A stretch of DNA of 52,797 nucleotides. Origin: a virus. Both the position numbers and the translations under genes were made by a program. Below, piece after piece: positions 1 to 52,797 of the stretch. Below the pieces are notes generated by a model. The model had not been told where the DNA came from and searched no databases. It saw only the letters and a list, made by a program, of their open reading frames with translations. Numbering within the stretch: position 1 is the first letter of the stretch; every line of letters starts with the position of its first letter. The stretch is taken from IMG/VR virus record IMGVR_UViG_3300020731_000022, positions 1 through 52,797 of that record, one strand, 5' to 3'.

Positions 1-302
1 CCAGCTGCTGCATAAGAAATACAAAGATGACTTGAGTTTGGGTCTATTAAATATCTAGCGTAATTTAATGTTCCTGATAATGAATTTAAAGAATATACCA
101 ATGCATAAGCGGCATTATTATTACCAGTAAGAAGTACGTTTCCATACGTGTCTAAACCTATGTAATTGTTACCAGTACCGTAAGATCCAGAATTATCAGT
201 AGAGGTAAATAACCAATAATTATTAGCAATAGTGGTTGTGTTGGTGAGCATTCCTTCTGCTCTGGCTGAATCTCCTGAAAATGTAGAGATAAGAGGTGAC
301 AT
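1..302 (-). CDS. Partial virion/tail-fibre-like protein (3' end outside window)
   Basis: About 100 residues are visible from an ATG at 302; the gene runs off the left edge. It begins MSPLISTFSGDSARAEGM and is rich in Asn, Thr, Gly and Ser, with segments such as YIGLDTYGNVLLTGNN that resemble beta-rich fibre or baseplate modules. The ATG lies 2 nt after the TAA of the giant fibre gene upstream, so it is probably co-translated as part of the tail-fibre block. I see no strong Shine-Dalgarno sequence. A fibre, fibre-associated or baseplate protein is likely from position and composition only; no family is recognised. Confidence 0.65.
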   Translation of the reverse strand, partial: MSPLISTFSGDSARAEGMLTNTTTIANNYWLFTSTDNSGSYGTGNNYIGLDTYGNVLLTGNNNAAYALVYSLNSLSGTLNYARYLIDPNSSHLCISYAAA

Positions 303-304
303 GA

Positions 305-3300
305 TTAAAAACCAGCCTGTGTTCCCAATACATACCAATAATTAGTTCCAACATTCATAATAAAAAATGTCCAAACATCTGGGCCAGTTGCTGCTTTCTT
401 TGCAACTGGCATTACTCCACCTGCCCACCACCAAATAAATGTTGCGCCTCCTGAAGTATAATTTGATCCTTCTGTTGGAAGGCCAGTAGCAGAAGTAGAA
501 TAACCGTTAATTGTAATGCTTGAAGGCATATAAGTAGGGGCAATTATTGAGCAAGTTGCTGATTGTCCATAAACAGTTGGTGCGTTAGTTATATTTATTG
601 CAAAGTTAGATGATGGAAAGTTTGCAACATCAGCAGTTATTCCACCTGTAGCAAAATTTACAGCAGCGGGGTAACTATTACTCCAAGAAGTTCCAGGCAA
701 TTGAGCATACTCATATGGTCCAATTAATAGTGAATTTGTTAGAGTACCACTAGTTACAGTTGGACTAGTAAATGTAGGAGCATTACTATTTAATAATTGG
801 TAAACAGTAATTGGACTTGTTCCAAGAGTTCCTGTTGGGCTAATACCAATTTGCCAAGATGTATTGGAATACGTAGTTCCTTGAACAATTTGTGCAATAG
901 TAGATACTATCTTAGCCACTGTGTCTGCATCGTTGCTTCTACAGAATTGTGCAGAAACACCAGTAGTTCCTTGTGTTGTGCACAACCATATACCATTTTG
1001 AACGTTAGAACTTTGTCCAGTGAAAAGAACACGATCACCTAATTGAACTGTATAGCCATCAATTACGAAAGCACCAGTAGCTGATACAGTGAATGTATCA
1101 ACATTTAATGGATAATCATTTGTAATGTTGCATCCAGGAGCATATGAACCATTGGGATTGCTGGCAGTATTTTGATATGTTGGAACATATGTACCAGCAA
1201 CATTGCTTGCAGAAGCAGCTTGTACTTTTGCACGAATACCTAGAGGAACCCATTCAGGACCACCGTTGGCAATATTACCATACGACATAAGGAATGAACC
1301 AGCTTGGTTAAATGATGCAGGAGATACTACGCTGGTGTCAGTAAGGTAACCACTAGAGTTTACGAATACAACTCCACCAGCACCAAGACCCTTGATTTGA
1401 GTTTCGGAGTAATCACCAGCAGTTGGAGTAATTGCTCCAGTTCTACCATTAAAACTTGTTGCTCCTGGTAAAATTGGTGCTAGTTGTTGCGATGAAAGCA
1501 TTGAGTAGGTCTCATACTTCATTGTTGATCCACTTGAAGTATAACCAAGTGAATAAGTTATACTTGTACCACTAGCAACATATACTGGAATTCTTGTATT
1601 TATTATTCCACTAGTAGTTGAGTTGTTGCTAGTAAATGGACCATAATTAGTAACTGTTGAGCCATCAGGGTCTACTGTGGTAATACTTACAGGACCAAGA
1701 ATACTTCCTGCAGCACCCGCAGTTGTAATCTTTGCGTAGTGATCAAAGAAAAAGAATCCAGTTCCTGAAGCTGTTGCTATGTAAATTGAGTTTAATGAAC
1801 CGCTTTGGCTCGTTCTATTGTCAGATGCTATTACACTTGTGTAATCACCAATTGATGGAACAACTGCACCAGTTCTTCCATTAAAACTTGTTACACCTGT
1901 AATATTAGGAGCAACAGTCGTAGTGTTAAGAAATACGTAAGATTCGTATTTCATACTTGAAGCAGGTGATGCAGTATAACCTATTGAGTACGTTATACTA
2001 GTTCCACTGGCGACATAAAGTGGAATAATTCCATTAATTACACCATTAGTAAGCGTATTGTTATTAGTGTAAAATCCACTAGTAGTAACTGTTGTGCCAT
2101 CAGGGTCAACACTTGTGACAACAATAGGTCCAAGAATACTTGAAGAAGTTCCCGTTGTAGTTACTTTTGCATAATAGTTGAGTTGGTAAAGACCAGAAGC
2201 TGTAGTCGTTGTAAGACTAATTGGTCCAACAGCACCACTTACGTTGGTACGAGTATCAGTTGCTACAATGCTTGTGTAGTCTCCATTAGATGGAAGAACC
2301 GCGCCAGTTCTACCATTAAAACTGCTTACAGCACCTGTACTAGCATTAAGGTTGCTTGAAGAAAGATTGGTATAAACCTCGTACTGCATATTAGAACCAG
2401 TAGAAGCATAAGCCATTGAATAGCTTACTGTGCTTCCACTAGCTACAAGAACTGGAATAACCCCATTAACAATACCACTAACTAAAGTATTAGCACTGGT
2501 GCTTTGTCCAACATTTACAACAGTTGTACCATCAGGATCAGTTGTAGTAAGAGTAATAGGACCAAGTTTGCTAGTGGTTCCTGGAGTAGTTACTTTAGCA
2601 TAGTAGTTAAACAGCAGGAAACCAGAAGCAGTTGCAGTATAAATATTGATTGGGCCTTGAGCACCACTTACGTTGGTGTAGTAAGAAGTAGCAACTGCTG
2701 CGTTACCACCAGTTGTGGCAACAGTACCAGGAACCCATTTACCACCACTGTAAACAATTGCTTGTCCAGATGCTGCAGAGACTCCATTAAGTATGTTAGA
2801 ATAAAGGTTAAAATTACTTCCGGTAATTGTAGTTGTACCATTTACAGTTAAATTACCCGTAATAGTTCCACCAGAGATAGGTAAAGCAGCATACGCTACT
2901 CCACTAACAGTGTTCAAACTGCCAGATAAAGAAGCTATGTTTCCTGTAGCAGTGGTTACAATTCCACTTGTAGTATTATATGCACCACTCAGAGTTACAA
3001 ATTGTCCTGATAAAGTAGCTAATGAACCACTGGTGCTTGCAATATTGGCATTTGCAGTAATCATTTGACCAGACAAGGTTGCAATGTTGCCTGTAGCTGT
3101 AGTAACAATTCCACTGGTTGTATTGTATTGACCTGAAAGTGTAGATAAGTTGCCTGAAAGTGAAGCAATATTACCAGTTGCTGTAGTTACGATTCCAGAA
3201 GTGGTGTTGTATGAACCACTTAGTGAAACAAATTGACCACTCAATGTAGCGAGTGATCCGCTTAGAGATGCAATGTTTCCAGTTGCAGTTGTTACAATCC

Positions 3301-6300
3301 CTGAAGTAGTTGCATATTGACCACTTAGGTTAGCAACGTTTGTATTAGTAGTGTTTAGATTACCGCTGGTGGTAGCATATGCTCCACTCAACGAAACAAA
3401 TTGACCAGATAATGTGGCAAGCGATCCACTGGTAGATGCTATATTTGCATTCGCAGTGACCATTTGACCCGATAGGGTAGCAATGTAACCAGTTTGATTA
3501 GTTACAATACCAGAAGTTGTAGCGTATTGACCACTGAGTGTTGCAAGGTTGCTATTGGTTGTAGTTATTGAACCACTCAGTGCTAACAAGTCTCCAGAAA
3601 GATTAGTAACTTGATTTTCTGCAATTTGTATACCACTAGTTGTAATGTTGCTTATACGACCATAGCCATCTGTAGTAATAATTGAAACATTATTGTTTGA
3701 ACCATAAGTACCTGATGTACCTATAGTTGCAAGATCAATGCTATCTGGGTTAACAACAATTCTACTTGAGTTTGCAGTGACAACATCAATTGTATTACCA
3801 GTTTTGGTAAGACCACCACCAGCATTAATTTGTCCAGCACCTGAGAATTGTGAAAATTGAATAGTGTCAGTACCAATAACAATGTCACCATTGGGACCAG
3901 TACCTGCAGAGGCCATAATATATCCATTATTAGCATTTACTGTACCGCTCTGTACGAATATAAAATCACCAGCAGTTACTTGACCACTAATTGAATCATT
4001 GTAATCAGATGCACGAGTTAGTTTCCAAGGAATTGATGAACTACCTGTAACTGTAACTACATAAACACCATTTTGGGTTCCTGTAGTTTGGTCTTTAACT
4101 AGAATACGAGCACCACTAACAAATCCACTAGCTGCTATAGAATCTATTGCAAACCCAGCATTAGTGGTTGAAGTTAGAGTAGCTCCAATGCCGTAACCAC
4201 CATCTTGGTCTATTGTTCCACCACTGTATGTAGCTGTAAGGTTGCCTGTGGTTCCAGCAAATGCAGAAACGTGTACGTTGAGATGTGCAACTGCAGCATC
4301 TACATATTGCTTGTTAGCTAACTCGTAAGTACCTGTAGGAAATGTTGGGTAGTAAGTAAGTCCAGAAAAAGTTGTGGTGCCTGTAAAAGTTTTAATACCA
4401 CTAATAGTTTGTGTTGTTCCTAGAGTTACTGTGCTACCGCTAAGAGTAGCAAGATTAGAGTTAGTTGTATTTAAGCTACCACTAGTAGAAGCAATGTTAG
4501 AAGTGTTAGATGTTACAATACCACTGGTTGTAACGTATTGACCTGAAAGAGTTGCAAGGCTTCCTGATAGAGAAGCGATATTTGCTTCATCTGTTATTTG
4601 TTTTCCAGAAATAGTAGCAACATTAGAATTAGTTGTAACTAAACTACCTGAAAGTGTAGCAATGTTAGTTGTATTAGTAGAAATAGTTCCACTAAGTGCA
4701 GTGGAGATTGTTGGGTTAGGGTAAGTACCTTGGAGGTCACCACCGGCTGTTACGCCACTTATACTAGTAAGAACATTTATTCCACTTACAGTAAGAGTAC
4801 CTGGAACATTAACATTGTGGTTGGCAGTACCTAAAACAATTTGATCTTGTGTAGAAGAAGTAGCACCAGCACCAGTGTGGTCTGTACCGATAGCGACAGA
4901 TCCAGGTGCAGTTGCATTTACTTGGTAACCAATTGCTGTAGCATAATTACTACCAGTGTTATTGATATTGGCTAGATAACCAATTGCTACACCAAATTCA
5001 CTGTAGTAGTAACCGGCTTCATAACCAATTGCTACACCATTAAAGTTTTGAGTAGAACCAGCATAAGCACCTATAGCTACACCATTATTATTGCTAGTTT
5101 GACCAGCATAGTTACCAATAGCTACACCAGCAGAATTGACGCTGGATGCAGGAGTATGAGCTCCTAGTGCAATGTTAGTAGAATTTACAGTAAGCGTACC
5201 AGTAACAGTTAAGTTACCAGAAATAGTACCACCTGTTCTTGGAAGAGCAGCGTAAGCTACTCCAGAAACTGTAACTAAGCTACCACTAATTGAAGCAATA
5301 TTTGATTCATCGGTAATTTGCTTACCTGAAATAGTAGAAATATAACCAGCTTGGTTCGTTACTATTCCTGATGTTGTATTGTATTGCCCTGATAGGGTAA
5401 CAAATTGCCCACTGAGCGTAGCAAGGCTACCACTCAAAGCAGCAATATTACCAGTGGCTGTTGTTAGAATACCACTTGTAGTTACGTATTGCCCAGATAG
5501 TGTTGCAAGACTACCTGACAATGAAGCAATATTTGCCTCGTCAGTTATTTGGTTTCCAGAAATTGTAGCAATGGATCCAGCTTGAGTATTTACAGTGCCA
5601 CTAAGTGATATGTATTGTCCAGATAGTGTTGAAATATTTGAGTTGGCAGTAACCATTTGACCACTGAGTGTGGCAATGTTTGCTTCATCTGTTACTTGCT
5701 TACCACTTATTGTTGAAACTTGACCAAATAAAGTTGAAATATTAGAGTTGGCAGTGACATATTGACCAGAAAGAGTAGCAATATTATTTTCATCAGTTGT
5801 TTGCTTACCAGAAATTGTTGCAATATTAGTAATATTGGTAGTAACTTGGCCAGAAGTTGTATTGTATTGACCTGATAAGGTAGCAAGATTATTATTGGTT
5901 GTAACAATATTACCGGAAAGAGTTGCAATATTTGTTTCATCTGTTATTTGTTTGCCACTTATTGTAGTAACATTGCCAGATAATACTGCTACATAAGCAG
6001 CAGCAGCGTTAAATTGAAGATCGTCAACAGCAGTTCTTACTGGAAAAACATTAAGAATTGTTCCAATTCCAACTGAGTGGGCAGATATAGAAGTGCCGTC
6101 ATAACCACGACCATTACGAACGCCATCAGTCCAAATAGGAATATCTACAAGATTTCCAATTGTAATAGCACCACTAGCACAAAGAATTTTTTCTTCGTTG
6201 TCTTGGCCATAATCAACTACAAGAACGAATACACCACTAGTACCTAGTGGATTTGTGGTAGCGGTGCCGCTAGACGAAACTTCATACCAAGTAAGTGTAT

Positions 6301-6415
6301 TGTCAACAGAAATTGTTTGACCATTAACATAAACGCTAACAAGAACGTCTTCTAGATACGTTGGTTCAGCAGCCCCCGCTATTGATCTAATTGTAGTGTA
6401 ATTAGGATAAGCCAT
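305..6415 (-). CDS. Giant tail fibre / adhesin, 2036 aa
   Basis: Very long Ser/Thr/Gly/Asn-rich protein, almost certainly the main receptor-binding or decorating fibre. Residues 1-140 form a non-repetitive N-terminal, probably virion-attachment, domain. Residues about 141-385, 580-690 and 900-1195 are strict 7-residue repeats of the form [L/I/T]-S-G-x-hydrophobic-x-T. About 420-510 has YadA-head-like repeats (GVAIGNYAG, GVAIGAYAG, GVAIGYEAG). About 557 carries GGDLQGTYPNPTIS, common in phage fibres. About 708-858 and 1728-1878 are two copies of a DxVLFTG/VKDQTTGTQNGVY-type fibre module. About 1240-1660 holds three copies of a roughly 145-residue module, each bounded by SFNGRTGA. The C terminus (1880-2036) is probably the receptor-binding tip. 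No intramolecular chaperone or lyase motif is visible. It is the last large gene before the left edge. Confidence 0.9.
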   Translation of the reverse strand: MAYPNYTTIRSIAGAAEPTYLEDVLVSVYVNGQTISVDNTLTWYEVSSSGTATTNPLGTSGVFVLVVDYGQDNEEKILCASGAITIGNLVDIPIWTDGVRNGRGYDGTSISAHSVGIGTILNVFPVRTAVDDLQFNAAAAYVAVLSGNVTTISGKQITDETNIATLSGNIVTTNNNLATLSGQYNTTSGQVTTNITNIATISGKQTTDENNIATLSGQYVTANSNISTLFGQVSTISGKQVTDEANIATLSGQMVTANSNISTLSGQYISLSGTVNTQAGSIATISGNQITDEANIASLSGSLATLSGQYVTTSGILTTATGNIAALSGSLATLSGQFVTLSGQYNTTSGIVTNQAGYISTISGKQITDESNIASISGSLVTVSGVAYAALPRTGGTISGNLTVTGTLTVNSTNIALGAHTPASSVNSAGVAIGNYAGQTSNNNGVAIGAYAGSTQNFNGVAIGYEAGYYYSEFGVAIGYLANINNTGSNYATAIGYQVNATAPGSVAIGTDHTGAGATSSTQDQIVLGTANHNVNVPGTLTVSGINVLTSISGVTAGGDLQGTYPNPTISTALSGTISTNTTNIATLSGSLVTTNSNVATISGKQITDEANIASLSGSLATLSGQYVTTSGIVTSNTSNIASTSGSLNTTNSNLATLSGSTVTLGTTQTISGIKTFTGTTTFSGLTYYPTFPTGTYELANKQYVDAAVAHLNVHVSAFAGTTGNLTATYSGGTIDQDGGYGIGATLTSTTNAGFAIDSIAASGFVSGARILVKDQTTGTQNGVYVVTVTGSSSIPWKLTRASDYNDSISGQVTAGDFIFVQSGTVNANNGYIMASAGTGPNGDIVIGTDTIQFSQFSGAGQINAGGGLTKTGNTIDVVTANSSRIVVNPDSIDLATIGTSGTYGSNNNVSIITTDGYGRISNITTSGIQIAENQVTNLSGDLLALSGSITTTNSNLATLSGQYATTSGIVTNQTGYIATLSGQMVTANANIASTSGSLATLSGQFVSLSGAYATTSGNLNTTNTNVANLSGQYATTSGIVTTATGNIASLSGSLATLSGQFVSLSGSYNTTSGIVTTATGNIASLSGNLSTLSGQYNTTSGIVTTATGNIATLSGQMITANANIASTSGSLATLSGQFVTLSGAYNTTSGIVTTATGNIASLSGSLNTVSGVAYAALPISGGTITGNLTVNGTTTITGSNFNLYSNILNGVSAASGQAIVYSGGKWVPGTVATTGGNAAVATSYYTNVSGAQGPINIYTATASGFLLFNYYAKVTTPGTTSKLGPITLTTTDPDGTTVVNVGQSTSANTLVSGIVNGVIPVLVASGSTVSYSMAYASTGSNMQYEVYTNLSSSNLNASTGAVSSFNGRTGAVLPSNGDYTSIVATDTRTNVSGAVGPISLTTTTASGLYQLNYYAKVTTTGTSSSILGPIVVTSVDPDGTTVTTSGFYTNNNTLTNGVINGIIPLYVASGTSITYSIGYTASPASSMKYESYVFLNTTTVAPNITGVTSFNGRTGAVVPSIGDYTSVIASDNRTSQSGSLNSIYIATASGTGFFFFDHYAKITTAGAAGSILGPVSITTVDPDGSTVTNYGPFTSNNSTTSGIINTRIPVYVASGTSITYSLGYTSSGSTMKYETYSMLSSQQLAPILPGATSFNGRTGAITPTAGDYSETQIKGLGAGGVVFVNSSGYLTDTSVVSPASFNQAGSFLMSYGNIANGGPEWVPLGIRAKVQAASASNVAGTYVPTYQNTASNPNGSYAPGCNITNDYPLNVDTFTVSATGAFVIDGYTVQLGDRVLFTGQSSNVQNGIWLCTTQGTTGVSAQFCRSNDADTVAKIVSTIAQIVQGTTYSNTSWQIGISPTGTLGTSPITVYQLLNSNAPTFTSPTVTSGTLTNSLLIGPYEYAQLPGTSWSNSYPAAVNFATGGITADVANFPSSNFAINITNAPTVYGQSATCSIIAPTYMPSSITINGYSTSATGLPTEGSNYTSGGATFIWWWAGGVMPVAKKAATGPDVWTFFIMNVGTNYWYVLGTQAGF

Positions 6416-6445
6416 TTAAGCTAAAGCCCCTAGTTATATTAAATA

Positions 6446-6985
6446 TTAGTAGGGGTAGGAAGCTGATTGCCAAGTAGGAGTGACAGTAAGTGTGTCACCA
6501 GATGCCAAGGTTACAGTTGATAGGTCAGAGAATGGTGCGTACCATAGAACAGTACTTCCACCAGCACTTGTAGATCCAACAGTACCTGTAACAGTTACAA
6601 AAATACCGTTAATAGTAGTGTATGTTGCACCAGTATTGGTAAATGTAAGAGGTGATGAACCACTGTAAGTTGTGTATTGTACAGGTACTTGTGTACTTGT
6701 ACCAATAGTGATTGTATTAAACTGAGGTGCTTGCCAACCAGCTCCAGAAAGTGTTAAACGTGAATAACCACTAAGACCACTTGCTTCAAGAATTGGGTAT
6801 GTACCAGCATTAAGGGTGATAGGCTCATCACCGGCAACAGCATAACCACTAATTGTTGACCATGTAGTAGCAGTAAGACCTAAATAAAGAGTAGATGGTG
6901 CTGCTTGAGTTCCACGTGGGACGATGTTGATTAGGTAGTTAAGACCTTCCTGTGGGAAGTAGAAAGTAGAGTTAAAACTAGCCAT
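6446..6985 (-). CDS. Small virion protein, Ser/Thr/Gly-rich, 179 aa
   Basis: Starts MASFNSTFYFPQEGLNYLIN and continues with LYLGLTATTW, a pattern seen near the N terminus of several phage tail or fibre-associated proteins. The rest is predicted beta-rich with many Thr, Ser and Gly and ends TPTWQSASYPY. It lies between the giant fibre and another beta-rich protein, so a baseplate, fibre-connector or decoration role is inferred. The N-terminal FNS matches a motif found at the start of several other proteins in this window. No enzyme motif, signal peptide or membrane segment is seen. Confidence 0.7.
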   Translation of the reverse strand: MASFNSTFYFPQEGLNYLINIVPRGTQAAPSTLYLGLTATTWSTISGYAVAGDEPITLNAGTYPILEASGLSGYSRLTLSGAGWQAPQFNTITIGTSTQVPVQYTTYSGSSPLTFTNTGATYTTINGIFVTVTGTVGSTSAGGSTVLWYAPFSDLSTVTLASGDTLTVTPTWQSASYPY

Positions 6986-6993
6986 GTATGCTC

Positions 6994-7599
6994 CTAAATA
7001 AATTGAACGCTAATATTGAATTGAATGCTATCTCCATATTGCAAGCCAATTCCTGGGAAGCTGCTCTTTAAGAACATATACCCAGCTTGTCCTACCACCG
7101 GAGTAAGAGAAGGAATTATTGTTGTCACTATACTAGAGCCATTCGCACCCCTAATTACATTGTAGATATTGGTGCCATTTCCAGAAATTACTGTCATAAC
7201 TTCAGAAGTTATCTGAACGTTGAAAGGAAATGTGTTAGGGAATAAGTTGTATCCACTAACTTGAATAGTTGTATCATTCGGATTAATTTGTCTAGTTAAA
7301 GTGCCTACTGCTGGAGTTACTCCAGTATCAAACAATCCCACATTTGTGATTGAATATTGTCCACTGGCAGTCATTACTGCACTGCAAAGATAAGTGTCTC
7401 CAGAAGTCGATGTAGTAATTGTGGATACCGTACCACTAACAGGCACCTGAACGGGGTTAAAAAGGCCTATATCGGTCGCCTGAACGGTTCCTGAACCTGT
7501 ACCCCAAGCAATGTATTGTGGCTGGTTTAAAGTGTATCCAGAACCGGTTATGGTATTAACTAAACTACTTCTGGTCTTGCTGGTTAGTAGAGTGATCAT
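6994..7599 (-). CDS. Virion protein, probably tail/fibre region, 201 aa
   Basis: Beta-rich protein with PQYIAWGTGSGT near residue 27 and two glycine-centred blocks (SITNVGLFDTG, IYNVIRGANGS). The YIAWGTG pattern recurs in tail or fibre-associated proteins of unrelated phages, so a structural role is likely. The start ATG lies inside the 3' end of the 46-aa gene upstream, giving a 35-bp overlap and suggesting translational coupling. No catalytic residues or transmembrane helices are visible. The exact role is unknown. Confidence 0.7.
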   Translation of the reverse strand: MITLLTSKTRSSLVNTITGSGYTLNQPQYIAWGTGSGTVQATDIGLFNPVQVPVSGTVSTITTSTSGDTYLCSAVMTASGQYSITNVGLFDTGVTPAVGTLTRQINPNDTTIQVSGYNLFPNTFPFNVQITSEVMTVISGNGTNIYNVIRGANGSSIVTTIIPSLTPVVGQAGYMFLKSSFPGIGLQYGDSIQFNISVQFI

Positions 7600-7705
7600 C
7601 TTCGTTTTCTGTCATATTAGAACTAATGGTGCCCAGATTTTCCTGGACACCATTCGCTCTTGTAATAACCGCATCTACCTTTATTCTAAAAGGTAAGTGT
7701 TCCAT
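7565..7705 (-). CDS. Small 46-aa protein overlapping both neighbours
   Basis: Read directly from the sequence: an ATG at 7705 opens a 46-codon frame beginning MEHLPFRIKVDAVITRANG and ending in an acidic/Gln tail before TAG at 7565-7567. The ATG shares its A with the TAA of the upstream 234-aa gene (TAATG), the same overlap used at about nine other junctions in the window, and the 3' end overlaps the next gene by 35 bp. Without it a 105-bp gap would sit in an otherwise gapless operon. No family is recognised. A 28-nt imperfect inverted repeat (7626-7653) lies inside it. Confidence 0.55.
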   Translation of the reverse strand: MEHLPFRIKVDAVITRANGVQENLGTISSNMTENEDDHSTNQQDQK

Positions 7706-8409
7706 TAGCTCTGCTGACGGTAGGTCTTCTTTTGCTGAGTTTGGTACAGGTTACCGCTGTAAGTAGCAAAGTAACCATTGTACTGCTGTGTTTCACTAAC
7801 CTGTGTTTGGATTTGACGTACTTGTTGTTGTACAACGTTTGCACCTGAAAGGGTACCATTGTTGTTAACTACAAGCGCACCGTTGAATCCAACTTGGTAA
7901 GCGTGAACAGTAGAGTCATCTACCCAGTTTGGAGTAGCGTAAGGAGTACCTACGTAGTTAGGGTATGTAGTTCCTTCAGTACCACTGAAAGCAAATGCAG
8001 TGATTGTTGGAACAGCACCAGTACCACTGACAACTGTAAGTCCTACACCACTAGGAACAATAATGCTTGTTGTAGTGTTGTATAGGTAGTTAGCAGGTCC
8101 AGCGTTTACATAGAATGTGTAACCACTAAGTGCTGATGCTTGTAGAGCAGCAACAAGGTCACTTACCTTAGAACCAGTAGCAGTACCGGTCAAAGTAGTT
8201 GTAACACCGTTAGCACCACTGATAGTAAATGTTGTAGTTCCTGTACCAACTGCAAGCTCAAGAATACCACTAGTGGTAACAGCTGAGTTGACCATAATGG
8301 CAACATCAACTGGAGGGTTTACAGTGGTAGGTGTTGAACCACCACGAGTTACACCACGGAGTGCTGATTTATTTGCAGACTCTGTTGCTGTGTTTGGAGT
8401 AATAGCCAT
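7705..8409 (-). CDS. Virion protein, Thr/Gly-rich, 234 aa
   Basis: Starts MAITPNTATESANKSALRG; the middle (about 35-160) is a Thr/Ser/Gly-rich, probably all-beta segment, and the C-terminal 60 residues are helical and Gln-rich (VVQQQVRQIQTQVSETQQ), ending in the basic KKTYRQQS. A beta domain followed by a short Gln-rich helix suggests an oligomeric surface or tail-associated protein. The start overlaps the upstream stop as TAATG at 8407-8411, and its own stop overlaps the next start in the same way. No known family is recognised. Confidence 0.7.
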   Translation of the reverse strand: MAITPNTATESANKSALRGVTRGGSTPTTVNPPVDVAIMVNSAVTTSGILELAVGTGTTTFTISGANGVTTTLTGTATGSKVSDLVAALQASALSGYTFYVNAGPANYLYNTTTSIIVPSGVGLTVVSGTGAVPTITAFAFSGTEGTTYPNYVGTPYATPNWVDDSTVHAYQVGFNGALVVNNNGTLSGANVVQQQVRQIQTQVSETQQYNGYFATYSGNLYQTQQKKTYRQQS

Positions 8410-8660
8410 TATCGTCCACTTCCTTCTCTCATAGAATTGTATTGATCAGTTTGGAAAACATAACCAACATTGTTTTGTCCCTGCCATCCGTTACCACTAA
8501 GGGTAGGTTGTGCAGATCCACTAACAACAGTTCCGGCAAACGTCTGGGGTGCCCATACATTAAACCATGCCTGGTTAGACCAAGTTGTTCCACTAATTGC
8601 TGTACCGCTTGGCAGAATAATGCCAACAGGTTCAGCTGTAGTCTTGAAATCGTCGCTCAT
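8409..8660 (-). CDS. Small virion-region protein, 83 aa
   Basis: Begins MSDDFKTTAEPVGIILPSG and contains two Trp-rich turns (TTWSNQAWFNVWAPQ, NGWQGQNNVGY) that look like a compact beta domain. A good ribosome binding site, AAAGGAG, precedes the ATG. It lies downstream of the capsid block and upstream of the fibre block, so head-tail connection or decoration is possible, but nothing specific is recognised. It is coupled to the next gene by TAATG. Confidence 0.65.
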   Translation of the reverse strand: MSDDFKTTAEPVGIILPSGTAISGTTWSNQAWFNVWAPQTFAGTVVSGSAQPTLSGNGWQGQNNVGYVFQTDQYNSMREGSGR

Positions 8661-8677
8661 TTAAGCTCCTTTTTATC

Positions 8678-8699
8678 GGTGGAACTTCTCAGATCCACC
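8678..8699 (-). other. Intergenic hairpin downstream of the 188-aa gene
   Basis: GGTGGA (8678-8683) and TCCACC (8694-8699) form a 6-bp stem that can extend inward by two pairs after one mismatch, closing on a 4-nt loop. It sits 4 nt after the stop of the upstream gene and just before the AAAGGAG of the next. There is no U-run after it, so a processing or mRNA-stabilising hairpin is more likely than an intrinsic terminator. Confidence 0.5.
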
Positions 8700-8703
8700 T
8701 GGT

Positions 8704-9270
8704 TTATACGTTTTTTGACTTAGGGGTACTAGTGCTAGATGCCCAGATTTCTTCAAAGCTTTGGGCCTTACCCTTTGGCTCTGCTTCATCTGGCAATGGA
8801 ATCTTGTACATACCATTGTTTTCACTGGCTCCTGCACCGAGGCTCTCACGAAGTCTGTCAATGTGACTTTCACTCGTGTCGCTTTCGTCCCTAAGATCAG
8901 CGATCTTGTCCATGGCTTCGTCTTCCGTAAGGAACTTGATTCGACCACGTTGTACAGCTCTTAGTACAAATGCATCCTGGCGGATTTCTTCCTGAATTGG
9001 TTGAATACTGCCATGGATTCCAGCAGCAGCTAGTTTAAAGCTGCCCTTGGGGCTTGAGAATACCGTACTGCTGTCCATAAGGTTTTCAATCCAATCACCG
9101 GTCTTGATATCCTTCATACCCTTAAATGAAGTCGGAGTCACTGTTGCGACTCTTGCTGCACTAAGATCTGCTGGATCAGCCTTGTGGTCCTCAATGTGAC
9201 CACCAAGGTCAATCACTGGGACTGGAGTTGATTCCCCATTATCACCACTACGAGATACTGTCTTTGCCAT
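8704..9270 (-). CDS. Unknown head-region protein, 188 aa
   Basis: Hydrophilic protein starting MAKTVSRSGDNGESTPVPV. Residues about 60-115 form the best-ordered part (DWIENLMDSSTVFSSP, then FKLAAAGIHGSIQPI and IRQDAFVLRAVQRGRIKFL); the C-terminal third is charged and ends TSTPKSKNV. It is the first gene after the major capsid protein and has a good AGGAG site 7 nt before its ATG, with a hairpin (9290-9305) directly upstream. A minor capsid, head-completion or neck protein is possible from position; I recognise no family and see no catalytic motif. Confidence 0.65.
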   Translation of the reverse strand: MAKTVSRSGDNGESTPVPVIDLGGHIEDHKADPADLSAARVATVTPTSFKGMKDIKTGDWIENLMDSSTVFSSPKGSFKLAAAGIHGSIQPIQEEIRQDAFVLRAVQRGRIKFLTEDEAMDKIADLRDESDTSESHIDRLRESLGAGASENNGMYKIPLPDEAEPKGKAQSFEEIWASSTSTPKSKNV

Positions 9271-9289
9271 TTTAATTCTCCTATTTCAA

Positions 9290-9305
9290 GGGGACTTGTG
9301 TCCCT
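9290..9305 (-). promoter_or_regulatory. 5'-leader hairpin before the 188-aa gene
   Basis: A compact stem of GGGAC (9291-9295) and GTCCC (9300-9304) with a 4-nt loop lies 15-20 nt upstream of the start codon at 9270 and next to its AGGAG. It could stabilise the 5' end of a processed transcript made after the larger hairpin at 9375-9410. No clear -35/-10 pair is seen in the 154-bp gap. Confidence 0.4.
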
Positions 9306-9374
9306 AATAGATACGAAATTTTCATACCTAGTTGTTACGTCGAGGGTATTTCTTTAATGCGAGTTTTACATCCT

Positions 9375-9410
9375 GGTGGAGCCTGATACGTTTAAGTACC
9401 AGACCCCACC
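9375..9410 (-). terminator. Strong hairpin after the major capsid gene
   Basis: Arms 9375-9389 and 9396-9410 pair over 15 positions in minus-strand RNA (12 Watson-Crick, 3 G-U) around a 6-nt loop, starting 14 nt after the capsid stop. It is the most stable simple stem-loop I found in the window. The downstream sequence is only modestly U-rich, so it may be a partial terminator, an RNase-processing site or a 3' stabiliser that raises capsid mRNA relative to downstream genes. Confidence 0.55.
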
Positions 9411-9424
9411 TAGATGTGTTAAGA

Positions 9425-10438
9425 CTAAGCCTTAACGATCTTTCCAAGACCACGTGGGTTAAGAACAATCTCTGAAACGAGCTCGTCCATGACCCATCCC
9501 TTGTGGAACTTCTCAGGGGTGTGGTTTTCTTCTACATCGAGTGAGTACATAACTGGGAATACACCGAGGAACTCTGGTGATGGTGTCATGTAAACTGTAC
9601 CCTGTGGTACTTCGATTGAACGCTGAACCTGGAAGCCACCGAACTGAACAATACGCTCACCGGCAACAACGCGGTCCTTGAATGCCCAACCTGTCTGGTT
9701 GATGTCCCACTTGTAGAGGTCACGGTAGTCGATTGGGTTGAACAATAGACGTGAGGCCTCCAACTGGTGAACTTCAATTAGAGCTACGAGGTCGTAGAGT
9801 GAGTCAGGAGTAATGTATCCTGAAAGCTCGTTAACAACGTGGTTAGGTGAAACTACGTGGTTAGGGTCAACTGCGTAGTTATTGATAGCAGCTTCAAGTA
9901 CAGTGATAAGACGTGCGTCTTCCTGCATCATGATTGCTTGCTTAGACATGTCCTGTGCGTATTCAACGATGTTAACACGCAAGTACCATAGGTCTTCCTT
10001 CTTAATTTGAGGGAAGGTTGCGATACGGAACAAACGAACTGGTACTTTCTTACCTTCGAATGGTGTAACGCGAACTTCACCTTCGTTACCTGAAAGGATG
10101 TAAGCCTGTCCATATTCGTCAAGTACGTCGTACATAACTGGTACACCAGGTGTTAGTGGATCTTCCAGAAGAACGTTACGGGTCATACCTTGGTAACGAA
10201 GCTTAAGCTGGATAGGACCAATCATACCCTGACCAAGACGAACCATGTAGTTGTCCTTGTCTGCAAGGATTCCTGCAAGACGACGTTGCTTCTCATCACG
10301 AGTAGCAGTCTTACGACCAGTTGCAGCAGCGAGACGCTCTTGAGCTTCTACAATGCCAGCGACGTAATCGTCAGACTTCTTTGCAGTACGAGGAGCCAAG
10401 TGATCGGCAATCGCACCATTAGGAGTAATTGAACTCAT
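9425..10438 (-). CDS. Major capsid protein (HK97 fold)
   Basis: A 337-residue protein of normal length for an HK97-fold capsid subunit. The N terminus (about 1-65) is helical and charged, with RLAAATGRKTATRDEKQ, like a delta or scaffold domain. The C-terminal part holds YMTPSPEFLGVFPVMYSLDV (about residue 283) followed by a probable A-domain/backbone segment ending LNPRGLGKIVKA, typical of large-phage capsid proteins. It follows a protease, a candidate scaffold and a decoration-like gene in the classic order. Codons are richer in C-ending triplets than in flanking genes, as expected for a highly expressed protein, and a strong hairpin follows the stop. Confidence 0.85.
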   Translation of the reverse strand: MSSITPNGAIADHLAPRTAKKSDDYVAGIVEAQERLAAATGRKTATRDEKQRRLAGILADKDNYMVRLGQGMIGPIQLKLRYQGMTRNVLLEDPLTPGVPVMYDVLDEYGQAYILSGNEGEVRVTPFEGKKVPVRLFRIATFPQIKKEDLWYLRVNIVEYAQDMSKQAIMMQEDARLITVLEAAINNYAVDPNHVVSPNHVVNELSGYITPDSLYDLVALIEVHQLEASRLLFNPIDYRDLYKWDINQTGWAFKDRVVAGERIVQFGGFQVQRSIEVPQGTVYMTPSPEFLGVFPVMYSLDVEENHTPEKFHKGWVMDELVSEIVLNPRGLGKIVKA

Positions 10439-10458
10439 TATTGTATTTCCTTTCAGGA

Positions 10459-10974
10459 CTAGTTCGTAGCGAACGGTGTCAGGCGGATAGTGATCTGCGT
10501 TGGGCTGATTACATCAATCAACTCAGCTACAGCAACAGCTCCGAGGGTTCCAGCGGAACCTGCAGCTGAAGTAATCTGACCATTAGCGTTGGTGTACAGT
10601 AGTGTACGGGCACCAGTGGTTAGTACGTTGTAAGCTTGGGTTGTGTCGAAAGCCGGAGCAGTGATGGTGAAGAACGCGTTAGAACCACCGAGCCATACAG
10701 CCCATGCGTTAATTCCAACTTGTGTTACATCATCAATGTTTGGGTTACGGTCAAGCGCAGACAAGCCGAATGGCTTAGCACCAGATACAGCCACAGCAGT
10801 TCCAGCATTAGCAACAGTGTCAGCTCCGGTACGGTACATAACCATACCTGAGTAGATGTTTGTTGTGTCAGATGGATCTAGGAATGTGTTGTATGGCGTA
10901 GCCTCGTACTTCTCGTACAATGGAGTGCACGTACGGTGTACCCCAACGTTAGCTATGCTATTTAGTTGCAGCAT
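10459..10974 (-). CDS. Probable capsid decoration/stabilisation protein
   Basis: Small (171 aa), Ala/Thr/Gly-rich, mostly beta, starting MLQLNSIANVGVHRTCTPLYEKY. The SGMVMYRTGADTVANAG and GTLGAVAVAELIDV segments resemble the beta-tulip-like folds of head decoration proteins. It lies 20 bp upstream of the capsid gene and shares its C-ending codon preference, fitting a protein made in capsid-like amounts. The family is not certain; a minor capsid or vertex protein is the main alternative. Confidence 0.6.
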   Translation of the reverse strand: MLQLNSIANVGVHRTCTPLYEKYEATPYNTFLDPSDTTNIYSGMVMYRTGADTVANAGTAVAVSGAKPFGLSALDRNPNIDDVTQVGINAWAVWLGGSNAFFTITAPAFDTTQAYNVLTTGARTLLYTNANGQITSAAGSAGTLGAVAVAELIDVISPTQITIRLTPFATN

Positions 10975-11000
10975 TTTTCTTTCTCCTTAGTTAGGGATTC

Positions 11001-12329
11001 TTATAGTGTCATCAGCCAGTCGTCAGACGAAATGTCCTGACGCTTAACTGTTGAGGCCGTTGTCAACCGACCCATTTCGGGCAAACGATTACTTCCGCTT
11101 GCCACCTTTTGGCTCCGGGGTTGACGTGCCCCAGATTCTTCGAGCATGTCTAGTGAAGCTACAAAACCAGCTAGCTTAGCACTATCCATTTGCTCAAACT
11201 TTGCAAGATGCTTTGCACGGTCGTCAGGATTTACCATGCCCATCTTTTCTAGACGGTCTACAACAATTAGACTGTCATAAATTCTTTCACGGCTCTCTTG
11301 TACAGCAGCGACGATGCCCTGCTGGTAAGGAACGAGTGCAGGGTTAGTGCCATCGTAAGGCCATACTTCTTGCTTGTGAGGCTCATCACCAGGAACGATT
11401 CCAGTTTCAGCACCATCGTTGTAGAATGGTACGTAACCAGCATCTTCGCCGTTAACTTCCTCAGGCTCAAGAACATTTGTTGTGAAGCTAGGTGACATTA
11501 CACGTTCACGGTCCCAAACACCAGCTTGGTCATCAAGGTCACGAACGTCTACAACAACGTTAGTCTCTTGGTTGCCGTTAGTAGCTTTTTTATTTCCCAT
11601 CTCGTCGTCACTCTTCTTATTGGCATTCTTGCATCCATTAGGACCACAAGTTTTTGAACCTTCTGTAGCAGGATTGTCGCATCCTTCACCAGTGCAAACC
11701 TTTGAAGCAACCTTGTTAATGTCTTTAAGAAGTCCTTCAAGAGATTCAAGGTCAACAGCAGCTTGGTGGTAGTTAGAAGTAGTAGCAAGGTCGTTCTCAA
11801 TGTCAAGTACGATTGAAGCTACAGTACCGATTACTTGTTGTACTTCATCATCAGTTGAAGCAAAACGGAGTACAGTGCTTGCTTCGTTAGAAGCAGTTAG
11901 TAGATTTGAAAAATCAAAATCAATTTGATTCTCAATAGCATCACGGATCTCACGTGAAGCCTTGTAGACATTGTAAAGGCTTTCGTCAATTGGATTAACG
12001 CTTGCCTGCATTGGTCGACCTTCAGCGTATACAGCGCTTCCAAGCCCAGTGTTAGGTCCACCCATGATTTCTCCTGGCTTACCATTTGATGGGTCAGCTG
12101 CTTCAAGGTCAGTTGTTTGAATCATCATACCAACTGGTTGATCGGCTACAGTGTTACGCATTTCTTGAACAGGCTTAGGTGCAACTGTTACACCAGGAGC
12201 TTGGTCAGTACCAACAGTATTCTGTTGATCGTAAGGCTGCTGACGGGGGGTTGTTGATTGGCCAGAGAGTCCGTGCATTTGGTATGCATTGTCGGCTGTC
12301 TTGACCAGTTCGTTATCGAAACGGCTCAT
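11001..12329 (-). CDS. Possible scaffold/head protein with Cys pairs, 442 aa
   Basis: Hydrophilic, low-complexity protein starting MSRFDNELVKTADNAYQM. Residues about 115-205 are predicted helical (IREIRD-type segment, then IGTVASIVLDIEND); a Cys cluster follows at about 210-228 (CTGEGCDN and CGPNGC), a possible zinc knuckle. Later comes an acidic stretch and a helical region with EKMGMVNPDDRAKHLAKF. Its place between the protease and the decoration/capsid genes is where scaffolding proteins usually lie, so a scaffold or internal head role is inferred from synteny. Its ATG overlaps the upstream stop as ATGA (12326-12329). Confidence 0.5.
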   Translation of the reverse strand: MSRFDNELVKTADNAYQMHGLSGQSTTPRQQPYDQQNTVGTDQAPGVTVAPKPVQEMRNTVADQPVGMMIQTTDLEAADPSNGKPGEIMGGPNTGLGSAVYAEGRPMQASVNPIDESLYNVYKASREIRDAIENQIDFDFSNLLTASNEASTVLRFASTDDEVQQVIGTVASIVLDIENDLATTSNYHQAAVDLESLEGLLKDINKVASKVCTGEGCDNPATEGSKTCGPNGCKNANKKSDDEMGNKKATNGNQETNVVVDVRDLDDQAGVWDRERVMSPSFTTNVLEPEEVNGEDAGYVPFYNDGAETGIVPGDEPHKQEVWPYDGTNPALVPYQQGIVAAVQESRERIYDSLIVVDRLEKMGMVNPDDRAKHLAKFEQMDSAKLAGFVASLDMLEESGARQPRSQKVASGSNRLPEMGRLTTASTVKRQDISSDDWLMTL

Positions 12330-13075
12330 TGTTGCTCCTCGCTGTTGTTAGCGTTGTTTAAACTGTTTTGGTAATTCTCTTGAGATTCAATTCCTGCACC
12401 TTGTTGCAACATATTCTTCATACGAGTAGTTGCATCGTTATGGGCATTCATTGAATCATCTTGAAGAGCTCCAAGATCCATTGGCTGTTGTTCAGCTGCA
12501 GACTTCTTGTGCTTCTTCAATTTCTTTTTATTTTTTTCGATCTTTACGCTCGCAGGACTTAAGAAATTCCTTTGAACATTTTTTAACATCTCAGGATCTA
12601 TACCCAGAAACTTAGGTCTTTTAAATCCTAAAGCTCCAGCAATTTCGTGACCACATTTGGGATTTTCACAAGAACCCGATAATTCTCCCTTTTTAAGAGA
12701 ATCATTGTTAAATGACAAATCACCACATTGCGGACATTTTACCTTGCCACTGGAAGGGCCACTTAAGTCAAATCCTCCGAAGTTGTTCGATAGAACATCT
12801 ACAAAAGACAAACTACGAAAAGCAGCCTTGGCATTTGGGTTCTGCTCAGTTAAACTTTGCTGCTGTTGCTGATAAACCTGTTGAATACCCATGGCATTCT
12901 GCCATTCCTGGATTGCAGCCTGTACATTCGGGTGAATGAAATTACAATCCGGGCAAATACCATCTCTAAAACCATTGCTTTGGCACATTGGACAATCACC
13001 AAGAATGGAAATAGGAATTCTTATAGCTTCCATAGCGTATTTCATAACGCTGTCAGATACTTTAAGAACTGGCAT
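12326..13075 (-). CDS. Double zinc-ribbon protein in the head operon
   Basis: The start is placed at ATG 13075, not an earlier ATG at 13102, because it forms TAATG with the protease stop; the protein is then 249 aa, starting MPVLKVSDSVMKYAM. Two zinc-ribbon-like motifs are visible: C28/C31 with C41/C44 (CPMC, CPDC) and C114/C117 with C136/C141 (CPQC, CENPKC). Between them is a Gln-rich helix. The C terminus has a Lys-rich stretch (KIEKNKKKLKKHKKS) and a Gln/Asn-rich tail. It may bind nucleic acid or act as an internal head protein; the function is unknown. ATGA coupling links it to the next gene. Confidence 0.6.
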   Translation of the reverse strand: MPVLKVSDSVMKYAMEAIRIPISILGDCPMCQSNGFRDGICPDCNFIHPNVQAAIQEWQNAMGIQQVYQQQQQSLTEQNPNAKAAFRSLSFVDVLSNNFGGFDLSGPSSGKVKCPQCGDLSFNNDSLKKGELSGSCENPKCGHEIAGALGFKRPKFLGIDPEMLKNVQRNFLSPASVKIEKNKKKLKKHKKSAAEQQPMDLGALQDDSMNAHNDATTRMKNMLQQGAGIESQENYQNSLNNANNSEEQQ

Positions 13076-13737
13076 TAGTAACGCTTTTTCTGCAGCAACC
13101 AAGCTGACTCATCTGCTGGCTCAAATACAAAGCTCAGTTCAAAGAAATTTGGGTTAATGCAGCTTTCATATACAAGACTTTCAACACGCTTACCGGCCTT
13201 GTAAACCGTCACGTTCCTACCCTTGAGGCGAGGAATGTGAGTACAAAATTCTGATGGCTTGCTAGCATATTTACCGCATGCTGAGCATTGTGTACCATCG
13301 ACATCAGCTCCCATGCTTACTGCATTTAGCTGACCATTTTCGATAGCTGAAGCAAGCTTAGGGAATGTGTTGGCGTCTACTTCCATGAGGCAGTAAACAC
13401 TAGCATCGATAATACCAGATGCTAGCTTAGTCTCACGATAAATAGCATCAAGAATAACTCCGCGAGCACGGTCTGGATCTGAGTTGTTGTGCTCAACGTA
13501 AATTGGACGACCAATAAAAGTCTTGTAACTTTTCTTAATCTGGTCTACAGGCCATCCATCGTAATTTGCATTTACTCTTGAAGAAATAGCTCTTGAAGCT
13601 GTGTAAAGGAAACCCTTTTCAGGAGTAAATGGCTTAAAGTCTTCGAACGTGACAGGGTGAAGGTCGATAGCTTGATCTTTGTCAGAGGCCATACTTCTGC
13701 CCATGAGACTAATTGTGGGTGCACCAAATTTAATCAT
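13075..13737 (-). CDS. Prohead maturation protease
   Basis: 220 aa. Sequence features match herpes-type capsid maturation proteases: FIGRPIYVEHNNSD with the catalytic His at 83, the nucleophile Ser141 in NAVSMGADVD, and a conserved ELSFVFEPADE block near the C terminus. After the Ser there is a zinc-like insertion C151/C154 (CSAC) with C165 and H167 (FCTHI), a feature I associate with the protease variant of large actinophages and jumbo phages. It cleaves scaffold and capsid N-terminal segments during prohead maturation. It lies between the portal/membrane genes and the scaffold-like gene and is TAATG-coupled to the zinc-ribbon gene. Confidence 0.85.
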   Translation of the reverse strand: MIKFGAPTISLMGRSMASDKDQAIDLHPVTFEDFKPFTPEKGFLYTASRAISSRVNANYDGWPVDQIKKSYKTFIGRPIYVEHNNSDPDRARGVILDAIYRETKLASGIIDASVYCLMEVDANTFPKLASAIENGQLNAVSMGADVDGTQCSACGKYASKPSEFCTHIPRLKGRNVTVYKAGKRVESLVYESCINPNFFELSFVFEPADESAWLLQKKRY

Positions 13738-13796
13738 GTTCGCATTCTTGTCTGTATTAACACGTTCGTTACATCGTCGTAATGTTTAAGGTTGTG

Positions 13797-14177
13797 TTAA
13801 TTTTTTTGTTTTAGTAATTCTGTTAATTCTTGGAGCATAACTTGGTGGTCTTCACTTACTTTTAAGTGGTACGCAGCCAATTCTGCAGCAATACGATCTG
13901 CTCTTTTAGCAGCAATTAAAAGGATGGCTCCTTGCAATCCTGCCAATGTTGAAAGCATAAGATTAAGAAGAATAAACGGATAAACATCAAAAGGATGTTT
14001 AGACATACCGTTATAGATCATCCATGCTGCCATAATAACTACGAATGAAAAAACAAAAGGCCATGATCCCATTCCGTGGCGCATAACATCGGCAGCTTTT
14101 TCACCTAAAGTTCTGTCATTACCAGATCTTACCTCTGGGTGGAAATCCCAATGACTTACCTTTTTAATTGTCCGCAT
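13797..14177 (-). CDS. DUF1003 membrane protein
   Basis: 126 aa with two predicted transmembrane helices (about 39-56 and 67-90) and the diagnostic DUF1003 segment around DVYPFILLNLMLSTLAG, followed by QGAILLIAAKRADRIAA. The C-terminal 30 residues form a short helix ending KQKN. DUF1003 proteins are small bacterial inner-membrane proteins of unknown function; finding one between portal and prohead protease is unusual. It overlaps the upstream coiled-coil membrane protein by 14 bp, so the two are probably co-translated and may work as a pair in the host membrane (holin-like, anti-holin or exclusion roles are possible). Confidence 0.75.
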   Translation of the reverse strand: MRTIKKVSHWDFHPEVRSGNDRTLGEKAADVMRHGMGSWPFVFSFVVIMAAWMIYNGMSKHPFDVYPFILLNLMLSTLAGLQGAILLIAAKRADRIAAELAAYHLKVSEDHQVMLQELTELLKQKN

Positions 14178-14502
14178 CTAGCAAACCTTCGTGATAACCT
14201 AGATGACGGTTCAAGTCACGGCCAATACCATCGACTTTTTTCTCTACACGGTCCCATTGATCTTTAGAACTAGATCCACCATTATTACGGTGTTGAGAAA
14301 GCAACTGTTCTAGTTTGTCATCCATATCTGCTTTAGTAGCAGCAAGTTCTTCTTCAATTCGAGTAAGCTCTTTAGAACTGTGACGAGTAAAATATTTTTG
14401 AACAACTTTAGCTAGTGCTGCAAGAGCACCTACGGTAAAGAAAGCATTAGCAATGTAGCCAAACCATACATTGGAAGAATTAAACAATGAGGATGCTAAC
14501 AT
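14164..14502 (-). CDS. Small membrane protein with coiled-coil tail, 112 aa
   Basis: A single transmembrane helix at about residues 13-35 (IANAFFTVGALAALAKVV) is followed by a basic stretch (QKYFTRHSSKEL) and a long helix (about 47-100) with heptad-like Leu/Ile spacing. The topology resembles class III holins or spanin-like proteins, but no lipobox or sequence match is seen. It starts 2 nt after the stop of the upstream 62-aa gene and overlaps the DUF1003 gene at its 3' end. Function unknown. Confidence 0.65.
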   Translation of the reverse strand: MLASSLFNSSNVWFGYIANAFFTVGALAALAKVVQKYFTRHSSKELTRIEEELAATKADMDDKLEQLLSQHRNNGGSSSKDQWDRVEKKVDGIGRDLNRHLGYHEGLLDADN

Positions 14503-14504
14503 GA

Positions 14505-14693
14505 TTAGTCCTCAATTTTTTCATAGATACTGTTTGCAAGGTTCAACTTGTGAGCATTGCGGCAGATCCGCCCTTCTCCTTCTTTGATGATTTCTAACTT
14601 AATTAAAGGACTTACAACACTAAGGAAACTAACCTTATTGTAAGCTGTCTTTGGAAGAATTCTCGGAGCTTGATCGTTAAACAGTGTGCTCAT
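14505..14693 (-). CDS. Small hypothetical protein, 62 aa
   Basis: A GTG at 14720 would give a longer frame, but the ATG at 14693 has an AAGGA 9 nt upstream, and the longer version would start inside the terminator hairpin, so 14693 is chosen. The protein (MSTLFNDQAPRILPKTAYNK) has an FLSVVSPLIKLEIIKEGEG segment that could be a small winged-helix-like fold. It opens the membrane-gene pair downstream of the portal. No family is recognised. Confidence 0.6.
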   Translation of the reverse strand: MSTLFNDQAPRILPKTAYNKVSFLSVVSPLIKLEIIKEGEGRICRNAHKLNLANSIYEKIED

Positions 14694-14707
14694 TGGGGTG
14701 TCCTTGT

Positions 14708-14740
14708 ATAAAAAATGCACGTTCTAATTAATAGTGCATT
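14708..14740 (-). terminator. Intrinsic terminator after the portal gene
   Basis: In minus-strand RNA AAUGCAC (14734-14740) pairs with GUGCAUU (14714-14720) around a 13-nt loop, followed at once by a run of six U residues. The 7-bp stem plus U-tract 11 nt after the portal stop fits a rho-independent terminator, probably partial, because head genes continue downstream in the same direction without an obvious new promoter. Confidence 0.6.
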
Positions 14741-14750
14741 ATTAAGCTAT

Positions 14751-17096
14751 TTATAAATCTTCTTCTTTAGTAGGATCTACTTGTTTTCTTGCAGGTTGAT
14801 CCATTCCGCCTTCACCACTACTGTGTTCATCAAGGTTTGTAGGTTCTTGAATCATTGGTTCATCGATGATAGAAGCTAGATGTTTTTTAAATTCATCTTC
14901 ATTGAATTTTTCATAACTATCATCTGCAACAATTTTCATACCACGAGCAAGTTTCATACGTTTACGTTTCTTAGATTCAAACGGTACAGCAAACTTCATA
15001 CGATCACCATATGTAATTGTTTCAAATGGTTCATCAAATTCGTCATCATCCCAACCAGCTACGCTAGCAGTCTTCTTTTTAGGTCCATTCTTAGGACCCT
15101 TCTTTGAAGGCTTAGGAGCATTCTTACGTTGTTCATATGATTCTGCAGGACGCTGTCTTTCACCACCACGTTGCGTCTGTTGCATTTGTTCTGCCATTTG
15201 GTTAACACTTGGGTATATCTGCGCACCAGCAGCAGCATCACTGTTGCCAATGGCTTCTCCTGTTAAGTTAGGAGCTGCAGGTGGTACGATCAAGCTTTGC
15301 ATAGCACCTGGGGCAAGTTGTGCTCCGAGTGCTGGGTTTTCCAACATGGCGAGGTAGGCCTGGTATTCCTGTACATATTCTGGTGGAATAGGAAGTTGTA
15401 GAACCATAAGACGGTTAAACAATTCCTTCTTGTACTGTTGCTCAGCAACAACAGTCTTAATCTTTTCATCCTTACGAGCATCGATTTCATCATCAAAGTC
15501 AATCGGGATATTAACAGCAAGTGTGCTGAGTGAAATTGGAAAACCGGCAGCCATAAGTTGCTGCAAGAATCCACGTTCAATTGTTTCGTCTCTCAAGTTC
15601 ATTGAACGGAAACGTACTTCAGGGATAGCTAGCTTTGGACGTTCTTCAACGTATTCAGCACCTGTTTCCTCATCAACCATGAGAACAGTTTCCATAATAG
15701 GAACCATTTGACCACCGACGTTGCGCATTTCATAGTGACCCTGTCTTTCTGCCACTGGTTCCATACGGCTACGAATAAATTGTTCAATCTTGTGCTGATA
15801 TGTGCTAAGCATCTGAGTAATAAGTTCACGGTTAAGTGCACCAGCAGCATAAGTACCACCGTTACCACCTTGTAGAAGGTCAGCACCGATACCGAATACT
15901 TGCATAACCTTTGACTCAACACGCATGAAGTCTTGGTCAAGACGTGGCATTGATTCACGACCGAATGCATTTTGAATTGTAAGACCATGGTGATAAGTCA
16001 TCAAACGGAAGTCAGAGTTGATTGCCATAGCCAAGTCATCTCGCAATGATTGGAGTTCTTGTGCATCTGGAATCCATGGACCATCTTGGTCTACGTCTGG
16101 AAGACCCAGGGTAGCAAGAATAAGAGGAGAATAAAGTCGGTCAGCAATAGCATCCTGAGCGGCGTTGAGACTTTCTTCCAACATAAGCATACGGAAAGCA
16201 CGCAGAAGAATAGGAGTACCGTGTTCGCTCCATGGGTTTGTCTTAAACTTGATTTGCTTCATGATTACATCTGAAACAGGAATTTCTTTATCTTGGCGTG
16301 CCCATGCTACAACGTCTGGATAGAGTTGCATAAGCATTGCATACTCTTGAGGAGGGTCACGACGTTCAATAAGGCGCTTGATTTCTTCAGGTACCTTAAT
16401 GTGATATTGATAAGTTCTTAGAGCACGATTCTTTGCAACAATAACGTCATTAGGGTTGATGATTTCATCTTCTTCCCATGCACCAATACCATCGTGCCAT
16501 GAACCCATAGCAAAACATTCTCCAACGGTCCAGTGTTCACGACCAAGGTCAAAGAGGAACTCATTGTAGTTTAGACCATCAAAGAAAAGGTCATTATAGA
16601 AATCGCTAATACGTTTGTCTGGATGAATAAGCTCAACATCCAACAATGGGTAGCGAGTATAGATATCAATAAGAGAAGGAACTAGATAGTGAGTTGTGTA
16701 GAGTAAACGAGCCCAGTCACGGATCTTACGTGTCTGCTCATCTGGGTCTTCCATGTTGAACCACCAGGTACGTTCACGCCAGTATTCAAATGGATCGTGC
16801 AACTTAGGCCATGCCCATTGAGCATCTGAACCTGTTGCAGCAGCAGTTCTGCGATTAGCAGTATTTGCTATTCCTTCAAGATTAAAACCTTGTTTAAGAT
16901 TATTTAATCTTTCTCGTCCTTCTGTAGGACCTAGAAGTGGACTGTTGCCCATAGCACCCATAGCGCCTGGAGTACGTGCCATGTTAAGCAAGTCTTTATT
17001 AGCAAGACGACGTGTTACTGGGTTCTTTGGGCCTGTGATGCCTGCACTTTTTAAGCGATTAAGCTCAGCAGAGGCACTCCAGTCTTCTCTTGACAT
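14751..17096 (-). CDS. Portal protein
   Basis: 781 aa, long for a portal. The core (about 90-530) has the features of a large-phage portal: an aromatic segment (DPFEYWRERTWWFNMEDPDE), DLGREHWTVGECFAMGSW, INPNDVIVAKNRAL, and FMRVESKVMQVFGIGADLLQ followed by the Gly-rich GGNGGTYAAGALNRE loop. The C-terminal 180 residues are a Gln/Lys-rich linker (KPSKKGPKNGPKKKTASV) and an acidic end with DEFKKHLASIIDEP. The portal forms the dodecameric DNA gate of the head. Its ATG follows an AGGAAAC; a terminator-like hairpin follows the stop, and the protease and capsid lie downstream in normal order. Confidence 0.85.
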   Translation of the reverse strand: MSREDWSASAELNRLKSAGITGPKNPVTRRLANKDLLNMARTPGAMGAMGNSPLLGPTEGRERLNNLKQGFNLEGIANTANRRTAAATGSDAQWAWPKLHDPFEYWRERTWWFNMEDPDEQTRKIRDWARLLYTTHYLVPSLIDIYTRYPLLDVELIHPDKRISDFYNDLFFDGLNYNEFLFDLGREHWTVGECFAMGSWHDGIGAWEEDEIINPNDVIVAKNRALRTYQYHIKVPEEIKRLIERRDPPQEYAMLMQLYPDVVAWARQDKEIPVSDVIMKQIKFKTNPWSEHGTPILLRAFRMLMLEESLNAAQDAIADRLYSPLILATLGLPDVDQDGPWIPDAQELQSLRDDLAMAINSDFRLMTYHHGLTIQNAFGRESMPRLDQDFMRVESKVMQVFGIGADLLQGGNGGTYAAGALNRELITQMLSTYQHKIEQFIRSRMEPVAERQGHYEMRNVGGQMVPIMETVLMVDEETGAEYVEERPKLAIPEVRFRSMNLRDETIERGFLQQLMAAGFPISLSTLAVNIPIDFDDEIDARKDEKIKTVVAEQQYKKELFNRLMVLQLPIPPEYVQEYQAYLAMLENPALGAQLAPGAMQSLIVPPAAPNLTGEAIGNSDAAAGAQIYPSVNQMAEQMQQTQRGGERQRPAESYEQRKNAPKPSKKGPKNGPKKKTASVAGWDDDEFDEPFETITYGDRMKFAVPFESKKRKRMKLARGMKIVADDSYEKFNEDEFKKHLASIIDEPMIQEPTNLDEHSSGEGGMDQPARKQVDPTKEEDL

Positions 17097-17108
17097 TAAA
17101 TTGGTTTC

Positions 17109-17297
17109 CTAGTATGTTGCGCAACTACAGGCGTCTATTCCTGGAATTGATTGGTGACCGCAAGGATACATTCTGACATCACCACTGATTCTTACAATCC
17201 CACCAGATGCATTTTGCATGATTGGATTGCCGTTGAAATCGAAGTTTGCCCCTACGTGTCTTGTACGAGCCAATCTTATATTCTGTTCACGTTCCAT
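17109..17297 (-). CDS. Small Cys/His protein, 62 aa
   Basis: An AAGGAG lies 5 nt before the ATG, which fixes the start. The C terminus has CGHQSIPGIDACSC, a Cys/His cluster that could hold a metal. It lies 12 bp upstream of the portal in the transcribed direction. No family is recognised; it may be a portal-associated or packaging accessory protein, by position only. Confidence 0.55.
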   Translation of the reverse strand: MEREQNIRLARTRHVGANFDFNGNPIMQNASGGIVRISGDVRMYPCGHQSIPGIDACSCATY

Positions 17298-17306
17298 GTC
17301 AACTCC

Positions 17307-18044
17307 TTAACCGATAAAGTCTGCGTTGTTGCTAGTTGCTGCGTATGGCGGTGTTCCATTAACAGTTGAAGTAATTTGTCCACCAGAGATAGTATAACTA
17401 ACAGGATCTTGAATACTCATTTGACCAATGTTTCCATTAGCATCTGATGCGTTGCTACCAATTCCCATGGCGCTAAGATCAGTAAATAGACCTGGAATAG
17501 CCCAGTCAATAATTCCCTTACCACCACTTGCTGTAACACGATAAGCTACTTTTGGAGTTTCTACTGTAGCAGCTGTATTATTCATAGTAAATGTCTGATT
17601 ACCACTTGTAGAAGTCACGGTGCCAGATAGAATAGTAACCCATGCTGGTGAGTTGTAGTCAGTATTTCCATAAGATCTATTGTTACTACCTTGCAATTGA
17701 ATGTAGCAAGTTCCGCTAAATCCGGCTTCTAGCCAACAGTCAACAAAAATTGTTTCAAGGTCAGTTGGAGTAATTGCAGGGTCTGGTGCACATACGAATC
17801 CAACATCGGTTGCTCCGTTACCATTGACATTAAGATTAAGTCCTGGAACGTTTGATCCAACCATTCCACCGTTCCATCTAGATCCACCACTGATGGTGCT
17901 ATTTGTCCCTACAACAGGGCTATATGGCGGATTTGGCGGGTTAACTGTACCTGGGGTACCGTCATTACCATAAATGGTAGTAAATTGACCAAGCACATAT
18001 GGCTTCTTAATCTGCTTGGGTCCTTTGCCTTCTGCTGCCTGCAT
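17307..18044 (-). CDS. Probable virion protein, beta-rich, 245 aa
   Basis: Begins MQAAEGKGPKQIKKPYVLGQ, then a Pro/Gly/Asn-rich stretch (NPPNPPYSPVVGTNSTISGG) and a domain at about 85-200 with alternating beta-type residues (FVDCWLEAGFSGTCYIQLQG, then VAYRVTASGGKGIIDWA). The middle resembles jelly-roll or carbohydrate-binding-like sandwich folds used in phage surface proteins. It is directly upstream of the portal block, so a head-surface decoration role is plausible. The assignment rests on composition and position. Confidence 0.6.
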   Translation of the reverse strand: MQAAEGKGPKQIKKPYVLGQFTTIYGNDGTPGTVNPPNPPYSPVVGTNSTISGGSRWNGGMVGSNVPGLNLNVNGNGATDVGFVCAPDPAITPTDLETIFVDCWLEAGFSGTCYIQLQGSNNRSYGNTDYNSPAWVTILSGTVTSTSGNQTFTMNNTAATVETPKVAYRVTASGGKGIIDWAIPGLFTDLSAMGIGSNASDANGNIGQMSIQDPVSYTISGGQITSTVNGTPPYAATSNNADFIG

Positions 18045-18052
18045 AATATCTC

Positions 18053-18655
18053 CTAGAGGCTCATGTAATCTATGCCGAGATCCGGTACATTTGATTCTTG
18101 TAGGTATCTCATTGCGTTAATGCTAATGTCGTTATCCGCAACATTTATTGCTGGCGCATCACTAGGAGTTGATTGTACTGCTTGTGGCCTAGGAGCCGGA
18201 GCAACCTGTACAGGAGCAGGTGCCGGTCTTGTGGTCAGAGCCTTATCAACTTTGCCTTCAAGATTCTTGAAAGCGTTAGCTACTGGTGAAAGCGCTTTGT
18301 TTACTGCTTGTTCGATCTTTGGACCAATTGGCTCTTCAGCCTTAACTGGTTCTGGTCTAATGTAATATTTGTGAAGTACATCATTACATAAATCCCAAGT
18401 TAGTTTATTAATTTCATCTCCAGCTAAACGCATAATACGCTTGGCTTTGGTGTCCCATTGGTATTGGTACGCTTTACCGTCATAGTCGGTCAAGGTTCCC
18501 CATTGGATTTCACCTTCAGTATAATTAACTGTTATAAACTCTATATTTGCAACCTGTTGAAATTTTGGTTCTTCAACAACAGGTTCTACTTCAATAACCT
18601 CAAGGACCTCCTCTACCGGAGTAGAGACGATCTTAGTTTTTATAGATCTGAACAT
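18053..18655 (-). CDS. Unknown protein with Pro/Ala linker, 200 aa
   Basis: Starts MFRSIKTKIVSTPVEEVLEV with an acidic Val/Glu-rich stretch, then a compact region (about 38-95: FITVNYTEGEIQWGTLTDYD and KRIMRLAGDEINKLTW). After residue 115 comes a helical stretch (AVNKALSPVANAFKNLEGKV) and a Pro/Ala linker (PAPAPVQVAPAPRPQ). The C-terminal tail is acidic. It looks like a modular scaffold-like or tail-associated protein with flexible tethers. No family is recognised. Confidence 0.55.
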   Translation of the reverse strand: MFRSIKTKIVSTPVEEVLEVIEVEPVVEEPKFQQVANIEFITVNYTEGEIQWGTLTDYDGKAYQYQWDTKAKRIMRLAGDEINKLTWDLCNDVLHKYYIRPEPVKAEEPIGPKIEQAVNKALSPVANAFKNLEGKVDKALTTRPAPAPVQVAPAPRPQAVQSTPSDAPAINVADNDISINAMRYLQESNVPDLGIDYMSL

Positions 18656-18658
18656 GAA

Positions 18659-19234
18659 TTATTGGGTAACTACCAACTCGTAGTCAGCCTTGCGCTCAAC
18701 AGAAGCAGTCTTGTCATCCCAGACAACAGCGAATTCACGGTCACCTACGGCAATAACAGTACCAGCAATCTTTGTGCTAGGTGTTTCAGCAACAACACGT
18801 GCGCTTACAAGAGACTCAGCAGCAGCACTGGCAACAACGCCTAGTGTGCAGTCAGGGTTAGCTTGTGCATTGTTGAATCCAAATGAATGAGCAGCAAGTT
18901 TGCTTGCAGCCTTCTTAGCAGCTGGAGCAGGAACGTTAGAAAGGTCAGGTGAACCTGTCAAAGATGGATTGGCAACCATTGGTACTGGGTCCTGGGCTGG
19001 GTTTTCATCAGTAGCGTGCATGTGTGATTCATCAACATACTTTTGAATTTGAGCACCTAGTCCCTGACGTTGTTCGTCATAAGCCTGGTAGTTCTGTTGA
19101 AAGTGATTGCTGCTCTCATCCATGTAGTCGCCATTCCATTGAGCGCCTTGTGGGATAAAGTTTGGATCGGCTTGTTGTGGTGCGGCTGTCTTGTCAAAAA
19201 GATCGGCAACCTTAATATTTAAACGTGGTTCCAT
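18659..19234 (-). CDS. Unknown protein, 191 aa
   Basis: The start is moved from an earlier codon at 19261 to ATG 19234, which has an AGGAG 5-6 nt upstream. The protein begins MEPRLNIKVADLFDKTAAPQ. The N-terminal half is hydrophilic and Gln/Asn/Asp-rich; the C-terminal part (about 140-191) looks like a small folded domain (KIAGTVIAVGDREFAVVW, then KADYELVVTQ) resembling an SH3-type barrel. The FDKTA near the N terminus is one of many [K/R]-T-A tripeptides in this set. Function unknown. Confidence 0.6.
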   Translation of the reverse strand: MEPRLNIKVADLFDKTAAPQQADPNFIPQGAQWNGDYMDESSNHFQQNYQAYDEQRQGLGAQIQKYVDESHMHATDENPAQDPVPMVANPSLTGSPDLSNVPAPAAKKAASKLAAHSFGFNNAQANPDCTLGVVASAAAESLVSARVVAETPSTKIAGTVIAVGDREFAVVWDDKTASVERKADYELVVTQ

Positions 19235-19290
19235 GATTTCTCCTGTATTGGATACATACACTATAGTAAATACCCTAGTTAATTACATTA

Positions 19291-19698
19291 TTAATTCTTA
19301 GGTGGTACGGGGGCGCCATCTACATAGTTGGCATCTACCTGCTTGGTAGTCATATCATCTAATCCCCCGTTACCTTTTAGAACTGGAAATGTTGATTCAA
19401 CAGTACTATTTTCTGGTAAGTGAGTCATAGAGTTTGTTGCAATATAGCGAAATTTGCTAGCAAAAGCAAAAATGCCTTCTTCTTCAGATTTTTCGTTATT
19501 TCCTCTGGATGCTAATTCTTCTGCTTCTGTTTTACGATCTCTAGCAGATGCACAATTGACATGACCAAATAGTTCACGTTTTCCATCTTTAGAACGTCCA
19601 AGACTTACAACTGGGTTTCCTGGATTAGCTCCATATTCGCAATCAACACAGATAGCAGATTTATCGCCTAAATCTGATGATATTTTAAATATTGGCAT
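19291..19698 (-). CDS. Small Cys-containing protein, 135 aa
   Basis: Starts MPIFKISSDLGDKSAICVDC with a C-x2-C at 17/20 and a third Cys at about 49 (HVNCASARDRKTEAEEL), which could form a small metal site. The rest is hydrophilic and ends with DGAPVPPKN. Its ATG overlaps the upstream stop as TAATG at 19696-19700, so it is co-translated with the 706-aa Cys-pair protein. No family is recognised. Confidence 0.6.
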   Translation of the reverse strand: MPIFKISSDLGDKSAICVDCEYGANPGNPVVSLGRSKDGKRELFGHVNCASARDRKTEAEELASRGNNEKSEEEGIFAFASKFRYIATNSMTHLPENSTVESTFPVLKGNGGLDDMTTKQVDANYVDGAPVPPKN

Positions 19699-21818
19699 TA
19701 TTCTTCCTCTTCTTCATGTGAAAAACCGAGTGCTTCAAAAGCACCACGTAATCCACCATCTTGTTTAATTCCTTCAATAACTTTACGTTCATCTTGTGGT
19801 GTTTTTATGGCATCTTGACCAGCAGTTGATCTAACAACGTCAAGAAAGCCTTTTCTACCTTCTGGAGTGCTAATAACATCTTCCACTGTTGGTGGATCTA
19901 ACGGTACTTGAATACTTCTTCGTTTTCTAGCCGGTGTTACTTCTACTGCTGCTGGTGTACCACTACTATTGAATGCTTTGTTCGGAGATTCCATTGGTCT
20001 AGGTTGTTCTGTTGATAACTGACCACTAAATGCTGACCAGTTTGGACCAGTGTAATTTGATCGTGGTTCTATAGCATAACCAGGTCGGTCTTCCCAGCCA
20101 TAACCTATATCGTATTTTTTAGCAAAAGAATCGAATGCTTCATCACTATCAAAGTTGTTTCTATCAATACCTAAAGTTCTACGACTTTCATTAATTAAAC
20201 GTCTAAATACAGCTGCTGTTTTATCGCTATTAATTGTTGGCAATGCTTCTCTAAGTTCGTTTAGACCAAATCCAGTACCAACTTTGGTCTTTTTGTTAAC
20301 TGTTGTTTTTGATCCAGGTGCCCAACCACCGAGAGGGTTCTTTTTTGATGGTTTTGGTTTAGTATATAATTTATCGGCATTGGCAACTTCATTTCTTAAC
20401 ATTGTTTGAGCTTGTGTTCCTGAATGACAAATAAGCTCAGCAGTTGGATCAGTTACTGGTGCTAAAAAGTTTCCATCCACACTTTCCAAAGAATCGTATG
20501 CTCTTTGACCTTGCAATGTTGAGCGTTCTCCAAAGAACGGTGTTAGATTGTGAAATAAATTAGCAACATGTTTGCGAGCACCGGAAAACCTTGAATCCAT
20601 CTCACGAGAAACGTTCATAGCTTCTATTGGGTTATTATATTTTACTTCTCGTTTTCCCTTGCGTCCTTTTAACAAATCTCTTCGGAAAGTACGCATTTTA
20701 CCAATAGGTCGATAACTATAAACAATATCGTATTTTCCATTATCTTGTACGTTGGTAACTACAGCAAACATTTGTTTGTCTCTACCACCGCCACCAGCAT
20801 TGTAAACGTGTTCATTATCATTATAATCTTCTGGGTTTAATCTTTTCCCTATATTGGAATCAGGGTTTTCAAGGTCCCAGTTAAGAAAATGGCAAACCGT
20901 TCCAACTTTTAATGGTTCATCAAGTTTTTTAGTACCCATCAAAGTTAGTGCAGGTGCAATAGGTTCAAACTGATCATCCACTGCAACATACCTAAGTTTT
21001 TCGTCTTTGAATTCAGTACCATTAGGTTTAGCTTTTACATCTGCTGATCTAAGAGGAACATTGCTAGTTTCTCTGTGAGGTATACGGATAAATTGATCAA
21101 CCCAAGGTTGCAATGCACATTGTGGGTGGCATGCTTCGCCACTACAAAATTTATTGTGGAAAGAAATACTATGATTTTCAACTGCTGCTGATGCCTTAAT
21201 ATCTGTTAAACTACGTGCAGCATCTGTGTTATAACCAAGACCGTTGCATTTTAAACATCCTTGACCATTGCAACCACGACATTGATATGCTTCTGATTGT
21301 CTAAGCGATTCAGGAATTAAAGCATATACAGCTTTTACAAGTTCACGATTTTGTCTATTTTGTTGGAAATGGTTAGTTTTTTGTTGACGAGCTTCTGCTC
21401 TAACGGGGTCTTCTATGCGAGCTCTTCTCTTTTCGCCTATCCGTTCTTTAACGTGTTTTAACCATTGACTAGGACTAACTGTAACGTTTTCTGGAACCCA
21501 AGTTTTTACTAAATTACCTTCTTCATCGGGTCTTAAAACTTCTGTAGCTAACTCAGATCTTCTGTTGGGTGTTTGCAATGCCAACGTTTCAATTGGGCTA
21601 AATGCATCACGTTCATGTTCTTGAGATACTTGTTGTTGGATTGCTTTGTTTGATTCTTCATGAGTTTCTGATTCAATGCTTTTAGTTAATTTTTGTGCTT
21701 CTGGGTTTTCAAAGATGTTAAATCCACCTTCTCCACCACCATAAAGACCTTCAACGTCAGCATCATTATAGATGTCATCAAAACCTGCGTATTTAGAGTT
21801 AAATTTATTTTTCGGCAT
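19698..21818 (-). CDS. Large Cys-pair protein with DnaJ-like zinc motif, 706 aa
   Basis: Begins MPKNKFNSKYAGFDDIYNDA. At about residue 180 there is a DnaJ-central-domain-like motif (CRGCNGQGCLKCNGLGY), followed by a second Cys group (FCSGEACHPQCALQ) near 225. The segment at about 330-385 has beta features (FAVVTNVQDNGKYDIVYSYR) like an SH3-type domain. The C-terminal 200 residues are hydrophilic, ending in an acidic Glu run. There is no J domain or chaperone ATPase. The 3' end overlaps the next start by TAATG, and the 5' end overlaps the 857-aa gene by 14 bp. Virion or DNA-associated zinc protein; function unknown. Confidence 0.6.
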   Translation of the reverse strand: MPKNKFNSKYAGFDDIYNDADVEGLYGGGEGGFNIFENPEAQKLTKSIESETHEESNKAIQQQVSQEHERDAFSPIETLALQTPNRRSELATEVLRPDEEGNLVKTWVPENVTVSPSQWLKHVKERIGEKRRARIEDPVRAEARQQKTNHFQQNRQNRELVKAVYALIPESLRQSEAYQCRGCNGQGCLKCNGLGYNTDAARSLTDIKASAAVENHSISFHNKFCSGEACHPQCALQPWVDQFIRIPHRETSNVPLRSADVKAKPNGTEFKDEKLRYVAVDDQFEPIAPALTLMGTKKLDEPLKVGTVCHFLNWDLENPDSNIGKRLNPEDYNDNEHVYNAGGGGRDKQMFAVVTNVQDNGKYDIVYSYRPIGKMRTFRRDLLKGRKGKREVKYNNPIEAMNVSREMDSRFSGARKHVANLFHNLTPFFGERSTLQGQRAYDSLESVDGNFLAPVTDPTAELICHSGTQAQTMLRNEVANADKLYTKPKPSKKNPLGGWAPGSKTTVNKKTKVGTGFGLNELREALPTINSDKTAAVFRRLINESRRTLGIDRNNFDSDEAFDSFAKKYDIGYGWEDRPGYAIEPRSNYTGPNWSAFSGQLSTEQPRPMESPNKAFNSSGTPAAVEVTPARKRRSIQVPLDPPTVEDVISTPEGRKGFLDVVRSTAGQDAIKTPQDERKVIEGIKQDGGLRGAFEALGFSHEEEEE

Positions 21819-24378
21819 TTTCCGATTCTTTCATCAATGGTTCAGCCATTACAAGTCCATTATCTTGTATAGATTTACGCAATGTGTCACGCATTTTTGC
21901 ACTACCTTCAGCACCTTGTTGATCAAATGATTTCATGATTACATTGCGCAAAGAATTCTCATACGCACTCATAGCTTCATCATTTGATTCACCAGCATCA
22001 TAAGCGTGTTCTAGTCGTGAAGCATTTTCAAACATTGGTTTTAATGATTCACGTAAGCTATCTGGTGATACGCCGGTACTTTCAATGGCAGATTGAATCT
22101 TAGGAATTGCTTCTTGAATTCTAGGGTGCAATGATTTTGCATTCATTGTACCATCTGGTTGTGTTTTAATAGTTGGAGTATCAACCGTTAATCCAGGAAT
22201 ATTCATTGGCAAAGATGCAAAACGTTTACCAATCAATTCATTAATATCTTCAAGCTCTGCACTGGCGGCACAAAATTTAGCATTTTTGCTTGCACGGTGT
22301 TTTTGACTTCTTTTGTTTAATTCTTCAAGAATGTCGGGTGTTATGTTGACTCCAGAAGTATAAACACCAACAAGATCAGAAGTAGTTAAATTTGGGCTAG
22401 ATTCATTTAAACCGTATTGTACAACTCTTCTTCCTTCGGCATCTGTTTCAGTATTTGGTAACTGAGTTACAGGATCCACTGTAGAAAAATCTGTCATTAG
22501 CTCATGAGGGTTTGTTGCTGCTCCACCAGGATAAGCTTTACCCATTGCATATTGAAAAAGCATGTTTGGTATTTTTATACCAGTTGGTGTTACCAATTGG
22601 TGATGACCTGCTGGAAGAATTAATGCTTTTTCACTGTAGGAACCGATTCTGCAATTTTTGCAAGGAGTAGTCCATCCTTCTGTATCAGTCTCTTGGAATT
22701 CATCATCACCATGACAATCAGGGCATGAAGGATCACCATGTGCTTTCCAACCATCAACGTTATCAATAGGAGCATAATCAAAACTTTCCAAAATTATCGG
22801 ATTACCATCAACATGTGTTACTTCTAATTCACGTTGTTCTACAGGAAATTCTTCTGGATCTTTAGTAACAGTTTTAGGAATTGTACCTGCTCCATTACAT
22901 TTAGCACAAACATGACCATCAGTTAATTTGATTGTTGCGTTATTTGAATGGCAATTCCCACATTCTACACCAAACTTAGGATTCATTGCAGAAAGGTCTT
23001 TACCAGTTTGCTTACATGTACGACATGGTATTGCTAACTCTTCAGATTTATTATTTTGCCATCTAAAACCTTCGCCATTACAATCAGGACAATTTGGACA
23101 ATCTTCTTGATTAAGAATACGTGTACGACCATTACCAAGACCTTCACCAATTTGCCTACTACCATCTTCAGAGTAAATTGGTGCACCTGGTATGCAATCT
23201 CCACAAAATGTTGAATTAATAGAACGATATGGATCTAGGGAACCATTAAAACAAGGTTGTCCTTTTCTCATTCCTGGACATTTTTCACGACTAGTTACAT
23301 TTCTAGATTCGTATCTATTGGGTGCTACATAAGTTGTCATTTCATCACCAAATTGGTCTTTACCAGTTGGTCTTCTAAAATATTTTTTAATTCTTGTTCC
23401 AGCAAGCCCAAGTGTTACCATTGGGATTCTTGCAATAGAAGACCCTCTATCAGCTAGTGTTCTAACATATCTAGTTTCTGAAGAAGTAGGGTCATCACTT
23501 AAATTTTCTGGCAACATTGATTGACGTAGTAAAGATTGACTAGAACGAAAGTCTTTACCAAGAGATATATTGCCAGATTCATCAACAATATATTTAGGTG
23601 TAAACTCATGTTTTCTATCAGCATGGTCTTCTTGACTTCTGCCACAAATGCAAGTATTTGCTTTAACTTCATCGCTAATAGATTTTACTTTTGGAGTTCT
23701 TCTATTCCTGGTGAATATGTTGGATAATACTTCTTCTGGACCATGTTCTTCGAATACGTTTAATGGATGAGTTGGATCAAGTTCGTCTACAAATGGCAAA
23801 CCACTTTGAGAACGTAGCATTGATGTTGCTGATTCTTGGTTTACAGTGCGACGAGCTTGCATAACGGCGTCAGTTGGTGGTTTAGGACCTCTAGTAACAC
23901 CGGGACTACCCTTTGGAACAAATACAGTAAGCCCATCTTTACCCAAACCTTCAAATTCTGGGAAATCATAACTTCCAGATGGCAATGGCACTGCTTCATA
24001 GCCAGACTCTGGACTACTCAACCATTCTTTCATTTGGTGAACTTTTAGAACACCACGGGCGTCTCTGTTATCTTTCCACTGTGGAAGAGAATCGTGGTAC
24101 AGTGCAATTTCAGAACGTGCAGCAGGGTTTCCTGACAAAAGTGCTTGTGCATCACCATGGAATACTCCATATGGTTTTCTAAGTTCAGTTTGTCGTTCTA
24201 CATACTTTTTTCTTCTTGCTGCAATATCAGCAGCTTCTGATGCATACGATTCATTAGCTTCTAATTGGGATTCATCAATATACGCTGGTGCTTCTTCGTG
24301 TGGAAGAAGGTTTGGAAGTCTACGATCTGATTCTTCTGCTGTTTTAAGAAATTTAAACTTACGCATAATGTTTACCAT
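21805..24378 (-). CDS. Large multi-zinc-knuckle protein, 857 aa
   Basis: Two possible starts: ATG 24378 (overlapping the upstream stop) or ATG 24366 (MRKFKFLKTAEESD); both ribosome binding sites are weak. Residues about 235-590 carry at least five Cys pairs or clusters: CICG, CPGMRKGQPC, CGDC, CPNCPDCNGEGF with CRTC, CGNC with CAKCNGAGTI, and CPDC with CKNC. Several match the C-x2-C-x-G-x-G spacing of the DnaJ zinc domain, without a J domain. The C-terminal 170 residues are helical (IPKIQSAIESTGVSPDSL). It lies among other Cys-pair proteins upstream of the portal. Function unknown. Confidence 0.6.
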   Translation of the reverse strand: MVNIMRKFKFLKTAEESDRRLPNLLPHEEAPAYIDESQLEANESYASEAADIAARRKKYVERQTELRKPYGVFHGDAQALLSGNPAARSEIALYHDSLPQWKDNRDARGVLKVHQMKEWLSSPESGYEAVPLPSGSYDFPEFEGLGKDGLTVFVPKGSPGVTRGPKPPTDAVMQARRTVNQESATSMLRSQSGLPFVDELDPTHPLNVFEEHGPEEVLSNIFTRNRRTPKVKSISDEVKANTCICGRSQEDHADRKHEFTPKYIVDESGNISLGKDFRSSQSLLRQSMLPENLSDDPTSSETRYVRTLADRGSSIARIPMVTLGLAGTRIKKYFRRPTGKDQFGDEMTTYVAPNRYESRNVTSREKCPGMRKGQPCFNGSLDPYRSINSTFCGDCIPGAPIYSEDGSRQIGEGLGNGRTRILNQEDCPNCPDCNGEGFRWQNNKSEELAIPCRTCKQTGKDLSAMNPKFGVECGNCHSNNATIKLTDGHVCAKCNGAGTIPKTVTKDPEEFPVEQRELEVTHVDGNPIILESFDYAPIDNVDGWKAHGDPSCPDCHGDDEFQETDTEGWTTPCKNCRIGSYSEKALILPAGHHQLVTPTGIKIPNMLFQYAMGKAYPGGAATNPHELMTDFSTVDPVTQLPNTETDAEGRRVVQYGLNESSPNLTTSDLVGVYTSGVNITPDILEELNKRSQKHRASKNAKFCAASAELEDINELIGKRFASLPMNIPGLTVDTPTIKTQPDGTMNAKSLHPRIQEAIPKIQSAIESTGVSPDSLRESLKPMFENASRLEHAYDAGESNDEAMSAYENSLRNVIMKSFDQQGAEGSAKMRDTLRKSIQDNGLVMAEPLMKESENAEK

Positions 24379-25058
24379 TCTGGTCCATTAAGATCGTATT
24401 CAGTGGTAGATATATCTGGTTCGTCTGCTTCTGTGGCGGTTGCATTAAAAATTCCACCGTGTTGAGCCACTAAATCTGATACATCAAATGGTCTTTCTGT
24501 AGCAGCCATTTCACTTTCATAAGGTTCAGCACCATCATATTGTGTATAAGCATTTTGTTTTTTCTGATCATCAGCCATGTTCTGAACATAATCAGTTTGT
24601 CTTGCAGCTGCTTGTTCTTTACCACGTCTCTTGGTAACTCTGTCTTTACGATCTCGAACCCATCCATTAAATAAACGTTGCATACTTGGAGATTCTCCTG
24701 GTAGCAAAGTTTTACGTAAACCGTGTAGCATAATGTGTAGTTTCATCATTTCATCATTAGCAGAATTATTGTGAGCTACACAAGTTGTCAAAACTGTACG
24801 ACCATTAGTTACATAACCTTCAGCTTTTGGTTTATTCTGAGAAGCATCAAAAGTAGGCGTATAATTTCCATCTTCAATTTCTGGATGAAAATCTGGATCG
24901 TAGTGATCAACAATATCGCAATGAGGATATTCTGATTTTGTTTGTCCGTATCGACGTAGAAATGCATCGTCAGGAAGCCTTACACGATCCCTAGCTACGT
25001 AGCAAGGTATGCCTGCAAGCGGTATGTCAGCAAAAATTTTTCTTATCTTTTTAGCCAC
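24372..25058 (-). CDS. Unknown protein, 228 aa
   Basis: Starts MAKKIRKIFADIPLAGIPCY. A folded-looking N-terminal half (RRYGQTKSEYPHCDIVDHYD; TNGRTVLTTCVAHNNSANDE) contains scattered Cys/His; a basic helix follows (WVRDRKDRVTKRRGKEQAAA), then an acidic C terminus. It is sandwiched without gaps between two large Cys-pair proteins, so it is probably part of the same assembly. No catalytic motif or family is recognised. Confidence 0.6.
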   Translation of the reverse strand: MAKKIRKIFADIPLAGIPCYVARDRVRLPDDAFLRRYGQTKSEYPHCDIVDHYDPDFHPEIEDGNYTPTFDASQNKPKAEGYVTNGRTVLTTCVAHNNSANDEMMKLHIMLHGLRKTLLPGESPSMQRLFNGWVRDRKDRVTKRRGKEQAAARQTDYVQNMADDQKKQNAYTQYDGAEPYESEMAATERPFDVSDLVAQHGGIFNATATEADEPDISTTEYDLNGPEW

Positions 25059-25060
25059 AA

Positions 25061-28000
25061 TTATCCTTCACACTTATACGTATCTGCTAGGAGTTGAGAA
25101 ATTTGTTGTCGTTGCTGTAATGGATCTTTGACAGTTCTTTTAATAATAGCCGTACCTTCATTGATAATGCCATTGAGTCGTGTCATTTCTTCTGGACCAA
25201 CCACTTCTGGTCGAATAATTCCACGGTTACATTTTGGACAACCCATATCATGTTCTATACGTGGTATAGGTACATTGTTAATGATTTTTGGAGCATCTTC
25301 TGGTAGTTCTTTAGGTTCAGCAATGTCTGGCAAACCATCTTGTTCCATCATGGCTTCTTGTTTAGCTATAGCTTGAGGGTCATCAAACATTGCATTTTGA
25401 CCCATAAAACTAGGTTTTTCTTGTCTCTGTGATTGCAAATCTTGTTCTAAAGATGACCTAGTAGGTTGATCGATATTTTGTCCACGATCCCTTAGAAAAA
25501 TTACAGGACCAACATTTTCAATATCAGATATTGCTTTTTCATTAGGTGTTGGCGGAGCATAATTTGCAAGGCTCTCTTCTCTATCTTCTGCAGCAATTGA
25601 TCTTGCATAGTCTAGAGCAGCTGTGTCTTTAGGATCAATACCTTCAGCTTCTGGGTTAGGAATTAAACTATTTTTAACACGTTCTTTAAGTAATGATACG
25701 GTTTCAGGAGATAATGATTCTTCAGTTGAATTTGTTGAATTGCGAGCATGTTGGCCTGGGGTATCATCATGTGGATAACCATTTACTTCTAGATCATGTT
25801 CTGGACATCCATCACAGTGGATAGTATCAGCGGATGATACACCTGAGCATTTTGGATTTTCACAATCTGAACAATGTTTTCTATTTACTGTCATTTCGCC
25901 AGTGTTTTTGCATGTAGGGCATATGTGATCTTTATCTTTAAAGACAATTTGAGATTTTCTTCTGCCTTTGCAACCTTTTTTCTTTTGCTTACACTTATTG
26001 CAGTGATCTTGTTGGTCATTCATTACAGTACCGCATGTGTCATCTTTGCAATTACGGCAATGAGTATCCCAGTATCTAAATAAGTTAAGTTTATTCCAAA
26101 CAGAATTACCATTACAAGTTGGGCATAGTTCTTTTTCTGGTGCTTCCATACCTTCACCTTCTAAAACAACGTCTCTTGTTCTAGGGATTGCTGGCATTGA
26201 TATTGATTGTCTTAGTTCAAGGTCATTGGGGTCATATGAAGAATCTACATCATAATCATCGTTGATAGCAGATTTTTTTGTAATACCTTCTCCACGTCTT
26301 TTCAAACGCAATGGATATTTTTTAGCATATGAAGGATCTGAGAACCTACTAAGGAAATGGTTGATAAAATCTTTGGCACCAAGAACACTTTTTGGATTAT
26401 ATCCAAGATATTCGTTGTATTCTTCTTGCGTTAGATCTGGGTGTAATACTTCACCTTCGCTATTAGTAGCAACTTGTTTGTTGCGTGGTCTAACAGGATA
26501 CTTAGTACTAATTTCTAAGTCAGAACCTGGCAAAAAGTCATTGGCATCAATATCTTCTGCATCACCCAATATACGTGGTCTTACAATCTCATCATATGAA
26601 TTTGGTGTAATAGCTTCATCACCAAGAGTGGCAACATTTTCTTGTTCTGAAGGTAGTGCTTTGTTTGCTACCTTACGACCATTCATGCCAAGAAATGCCC
26701 AAGGACGATTCTTACCGTATAAGAAGAAATTCTTTACACTTTCAACACCGTGACCAACTGTATTGCTAGGAGCCAATGGGTTACGCATAAGAACGGTTTG
26801 TGTTCCAGGGTATAGACCTTCTGGACTATTCCTATCTTGTTCACCAGCATCTCTCTGGAAAACAATACCTGCTCCAGTTTCAGCGTCTGGTTTTACTGTA
26901 GGGAATTTAAATTGAGGATCTGGTTTAAAGAAGCCAAGGTATGCTTCTGGGTCAACACCTTCAGGAACTGGTGCGCAGTTATTGGCACCATATACAAGTG
27001 GGTTGCAACGGTTATATCCGTCTGTTCTAGCAATACTCACACCGTCTTTTTCGCTTCTACCACAGTGAGAACATGGTAAAGTCTTATTGGGTTCTACATC
27101 AACATGAGTTGCAATTGGTTCGCCATAATCTATACAATCTTTATTGTCACAAGACAATGAAAGAATTGGCAACTTAATTCGCTTAATACCTCGTTGGTTG
27201 CCATTAGCATATGTTTCTTTAATCATTGGATTATCAAATACAGTGTCAAAAGGTACGGCTGTTACATTACCTTCTTCATCCATAAATTCTGAATTTTGTC
27301 TTCCTTCAGGTAATCCATCTATGGTGTGGTGCGCTGGATTGAGTTGAACTTTACGCAAATGAATTTTTTCGTCCAAAGCTTTTAATGCTCTATCAGATGC
27401 TTTGTAATCTTCATTTTCACTAAGGTCACCAAGTTGACGAGCTGTTTCACGAGTTTTTACAAGATCTGGTCTTCCTTTTTGAAGTTGTTCCAAATCTTTT
27501 GTTGTAGCTTCATGTAGTTCTGGACTAAAACGGTAGACTCTTCTCTCTCCAGATCCTTCTTGACCAGGGTAGAGAACATTATAATCGTTGTCTACAAATG
27601 CTTCGGTAGCAGCAATAGAATTACCGTGGTTAACACACTTAGTATTACCACAGATTGCACTGACTGGTTGTCGCATTGCACTAGTCTCACGACCATATGG
27701 GAACATACCAGGTTCCCAGTCATACTTTGGATAACGTCCTTTTTCACCACATACTGTGCATTTTTGTGGACGCATCAAGTCCAACATCTTGCTCATTAGT
27801 TTAGGGAATCGGTGACAAGTTGTACAAAAACCTTCTGAGTGAGTTGGCAAAGTCCAACTACCTGTTGTATCAGCAAAGTCTTCAGGTGCACTTTGCAACA
27901 CTTCAATAGGATTATACGAAGCTGTAGCGTTAGGGCTTTCGTGAGTTTCACCCTTTGGATGCCAAGCACCGGAAGCCACATCAAATACATGTTGACCATG

Positions 28001-28498
28001 TAGATTGGTGCTATTATGATCTACTTCACCATTTTCATTAGTTCTGAAATTACCAGGAATGTGAGTAGATGCTTTTAATCGAAACGAATCAGGTCCATCT
28101 GGTTCATAGAACAAGTGAATATCAAAATGACGACCACTATCGTGATGTTTTATTCCACTGAATATTTGTCGTTCTGGAGGTGTATCTCCAACATCAGCTC
28201 TAGATATTACAGCTGGAAGTTGAGCTAATCTATCTGCAAAACCTTTATGTGGGGTGCTTGCCATTCCTTCAGGAACATGATCGATGCTTGGATAGTTACC
28301 GTTGTACCAGTGTTCTTTGTTGCTATCCCACATGTTTTTGGCGTCATCAATGTGAACATTACCCATTCGTTGTTCGGCGGGTTCTCCAAATGCTGATTCT
28401 CCTACCATTTTTTGATAGTCAGTATTAACAGCTGGGTCTATGTTTCGTACTTCTGCAACTTTAGAGTTGTACTTTACTTTATATTTTGAATTGTACAT
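25061..28498 (-). CDS. Very large Cys-rich protein, 1145 aa
   Basis: The start is placed at ATG 28498 rather than a TTG two codons earlier; the protein begins MYNSKYKVKYNSKVAEVRN, with two copies of YNSK. Cys-pair groups are spread along the chain: CTTC and CTVC (about 220-255), CGNTKC, CDNKDC with CSHC, a dense array at about 800-900 (CPTC, CRNC, CNKC, CPTC, CSDC, CENPKC, CDGC), and CPKC near the C terminus. These look like zinc ribbons used as structural modules. No enzyme domain is visible. It lies between the repeat proteins and the other Cys-pair proteins, and may be a virion or neck component. Confidence 0.6.
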   Translation of the reverse strand: MYNSKYKVKYNSKVAEVRNIDPAVNTDYQKMVGESAFGEPAEQRMGNVHIDDAKNMWDSNKEHWYNGNYPSIDHVPEGMASTPHKGFADRLAQLPAVISRADVGDTPPERQIFSGIKHHDSGRHFDIHLFYEPDGPDSFRLKASTHIPGNFRTNENGEVDHNSTNLHGQHVFDVASGAWHPKGETHESPNATASYNPIEVLQSAPEDFADTTGSWTLPTHSEGFCTTCHRFPKLMSKMLDLMRPQKCTVCGEKGRYPKYDWEPGMFPYGRETSAMRQPVSAICGNTKCVNHGNSIAATEAFVDNDYNVLYPGQEGSGERRVYRFSPELHEATTKDLEQLQKGRPDLVKTRETARQLGDLSENEDYKASDRALKALDEKIHLRKVQLNPAHHTIDGLPEGRQNSEFMDEEGNVTAVPFDTVFDNPMIKETYANGNQRGIKRIKLPILSLSCDNKDCIDYGEPIATHVDVEPNKTLPCSHCGRSEKDGVSIARTDGYNRCNPLVYGANNCAPVPEGVDPEAYLGFFKPDPQFKFPTVKPDAETGAGIVFQRDAGEQDRNSPEGLYPGTQTVLMRNPLAPSNTVGHGVESVKNFFLYGKNRPWAFLGMNGRKVANKALPSEQENVATLGDEAITPNSYDEIVRPRILGDAEDIDANDFLPGSDLEISTKYPVRPRNKQVATNSEGEVLHPDLTQEEYNEYLGYNPKSVLGAKDFINHFLSRFSDPSYAKKYPLRLKRRGEGITKKSAINDDYDVDSSYDPNDLELRQSISMPAIPRTRDVVLEGEGMEAPEKELCPTCNGNSVWNKLNLFRYWDTHCRNCKDDTCGTVMNDQQDHCNKCKQKKKGCKGRRKSQIVFKDKDHICPTCKNTGEMTVNRKHCSDCENPKCSGVSSADTIHCDGCPEHDLEVNGYPHDDTPGQHARNSTNSTEESLSPETVSLLKERVKNSLIPNPEAEGIDPKDTAALDYARSIAAEDREESLANYAPPTPNEKAISDIENVGPVIFLRDRGQNIDQPTRSSLEQDLQSQRQEKPSFMGQNAMFDDPQAIAKQEAMMEQDGLPDIAEPKELPEDAPKIINNVPIPRIEHDMGCPKCNRGIIRPEVVGPEEMTRLNGIINEGTAIIKRTVKDPLQQRQQISQLLADTYKCEG

Positions 28499-28515
28499 AA
28501 TCAATTCTTAGCTTA

Positions 28516-29748
28516 TCACTTGTTCAAGATATTTTGCAATTGTGCAATTCTTGAACTAACTCTTGATCCAGCATTTCCCATTGCTTGTCCACCAATACTT
28601 TGAGGTGCCGGAGTTGATACTGGAGTAGGTGTTGGAGCAGCAGGAGTGGCTGGTGCAACAGGTGTCATTGCAGGTGCTGGGGTTGATACTGGAGTAGGAG
28701 TTGGAGTTGGAGTAGGTGCTTGTGTTGCAGGAGCAGGAGCAGCAGGTGTTGGTGCAGGAGTAGATGGAACTGGGGTTGCTTGTGATGTAAGAGGAGTTGT
28801 TGTTGGTGTTGAAGTAGTGGTGGTTGCAGGTGCCGGTGTCGAAGTTGCAGTAGATGAAGTAGGTACAGGAGCTGGTGCTGCAGGAGTAGGTGTGCTTATT
28901 TGATTTTGTGCAATGTTAGGATTAGTACTTATTGCAGGTGCAGGTGTGCTTACAGCAGGAATTGGAGAACTTATAGTGGGAGCAGGTGCAGCAGTTGGTA
29001 CTGTTGGTGCTACTACAGGAGCAGGTGCAGGGGTTGCTGCTATAGGAGTAGCTTTAGGAACTGCTGCTACAGGAGCAGGTGTAGCACTACCACCGGTACC
29101 TGGCATCATAGCAATCATGCCATCTTTAATAAAATTTGTATCGTTTGATCTCTTCAATCTCTCAGATAACTTAGCAATTCTTGCACTAATCTTAGAAGAA
29201 GCATTTTGCATTTGCTGTTCATCAATTCCTTGTGGTGGTGTAGCTTGTACAGGTGGTTGTTGAACAACATCACTAGAAACAGGAGCAGCAGGAGCAGAAG
29301 TAGGTACAAATGTTGTTGGTGCAGGAGTTGTTGGAGCTACAGGTTTTGTAGAATCAATAGATGTATCAACACCTTGTTGTGGAGCTTTTGGAAGATTGTT
29401 TTCATCAATAGTAGGATCACCAGTTAATCCAGGGTGCGTATTAACAGGAGTTGCAGGTGTTGTTTTAACAGGAGTTGCAGGTGCAGGTGTTGTTGCTTTT
29501 TGAAAAGCAGTTGATTGCGCTGGGGTAGCAGTATTTGTTAATGGTTTGCCAGGTGCAATTACACCAATACCACCGTTAGCGCCACCAGTAGGTGTAGAAA
29601 CTGGTTTTGAACTTGCTGGAGTTACACCAGAAGCTTGTTGGTGAGCAGCTGTTTGAGCAGCAGTAGGTAGAGTTACTGTAGGTGGTGCAGCTGGTGTTTT
29701 AGCAACACTTCCACCAGGATTAGCTGGTGCTAGTAATGCTATACGGTA
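28516..29748 (-). CDS. Pro/Ala/Thr-rich protein, likely made by -1 frameshift
   Basis: The open frame runs from the end of the upstream gene to 28516 but has no ATG, GTG or TTG until ATG 29211, so about 180 codons of the same Pro/Ala/Thr-rich character (ATTPAPATPVKTTPATPVN-like) have no start. They sit exactly in the -1 frame of the upstream gene, entered at A AAT TTT (29748-29754). Residues after the junction begin YRIALLAPANPGG. A helical module (RIAKLSERLKRSNDTNF) near 29.15 kb copies the end of the upstream protein (KIARLSYFLKESKDTNF). Alternatives: independent initiation at 29211 (231 aa), which lacks a good ribosome binding site, or a fixed indel. The linker may act as a flexible tether in the virion. 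Confidence 0.6.
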   Translation of the reverse strand, partial: YRIALLAPANPGGSVAKTPAAPPTVTLPTAAQTAAHQQASGVTPASSKPVSTPTGGANGGIGVIAPGKPLTNTATPAQSTAFQKATTPAPATPVKTTPATPVNTHPGLTGDPTIDENNLPKAPQQGVDTSIDSTKPVAPTTPAPTTFVPTSAPAAPVSSDVVQQPPVQATPPQGIDEQQMQNASSKISARIAKLSERLKRSNDTNFIKDGMIAMMPGTGGSATPAPVAAVPKATPIAATPAPAPVVAPTVPTAAPAPTISSPIPAVSTPAPAISTNPNIAQNQISTPTPAAPAPVPTSSTATSTPAPATTTTSTPTTTPLTSQATPVPSTPAPTPAAPAPATQAPTPTPTPTPVSTPAPAMTPVAPATPAAPTPTPVSTPAPQSIGGQAMGNAGSRVSSRIAQLQNILNK

Positions 29749-29754
29749 AAATTT
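29712..29754 (-). promoter_or_regulatory. Candidate -1 ribosomal frameshift site
   Basis: Minus-strand A AAT TTT (29748-29754) is an X-XXY-YYZ slippery heptamer placed in the zero frame, followed by two sense codons and TAG. A 6-bp GC-rich stem (CACCAG/CTGGTG; 29712-29717 and 29724-29729, 6-nt loop) lies 18 nt downstream, further than the usual 5-9 nt. Slipping back one base continues into the long starless open frame. The heptamer and frame relation are visible; function is inferred. Confidence 0.55.
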
Positions 29755-30947
29755 GTATCTTTTGATTCCTTAAGAAAGTATGATAGTCTAGCAATCTTAC
29801 GAGCAGCACCCTCTTTAGCATTTGGATTACTTTCGTTTGGATCATTAGGGTCATTATCATTATCTGGATCAGTTGCTGATGGTGCTTTTTGAAACTGCAT
29901 GTTACCTTCAGCAGCATTTGCACTAGGCATTGGAGTTCTAAATGATGATGGTGCTGATGGTGCTGGTGGAGTAGAAGCACCGGATGGCTTGTCCCCTTGA
30001 ACACCTTTAGTAAATTGACTAATAAGAGATCCTGCGGCTGCGGCGGCACCGGCAAATGGTGCAGCAACACCCTTAGCAACGTCAGTTGCAGCAGTTCCTA
30101 CTGCATCAGCAGCACCTGCAACATCATGACGAGCTCTGTCAAATTGATTAGCAGTAGAGTGAGCAACGTCAGTTGCAGCAGTTCCTACTGCGTTTCCAGC
30201 AGATTGTGCAGCAGATCCTACACCAGAAGCAGCATCTCCTACGCCAGTTCCTACAGCGTGAGCAACACCCTTAGCAACGTCAGAAACTTGACTTGGAAGT
30301 TTTTGTACTTCGTTTCCTACTGCTGATACTCCTGTGCCTACTGCTCTTGTAGCATCTCCTACACCAGTTCCTACGGCGTGAGCAACATCTTTAGCGCCAG
30401 TTCCTACTGCATTTGCAACACCCTTAGCAACGTCAGTTGCTTGGCCTGGAAGTTTTGTTACTTCGTTTCCTACTGCCTTTGCAGCAGATCCTACACCAGA
30501 AACAGCATCTCCTACGCCAGTTCCTACAGCGTGTGCAACATCTTTAGCGGCGTTTCCTACTGCTTTTGTAGCCTTGCCTGCACCTGATCCTACATCAGAA
30601 ATAGCTTGACCTAGGTCAGAAATAGGATTCCATCCCCATGCAGTTTTTGTACTACTTTCTTTGCAAAAATCACAGTTAGCGTGGCGAATTGACCATTCTT
30701 CGTATACTGCTCGTACAAGCTTAGCTTTAGAGTCACTGACATTAGCAAGCTTGCGATAAGCTACCTTCTCGATGTCTTCTTCAACCATTTGCATGCGTTG
30801 AGCTAATTCTTTGTCGCTGTGAGCGAGGAATAGAAAATCACCAGTTTTTGTAAGCAATTCATGCTTAGCAGTTACTAGTTTCTTACCGGCAATCTTTGCG
30901 TCAAAAGCAAGATTTACTGTGTCATCGTAATCGAACATCGAGGTCAT
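29739..30947 (-). CDS. Ala/Gly repeat protein (LEA-like), 402 aa
   Basis: AAGGAG 8 nt before ATG 30947 fixes the start. Residues 1-105 are a folded, charged domain with one Cys pair (CDFC). Residues about 110-320 are imperfect repeats of DVAHAVGTGVGDA and KAVGNEVTKLPGQATDVAKG, Ala/Gly/Val-rich amphipathic helices like LEA or apolipoprotein repeats, suggesting membrane or DNA interaction. A Pro/Ser linker leads to the C-terminal helix KIARLSYFLKESKDTNFTV. The frame ends two codons after a slippery heptamer, so a fraction of ribosomes may make an approximately 810-residue fusion with the downstream Pro/Ala/Thr protein. It is directly downstream of the tRNA cluster. Confidence 0.75.
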   Translation of the reverse strand: MTSMFDYDDTVNLAFDAKIAGKKLVTAKHELLTKTGDFLFLAHSDKELAQRMQMVEEDIEKVAYRKLANVSDSKAKLVRAVYEEWSIRHANCDFCKESSTKTAWGWNPISDLGQAISDVGSGAGKATKAVGNAAKDVAHAVGTGVGDAVSGVGSAAKAVGNEVTKLPGQATDVAKGVANAVGTGAKDVAHAVGTGVGDATRAVGTGVSAVGNEVQKLPSQVSDVAKGVAHAVGTGVGDAASGVGSAAQSAGNAVGTAATDVAHSTANQFDRARHDVAGAADAVGTAATDVAKGVAAPFAGAAAAAGSLISQFTKGVQGDKPSGASTPPAPSAPSSFRTPMPSANAAEGNMQFQKAPSATDPDNDNDPNDPNESNPNAKEGAARKIARLSYFLKESKDTNFTV

Positions 30948-30965
30948 CGTGTTACTCCTTATATT

Positions 30966-31005
30966 GTTCCCGTAGGAACGCTGGACAATAAGCGTTATTC
31001 GCTTA
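30966..31005 (-). promoter_or_regulatory. Two hairpins between tRNA genes and the repeat-protein gene
   Basis: In minus-strand RNA a 6-bp stem (TAAGCG 30989-30994 with CGCTTA 31000-31005, 5-nt loop) is followed by GUUCC-UACG-GGAAC (30966-30979), a 5-bp stem with a UNCG-type tetraloop closed by C-G, which is unusually stable. They lie between the last tRNA and the AAGGAG of the next gene. RNA processing that separates tRNAs from mRNA, or mRNA 5'-end protection, is the likely role. No U-run follows, so a terminator is less likely. Confidence 0.5.
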
Positions 31006-31036
31006 CTACCTACGACAGATTCCGTATACTTTTAAA

Positions 31037-31112
31037 TGGTAGGAATGGTAGGAATTGAACCCACGACCGAAGGATTATGAGTCCTCTGCTCTTACCACTG
31101 AGCTACATTCCC
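31037..31112 (-). tRNA. tRNA with CAT anticodon (Met, or Ile2)
   Basis: 76 nt including encoded CCA. Cloverleaf: 7-bp acceptor (GGGAATG with CATTCCT, one G-U), D arm GCTC/GAGC, anticodon arm GAGGA-CTCATAA-TCCTT, T arm GTGGG-TTCAATT-CCTAC. Anticodon CAT; discriminator A. Elongator Met and lysidine-modified Ile2 tRNAs cannot be separated by eye; in an AT-rich phage a tRNA reading AUA would be useful. One nucleotide separates it from tRNA-Gln. Confidence 0.93.
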
Positions 31113-31113
31113 T

Positions 31114-31187
31114 TGGCTGAGGGACTAGGACTCGAACCTAGAATAAGGGCTTCAAAGGCCCCTGTGTTGCCATTACACCATCCCTCA
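31114..31187 (-). tRNA. tRNA-Gln (TTG)
   Basis: 74 nt with encoded CCA. Acceptor TGAGGGA/TCCCTCA, D arm GTGT/ACAC, anticodon arm GGGGC-CTTTGAA-GCCCT (anticodon TTG), T arm CTAGG-TTCGAGT-CCTAG, discriminator G as expected for Gln. It reads CAA, the common Gln codon in the surrounding genes. It lies 1 nt from its neighbours and was probably cut from one precursor. Confidence 0.95.
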
Positions 31188-31188
31188 T

Positions 31189-31263
31189 TGGCTCCCCAGA
31201 TAGGATTCGAACCTATAACCTAGCGATTAACAGTCGCTTGCTCTGCCGTTGAGCTACCAGGGA
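31189..31263 (-). tRNA. tRNA-Asn (GTT)
   Basis: 75 nt with encoded CCA. Acceptor TCCCTGG/CTGGGGA with two wobbles, D arm GCTC/GAGC, anticodon arm AGCGA-CTGTTAA-TCGCT (anticodon GTT), T arm ATAGG-TTCGAAT-CCTAT, discriminator G. It follows the cupin gene stop by 8 nt, so the sugar cassette and the tRNAs probably share a transcript. Confidence 0.95.
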
Positions 31264-31271
31264 ATGTTTGG

Positions 31272-31631
31272 CTAATCGCCCTTTATTACTCTGATGCTAT
31301 CATCATCAAAATGTTGTGTAGAAAATTCAAATACACGAGCATTTTCTAATCCTATCAATTGGTGACGTAGACCCGTGCGTATGTGAAAAGAATCACCAGG
31401 TTGTAGAACAATTTGCTCTGCCTGATTAATATCGTCAGTTTCACCGTATACAAGAACAACGGAACCATTCTCTACGTAGAATGTTTCATCTTTGATATTG
31501 TGGTAGTGCCAAGAAAGTCTTTTACCTTTGTTGAAATGAAGAATTTTTGAACAATACTTTTCTGTATTGCAAACGATCTCCTCGTAACCCCAACCTTTTA
31601 CTACGCATTCTCTAGCTGAAGAAGTGTTCAC
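31272..31631 (-). CDS. Cupin-domain protein, sugar isomerase/epimerase-like
   Basis: 119 aa single-domain cupin. The start is GTG at 31631 with AAGGA 8 nt upstream. Metal ligands are visible: H42, H44 and E49 in SWHYHNIKDETFYVENG and H90 in PGDSFHIRTGLRHQL, the standard cupin motifs 1 and 2. It resembles the small cupins found in nucleotide-sugar loci (isomerase or lyxose-isomerase-like). It ends the sugar cassette and overlaps the HAD phosphatase by 20 bp, so it probably acts on the same sugar phosphate. Substrate not determinable. Confidence 0.75.
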   Translation of the reverse strand: MNTSSARECVVKGWGYEEIVCNTEKYCSKILHFNKGKRLSWHYHNIKDETFYVENGSVVLVYGETDDINQAEQIVLQPGDSFHIRTGLRHQLIGLENARVFEFSTQHFDDDSIRVIKGD

Positions 31632-31929
31632 TATTTATTCCTTTATCATCAACATAGAAGTCACCAGACGGTTTCCCCATAATTAATTGGTGGTATTGAC
31701 AACCCCAATCTTGCAATTGTTGTTCTGTTAATTCTCGGAAAAGCTCGCTAGCTTTTACTGGGTCATTATCAGTTCTATCCATACCTCTAGCTGTAAAGTA
31801 AACAACCTTATGACCTTGGTCATATAAACTGTTTACTTGAATTATAGCATCGTGATATGGTTCTGCTTTTGCGTAATCACCATCGATAGTATTGCATATG
31901 GTGCCATCAATGTCAACTACAAACTTCAT
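31612..31929 (-). CDS. HAD-superfamily sugar-phosphate phosphatase
   Basis: 105 aa, short and without a cap. HAD motifs: VVDIDGT (nucleophile D6, acid D8), FTARG (motif II, T46), K86 in IMGKPSGD, and motif IV FYVDDKG (D94, D95). It is most like small HAD phosphatases in capsule or heptose loci; a GmhB-like role (removing the 7-phosphate of heptose bisphosphate) fits the neighbours. True GmhB is longer (about 190 aa) and has a zinc-binding Cys set not present here, so GmhB-like is an inference. Start overlaps the upstream stop as ATGA. Confidence 0.8.
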   Translation of the reverse strand: MKFVVDIDGTICNTIDGDYAKAEPYHDAIIQVNSLYDQGHKVVYFTARGMDRTDNDPVKASELFRELTEQQLQDWGCQYHQLIMGKPSGDFYVDDKGINSEHFFS

Positions 31930-32318
31930 CTTTCTAGAATCCTTGTTGTTGAGTATGGTTCTATTCTTTCAAAATATTTTACAGTCTTGGCATATTCTTT
32001 ACCAGGAAATTCTTTGCCCCACCAATCACTACCAGCAAACCAAATATCTGGGTTAAGGTTTTTTACAATATTGATAAGTTGTTCATCTGAATTAAAAAGT
32101 ACAACATTGTCAACATGTTTTATGGAACTAATAACATATTTTCTATCATTTTCATTATGAAAAGGACGATCAGGACCTTTTTTCTCTGATACGCGTCTAT
32201 CAGTATCAATGGCAACTGTGAGGGTTCCACCATAGCTTTTAGCGTGTTCTAATAATGCAATATGTCCTTTATGGATAACATCAAATGTACCAGTCAGGAA
32301 TAGTTGTTTATTTTCCAT
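31926..32318 (-). CDS. Cytidylyltransferase-family nucleotidyltransferase (HldC-like)
   Basis: 130 aa. Starts MENKQLFLTGTFDVIHKGHI with the HxGH signature (H16-H19) of class I nucleotidyltransferases, and ends with STTRILER, the second substrate-binding motif of the RfaE2/glycerol-3-phosphate cytidylyltransferase family. In context, next to a PfkB kinase and an HldD-like epimerase, transfer of AMP to a heptose 1-phosphate is the best guess; CTP use as in TagD is the alternative. Overlaps the HldD-like gene by 11 bp and the HAD gene by ATGA. Confidence 0.8.
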   Translation of the reverse strand: MENKQLFLTGTFDVIHKGHIALLEHAKSYGGTLTVAIDTDRRVSEKKGPDRPFHNENDRKYVISSIKHVDNVVLFNSDEQLINIVKNLNPDIWFAGSDWWGKEFPGKEYAKTVKYFERIEPYSTTRILER

Positions 32319-33108
32319 TTAAATATTCTTCTATCGTTTTAAATTTGTGGTCACCCCACTCCTTCTTAGCACATGTGTAGGACTGATATTTACCAACCAA
32401 GTGTTCGGGAAATGGAATGATATTTACTTCACCATTATACTGCTTTGCAACGGCATTTGCAACTTCTTCAAAACTTCTTGGATTACTTGTACCAAGATCG
32501 TAGATACCAGATCGTTTGTCGTTGTTTAATACTATATCTACAACATCATCTACACAAATAAAGTCTCTTTTAAAATTTTCTGATCCTTCAAATAGATTAA
32601 GTTTACCAGACTCTTTAATTTGCCACGTAAATTTGCTAACTGGGCTTGCCTGGTCACCTTTATGTTCTTCTCCGTCACCATAGACGTTGAAATAACGAAA
32701 TCCTTGTATAAACTTAAAATCATCGATATTGTCTTGTACCCAGTAATCAATCTGCAATTTAGACATAGCATAATGATTAATAGGGTTAGGTATACCATCC
32801 AAATTGCCATAAACTGAAGCTGATGATGCATACTTTATTGGAATACCGTGATCTCTAGCTTTTTCCAACAATGCCAGAGTGAACTCTATGTTGTAATTAT
32901 ACAATAGTCTAATATTTTTTTCTGTGGTGCTTGATATAGCACCCTGGTGAAGAATAAGTTTAACTTGATCCCATGCATTAAAATTGGAAAGGAAATAATG
33001 ACAGTCTTGTTGATTGACTATCAATATACGTTGTCCATCAAGAGCTTTTAAGAAGTTCTTGCCAATGAACCCTTCGGATCCAGTAAGTATAATCAAACCG
33101 ATTCCCAT
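32308..33108 (-). CDS. hldD: ADP-heptose 6-epimerase-like SDR (HldD-like)
   Basis: 266 aa extended SDR. Rossmann motif TGSEGFIGKN (9-18), SSASVYG, catalytic Y113-x3-K117 (YAMSK), and the HldD-type block GFRYFNVYGDGEEHKGDQAS followed by LFEGSENFKRDF. HldD inverts C6 of ADP-glycero-manno-heptose. A TTG at 33096 giving MIILTGSEGFIG aligns better with HldD N termini and overlaps the upstream stop as TTGA; the ATG at 33108 is kept as the outer bound. It is about 45 residues shorter than E. coli HldD. Neighbours supply kinase, phosphatase and nucleotidyltransferase of the same pathway. Confidence 0.85.
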   Translation of the reverse strand: MGIGLIILTGSEGFIGKNFLKALDGQRILIVNQQDCHYFLSNFNAWDQVKLILHQGAISSTTEKNIRLLYNYNIEFTLALLEKARDHGIPIKYASSASVYGNLDGIPNPINHYAMSKLQIDYWVQDNIDDFKFIQGFRYFNVYGDGEEHKGDQASPVSKFTWQIKESGKLNLFEGSENFKRDFICVDDVVDIVLNNDKRSGIYDLGTSNPRSFEEVANAVAKQYNGEVNIIPFPEHLVGKYQSYTCAKKEWGDHKFKTIEEYLNGK

Positions 33109-33797
33109 TCTTCGTGATTGTATTCACCATTATGGTCCCAATATAGTTCAGATCGTGAAGCAGGGTAAACAATATCCCAATCTGTGAATTCGTAACCATT
33201 ATCAACCAATACATCATTTCTGATAGCAATCATATCGTCAGAATGAATCCAAACAGGGGTATATCCGTGTGAGTTGAACATTTTTTTAAATGCATACGGA
33301 GAAGCACCGTACCATCCGTTGTTTGACCATAACCAATTAATATCATATTTGCGTGTTTGGCTTTCATAAGGTTCAAAACGAACATTGTTTTCAACCATCA
33401 CCACTCTAGGAGAATACTTATTAAGCATTGCATCAGTAATCCAGTAATCCATACCATCAAGATCAATTGATACAAAATCTGGCGACTTTGGAACATTGTG
33501 CTTATCAAATAGATCACAAATGTTATCTTTGGAAATCCATTCCATGTGATAATTAATTGTGGTGTTATTTACATGTCTACTGTATTGTTCATCACCTTCC
33601 ATAAGAAGGCCATTCCAACCATTCATGTGCAAGTATGCTGTATTAGACAGTTCTGGCCAATCAGTGGCACCAAACTCAACATAATACTTATTAGTGGTAC
33701 CTATCTTGTCAAATGTATATTCAATAAATGAGTCTTGACCTTTTTGAGAAAACCCTTTGCTTATTGCTGGAACCTGATCGTATCTTAGAATTGTCAT
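33093..33797 (-). CDS. FkbM-like SAM-dependent methyltransferase
   Basis: The start is placed at ATG 33797, forming ATGA with the kinase stop; 234 aa. The pattern YYVEFGATDWPELSNTAYL (about 38-56), then GWNGLLMEGDE with acidic E67, and DFVSIDLDGMDYWI is typical of FkbM-family methyltransferases, where the first Gly-rich loop binds SAM. The usual GANDG is GATDW here. Many FkbM enzymes O-methylate sugars, which fits the cassette. The C-terminal 70 residues (GYTPVWIHSDDMIAIRNDV) match the same family. Substrate unknown. Confidence 0.75.
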   Translation of the reverse strand: MTILRYDQVPAISKGFSQKGQDSFIEYTFDKIGTTNKYYVEFGATDWPELSNTAYLHMNGWNGLLMEGDEQYSRHVNNTTINYHMEWISKDNICDLFDKHNVPKSPDFVSIDLDGMDYWITDAMLNKYSPRVVMVENNVRFEPYESQTRKYDINWLWSNNGWYGASPYAFKKMFNSHGYTPVWIHSDDMIAIRNDVLVDNGYEFTDWDIVYPASRSELYWDHNGEYNHEEWESV

Positions 33798-34519
33798 ATA
33801 GTGGTCACTCCTCGATGTTTTACAACTTCTGATGCACACTCATTGGCATACACAATACTTTGTTCAAGATCTTGACTATTGACGTATTTAACAACCAAAG
33901 CTGCCATAAAAGCATCGCCAGCACCTGAAGAATCTTTGACTTCCATTCTTTTAACAGAATACCGTTTGCCATTGTATTCACATCCATGACCACCCATTGT
34001 GTGAATAATCTTATCTTTATAAGCATTTGTTATATCAGGATCAGAATTATTGTATTCGTAATCATTGATTTTGATTATGAAAGCTTTCTTTGCCCATTTT
34101 CCTAGTTTTTTCTTTGTATCAAGGAATACACGTGGATGTGATTTACAAATTGTTTCAATGTCATCTTCTGTCAAGAATCCTTTATTGTAATCAGAAATAA
34201 CAATGACTTCATATTGTTTATAATCAATTGGTGTATCAAATATACCGTAGTTAGGTTCTGTATCTACTCTAAAGAACGTATGGTTAGTAGCTTCATGCAC
34301 ATATCTTGTCTTAGTAATAGATTCCCAATTGTCATTGGTAATAATACTGCAATCTTCAACAATTGTTATATTTCGCAGTACGTTCATTGCCATACCTTCG
34401 TTCTCTTCTTGATGTAGAACATTCAATACTGGTACTGGCACGTCAGGAGCAAGGCGCACTGCGTCACAATAGACAAATACGTCTTTACAACTTTCACCTA
34501 TCACTAGGATACGTTTCAT
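33794..34519 (-). CDS. PfkB-family sugar kinase (HldA-like)
   Basis: The start is ATG 34519 (TAAAATG with the upstream stop), giving 241 aa beginning MKRILVIGESCKDVF. C-terminal signature DSSGAGDAFMAAL (196-208) with catalytic base D202 and the anion hole. APDVPVPVLNV (24-34) and the following Gly-Met-Ala-Met-Asn stretch align with the RfaE1/HldA domain, which phosphorylates heptose 7-phosphate at O1. It is shorter than HldA (about 310 aa). The usual GG-x-N-x-A loop is EGMAMNVLRN, so substrate binding may differ. Coupled by ATGA to the FkbM gene. Confidence 0.8.
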   Translation of the reverse strand: MKRILVIGESCKDVFVYCDAVRLAPDVPVPVLNVLHQEENEGMAMNVLRNITIVEDCSIITNDNWESITKTRYVHEATNHTFFRVDTEPNYGIFDTPIDYKQYEVIVISDYNKGFLTEDDIETICKSHPRVFLDTKKKLGKWAKKAFIIKINDYEYNNSDPDITNAYKDKIIHTMGGHGCEYNGKRYSVKRMEVKDSSGAGDAFMAALVVKYVNSQDLEQSIVYANECASEVVKHRGVTTI

Positions 34520-34520
34520 T

Positions 34521-35723
34521 TTAGTATCTAGACTTCTTTTCAATAATGATAGCTGGACGATTACTCATAGCAGCATTCATAAACGCAAGAACTACTTCTC
34601 TAGCATCGGTAGGTTCAATTACTGGAATAGTTACTGCAGTTTTGAGAACATCAGTAAAGTCTTGTGAGTGTGTAATACCAGAATAGAACGGACCAGAATC
34701 AGCAGACACTGCACGCACAATAACAGGCACTTTGAATTCACCGTGCGAGATTCTTTCAATCTTGTCTAAGTGGTTTACAATAGCATCCATAGCAACCATC
34801 ATAAAATCATGACGTTCGAAGTAAACAACTGGCTTAAAACCTTCAAATGACATACCAATAGCTAGACCCATCATCAAGTTTTCAGCAACAGGTGTTTCAA
34901 TTTTTTGTTCTGCTGGTACACCTTTCAATGTACCCATAGCATCACCTCTTGCTACGTTATAACCAATAAAGACAGCGCCTTCACTACCTAATTTTGTCAT
35001 AACTTGTTCCATAGTATCCTTATACGAAGCACCTTCAGTATCTACAGGAGGATTCAAATATTCATATGGTTCAAGAGGTGGAAAGTACTCATCGTCAGTC
35101 TTTTTTACAGCTTGCGACAAGTCAATCATACCGGGTTTACGTGCATGTGGGTAAGTAATGTCATATTGATATTTCTTTACACACTTAAAAGGCCATTCAA
35201 AATGAGCAGTGCTACCCCAACGCTCTTCATTGGTTGCTTCTACTGAACGGTTGTTAGCTTCAATCACAAAGGTACATGGTAGATCCATGCCTTCTACATA
35301 ACGAGCAGCTTCGAACAAGTGACCATTGTCTTCTGTACCATCTCCAACAAAACACCAGACCTTTTGGTCAGATCCCTTTTTCTTTAGAGCAAGAGCAATA
35401 CCAGCTGCGATAGCAGGTGTACCACCAATGATTGCAGAGCAAAAGAAATTACGTTCTCTGTCATAAACAAACATACTTCGTCCATTAAGGATGCGATCTT
35501 CCAATACATCCTCAGGGATACCGTGTAGGAGAGCGTGATAGTGGCTACGGTGGTTACTAATAACGTAATCACCTTCCTTGATATCCTTAAAGATATCAAT
35601 TAGCTGTTCTTCATTGCCACCTGATAGGTGAAACAAGAATGGCAATTTATTATCTAAGTAAAGATCACCAATTCTATTCTCAAAAGCAATTAGCTCTTCA
35701 GGTGTCCAATTACGCTTATCCAT
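34521..35723 (-). CDS. Thiamine-diphosphate enzyme, E1-like, two catalytic domains fused
   Basis: The start is ATG 35723 (TAAAATG), 400 aa. Residues 1-235 are an E1-alpha-like PP domain: SNHRSHYHALLHGIP, AIIGGTPAIAAGIALAL, and the cofactor motif G127-D-G with N157-N158. Residues 245-400 are an E1-beta-like PYR domain with catalytic E281 in ETPVAENLMMGLAIG and YFERHDFMM. The C-terminal transketolase-C domain, normally present in E1-beta and transketolase, is missing: the chain stops at IIIEKKSRY. It probably acts in two-carbon or acyl transfer on a sugar or ketoacid precursor of the cassette; product unknown. Confidence 0.8.
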   Translation of the reverse strand: MDKRNWTPEELIAFENRIGDLYLDNKLPFLFHLSGGNEEQLIDIFKDIKEGDYVISNHRSHYHALLHGIPEDVLEDRILNGRSMFVYDRERNFFCSAIIGGTPAIAAGIALALKKKGSDQKVWCFVGDGTEDNGHLFEAARYVEGMDLPCTFVIEANNRSVEATNEERWGSTAHFEWPFKCVKKYQYDITYPHARKPGMIDLSQAVKKTDDEYFPPLEPYEYLNPPVDTEGASYKDTMEQVMTKLGSEGAVFIGYNVARGDAMGTLKGVPAEQKIETPVAENLMMGLAIGMSFEGFKPVVYFERHDFMMVAMDAIVNHLDKIERISHGEFKVPVIVRAVSADSGPFYSGITHSQDFTDVLKTAVTIPVIEPTDAREVVLAFMNAAMSNRPAIIIEKKSRY

Positions 35724-35724
35724 T

Positions 35725-36738
35725 TTATTTATCTTCCATTTCAATCATGATTCTACCGGCACTACCGTTCTTAAGTGTATCAAATGCTTTGTTAACATCA
35801 TACAATTTATATTGATGAGTTACAATTTTATCAATATTAAGTTTACCATCTTTGTTGAGGCTGACATATCGGGGAATATCTTTCGAGGGATCTGTCTTGC
35901 CACCTTGTGTAGCTTTGATGCTGAGTCCGTTGCCATTAAAGAAAGAAAGAGCGTTAGCGATCTCCAAAGATTCACCTGGTTTAGGTTGACCCACTAGGAT
36001 CATTCTACCATTGTTAGATAGATAACCAAAACTCTTTTTGATTGCATCAATGTTGCCCGTAGTATCAATTACTACGTCTACTTTTCCATCAAATTCATAT
36101 TTGTTACTAAAGAACTTGTCAGCACCAGCATCAAACGATAACCATGCTTTATCTTCTTTATTATCAATAGCAACAATTGGATTCACACCACGTAAAACTG
36201 CACCTTGGATTAGGTTTAGACCAACTCCACCAGTACCTATGATAGCAACGCTTTCACCAATCTTAAAATCACACTCATTGTCAATAATGCCAAGTGCAGT
36301 AGTTAAACTACATCCAAGAAGGGCAGCAAAATGATTGGGAGTATCAATAGGAACTGCAGTAAGTCTATTTTCTGAAACTATAGAGTATTCACTTAGTGTG
36401 GTAACCTTACCACTACTGATAGTCTTGCCATTAAGTACATATTCTGGGAACGGAGCTTCAATTCCATTTCCTACACGCCAATGCATGACTACTTTGTCAC
36501 CAGGTTTAACAGTGGTAACACCATCACCAATTTCTTGTACAATGCCACAGCCTTCGTGACCCATAAGGTGAGGTAAAAATTTACCATTACCTTTATTGCC
36601 ATTAATCTCATGTAACTGAGAACCACAGATACCGCTAACAAGTACCTTTACAAGCACTTGGCCAACTTTCAATGATGTAAGTTCTATGTCTTCTACTGAT
36701 AGTGGAGCGTTTAACTCTCTTAGAATAGCAGCTTTCAT
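35725..36738 (-). CDS. Zinc-type medium-chain alcohol/polyol dehydrogenase
   Basis: 337 aa MDR protein. Catalytic zinc ligands C38 (SGICGSQ) and H61-E62 (MGHEG), NAD(P) Rossmann loop GTGGVGLN (168-175), acidic D in VAIDNKED favouring NAD. The structural-zinc lobe (four Cys around 95-112) is absent: the lobe region has no Cys. Related to TarJ-like or threonine/sorbitol dehydrogenases; oxidation or reduction of a sugar or ketol in the cassette is inferred. TAATG overlap with the upstream GT gene; two-base gap to the TPP enzyme. Confidence 0.85.
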   Translation of the reverse strand: MKAAILRELNAPLSVEDIELTSLKVGQVLVKVLVSGICGSQLHEINGNKGNGKFLPHLMGHEGCGIVQEIGDGVTTVKPGDKVVMHWRVGNGIEAPFPEYVLNGKTISSGKVTTLSEYSIVSENRLTAVPIDTPNHFAALLGCSLTTALGIIDNECDFKIGESVAIIGTGGVGLNLIQGAVLRGVNPIVAIDNKEDKAWLSFDAGADKFFSNKYEFDGKVDVVIDTTGNIDAIKKSFGYLSNNGRMILVGQPKPGESLEIANALSFFNGNGLSIKATQGGKTDPSKDIPRYVSLNKDGKLNIDKIVTHQYKLYDVNKAFDTLKNGSAGRIMIEMEDK

Positions 36739-37571
36739 TAGATCAACTCGTAAAGTGACTTGATAGTACGGAATTTGTCGTTAAGGTCAAATGTTCTTGC
36801 CATATCACGGTAAGGAACATTGGTATTAACACGATCAAGCAAAGATATAAAACTCTCAACTGTTTTCATGCTTTCATCATTCACAGAAGCGATAAATGGT
36901 GCATTTGGTACACCGATAATGTTTTTGCAACGCTTAGCAAGTTTACCAATGTCAATTAAGTTTAGATTGTAATCTTGCGTGCTACGATATCCATCAACTT
37001 TGACGGTTGTGATGACGTTATGACCTTCATTGTTCAGTTTCTTTAACAATGCAGCAAAACTCTTGTCTTGCTCTTCTCTAGACATCCGAAGGATAGGGCT
37101 AACAGGGTAACCATTAATAATCAAGTAGTCAAAGTCTTCATCCAATACATCTTTTGCAAAACATGGTTCATTTAGAATAGTTTCTTCAATAGAATCAAAT
37201 GGTTGTTGCAGATGTGGCAGTTGTTTAGCTAGGTAATTACCAATTTCGTATGACCACATAAAATAACTGCTCAATGTGCTATCTTGCTTTGATACGTGGT
37301 GTGATTCATAAAGACTGTCACCAAGTATGGCATGACACCATAAGTCAATAGAGTAACGTGGGTGTGGCATATCAACAAATTTAATATTTTTATCAAGTAT
37401 TAGTTCTGCTAGCTGTTCTCGGTAATTAACAGGAATGAAAACTTTAGCATTAATCTGTGGATTCTTTTCGCATAGTTTATTTACTACGTGTAATGCTACA
37501 ATACAATCACCGTAGCCTTTATCACAATGGAAATACAAATCGTTGGTCAAAAAAAGATCTAGATTTGGCAT
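36738..37571 (-). CDS. GT-B glycosyltransferase-like protein (GT9-like)
   Basis: 277 aa starting MPNLDLFLTNDLYFHCDKGY. A Gly-rich GYGDCIVALHVVNKL (about 19-33) resembles the N-terminal loop of heptosyltransferases (GT9), and DIGKLAKRCKNIIGVPNAPF resembles the C-terminal acceptor/donor-binding helix. No DXD is needed in this fold. The heptose-type neighbours make a heptosyltransferase-like role attractive, but the sequence match by eye is modest. It heads the sugar operon, just downstream of tRNA-Asp, with little visible ribosome binding site. Confidence 0.55.
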   Translation of the reverse strand: MPNLDLFLTNDLYFHCDKGYGDCIVALHVVNKLCEKNPQINAKVFIPVNYREQLAELILDKNIKFVDMPHPRYSIDLWCHAILGDSLYESHHVSKQDSTLSSYFMWSYEIGNYLAKQLPHLQQPFDSIEETILNEPCFAKDVLDEDFDYLIINGYPVSPILRMSREEQDKSFAALLKKLNNEGHNVITTVKVDGYRSTQDYNLNLIDIGKLAKRCKNIIGVPNAPFIASVNDESMKTVESFISLLDRVNTNVPYRDMARTFDLNDKFRTIKSLYELI

Positions 37572-37642
37572 TTATATAACTTTATCGCAGACCAGAGATG
37601 ATTGTGGTGATTTGAGCAACATTATTATTCTTTCTAATAAAG

Positions 37643-37720
37643 TGGCGATCTCGATGGGACTTGAACCCACGACCCCTTCCGTGACAGGGAAGTGCTCTAA
37701 CCAAACTGAGCTACGAGACC
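37643..37720 (-). tRNA. tRNA-Asp (GTC)
   Basis: 78 nt with encoded CCA. Acceptor GGTCTCG/CGAGATC (one G-U), D arm GCTC/GAGC, anticodon arm CTTCC-CTGTCAC-GGAAG (anticodon GTC), T arm GTGGG-TTCAAGT-CCCAT, discriminator G. It lies between the holin-like gene and the sugar cassette and is probably processed from their common transcript. Confidence 0.95.
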
Positions 37721-37727
37721 AGAAGAA

Positions 37728-38066
37728 TTACTTCTTCTTGGGTGTAGCTTTCTTGGCAGCTTGTACTTTCTTGGCAGCAGCCTTAACTGGAGTAGGTACT
37801 ACTTTTGGCTCCGATGAAGGCAAAACCTTTGGTGCTGCAGGTTGTGGTAGTGTTCCAAGAAGCCAACCAAACTTAGGGTATTTCTTTTCTAGTGTACTAA
37901 TTGCTGTGTAATACAGACCAGAAACAACAGGTGTCAACACAGCGAATGTACCGGTGTTCAACTTACCCCACTTGGATGTACCCCAAGCAATAAGAGCACC
38001 AACAATGGCTGCAACAAATGCACGACCTGTTGCTCTTGTTGTAGTTGTATTAAGTGGACTTGACAT
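37728..38066 (-). CDS. Small membrane protein with basic tail (holin-like)
   Basis: 112 aa. Two predicted membrane segments (about 16-32 and 42-58: AFVAAIVGALIAWGTS and TGTFAVLTPVVSGLYYTAI) and a Lys/Ala/Pro-rich C terminus ending KKVQAAKKATPKKK. Two helices with a highly positive tail match class II holin topology, and the tail also looks like a histone-H1-type DNA-binding end. AAGGAG 8 nt before the ATG and a TAATG overlap with the 56-aa gene fix the start. Holin function is inferred from topology only. Confidence 0.6.
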   Translation of the reverse strand: MSSPLNTTTTRATGRAFVAAIVGALIAWGTSKWGKLNTGTFAVLTPVVSGLYYTAISTLEKKYPKFGWLLGTLPQPAAPKVLPSSEPKVVPTPVKAAAKKVQAAKKATPKKK

Positions 38067-38236
38067 TATTCTTTCTCCTTATTATTGGTGAATTTGACGG
38101 ATACCTGAACACCATTAACTTGAGTACGTAGGCTGTTGAGAAGTCCAGCGATAGTTTCGCTGATCTCTTGGCTTGCGAGCTCGTCGCTTTGGGTATTACG
38201 GGCATCATAACTTATGGATATAACAGCTTTTTTCAT
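38066..38236 (-). CDS. Small protein with probable leaderless start, 56 aa
   Basis: An upstream ATG at 38272 would lie inside the -35 box, so ATG 38236 (MKKAVISISYDARNTQSDEL) is chosen. There is no Shine-Dalgarno sequence: the ATG lies 7 nt after a TATATT -10 box, placing the predicted transcription start at or next to the ATG. The product looks like a small alpha/beta fold (AGLLNSLRTQVNGVQVSVKF). It is TAATG-coupled to the holin-like gene, so they form the head of a new transcription unit. Function unknown. Confidence 0.65.
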   Translation of the reverse strand: MKKAVISISYDARNTQSDELASQEISETIAGLLNSLRTQVNGVQVSVKFTNNKEKE

Positions 38237-38243
38237 AAGAATG

Positions 38244-38272
38244 AATATAATGCATATTTTTGTAAAAGTCAA
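38244..38272 (-). promoter_or_regulatory. Strong sigma70-type promoter
   Basis: Minus strand -35 TTGACT (38267-38272), 17-bp spacer, -10 TATATT (38244-38249). This is near consensus and well placed between two genes. It should drive the 56-aa gene, the holin-like gene, tRNA-Asp and the sugar cassette. The start codon 7 nt after the -10 implies a leaderless mRNA. Confidence 0.75.
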
Positions 38273-38286
38273 GCTTTTTACAAAAA
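38257..38286. promoter_or_regulatory. 11-bp inverted repeat overlapping the promoter
   Basis: TTTTTGTAAAA (38257-38267) and its exact reverse complement (38276-38286) flank 8 bp and cover the -35 box and the upstream half of the spacer. That is the expected place for a dimeric repressor's operator. It could also fold as a weak AT-rich hairpin ending the upstream gene (stop at 38294), but no U-run follows the second arm. Confidence 0.55.
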
Positions 38287-38293
38287 ATTATTA

Positions 38294-38827
38294 TTATGCA
38301 ATAATATTGAAAGAAGCAGCTAAATCAGCTGGCATCATTTGATATGGGTTTCTATCAAATATGACACCACCGGCCCACAATGATTGAGCTACTACTGCAC
38401 TGCAAATCATTGTGTTGTTATTTGTAAATTGCAACTTAATACCTGTGATTAAATCCAGGGTAATACTGACTATGGTAAAGAAACCATACTTATCCTTAAT
38501 AAAGCTTTTGCAAGCAGACACCGTTTGATCACGGCTTTGTTTGTTAAGCTTTGTTGTGACGTAGTAATACTCTACATCAGCATACTCACTAATATTGCTA
38601 GTTATTACTCCACGTCCTACTGCCTCAACAATGGTTCCATCTTCGCCAACAATCATTGCAGCATGATTCCATCGAGAAAATGGCTTCATTTTACCATGAT
38701 ATCTAATAAATTGACCAAATCGAATTAACTTGGCTAGGACACCTGTAGTTGATACCAAAATAAAGTCTCCTGGGACATATTGTTTTGGATCTTCACCTGC
38801 GGCATATATCTTATATGTCGAAGTCAT
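38294..38827 (-). CDS. Permuted papain-fold hydrolase (YiiX/NlpC-P60-like)
   Basis: 177 aa. Order of catalytic residues is permuted: H55 in SRWNHAAMIVGEDG, E68 in TIVEAVGRGV, and Cys142 in TMICSAVVAQSLWAGG. VPGDFILVST at the N terminus is typical of the YiiX/DUF830-like group. Such enzymes are amidases, peptidases or acyltransferases, and phages use them as cell-wall hydrolases or virion enzymes. A hydrophobic helix at about 117-132 is probably part of the fold. It overlaps the upstream gene by 17 bp and lies just before the promoter that starts the holin-like unit, so a lytic role is possible. Confidence 0.75.
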   Translation of the reverse strand: MTSTYKIYAAGEDPKQYVPGDFILVSTTGVLAKLIRFGQFIRYHGKMKPFSRWNHAAMIVGEDGTIVEAVGRGVITSNISEYADVEYYYVTTKLNKQSRDQTVSACKSFIKDKYGFFTIVSITLDLITGIKLQFTNNNTMICSAVVAQSLWAGGVIFDRNPYQMMPADLAASFNIIA

Positions 38828-39896
38828 TTATATCGCCTTCATAATCGTATGTTTCATTAATTCCAAAGAAGGATCCGTAAGCTGCACCACCTAGCGGATG
38901 CTCACCGACACCCAACATATCTAATGTTGATCCATATTCTCTTTTAATACCTTGTTCATCTTCTTCTTCTTTATTATCTATCACAGATGCTGTAATACCA
39001 GCAAGTGGTGCTGATGAAGATGACAAATCATAATCTTTGTTGCGTTCTACACCTAGTTGTGTACCTTGTTCATTACCAGGTTGAGTTACAAACCAGCTAG
39101 CACCGCTTATAGGGGCTCCTCCGCCAATTCCGGTACCTGGGTTAGCCTTCTCATGCAATCCACCGTCTCTAGGTGGGTCTCCGACGCTTTGAAAGCCATT
39201 TGGTTTGTTAAGAGTAAAAGCACTACCTGCATCGGTATCAATAGCAATACGTTTAAAACCACCAAGAACGGCGGGAAGTGGACGATGTTGCTTTGCACCA
39301 GTTTCTAATTGATCTTGTGGACCAGTTTCTACTCTATTGGCATCACTAGTAAGATCAGCAGGTGTTAAACCATGTACAAAAGATTGGTCTTCCGAAATAA
39401 GGTCGGTGGGGTCTGCGTATTTAACGCTAGCGTGGTGTCCAAGAGTGTCATCTGGATCTGCATCGATTTGATACTTAGGAACACGGTTAAGAGGAGTGTT
39501 TAATTTTTCATCTACGCCAGTATTACCGGTATTAGGGTCAACATTGGGGGCAAAAGCTCCTACACTTCCTGCACCCGTAGAACGTTCACCGAAATCCATG
39601 ATTCCTGCTTGTGGCAGTCGTAGGATTTGGATTTTGCGAATAGCATCCTGAGCAGTAACGCTTTCAACAAATTGATTCCAAAGAATTTTATCTCTAGCAA
39701 GTGTTGATGTTAGCTCTGAGCCAAGTGATAGGGTAAGTATAAAACCTTCATCATGAACAGTTACTTCTGGATCTGCTTCGTAACCCTCAAATTGTGACAT
39801 TATAGAACGAATGATGCCTTCACGGTTGTCTTTAGTCACATAAGGATTAAAAACACAGCGAAAATTCTTCCTCTGTAGTCCAAGAGAATTGCTCAT
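38811..39896 (-). CDS. Unknown acidic protein, 361 aa
   Basis: Starts MSNSLGLQRKNFRCVFNPYV. The N-terminal 95 residues look folded (GIIRSIMSQFEGYEADPEVT, then WNQFVESVTAQDAIRKIQIL); the remainder is low-complexity, Gly/Asp/Pro-rich and acidic, ending TYDYEGDINDFDI. It follows the phosphoesterase by 3 nt and overlaps the hydrolase gene. A virion or accessory protein is likely; no family is recognised. Confidence 0.55.
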   Translation of the reverse strand: MSNSLGLQRKNFRCVFNPYVTKDNREGIIRSIMSQFEGYEADPEVTVHDEGFILTLSLGSELTSTLARDKILWNQFVESVTAQDAIRKIQILRLPQAGIMDFGERSTGAGSVGAFAPNVDPNTGNTGVDEKLNTPLNRVPKYQIDADPDDTLGHHASVKYADPTDLISEDQSFVHGLTPADLTSDANRVETGPQDQLETGAKQHRPLPAVLGGFKRIAIDTDAGSAFTLNKPNGFQSVGDPPRDGGLHEKANPGTGIGGGAPISGASWFVTQPGNEQGTQLGVERNKDYDLSSSSAPLAGITASVIDNKEEEDEQGIKREYGSTLDMLGVGEHPLGGAAYGSFFGINETYDYEGDINDFDI

Positions 39897-39899
39897 ATA

Positions 39900-40778
39900 C
39901 TACATACGCGGATACTTGAGCTTTTTAAACCGTTCTAGGCTAGTGCCTTCATATCTACGACATAAGTAATCAAGGGAAACAAACATTGGGTCATAGCTTC
40001 CGCCATTAACTTGATGTTTAACGACAATACCACGCCAGTGAGCATTACCCTGAGGTCCTTTGTAGTTTTCATCATGCAGATAACAAGCACCTGCTACGAG
40101 GCCATGTTGGGATCGTGCTCCACCATCTCTACCATCACCATTTACATATCTCAGACCATAGAGAAGAGTCTGCTGGTGCCCCATAGTAAAAGAATGACCA
40201 ATGCTCTTAAGACGACCATCGATTGTTCCACCATAAGGATTACCCGTCATTGGGTTATAAAAGAAGTGACTGTAAGCTACGCCATCAAGCCATAGAATTT
40301 CTTTGAATGGCTTTACTTGCCATCCAGTACGAGCGTAATCAAGGTCGTCTGTGCTAAACAATCCATCAATTTGAGCATCATTTTCAGTTGCACGGTTAAT
40401 ACGGTCTTCGTGATTACCTAAAAGAATATGACGCTCTGGATTCCATTTTGCGTGCTTAGTCTTACGTTGTTGATCATTGTAATCGTAAATAGGTTGATTA
40501 AGAATACGCCATGCTTCGTTAGCAGATTCAATGTCTTGAACTACTCTGCGACCTTCCATGCTCTTCTTTCCTTTATCATACAATGAAAGAGCTGGCATAT
40601 CTGCATGGTCACCTAGGTGAATAATCTTAATATTCTTGTTGCGATATTCCTCAACGATAAACATTCCAATCCAATTCAGGTGGTCTGTAGGAACACCGTC
40701 CTTGGCTTGAGTATCTGGAATTACAATGTGTACAACTGGTTCGGTTTCTACTTGCAATTCTTTTTTCTTAAGGGTCAC
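39900..40778 (-). CDS. Calcineurin-like metallophosphoesterase
   Basis: 292 aa. Motifs in order: PDTQAK (D22), HLGDHADM (G56-D57-H58), LLGNHEDR (N122-H123), SHFFYNP (H171) and GHQQT (H201). These bind two metal ions in the MPE fold. D22 is followed by TQ rather than the usual x-H, as in phage proteins of this type. The substrate could be a nucleotide, nucleic-acid end or phosphoprotein; none is indicated. It lies within a run of unknown small genes. Confidence 0.85.
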   Translation of the reverse strand: MTLKKKELQVETEPVVHIVIPDTQAKDGVPTDHLNWIGMFIVEEYRNKNIKIIHLGDHADMPALSLYDKGKKSMEGRRVVQDIESANEAWRILNQPIYDYNDQQRKTKHAKWNPERHILLGNHEDRINRATENDAQIDGLFSTDDLDYARTGWQVKPFKEILWLDGVAYSHFFYNPMTGNPYGGTIDGRLKSIGHSFTMGHQQTLLYGLRYVNGDGRDGGARSQHGLVAGACYLHDENYKGPQGNAHWRGIVVKHQVNGGSYDPMFVSLDYLCRRYEGTSLERFKKLKYPRM

Positions 40779-40790
40779 ATTATTCCTTAA

Positions 40791-40955
40791 CTATTCGTTA
40801 ACATCATTCGCGTCAAGGTCCAAAACATCCTGAGTTTTTTCACCATCTTTAATGTCCAACAAATTACGTGTATCTTTTGTTGTTACAATTGGTGAAGTTG
40901 GGCTATCAGTCAAAGCGTTGGAACCTTTACTGGGTTGTGTACTATACCTAATCAT
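40791..40955 (-). CDS. Small hydrophilic protein, 54 aa
   Basis: ATG 40955 has AAAGG 7 nt upstream and overlaps the upstream stop by 8 bp, so it is preferred over an in-frame ATG at 40982. The protein starts MIRYSTQPSKGSN and ends acidic (LDLDANDVNE). It shares the N-terminal RYS with three other proteins in the window. No fold or family is recognised. Confidence 0.5.
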   Translation of the reverse strand: MIRYSTQPSKGSNALTDSPTSPIVTTKDTRNLLDIKDGEKTQDVLDLDANDVNE

Positions 40956-41247
40956 TATTGCACCTTTCTTTGTGTCTGTCAAACCTTAATTGCAAAGTTT
41001 CTAAAATATTTTTTATTGCTTTATTTTTATCTTTGGATAGAGTATTTTTCCAAATTGTTGAATTTGATGGATTAATAACAATTTTACCTTCATGACGATT
41101 GCCATTGGTTAAAAGGAATGCATCATATGATATATCGCATTTATCGCATTTAATAGTCTTAATTATTTCATATTCTACTTCATATGAAAAATCAACATTA
41201 CCTTTGTTTATAGTAATGCCTTCTGGCAAACCTTCAATTTCACTCAT
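40948..41247 (-). CDS. Small Cys-pair protein, 99 aa
   Basis: ATG 41247 overlaps the upstream stop by 8 bp and is preferred over the ATG at 41271. The protein (MSEIEGLPEGITINKGNV) has CDKC at about 35 and a late Cys (HKERCNND), possibly one zinc site, with a Lys-rich helix between (SKDKNKAIKNILETLQLR). Function unknown. It is part of a chain of overlapping small genes with the 77-aa and 54-aa products. Confidence 0.55.
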   Translation of the reverse strand: MSEIEGLPEGITINKGNVDFSYEVEYEIIKTIKCDKCDISYDAFLLTNGNRHEGKIVINPSNSTIWKNTLSKDKNKAIKNILETLQLRFDRHKERCNND

Positions 41248-41473
41248 GCGTTTTAAAGGCCAAAATTCCAAGATCTTTTAGATACTCTTCAGGAGTAATA
41301 TTAGTAACTTGTGAAAGAAGATTCAATAAACTCAATACTACACCCGTTAAACAGCTGAATAGCGCCAGAGGGTCGCTTTCTAATACCATTTCATAAGCTA
41401 CATCTTCTTGTTCACTAGTTATTGCTGTGAGTAGAGCTACTACTAATCCAACATTTTCAGCAACATCATCCAT
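41240..41473 (-). CDS. Small helical protein, 77 aa
   Basis: The start at ATG 41473 comes 1 nt after the Dps-like gene's TAA. The product is helical and hydrophobic (MDDVAENVGLVVALLTAITS, then LALFSCLTGVVLSLLNLLSQ), with one segment long enough to be membrane-spanning. Function unknown; it may associate with the Dps-like protein by coupling, but this is weak inference. Confidence 0.5.
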   Translation of the reverse strand: MDDVAENVGLVVALLTAITSEQEDVAYEMVLESDPLALFSCLTGVVLSLLNLLSQVTNITPEEYLKDLGILAFKTHE

Positions 41474-41474
41474 A

Positions 41475-41981
41475 TTATTTACCGGATGCTTTAAGGAACC
41501 AATTCCATTTCTGATGCATATCAATGCGTTCAGCTATAAAATTGGCGATGCCTTGTTGGTTGGACTTGTTTGCTAAGTCAAATGTTTTCATTAAAGTAAT
41601 AATGAGATCAGAGTTTAGCGCAATCAAATAATTTGTCAAGGCTTTAGCATCACTGGTTTGTTCATCAACTTCATTGAGGTTTGCTATTTTAACAAGATCA
41701 CTCATGTTATATTTTGCATATCCACCAAGTTTACGGATATTTTCAGCAATAGGATCAATACTATCGTAAACGTCGCTTACTATTTCATCAAATAATTTGT
41801 GGTATTCGTAAAAATCAATTCCTGTAACATTCCAATGGAATTCATGTACAGTGTGATAGAACAAGGCAACATCGGCAAGCAATTGTTGTAGTTGTTTAAC
41901 GAGTGGTGGCTGGTTTGACTTTGGTGCACTGTCATCTTCTACAGCACCAACAACTCTAAACCCATTCCAGGAATCAGTCAT
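41475..41981 (-). CDS. Dps/ferritin-like protein
   Basis: ATG 41981 comes 1 nt after the upstream TAA; 168 aa. The HTVHEFHWNVTGIDFYEYHK stretch (about 43-62) with H49, H61, and D76/E80 in DSIDPIAENI are the Dps ferroxidase ligands, on a four-helix bundle. Dps dodecamers oxidise iron and protect DNA; here it may condense or protect phage or host DNA or store iron. The N-terminal 25 residues are an extension. It lies in a block of unknown phage genes. Confidence 0.85.
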   Translation of the reverse strand: MTDSWNGFRVVGAVEDDSAPKSNQPPLVKQLQQLLADVALFYHTVHEFHWNVTGIDFYEYHKLFDEIVSDVYDSIDPIAENIRKLGGYAKYNMSDLVKIANLNEVDEQTSDAKALTNYLIALNSDLIITLMKTFDLANKSNQQGIANFIAERIDMHQKWNWFLKASGK

Positions 41982-41982
41982 G

Positions 41983-42693
41983 TTACAACCAGTTAAGGTT
42001 ATCCCCAAATGATTCGTTTAGGCTTTCTTCAACCAATTTAGCTGATAGCTTATTCGCACTAGCTGACTTGATGCCACGGAAAGTGCTTCCTTCTTTGCGA
42101 GCTCTACGGCAGATTTCTACATTATCAACAAAGTTGTCAATAATAGCTGCACGCTTTTCTACATCAAGAATTGGAAGAGTTTTTTGTTCTACATAGTATA
42201 CAGCAGCTTCACGAGTGTTAAGTTGACTGTCAAGAAGACGGTGACCCTGATCTTCAATCCATACTTCAGCACCAGCAGTTACAAAGTTAATCCAGTCGGC
42301 ATCTTCGTATTCACGATTGATTGAAGCAGCAGTACGATAAAGAAGGCTACCATCATCTTCACCAAGGTCAGCGGTTCCTGCACTGCTAACACGATATTCT
42401 TTAGCGATAGTTCCACCTGGAAGACTATTCAGGTAGTCCTCAGTGTCAAAATCAACATATTCAGAAGCAATTTTCTCAAGAGATTCTTTTTCTGCACCAA
42501 GTTCTGTAAGAATATTTGCGTAACGCTCAAGTTCTGTCATAGAAGCATTAGGGTTGCTAGCAGCAGTCCTTGTAGTGTCAAGGATGTCTTGTAGTCTGTC
42601 TAGTCTAGCGAAGATACTCTCTGAAGAGCCGTTGAACCAGCCATTGTCTGCGGCGGCAGTCTTAGCTTGTCTTTCAATGTCATCGTAGTTCAT
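41983..42693 (-). CDS. Unknown protein, 236 aa
   Basis: Acidic, helical protein starting MNYDDIERQAKTAAADNGWF. Helices at about 25-80 and 130-215; LNTREAAVYYVEQKTLPILD and FVDNVEICRRARKEGSTFRG are the best-ordered pieces. It contains two [K/R]-T-A tripeptides (AKTAA, YRTAAS). It could be a virion or internal scaffold-like protein. No family is recognised; stop and Dps start are 1 nt apart. Confidence 0.55.
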   Translation of the reverse strand: MNYDDIERQAKTAAADNGWFNGSSESIFARLDRLQDILDTTRTAASNPNASMTELERYANILTELGAEKESLEKIASEYVDFDTEDYLNSLPGGTIAKEYRVSSAGTADLGEDDGSLLYRTAASINREYEDADWINFVTAGAEVWIEDQGHRLLDSQLNTREAAVYYVEQKTLPILDVEKRAAIIDNFVDNVEICRRARKEGSTFRGIKSASANKLSAKLVEESLNESFGDNLNWL

Positions 42694-42720
42694 AATGGAA
42701 TCTTTCTGTTTTCCTGTTTA

Positions 42721-43410
42721 CTAGTGCAACTCGTGCATTAGTTTACATTCGTCTTCGGGGCAATTGTGTGCAGTGCAGTGACCTACTCCAAAGATTTCTT
42801 TTGAAATTAAATCTGCAAGTCTTGGTGTAATTTTGCTAGCAGTTGTACCACTATTGGCAGGATTAGCACCATTAAGTTCACCTGGTTGGATTCCACCTGG
42901 AGCAGCTGGTACTTCACCATTAGCTCCACTTCCACCAGATCTTAAAGCACCCGTTTGCATTGGACTTTTACCTGGGTGGCTTGTTAGTGGCATAGGATTT
43001 GATTGAGCACCAAATCCAAGAGGGTTTGAAGGATTTCCACCAGGTTGCATTGGTCCATCTGTAACACTAGCTGGTCCACCTGTGAAATAAGCTAAAGCAT
43101 TGACAATCTTTGAAGCACCCTTAGCATGTTGAGCAGCATAAATAGAATCTTTAGCTTTTTGCTTAGCTTTTGCTTCACTATCTTTATTGCCTTCAACATA
43201 TGGGAAACATTTAGCTTTTTTACCTGGTCCTTTGTAACCTGGTTGATTATCAGAAGTTGTGCATGATGTTGGTTCATCACTAGCAGAGAATTTAAAACCA
43301 AATGTAGCACTAGCAACAATGCGACGACAATCTACACAATAAGTTTCATCTCCAGCTGAGCTAACTTTTGTTATTGTACGACCTGTATCGCAAATAGGGC
43401 AATTATTCAT
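42721..43410 (-). CDS. N-terminal zinc-ribbon protein with Gly/Pro-rich tail, 229 aa
   Basis: Zinc ribbon at the N terminus: C4/C7 (CPIC) with C24/C27 (CVDC). Residues about 55-80 hold more Cys; about 110-200 are a Gly/Pro/Asn-rich linker (PGGNPSNPLGFGAQSNPMP). The C terminus has CTAHNCPEDECKLMHELH, a second Cys/His cluster. It resembles the flexible zinc proteins around it. Its start is 2 nt past the upstream stop. Function unknown. Confidence 0.6.
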   Translation of the reverse strand: MNNCPICDTGRTITKVSSAGDETYCVDCRRIVASATFGFKFSASDEPTSCTTSDNQPGYKGPGKKAKCFPYVEGNKDSEAKAKQKAKDSIYAAQHAKGASKIVNALAYFTGGPASVTDGPMQPGGNPSNPLGFGAQSNPMPLTSHPGKSPMQTGALRSGGSGANGEVPAAPGGIQPGELNGANPANSGTTASKITPRLADLISKEIFGVGHCTAHNCPEDECKLMHELH

Positions 43411-43412
43411 TA

Positions 43413-44345
43413 TTATACCTCGAAAAATTTCTCAATTACATCAATTGGATAAATAGAAGCAATTTTAGCAGCAGTAACAGTTCCAGTACCGTCAGTCAAT
43501 TCAAGTGGACCACGATCGTAGTCTTCTGGGTGCATTTTGTTATCACGTGGGATAGCATTACTGTTAGGCTTAACATCGTACAAAGTTTGGCCAACGCTTT
43601 GTTGTGGAGTTTTGTTATAAAATTTAAATTGATCATAACCGTGATAGTAATCATCTGAAAGAAGAGCGAGATCTTCGTCAAGTGGCTTACCAGCTTGTGC
43701 ATCGTTGTATCCACGGTAGTAAAGTTCACTGTCATTAGATTTCTTTTGGAAAGTGTCAAGAGTGTTTTCTACAAAACTTCTTTTTGATTCTTCTTTAACA
43801 ATTTCTTTACCAGCTACTTCGTCTTTAACAGTAGGTCCTTCTACGTGTTCAAGATCAACACTTGCTACGTGGCTATTCTCAAGGTCTCCATCTGCAAACA
43901 AATGGTCCAAAGCGCCATGATCATCATTCGGTTGTCCACATCCGCAGTTTGTGCATGCAATGCGAGTTAGGTTATTTGGTACAAAGTTCTTCTCGCAGTG
44001 ATTGCAGAAGGGTTCTCCGTTTTCCATAATGTATGCGATTCGTGCGTTCATGTTACTTCCTAGTGCTCCGTTAATGAGTGGTGATAAAGAACCTGGGCTA
44101 ACACTGCTCAGTCCTTCATTTGATACAATTCCTGGTTCTTTTTCTAAATCTGTATGAAAATGACCTGTTGGTGCAGTCAAACCAGTTGAATTATTGTCCT
44201 GGTTACCAATGTCTGCTCTTCTAACAAAACCAACGTGTCCTACAGCAGACTGTCCAGGAAGCCCAAAACCTTCTTCATGATTTTCGATGGCTTCTAAAGA
44301 ATCATCGTTTTCATAAGTTCCGGCACTGGTATCTGCGTATTTCAT
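43413..44345 (-). CDS. Zinc-ribbon protein, 310 aa
   Basis: Starts MKYADTSAGTYENDDSLEAI. A treble-clef or ribbon motif lies at about 112-136 (CNHC with CTNCGCG; C114, C117, C131, C134). The rest is acidic and hydrophilic; a C-terminal segment (TAAKIASIYPIDVIEKFFEV) is the only clearly ordered helix. Neighbours on both sides also have zinc motifs. Possibly a virion protein; no family recognised. Confidence 0.55.
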   Translation of the reverse strand: MKYADTSAGTYENDDSLEAIENHEEGFGLPGQSAVGHVGFVRRADIGNQDNNSTGLTAPTGHFHTDLEKEPGIVSNEGLSSVSPGSLSPLINGALGSNMNARIAYIMENGEPFCNHCEKNFVPNNLTRIACTNCGCGQPNDDHGALDHLFADGDLENSHVASVDLEHVEGPTVKDEVAGKEIVKEESKRSFVENTLDTFQKKSNDSELYYRGYNDAQAGKPLDEDLALLSDDYYHGYDQFKFYNKTPQQSVGQTLYDVKPNSNAIPRDNKMHPEDYDRGPLELTDGTGTVTAAKIASIYPIDVIEKFFEV

Positions 44346-44377
44346 TATTAACTAGTACGTTCTAAGATCTATTTTAC

Positions 44378-45235
44378 TTATTCCCAAGTGGTGCCAGAAT
44401 GTTCGTTTTCCTCTTCTGGCATCTCGGTGTCACCATGATTGGTCTTTGCAGCCCAATTGTCATGATCAGCAATTTTTTCTTCAGGAGATTCCATCAATGG
44501 ATTCCACTTACGAGTTCCATTTTCAGAATCCCAGTGATCATTGCATCCTTGTCCAGGTGCACAAATAGGTTGTCCATGAAATGAGCCTGAGCAATTAGGA
44601 TTGCCACAACTTACACAATTATCACCATCTGGATTGTTTTCTGAACGAGCAATGTTGTTTGCACAACCGCTTCCTGGGATGCAATGTGGCATACCATTAA
44701 ATTTACCAGCGGTTGGTTGACCACAACGACAAATTGTTTCAAGAATCATTTCTAGAAGACGTGGTATATCCTTGACTTTTTCAAGAATTTCCATTTCCAT
44801 ATTTGAACCAGCTTGTTTAGAAGAAGCTGTTAACATTGGCCCCACTCGTACTGGTCCACCTAAACTATCGTTTCCACCATATGCACCAACTGAAGGAGTA
44901 AGAGATGGTACCGATGGGGCAGTATTTCCATTTCCAACGCCAAGAACTTTTTCAGCACCCTGCATACCTAAAAATCCTTTTAAAGCACCCCATCCTTTAG
45001 ATATACCACTTCCTACGGCATCCAATAATTTGGGTCCATATTTAACAGCGTCAGCTACACCTGCAGCAGCGTCGGTTCCAACTGCAGCAACGTCAGCAAC
45101 TGGGTCTAAACCAAGTTCACCAGCTGCAGCAGCATCAGAAACACCTGCAACACCATTTAAAGTACCTGCAATATCGGCAGTACGCAACATCTGTTGTTCT
45201 TCTAGCAATTCTTCTAATCTTTTAGGAATAGTCAT
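44378..45235 (-). CDS. Cys-rich protein with Ala/Val-rich N terminus, 285 aa
   Basis: Starts MTIPKRLEELLEEQQMLRTA; residues 20-80 are Ala/Gly/Val-rich (LNGVAGVSDAAAAGELGLDP) and may be membrane-active or a structural helix. A Cys-rich part at about 165-240 has CRCG, CIPGSGC, CVSCGNPNC and CAPGQGC, probably two or three zinc sites. TAATG overlap with the cysteine peptidase upstream. Function unknown. Confidence 0.55.
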   Translation of the reverse strand: MTIPKRLEELLEEQQMLRTADIAGTLNGVAGVSDAAAAGELGLDPVADVAAVGTDAAAGVADAVKYGPKLLDAVGSGISKGWGALKGFLGMQGAEKVLGVGNGNTAPSVPSLTPSVGAYGGNDSLGGPVRVGPMLTASSKQAGSNMEMEILEKVKDIPRLLEMILETICRCGQPTAGKFNGMPHCIPGSGCANNIARSENNPDGDNCVSCGNPNCSGSFHGQPICAPGQGCNDHWDSENGTRKWNPLMESPEEKIADHDNWAAKTNHGDTEMPEEENEHSGTTWE

Positions 45236-45963
45236 TATAATTTCTCCAAGTCAGACATTAGATCTGCTAACCGCATATCTCCGTATTGTCCTTTTTCTAC
45301 AATTTCTGGGGTAATTAAGGCCCATGATTCTTGCATATAAGAATTAAGCCATTCCCACGATACTTGCTGCACTTTGCCCCATGTTATACATTGGGCGTAG
45401 TCTTTGTCGTATCCAACGAGGACTACACAGTGACCACCTTCAATTTGATTGTCAGCAGGAGTATGAGTCAAAGCCCATGGTTGATTGTTAATAAACTGTT
45501 GTTGAGCAACACCAGGCATTTGAACACCAATATATACTAAACCATAACTGGCAATAACACTGCGAAGCTCGTCTTGATCAGCATGGTCAGTTGGAGCAAA
45601 TGCTGATAGTTTTTTACCAAAAATTTCATTATTTTTCCAATATGTTAGAAGGTCCGCTTCGACAGCTCCAGTATCTTGTCCGTTAGTAAAATTGAGATAA
45701 ACTTGCTCGACTTCGGTGTCATTAGGGAATTGTTCAGAGATTTCCAAAACATTAGCGTTAGCCATTCTGGCGTGAACAATACCAGCAAAAGTGCAATCCC
45801 CATATTTATCATTCCCTAACATGCCCCAATCCGCTACACTAGGAACAACAACACTTTCTGGGGCAGTTGGAAGTGGGTTGCTTTGATAAAAAGCCAACAT
45901 ATGTAGCCCAGCAGGGCGTTTAGGATCTAGTTTACCTAGTTTACCAACAATACGATCTGTCAT
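45235..45963 (-). CDS. C1-like (papain-fold) cysteine peptidase
   Basis: 242 aa. Nucleophile C57 in NDKYGDCTFAGIVHA, H178 in IEGGHCVVLVGYDKD, and W195-G196 in QCITWGKVQQVSW, the Asn/Trp region. These fit peptidase C1-like proteins known from phages and bacteria. No signal peptide or prodomain is visible. It may process virion or host proteins, or be packaged in the virion; the substrate is unknown. TAATG-coupled to the Cys-rich gene downstream. A second papain-fold enzyme lies at 38294-38827. Confidence 0.8.
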   Translation of the reverse strand: MTDRIVGKLGKLDPKRPAGLHMLAFYQSNPLPTAPESVVVPSVADWGMLGNDKYGDCTFAGIVHARMANANVLEISEQFPNDTEVEQVYLNFTNGQDTGAVEADLLTYWKNNEIFGKKLSAFAPTDHADQDELRSVIASYGLVYIGVQMPGVAQQQFINNQPWALTHTPADNQIEGGHCVVLVGYDKDYAQCITWGKVQQVSWEWLNSYMQESWALITPEIVEKGQYGDMRLADLMSDLEKL

Positions 45964-45972
45964 GATTTCTCC

Positions 45973-46266
45973 TTATGGGGTCCAACTTGGGCCAAGATAA
46001 TGTGGTTGCAACATAGCCTTTTCAGGATCCATACCAGCAAAGTCAGTTGATGGCATTCCTTCAAAACTTAACTGTTCTTCCTGTGGTGGAGGTGCAGGTG
46101 TAGTTATTGGTTGCAAGGGTTTTGGTTTTCTAGGTAATACTTGTTCACTATAAAATTTTTTAGCTTCTGGTGTATCTTTTTTGCCAGGTCGGACGTAACG
46201 ATGTATATATTCTTGCCTATGTGCTTCGTAATCATCGCTAGCATATCTAATATTCCAATTAGTCAC
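45973..46266 (-). CDS. Hypothetical protein, 97 aa, GTG start
   Basis: A longer frame could start at ATG 46353, but it would run across the overlapping 40-aa zinc-ribbon gene. GTG 46266 has GGAGG 10 nt upstream and overlaps the zinc-ribbon stop (GTGACTAA), so it is chosen. The product begins MTNWNIRYASDDYEAHRQEY, resembling MNWNNRYSK at 52039 and MIRYST at 40955. The C-terminal half is Pro-rich (PKPLQPITTPAPPPQEEQ). No family recognised. Confidence 0.5.
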   Translation of the reverse strand: MTNWNIRYASDDYEAHRQEYIHRYVRPGKKDTPEAKKFYSEQVLPRKPKPLQPITTPAPPPQEEQLSFEGMPSTDFAGMDPEKAMLQPHYLGPSWTP

Positions 46267-46381
46267 AGCAGGAATCCCTCCATCCGCAAGATTTGCACTT
46301 GAAATGTGCATGTTCTGGGTCAAGATTGTTGCCACATAGTGGGCATGCATCAAAAATGGCTAATGGACAAGCTTCACTCAT
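46259..46381 (-). CDS. Small zinc-ribbon protein, 40 aa
   Basis: Read directly: ATG 46381 overlaps the upstream stop by 8 bp. The product starts MSEACPLAIFDACPLCGNN and has C13/C16 and C29/C32 (CPLC, CKSC) as a complete ribbon, plus C5, C38 and C39. It is probably a zinc mini-protein, perhaps structural or DNA/RNA-binding. It ends at 46259 overlapping the GTG of the next gene. It is too short to be found by most gene finders. Confidence 0.55.
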   Translation of the reverse strand: MSEACPLAIFDACPLCGNNLDPEHAHFKCKSCGWRDSCCD

Positions 46382-47453
46382 TGATAGCCTCTTGTTTTGC
46401 TGGATTATCGAGTGAAATATCAGCATGTTCATTTAATGCACTAATAATCTCTTCTGGTTTATGTCCTTTAAGCATATATCTCTTAAAAGTGTGTGAAGGT
46501 ATGTGTTTTAAACTAGAAAGCAATGATCTTGCTTGATCATGGTTAATGCCCATGCCACGAGCAGCAAGATATTTTGTAATTGGGTGAGTAAACTCTTCAC
46601 CAAACTGGGCCAATGGGTGAAAACCATTTCCATGCCATGCTTCAAGCAATTCTTTTGAATCAATTCCATGTTGATAAGCCATTGCAATGTGAGCTGGCTT
46701 CATTACACTGAAACGCAATGGAATAAAGCCAGAAGATGATTCTAATTCTGTTGCATTGCTTTCTGGTAATGGATTTTCTTCTCTAAATTGCTTAGCTGCT
46801 GCACCTGCTGGGGTTTCACCAAAATTAATCCCAGCAGCACTACCAAGTTCAGTGGCATATGGATCTTGAATGGTATGTGGTCTAGCACTGCGATAAAAAT
46901 TCTCAACTAAATAATCGTGAGGCACACCAATGCTCATTGCTCTCTTGTAATCTGCTGGTTCAATGCCAAATGCGTACGCTTCACGTAGGTCATCCATTTT
47001 AGCAGGATCCCAATCAGTGTGTTCATGTGCAGGAAATTCTGCTGTTCTTTGATCAAGAATTTTTCCAAGACTTTCTTGATCAAAATCACCAGTATTAGCG
47101 TTGTAACCTATCTTGAATGGCAAAGCAATGTCGTGATTTCTGTCCCAACCGTTAGCTTGATTGATTTCTCTCTCTTCTAACACTTCAGGTTGTGAATTGT
47201 AAATGCTAACTGGGTCTTTGCGTCCTTCACCAATATAAGTTTTAAGTTCAGTGGTTGGAGCAGGTCTACCTTCCAACTCATCTTCAGTGATTTGGTGGTC
47301 TTGCGTTAGTTGATTGAACACATTTAGTATATCTTCGTGTTTACCGTCGTCAAATGATGGATTGCGTTCGTAAAATTTCAATTTATCGTGAAGAATATGC
47401 ACTCTATCGAGCGCTTCTTCCCTAGATATTGATCCTGAGTTAAATTTTAGCAT
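46374..47453 (-). CDS. Unknown helical-repeat protein, 359 aa
   Basis: Starts MLKFNSGSISREEALDRVHI. In the second half three related helical units are visible: AYAFGIEPADYKRAMSIGV, AYQHGIDSKELLEAWHGNG and YMLKGHKPEEIISALNEHA, about 60-100 residues apart, suggesting a helical-repeat scaffold. The N-terminal FNSG matches the FNSK-type motif in other proteins. TAATG overlap with the upstream gene; the stop overlaps the 40-aa zinc-ribbon start. Function unknown. Confidence 0.55.
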   Translation of the reverse strand: MLKFNSGSISREEALDRVHILHDKLKFYERNPSFDDGKHEDILNVFNQLTQDHQITEDELEGRPAPTTELKTYIGEGRKDPVSIYNSQPEVLEEREINQANGWDRNHDIALPFKIGYNANTGDFDQESLGKILDQRTAEFPAHEHTDWDPAKMDDLREAYAFGIEPADYKRAMSIGVPHDYLVENFYRSARPHTIQDPYATELGSAAGINFGETPAGAAAKQFREENPLPESNATELESSSGFIPLRFSVMKPAHIAMAYQHGIDSKELLEAWHGNGFHPLAQFGEEFTHPITKYLAARGMGINHDQARSLLSSLKHIPSHTFKRYMLKGHKPEEIISALNEHADISLDNPAKQEAINE

Positions 47454-48046
47454 TAATAAACATCCGTTATTCCATCTGTATCGTCAGAAGGAGGGTTTAG
47501 AGGTGGAAGTAAACCAGTATCTGGATCAAGACCTTCTGGTGTCAATCCTTTAATAACATTTTTAGCTTTGTTAATTTTATCTTTTACATAAACACCAGCT
47601 ACACCTGGTGTTGTTTTTAACATTTGTTTAGTATTTTGTCTTTTTTTAGGATCTGTCAAAATTTTAGCTGCATTTGTAATATCGCTCATCATTGTTTTTG
47701 GCCCTTCTGGCCAAACAATATTATACATTTGAGTTAAATGGCTTCCAATCGAGTCTGATGCAACTGGGCCTGTTTTGGTAGCGTTATTTAAATTGTTATT
47801 TAAATTGCTATTAAAACTATTTTGTGTTTTGGTAGCAGAATATCTAATAGCCCACTTCATTCCAACTGTTCCTTGTACTGGAGTATTGGAATTTTCTTCT
47901 TGTGTTTTTTCTGAAGGTTTGGAACGAAAAATTTTAAAATGTGGTATATGACCAGTTTGAAGAAGTGGTGTAATAATATTCATTGCTTGGTTAATACAGT
48001 CTGTACAACCTATTTTAGCATCAATATGCCCTAGCTTACATGTCAT
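47453..48046 (-). CDS. Cys-pair N-terminal protein, 197 aa
   Basis: Starts MTCKLGHIDAKIGCTDCINQ with C3, C14 and C17, a possible partial zinc site. An internal MKWAIRYSATKTQNSFNSN (about 63-81) repeats the RYS and FNS motifs found at the N termini of neighbours. The rest is Asn/Lys-rich, ending with a Pro/Asp tail. Overlaps HNH gene by 4 bp (ATGA-type). No family recognised. Confidence 0.55.
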   Translation of the reverse strand: MTCKLGHIDAKIGCTDCINQAMNIITPLLQTGHIPHFKIFRSKPSEKTQEENSNTPVQGTVGMKWAIRYSATKTQNSFNSNLNNNLNNATKTGPVASDSIGSHLTQMYNIVWPEGPKTMMSDITNAAKILTDPKKRQNTKQMLKTTPGVAGVYVKDKINKAKNVIKGLTPEGLDPDTGLLPPLNPPSDDTDGITDVY

Positions 48047-48465
48047 TTGATAAGACCTCTTACATATTTTTCAGCTTCGTAGTCAGCAGCTGCTGCAGTA
48101 TGTATTCCACCATGGCCTCTATGATGAAACTCACAAAGCCACTCAAGATTATCTGCGCTTTCTACCCAAGCACCTACATGATCTGGGTCTGAGATACCAG
48201 GGTAGTCTATTTCTAGCCACTTAAGGTCGACTCCGTTCTGTAAAGAGAACTCAACATGGCTGTGATGCAACTCTAGAGGTTTATCTAGAGCACATTCACT
48301 AAAATCATTACGATGCAAACCAACAGAACACTGCGCAGTGTCTTTCGTTCTGCGTCTGTAAGCGTTGAAGTCCCTGTAGTGAGGGTCTTTTTCGCGCTCC
48401 GGATGATCAGGATAGCAAATAGTATATCTATGAGTAACATTTTGCTCGTGTTCTTCGACTGACAT
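48043..48465 (-). CDS. HNH-family nuclease
   Basis: 140 aa. HNH motif: LELHHSHVEF (H67-H68), N106 in DNLEWLCEFHHRGHGG (H114, H115, H118). C46, C58 and C111 are extra residues. The arrangement is typical of free-standing phage HNH endonucleases; DNA nicking or a homing/packaging-associated role is possible. It lies downstream of the 52-aa gene and promoter at 48.67 kb. No intein, intron or adjacent terminase is seen. Confidence 0.8.
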   Translation of the reverse strand: MSVEEHEQNVTHRYTICYPDHPEREKDPHYRDFNAYRRRTKDTAQCSVGLHRNDFSECALDKPLELHHSHVEFSLQNGVDLKWLEIDYPGISDPDHVGAWVESADNLEWLCEFHHRGHGGIHTAAAADYEAEKYVRGLIK

Positions 48466-48470
48466 AGTAA

Positions 48471-48629
48471 TTATTCACTATCTACAGCAGAAAATCCATC
48501 CTGATACGTGCTATTTGTATTAATTTCTTCACTAAAATGCTTATTTACCTTAACTGAGGACATTTGTGTACGTACTTTGTCGTAATATTCTTGTGTAGTA
48601 CAACCTATACAGTTGCAATTTTTTAACAT
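48471..48629 (-). CDS. Small Cys-motif protein, 52 aa
   Basis: Read directly: ATG 48629 has AAGGA 7 nt upstream and follows a strong promoter. The product starts MLKNCNCIGCTTQEYYDKV with a CNCIGC cluster and has a hydrophilic tail ending DGFSAVDSE. It is the first gene of a transcription unit that leads into the HNH nuclease (gap 5 nt). Its Cys motif matches the Cys-rich theme of the window. Function unknown. Confidence 0.6.
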   Translation of the reverse strand: MLKNCNCIGCTTQEYYDKVRTQMSSVKVNKHFSEEINTNSTYQDGFSAVDSE

Positions 48630-48644
48630 AAATTATCCTTTTTA

Positions 48645-48674
48645 AATATATATAAGAGCGCGGGGGTCTGTCAA
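48645..48674 (-). promoter_or_regulatory. Sigma70-type promoter
   Basis: Minus strand -35 TTGACA (48669-48674, perfect) and a TA-rich -10, TATATA at 16-bp or TATATT at 18-bp spacing. The spacer contains an unusual GC-rich run (GACCCCCGCGC). The start ATG (48629) with AAGGA lies just downstream. It should drive the 52-aa gene, the HNH nuclease and onward. Confidence 0.65.
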
Positions 48675-48697
48675 GTCTATTCGGTGAAAATTTTAAA

Positions 48698-50035
48698 TTA
48701 TTTTTCGGTTTTGAACACTTCTGGATTGCCTTGGATCATTTCCATAAAGTTTTCATCAGTCTGTGGGTTGTAATCAGCTTGCCAAGTTGGTGCAGAATCC
48801 ACTCTAGATCGATTATTTCGTTCTAAATGATCACGAACTAGTCGGTGAACTAAACTATGTACTCTGTTGGAACGCCAGTGAGCTGAAAAAGGATCTTTTT
48901 TAGCAACATTTCCCATCTCAGCCATGTTTCCTACATCTGGAATGTCTTGTGGATAGCCTGCAAAAAATGATTCACGAACACCTGGATGCTTACTAGTAGC
49001 AAGTTTTGATAGATTCTGTGCATCAACGACGTGACTCATAGGGTTTAACTGGTTATTTATGACGTGGTGAATGTTAAATGTCTGAGTAAAATCAGGAGTT
49101 CTTGCCATTTCCCATAGTCTTACATGCATTGGATCATTACCAATTAATGCAGTATCACCCAAAGTTTCTCGAATGTTCTTCAATGTACCATTTGCAACAA
49201 CATGGAATGGATCTTCTTGAGGAGCTCCTGACATAATACCAACGTATTCTTCACCATGAGAGTCTTTTGGATCAATTTCTTTTCTCTTTGTACCAAAATG
49301 TTCATGCGCAGCATCTTTAGCTATTTGAAAATATTTGCGAAGATCAGTTTCTCCAGCTTCAACAAGTCTTCTCATTCCGGTTGCAGCACCATGAGCAGCA
49401 GCTCCAGCTCTCAAGTAAACAGAATCATGTTTGTGTTGACCAGTTCTTCTGTCAGTCATGTAACGACTAGGATAAATTGCTTCTCCATTTGCATCAGTAC
49501 CAATACGAATAGAATCAGAATTGACTAAAAGTTCATTTAATGAAATAGGTTGGTTGCGTCCTGGTACTTGAAGCATTAACATTCCGTAATCTGCTAAACT
49601 TGGAGTGTGAGTAGCAGTTCCTTGACCATAATGTGGTTTTTCACAACCATCACCCAAGTAGTGTGTGTGACCATTCTTGTCACCAGTAATACCCATTGTT
49701 TCAGAAACTTCACGAGGAATAAGTTCGTCAGCTATACCTTGCCATCTACCACCACATTGAGGGTTAAGACATCTTCTAGCTTGTGTACCATCTTCATTCT
49801 TTTGACCTTCAATAGGTGAACCTTGGCATCCTTCACGATAATGTTCAACCATTCTTTGGTGAGCTCGATCTGTTAGTTCACCATGTGGAGTCGATGAAAG
49901 TTCTGACCAACCTTCTAGTCCACTACCTTGCGGTGGGTAGACTTGTGTAATCTCTTTAACCTTACGCACTTTTATGGCAAGACGTTGTGAATTGAATTTT
50001 CTAACTGGTTGTTTTTTACTGTTAAATGATGGCAT
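48698..50035 (-). CDS. Unknown Cys/His protein, 445 aa
   Basis: ATG 50035 comes 1 nt after the upstream TAA and is preferred to ATG 50065. The protein begins MPSFNSKKQPVRKFNSQRLA with two FNS[K/Q] motifs. A zinc-ribbon-like piece (GCQGSPIEG with CLNPQCGGRWQG) is at about 70-100. Later helical regions include AHEHFGTKRKEID and RVHSLVHRLVRDHLERNNRS. The length and composition resemble the other large zinc-motif proteins; no enzyme is recognised. The sequence suggests a virion or internal protein. Confidence 0.55.
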   Translation of the reverse strand: MPSFNSKKQPVRKFNSQRLAIKVRKVKEITQVYPPQGSGLEGWSELSSTPHGELTDRAHQRMVEHYREGCQGSPIEGQKNEDGTQARRCLNPQCGGRWQGIADELIPREVSETMGITGDKNGHTHYLGDGCEKPHYGQGTATHTPSLADYGMLMLQVPGRNQPISLNELLVNSDSIRIGTDANGEAIYPSRYMTDRRTGQHKHDSVYLRAGAAAHGAATGMRRLVEAGETDLRKYFQIAKDAAHEHFGTKRKEIDPKDSHGEEYVGIMSGAPQEDPFHVVANGTLKNIRETLGDTALIGNDPMHVRLWEMARTPDFTQTFNIHHVINNQLNPMSHVVDAQNLSKLATSKHPGVRESFFAGYPQDIPDVGNMAEMGNVAKKDPFSAHWRSNRVHSLVHRLVRDHLERNNRSRVDSAPTWQADYNPQTDENFMEMIQGNPEVFKTEK

Positions 50036-50036
50036 G

Positions 50037-50543
50037 TTATTCCTTGTTTCGTTGTAGCTTATCAAGCAACTTCAACGCTTTCATTTGTATAAAATCTTTT
50101 TTTGACAAAGCTTCTGGAAGCACACCATCAGTGTTTGCAAAACAGTCTCTACAAATATTATCACCATTAAATGATTTGTTAGTAAGAGGAACATTCTGAC
50201 GACAGCTTGGGCAAACAGTATGACCTGGCATACCAGCATAAGGTGTAAATTCTGAAGTTATTATTTCTTTGTTTATTTCTGGGTTAACTCCACGTAGTGC
50301 TGTATAACATTCTCTACAAATAGGTTGATTGTCATCATCTTTGAATTCCAAGTATCGAAGAAATGGTTCCGTCATGGTTGAGTCAATAGTTATTCGGTTC
50401 AAAGCTTTGCAACTTGGGCATTCACCTAATAGCCTAGTATCTTGGTTGATACGTGATAGACCTTCTGGCGCTACCTTACGACGAACATCTTGTTTTTTCT
50501 CACTACCCAAAGATTGGCGGTATGCGTCCCATAGATCACCCAT
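50037..50543 (-). CDS. Double zinc-ribbon protein, 168 aa
   Basis: Two complete C-x2-C...C-x2-C ribbons: C42/C45 with C76/C79 (CPSC, CREC) and C111/C114 with C131/C134 (CPSC, CRDC). The N-terminal 40 residues and a C-terminal helix (DFIQMKALKLLDKLQRNKE) are charged. The architecture is like transcription-related or ribosome-hibernation zinc proteins, but specific identity is not possible. TAATG-coupled to the upstream gene. Confidence 0.65.
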   Translation of the reverse strand: MGDLWDAYRQSLGSEKKQDVRRKVAPEGLSRINQDTRLLGECPSCKALNRITIDSTMTEPFLRYLEFKDDDNQPICRECYTALRGVNPEINKEIITSEFTPYAGMPGHTVCPSCRQNVPLTNKSFNGDNICRDCFANTDGVLPEALSKKDFIQMKALKLLDKLQRNKE

Positions 50544-51184
50544 TATAGATCGTACCTTTGTTGTTGGTTGATTTCATTACGAACATCTTCGGGCAATTCA
50601 TCCATTGGAATATAATCACCACGTTCATTTTTTGGACGCTTACTCATATCCTTTGGTTGTACGGGTGTACTGTGTTCTTCATTGAATACTTTGCGTATAT
50701 CTTCTATGATATCAGAAGTTTCTGCAGGTTCAAAAGCTACTTCTCTTAGCTTGTTACAATGTTGGCAATCAGGAAATTGCTTTTCGTGGTCAGCGGCAAT
50801 TAGATTCATAACTTCTTGAATTGTACCGGCAGTGGCAACTCCATGTAGAGTTGGAATGATTCTTGTATCAATTAGGTTAGATGCTAATTCGTGGTGTTGC
50901 TTTGCGATTTCATCGCTTGTAGCATACTTAGAACCTTTGTAGTGAGCAGGTAGATCGCTCTCTTTGGCAACAGGGTGTTTTTCCCACATATTGTTAAAAT
51001 GTTGCACCATTTTGTTGGCAGCATCATTTTCTTCCTCAATGGGTTGCATTTGGAAAATACCTGTTCCATAGCAGTAAGGACAATCAGGGTTATTGTTGTG
51101 ACAAGGACATGGGACCATATCATTTTCATAACCCATAGCACTATTAAACTCGTGCCTGTTCATAGCATGCTTAGAATTAAACAT
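50543..51184 (-). CDS. Zinc-motif protein, 213 aa
   Basis: Begins MFNSKHAMNRHEFNSAMGYE, with two FNS motifs. A zinc motif at about 26-42 (CPCHNNNPDCPYCYGTG) resembles one DnaJ-type C-x2-C-x-G-x-G unit; a second pair (FPDCQHC) is near residue 140. A helical region with HELASNLIDTRIIPTLHGVA lies between. TAATG overlap at both ends. Function unknown; part of the zinc-motif group. Confidence 0.6.
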   Translation of the reverse strand: MFNSKHAMNRHEFNSAMGYENDMVPCPCHNNNPDCPYCYGTGIFQMQPIEEENDAANKMVQHFNNMWEKHPVAKESDLPAHYKGSKYATSDEIAKQHHELASNLIDTRIIPTLHGVATAGTIQEVMNLIAADHEKQFPDCQHCNKLREVAFEPAETSDIIEDIRKVFNEEHSTPVQPKDMSKRPKNERGDYIPMDELPEDVRNEINQQQRYDL

Positions 51185-51462
51185 TATTGAATTCTTGCGT
51201 TGTATCTCTGGCTAGTTTGAGCGCCGTGCCAAGTACGTTGGTCGCCAATGAATGGAATTTTTTCGGGGGCTTCTACTACAGGAGCAGTCACTATAGGTTC
51301 CTCAACAGGAGCCTCTACAGGGGCTACAGGGACCTCTACAGGCTCTTCTACAACCACTGGCTCTTCTACCAAAATTTCTTCTTGTAGAACATCACTAAGG
51401 CCTTGTAGAGCTTCCTCTATAGGTGCTTCTATCTTAGTTGTTTTAGGTTTTGCTGTAGCCAT
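51184..51462 (-). CDS. Small Glu/Val/Pro-rich protein, 92 aa
   Basis: AAAGG 8 nt upstream fixes ATG 51462. Starts MATAKPKTTKIEAPIEEALQ with a helix, then Val/Glu/Pro repeats (EEPVVVEEPVEVPVAPVE) forming a flexible acidic arm, and a C-terminal KIPFIGDQRTWHGAQTSQ segment. This looks like a tethering or assembly protein. TAATG-coupled to the 213-aa zinc protein. Confidence 0.55.
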   Translation of the reverse strand: MATAKPKTTKIEAPIEEALQGLSDVLQEEILVEEPVVVEEPVEVPVAPVEAPVEEPIVTAPVVEAPEKIPFIGDQRTWHGAQTSQRYNARIQ

Positions 51463-51631
51463 TAGTAAGGCCTTTCATTTTGGGTAAGTACTACTATCTC
51501 ATTTAGATTGTCAATCATTTTACATTATTTTGAGGGGCCGACGCGCGTAGAACAAAAAAGGACCGCCCGCAAATCGATTTCCTTATGTTTTCGTTACTTC
51601 CCTTATTATATAAGGTCTTTAGCTTATTCTA
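51463..51631. other. Intergenic region with possible promoter
   Basis: Contains a perfect TTGACA at 51509-51514 on the minus strand, but no convincing -10 at 16-18 bp (best GTACTT or TAGTAC), so a promoter is only possible. A GC-rich patch with the 8-bp palindrome ACGCGCGT lies around 51540-51550 in otherwise AT-rich DNA. No gene on either strand. Confidence 0.35.
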
Positions 51632-52039
51632 CTATTCCTCATCATTGTTCCATGTATCATGAGAAACTCCTCCGCTATAATGATCAGCTAATATTGTTAA
51701 ATTCTTAGCGTTATCAACAGCATCGAGTTTTGCTTCTACTGGAGCACCAGGAGCGTGTAGCATTAGTGCTAGTCTATTAGCGTCTGAAGCACGAGCGTGC
51801 AGGCCATATGCAAATGTGTGAGCAGCAGCAATGTCATGTTCACCAGCATTAGTATAAAATTCACCAAGCTCTTCGTGGTGTTCACATTGCTTTAAATGAT
51901 GACCAATAGCATGGGAGAGAGTATTTCTAGTATCTAGATCCGCCAATGACTGGAACTCTTTAGATACGCCCTTAGTGCGTTGTCGATTAATAAAATCAGC
52001 TACGCTAGCTTCTTTACTATATCTATTGTTCCAGTTCAT
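51632..52039 (-). CDS. Unknown protein, 135 aa
   Basis: The start at ATG 52039 is chosen because the protein then begins MNWNNRYSKEASVADFINR, like MTNWNIRYAS at 46266. His-rich segments (SHAIGHHLKQCEHHEELGEF) and two Ala/His-rich helices (AAHTFAYGLHARASDANRLA) follow. The ribosome binding site is weak (AGGA too close to ATG). It is the first minus-strand gene, next to the divergent region. No family recognised; could be an internal or early regulatory protein. Confidence 0.55.
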   Translation of the reverse strand: MNWNNRYSKEASVADFINRQRTKGVSKEFQSLADLDTRNTLSHAIGHHLKQCEHHEELGEFYTNAGEHDIAAAHTFAYGLHARASDANRLALMLHAPGAPVEAKLDAVDNAKNLTILADHYSGGVSHDTWNNDEE

Positions 52040-52060
52040 ACATCCTATGGCGACTAACAT

Positions 52061-52329
52061 CGTTTTTTACAGTGTTTCTGGAAATGGGCCAAGGGGTCCC
52101 CCGCTATTTTTTAAAAGCACTCTTTTCCCTAGGATTAGGGTCCCCTATTGAAAACCCTTTAGTTCTGGAAATGCAAAAATTTGCCATCCTATTATAAGCC
52201 TAGGTAAGAAAAATAACACAGAAAGCTAGAAAGATTATGAAGATCTAGCTGGCTGGCAAGCTTAACTAAGCAAGTCAGCTACCATCCCATGATTGTTTTT
52301 GTGTATACATAAAAGAAAGGAGGGTGAAC
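52061..52329. promoter_or_regulatory. Divergent regulatory region with repeats and competing hairpins
   Basis: No gene is seen in about 270 bp. It holds GGGTCCCC twice (52094-52101, 52138-52145), TTCTGGAAATG twice (52076-52086, 52163-52173), each 16-18 nt before a TATTTT or TATTAT box, and CCCTA-GGAT-TAGGG (52127-52140). Downstream on the plus strand, a stem of AGCTAGA (52224-52230) with TCTAGCT (52244-52250) competes with a stem of TAGCTG (52246-52251) and CAGCTA (52276-52281). These look like promoters and an RNA switch or attenuator for the plus-strand genes. Confidence 0.5.
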
Positions 52330-52452
52330 ATGGCAAAGCCCATGCGTTACGGTGGTTTCAGAGGCATTCCTCAACCATCTAGACAATCAAGGCGTATTGG
52401 TTCTAAACCAGTGCGAGTACAACCAATGTTGCAGAAACGAAGGGGAAAGTAA
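52330..52452 (+). CDS. Very basic 40-aa peptide
   Basis: AAAGGAGG 6-7 nt before ATG is an excellent ribosome binding site. The product starts MAKPMRYGGFRGIPQPSRQS and ends LQKRRGK, with about ten Arg/Lys in 40 residues. It could bind nucleic acid or target a host enzyme. It is the first plus-strand gene after the divergent region. Function unknown. Confidence 0.6.
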   Translation: MAKPMRYGGFRGIPQPSRQSRRIGSKPVRVQPMLQKRRGK

Positions 52453-52460
52453 GCATTCCC

Positions 52461-52476
52461 TCAGGATATGTCCTGA
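52461..52476 (+). other. Hairpin between the two small plus-strand genes
   Basis: TCAGGA-TATG-TCCTGA, a 6-bp stem with a 4-nt loop, lies 8 nt after the 40-aa gene. No U-run follows; an mRNA processing or spacing element is likely. Confidence 0.4.
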
Positions 52477-52537
52477 ACACGACATTAAACTATTCATGAA
52501 GTAAGTTATACATAAAACAAGAAAGTAAGTGATAACC

Positions 52538-52699
52538 ATGAGCATTAGCTCGTACACAATTAATGACTGGAGTAAGTTCCTAGATGAGTTTGAGTCTGGT
52601 GAGCTTGCTCTTCCAATGGTTGAAGTAATTGAACCTGAGGAACCACGTCGCACACACTGCTGTTCTGACTGCGGTTGTGAGTGTGGTGGTTGTAACTGA
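52538..52699 (+). CDS. Small Cys-cluster protein, 53 aa
   Basis: Starts MSISSYTINDWSKFLDEFES, an acidic helix-like N terminus, and ends RRTHCCSDCGCECGGCN with seven Cys in the last 13 residues, metallothionein-like. The ribosome binding site is weak (AAGTAAGTGAT). Possibly a metal-binding early protein. Upstream ATACATAAA leader is shared with neighbours. No family recognised. Confidence 0.6.
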   Translation: MSISSYTINDWSKFLDEFESGELALPMVEVIEPEEPRRTHCCSDCGCECGGCN

Positions 52700-52797
52700 G
52701 CCTCTAGACAGGCTGGCATCACCGGGGTAACTCGGTGGTGGCTACATGTCGTGAGACATCTGCAGTACATACATAAAGTAAGAAAGGAGGATAGCAT
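52700..52797 (+). promoter_or_regulatory. Structured leader and truncated next gene start
   Basis: Three small hairpins are seen: GCCT/AGGC, CACCG/CGGTG with an 8-nt loop, and ATGTC-GTGA-GACAT with a GNRA-type loop. Then ACATACATAAA and AAAGGAGG precede AT at 52796-52797, the probable first two bases of a start codon cut by the window edge. It is a 5' leader of a third plus-strand gene. Confidence 0.5.

What the first reader, a model, noticed from the sequence alone, without database searches (positions are those of the whole stretch)
52061..52329. Divergent control region with duplicated boxes and mutually exclusive hairpins
Two GGGTCCCC and two TTCTGGAAATG copies precede TATTTT and TATTAT boxes, and two plus-strand stems share 52246-52250 so only one can form. 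This pattern suits dual promoters plus an RNA switch controlling the early plus-strand genes.
Basis: partly seen in the sequence, partly recalled or inferred. Interest (0 to 1): 0.5.

Follow-up and report, generated by a model that had tools for sequence, protein, structure and literature searches.

The report
Phage divergent early-gene control region

Summary
The strings are at the stated places. They belong to a ~150-bp intergenic element alignable in six lineages of related phage contigs, with both boxes in their exact form only in the window group and L044. In the large relatives the element lies where a 13-15 kb plus-strand block of small genes leaves mainly minus-strand genes (G003 keeps only a 33-bp piece). 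One relative's plus block encodes an AAA ATPase and WhiB, hence probably early genes of an actinobacterial phage.

Best reading: a divergent promoter/operator region. A rightward -10 (TATTAT, 52190) keeps TANNNT in 5 of 6 lineages. A leftward promoter is TTGG(CC/GG)-17-TAAAAT in 3 of 6, with variants in the other three; the window's -10 has lost its last T. The TTCTGGAAATG boxes overlie the rightward -35 region and the leftward spacer.

The RNA switch is not supported: neither stem is kept in relatives, and in the window both arms pair at once in a shifted register.

Found on the way: plus-block spacers in relatives carry hammerhead-II ribozymes and a covarying tRNA-like element without anticodon arm, not matched by Rfam at its cut-offs.

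The parts
51632..52039 (-). first gene of the leftward block, 135 aa from the likely start MNWNNRY (a longer frame opens at 52060)
   Evidence: ORF 51632-52060; homology in L006 and L007 begins at MNWN; start position and N-terminal tag
52064..52069 (-). leftward -10 position (TAAAAA here; TAAAAT in L044, L006, L014, L018; TATAAT in L053)
   Evidence: weakened in the window, L004 and L005
52076..52086 (+). box 1 TTCTGGAAATG, inside the leftward promoter's 17-bp spacer
   Evidence: changed in L006, L014, L018 and L053
52087..52092 (-). leftward -35-like TTGGCC
   Evidence: TTGGCC or TTGGGG in 5 of 6 lineages, CTAGGG in L006
52093..52101 (.). palindromic box GGGGTCCCC (GGGGCCTCC in L006, GGGGGGGCCCC in L053)
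52138..52145 (.). second GGGTCCCC box (GGGTCCCA in L006, L014, L018; GGGACCCC in L053), preceded by CCTA and 6-7 bases
52163..52173 (+). box 2 TTCTGGAAATG over the rightward -35 region; 84-106 bp from box 1 in the five lineages that have both
   Evidence: missing in L053
52190..52195 (+). rightward -10 TATTAT (TATTAT, TATTTT, TATTTT, TAGGAT in relatives; GTTTTT in L006)
52201..52329 (+). untranslated leader of the plus block with stem A (52224-52250) and the shifted second stem (52251-52280); the start near 52201 is inferred
52230..52246 (+). conserved leader block AAAGATTATGAAGATCT (AAAGRTTATGAACTTCTT in relatives), mostly the loop of stem A; function unknown
52330..52452 (+). first plus gene: 40-aa basic peptide (12 K+R, 0 D+E)
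52538..52699 (+). second plus gene, 53 aa, Cys-rich C terminus, conserved in relatives
   Evidence: sequence; relatives (read the window's copy out of frame)

Best explanation
The region is a divergent promoter/operator element. Rightward transcription would start just after the -10 at 52190-52195 and run into a block of small early genes. Leftward transcription would start from a promoter whose -35 lies in the GGCCAAGGGG box and whose -10 lies at 52064-52069, running into the long minus-strand block. The duplicated TTCTGGAAATG and GGGGTCCCC boxes are placed so that a regulator bound there could act on both promoters at once. The leader hairpins are an ordinary structured 5' UTR, like other spacers of the plus block in relatives, and not a switch. 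Shown: conservation, position at the divergence point, hexamers kept in most lineages. Inferred: that the hexamers are start sites, that a protein binds the boxes, and that the plus block is early.
For: The element is in eight other contigs by exact pattern and in a ninth, L053. With the window these make six lineages after merging near-identical copies. It persists although the first leftward gene differs between several of them (a 135-aa protein, short peptides, MPFIPDPL-type proteins; L006 and L018 share a similar one). A DNA search of seven records found it once in each of four, a 33-bp piece in G003, and nothing in two contigs that end inside the neighbouring minus-strand genes. CCTATTTTAC occurs exactly twice in each of two contigs of 100 and 116 kb, both times flanking the element. 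In G008 and G007 it is where a ~14-kb plus run leaves the minus run, and G003 has the same layout. G007's plus block has AAA ATPase and WhiB domains. The rightward -10 is TANNNT in 5 of 6 lineages, and the leftward site is TTGG-17-TAAAAT in L044, L014, L018 and TTGGCC-19-TATAAT in L053. L053 keeps both promoter positions although its boxes diverged.
Against: Promoter scores are modest (matrix recalled). The window's rightward site ranks 180th of 52,766 plus-strand sites; the leftward site ranks 172nd of 116,114 in G008rc, 146th of 99,682 in G007 and 3rd of 12,441 in L044. The rightward site is not among the four best plus-strand sites of the region in G008rc or G007, and in the window the leftward site is not among the four best minus-strand sites (best there: 52237). 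One search finds 13 promoter-like sites in 48000-52797 against 12.4 expected. L006 breaks the rightward -10, and the window group breaks the last base of the leftward -10 (the patterns of that script were written after reading the sequences). A near-consensus site lies elsewhere, TTGACA-18-TATATT at 48674-48645. No regulator was identified: 51632-52060 and 52330-52452 have no PHROG match. L053 lacks box 2.
Confidence: 0.6

Rival explanations
1. RNA switch: two mutually exclusive plus-strand stems control the early genes.
For: The two stems as written do overlap by 5 nt. A hairpin follows the conserved leader block in the window, L044 and L053. The block AAAGRTTATGAA is kept in six lineages. 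Combining the six shuffle fractions gives p about 0.04 for the upstream half and 0.05 for the downstream half.
Against: In the window both arms pair at once in a shifted register. Over the upstream half only the window and L006 fall below 0.05, and in L006 the fold is a different upstream hairpin; no lineage falls below 0.05 over the downstream half. Pairs are not kept and the consensus fold has no pairs. No plus-strand terminator-like site lies in 52061-52329.
Confidence: 0.06
2. Origin of replication: an intergenic element with repeats and a T-tract at the divergence point.
For: Repeats, an A/T tract next to GC-rich palindromes, and a change of GC-skew sign at the element. The stretch directly left is mildly negative in all four (G008rc last 16 kb -0.040, G007 -0.048, G003rc -0.062, window 30-52 kb -0.067) and the plus blocks are positive.
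Against: The change at the element follows gene strand, and its two sides are unequal in size. A larger difference lies between two stretches with the same (mostly minus) gene strand: -0.111 at 16-56 kb and +0.008 at 56-116 kb in G008rc, -0.132 and +0.012 in G007. The cumulative minimum is about 40 kb beyond the plus block in those two; in G003rc the curve only flattens there and falls again near the contig end.
Confidence: 0.12
3. A lambda-like lysogeny switch: operators between a repressor gene and lytic genes.
For: Duplicated boxes between divergent genes; box spacing 84-106 bp in the five lineages that have both.
Against: No PHROG match for the two flanking genes. In the relatives the leftward neighbours are variable proteins or peptides. 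The rest of the genomes was not searched for repressors or integrases.
Confidence: 0.08

Closest known systems
Divergent early promoter/operator regions of tailed phages (general kind; recalled)
   Same: two gene blocks leave one intergenic region with repeated boxes and promoter-like hexamers
   Different: no repressor gene identified next to it; boxes match no operator known to me; no experiment
Bxz1-like mycobacteriophages (Ceeclamvirinae, Bixzunavirus)
   Same: portal protein about 40% identical over 74% of its length in the best hits (25 of 214 records shown)
   Different: the box pattern is absent from the two records tested, LRRHood and Tonenili; no DNA match in 50,697 phage records at E 1e-5 for window 51400-52797, and none better than E 0.07 for L018's element
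Hammerhead ribozyme type II (Rfam RF02276), for the spacers in relatives' plus blocks
   Same: three matches over the gathering score in G003's plus block
   Different: other relatives match only below the cut-off, and such weak matches also occur in 5 of 14 control genomes; none in the window at the gathering score

Membership tests
Divergent promoter/operator region | divergent gene blocks leaving one intergenic region | tested here: met
   (crude ORF picking)
Divergent promoter/operator region | promoter hexamers retained in both directions | tested here: inconclusive
   rightward 5 of 6, leftward 4 of 6 lineages with both hexamers intact, one of them at 19-bp spacing; modest scores
Divergent promoter/operator region | transcription starts on both sides | not testable with these tools
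   no RNA data
Lambda-like genetic switch | repressor gene beside the operators | tested here: not met
   the two flanking genes have no PHROG match at E 0.01; a repressor unknown to PHROGs would be missed
RNA switch / attenuator | conserved, mutually exclusive stems | tested here: not met
RNA switch / attenuator | known riboswitch or leader family | tested here: not met
   Rfam: nothing here at gathering; one chance-level match at E 0.92 on the minus strand
Replication origin | GC-skew inflection not explained by gene strand | tested here: inconclusive
   leans against: the larger inflection lies elsewhere, but skew is mildly negative directly left of the element
Bixzunavirus | close nucleotide relatedness to members | tested here: not met
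   megablast of 30000-52797 finds only a 294-bp epimerase match in Synechococcus phage S-SM2, held as two records; portal about 40% protein identity
Hammerhead_II (relatives' plus blocks) | score over Rfam gathering cut-off | tested here: met
   3 matches in G003; below cut-off in G007, G008, G011, G001

The most novel reading that the evidence does not exclude
The region starts an early transcript whose cistrons are separated and given defined 5' ends by structured RNA. In relatives, self-cleaving hammerhead-II ribozymes and a tRNA-like element without an anticodon arm (acceptor stem, TGG-bearing linker, T-arm; not matched by Rfam at its cut-offs) lie in the spacers ahead of early genes, so that cleavage and structured 5' ends, rather than many promoters, may set early gene expression. 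The leader hairpins at 52224-52281 would be the first unit of this chain.
Probability: 0.3. Interest if true: 0.75.

Novelty: new member of a known kind. Interest (0 to 1): 0.4.

Why it matters
It locates, with comparative support, a likely main control region of a group of uncultured, probably actinobacterial phages and gives a 150-bp fragment that can be tested directly with reporters. The plus block that it appears to drive carries many structured spacer RNAs in relatives, which makes RNA-level control of early phage genes testable.

Tried and rejected
Tandem plus-strand promoters (CCTATTTTAC at both ends of the element): rejected by inspection, because I saw no common -35 upstream of the two copies (sequences). 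Reading the left copy on the minus strand gives the leftward -10 instead.

A covarying stem B: a hairpin after the conserved block exists in the window, L044 and L053, but its arms are not at the same offset, and on the alignment the pairs are not kept.

A pairing between the two GGGTCCCC boxes (8 pairs on alignment A3) has no pair changed on both sides and follows from the boxes being palindromic.

A conserved leader peptide (MNFF/MNFL after the conserved block): possible, but the window reads only MKI and stops. Several unrelated phage loci found by the leader pattern carry the same string at what looks like a gene start reading MNFLDAL, so a coding reason for the block is not excluded.

A search of genome contigs with the box pattern gave two bacterial MAG matches that do not show the rest of the element. 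Of the 17 stretches, 5 were known and L053 was new; the other 11 (L050-L052, L054-L061) and L049 were dropped as unrelated after reading. G003/L007 was left out of the six-lineage comparison because only a 33-bp piece of the element matches (E 0.016).

The spacer structure comparison (50 plus-block spacers, mean z -2.27; 106 minus-strand spacers, mean z -0.62; three contigs) is biased. The minus set has a median gap of 722 bp, so some of its 'spacers' hold missed genes, and the shuffles were mononucleotide. A looser test of the tRNA-like acceptor stem did not discriminate from shuffles.

Full report
Setting. The window is a linear virus record of 52,797 bases. Its long open frames lie on the minus strand up to 52060, among them a major head protein (9425-10438) and a portal protein (14751-17096). 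The best named relatives of the portal are Bxz1-like mycobacteriophages, about 40% identical over 74% of its length. No named phage in the collection shares the control region: no match for window 51400-52797, and only chance-level matches for L018's element. The plus block of a relative, G007, encodes a WhiB domain and an AAA ATPase. WhiB is known to me as actinobacterial, so the host is probably an actinobacterium; this is an inference.

The observation. GGGTCCC occurs only twice in the window. TTCTGGAAATG occurs three times, the third at 7176-7186 on the minus strand. An 11-base repeat within the region appears in 35 of 2000 dinucleotide shuffles, so the repeats alone would not convince.

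Relatives. Searches with flanking proteins and with DNA patterns gave further contigs with the region. The box pattern GGGTCCCN{1,30}AAACCCNNNNNTTCTGGAA matched 8 contigs; reading the leader-pattern matches added L053, and a third pattern matched these nine and no other. L014, L015 and L016 are identical over the element; over 200 bases L004 differs from the window at 2 and L005 at 1. I therefore count six lineages: window group, L044, L006, L014 group, L018, L053. The ~150-bp element is alignable in all six. The boxes are exact twice over only in the window group and L044; the others carry changed copies, and L053 has no second TTCTGGAAATG. The first leftward gene behind the element differs between several lineages; L006 and L018 share a similar one. 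A DNA search with 52040-52215 in seven records matched once in each of four, matched a 33-bp piece in G003, and found nothing in two contigs that end inside the neighbouring genes. The decamer CCTATTTTAC occurs exactly twice in each of the 99.7-kb and 116-kb contigs, both flanking the element, and not in the other three records searched.

Layout. In G008 and G007 the element is the point from which a plus-strand run of about 14 kb leaves; G003 shows the same layout at a 13-kb run, though it keeps only a piece of the element. Nearly everything else on those contigs is on the minus strand, apart from scattered single open frames that my crude picker lists on the other strand. The window holds only about 600 bases of the plus transcript. 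Its first gene is a 40-aa basic peptide. In 5 of 6 lineages the first gene is a peptide of 40-51 aa with 10-12 K/R and no D/E; in L018 it is a hydrophobic 60-aa protein.

Promoters. Rightward: the hexamer at 52190-52195 is TATTAT in the window and L044, TATTTT in L014 and L018, TAGGAT in L053, and GTTTTT in L006, so TANNNT is kept in 5 of 6. Its -35 region overlaps box 2 and is not a consensus -35. Leftward: TTGGCC or TTGGGG, 17 bases, TAAAAT in L044, L014 and L018; CTAGGG-17-TAAAAT in L006; TTGGCC-19-TATAAT in L053; TTGGCC-17-TAAAAA in the window, L004 and L005 (its patterns were written after reading the sequences). By a simple recalled matrix these sites are only moderately good. In several genomes they are not the best-scoring sites of the region, and the promoter scan of 48000-52797 finds no more sites than expected (13 against 12.4). 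The distance between the two TTCTGGAAATG-type boxes is 84, 85, 87, 87 and 106 bp in the five lineages that have both.

RNA. In the window's leader, stem A (P 0.96-0.99) and a register-shifted second stem (P 0.98-1.00) form together; stem B as written has P of at most 0.002. In the other five lineages the aligned columns keep 3-5 of 7 pairs of stem A and 0-4 of 9 of stem B; in L006 the 3' arm of B is a gap. RNAalifold gives no pairs for the leader. Against this, combined shuffle fractions are borderline for both halves (p about 0.04 and 0.05), though different hairpins contribute to them. The one strongly conserved leader feature is the block AAAGRTTATGAA at 52230, whose role I cannot name; it could begin a short leader peptide (MNFF.. 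or MNFL.. in relatives, MKI in the window).

Origin. GC skew leans against an origin here but does not exclude it. For G008rc the values are +0.008 (56-116 kb, mostly minus genes), +0.136 (plus block) and -0.111 (16-56 kb, mostly minus genes); G007 gives +0.012, +0.156 and -0.132. Equal gene strand with different skew puts the larger inflection about 40 kb beyond the plus block in these two. In G003rc the values are -0.062 directly left, +0.207 in the plus block, -0.155 at 30-70 kb and -0.015 at 70-106 kb, and the cumulative curve has no clear minimum at 70 kb. The stretch directly left of the element is mildly negative in all four sequences.

Beyond the coordinates. Spacers within the plus blocks of relatives look unusually structured (a biased comparison). 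Rfam finds three Hammerhead_II ribozymes over the gathering score in G003, all sense to the plus block (positions). A second search of whole records listed two of these three over the cut-off, and sub-threshold matches in G003, G007, G008 (two), G011 and G001; at that threshold 5 of 14 control genomes also match, none over the cut-off. PMC3088659, of which I saw passages only, describes type II hammerheads as very common in bacteria and places two hammerheads, of PaP3 and Bcep176, in phage intergenic regions.

A second element has a 5-bp acceptor-like stem, a linker with TGG, and a T-arm with the tRNA T-loop, but no anticodon arm. A covariance model from three copies found 13 matches at E up to 1 over 412,599 bases on both strands; 12, the seeds included, are sense in plus blocks, and the other is weak (E 0.22). 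In a search of nine whole records, 10 matches at E up to 0.1 include two weak ones outside plus blocks (18.2 bits). On the alignment of the 13 matches 98.3% of cells pair, 9 of 10 pairs have changes on both sides, and 36 cells are changed on both sides against 9.0 in shuffles (the alignment was fitted to the structure). ARAGORN calls no tRNA at these copies; its one call in the seven loci scanned, an odd 'tRNA-???' at G003rc 29471-29560, overlaps a different T-arm. Rfam, run on L029, L030, L039 and L053, gives none of these copies a match at gathering; the overlaps are sub-threshold: 'tRNA' at 23.9 bits (E 1.6, gathering 29) on the sense strand of one copy, and 'Plastid-ycf2' at 24-27 bits on the opposite strand of three. 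LRRHood and Tonenili have only chance-level matches to either RNA. Literature searches for tRNA-like intergenic elements in phages and for hammerheads in early phage operons showed no description of this in the titles and abstract starts listed (10 of 12, 10 of 14 and 8 of 76 papers; listings only).

Verdict. The boxes are real, and the element that holds them is conserved. The region is most likely a divergent promoter/operator element for the two gene blocks. The RNA switch is not supported. The most interesting lead is the set of structured spacers downstream in relatives.

Noticed in passing
G003 contig, loci L039:3576-3637, 5675-5736, 1338-1399 (minus, sense to the plus block): Three type II hammerhead ribozymes over the Rfam gathering score in the plus block; sub-threshold matches in G007, G008, G011 and G001, but also in 5 of 14 control genomes.
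   Followed up: partly
L029:3818-3858, 4299-4339, 10702-10743, 11288-11329, 13245-13289 (-); L030:5570-5606, 7866-7906, 14271-14314, 15142-15182 (+); L039:692-733, 6386-6426 (-); L038:19931-19976 (-): tRNA-like element without anticodon arm in plus-block spacers, with strong covariation. T-arm hairpins number 16 sense and 0 antisense in the plus blocks of seven sequences, against 2 sense and 10 antisense elsewhere.
   Followed up: partly
window 52746-52759; G008rc 1577; G007 3864, 4290, 5612; G003rc 26725; L053rc 5528: Identical hairpin ATGTC-GTGA-GACAT (GNRA loop) upstream of plus-block genes, sense strand only in the six sequences scanned; none in L044rc.
   Followed up: partly
window 52037-52039 and first leftward genes of relatives: Conserved N-terminal tags (MNW(N/D)xRY or MPFIPDPLSP) in front of otherwise different proteins; in the window NWNIRY recurs near the start at 46266 and FNSK at 50035.
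   Followed up: no
G008rc near 56 kb, G007 near 58-60 kb: GC-skew minimum inside mostly minus-strand genes, a candidate replication origin.
   Followed up: no
G003rc 29471-29560 (L038:17092-17181 minus): ARAGORN calls a tRNA with a four-base anticodon and no assigned amino acid near the end of the plus block.
   Followed up: no
window 34521-36738 (-): Metabolic genes: dehydrogenase E1/transketolase-type and zinc alcohol dehydrogenase-type proteins.
   Followed up: no
window 48645-48674 (-): Near-consensus sigma-70 promoter TTGACA-18-TATATT upstream of the open frame at 48043-48465.
   Followed up: no
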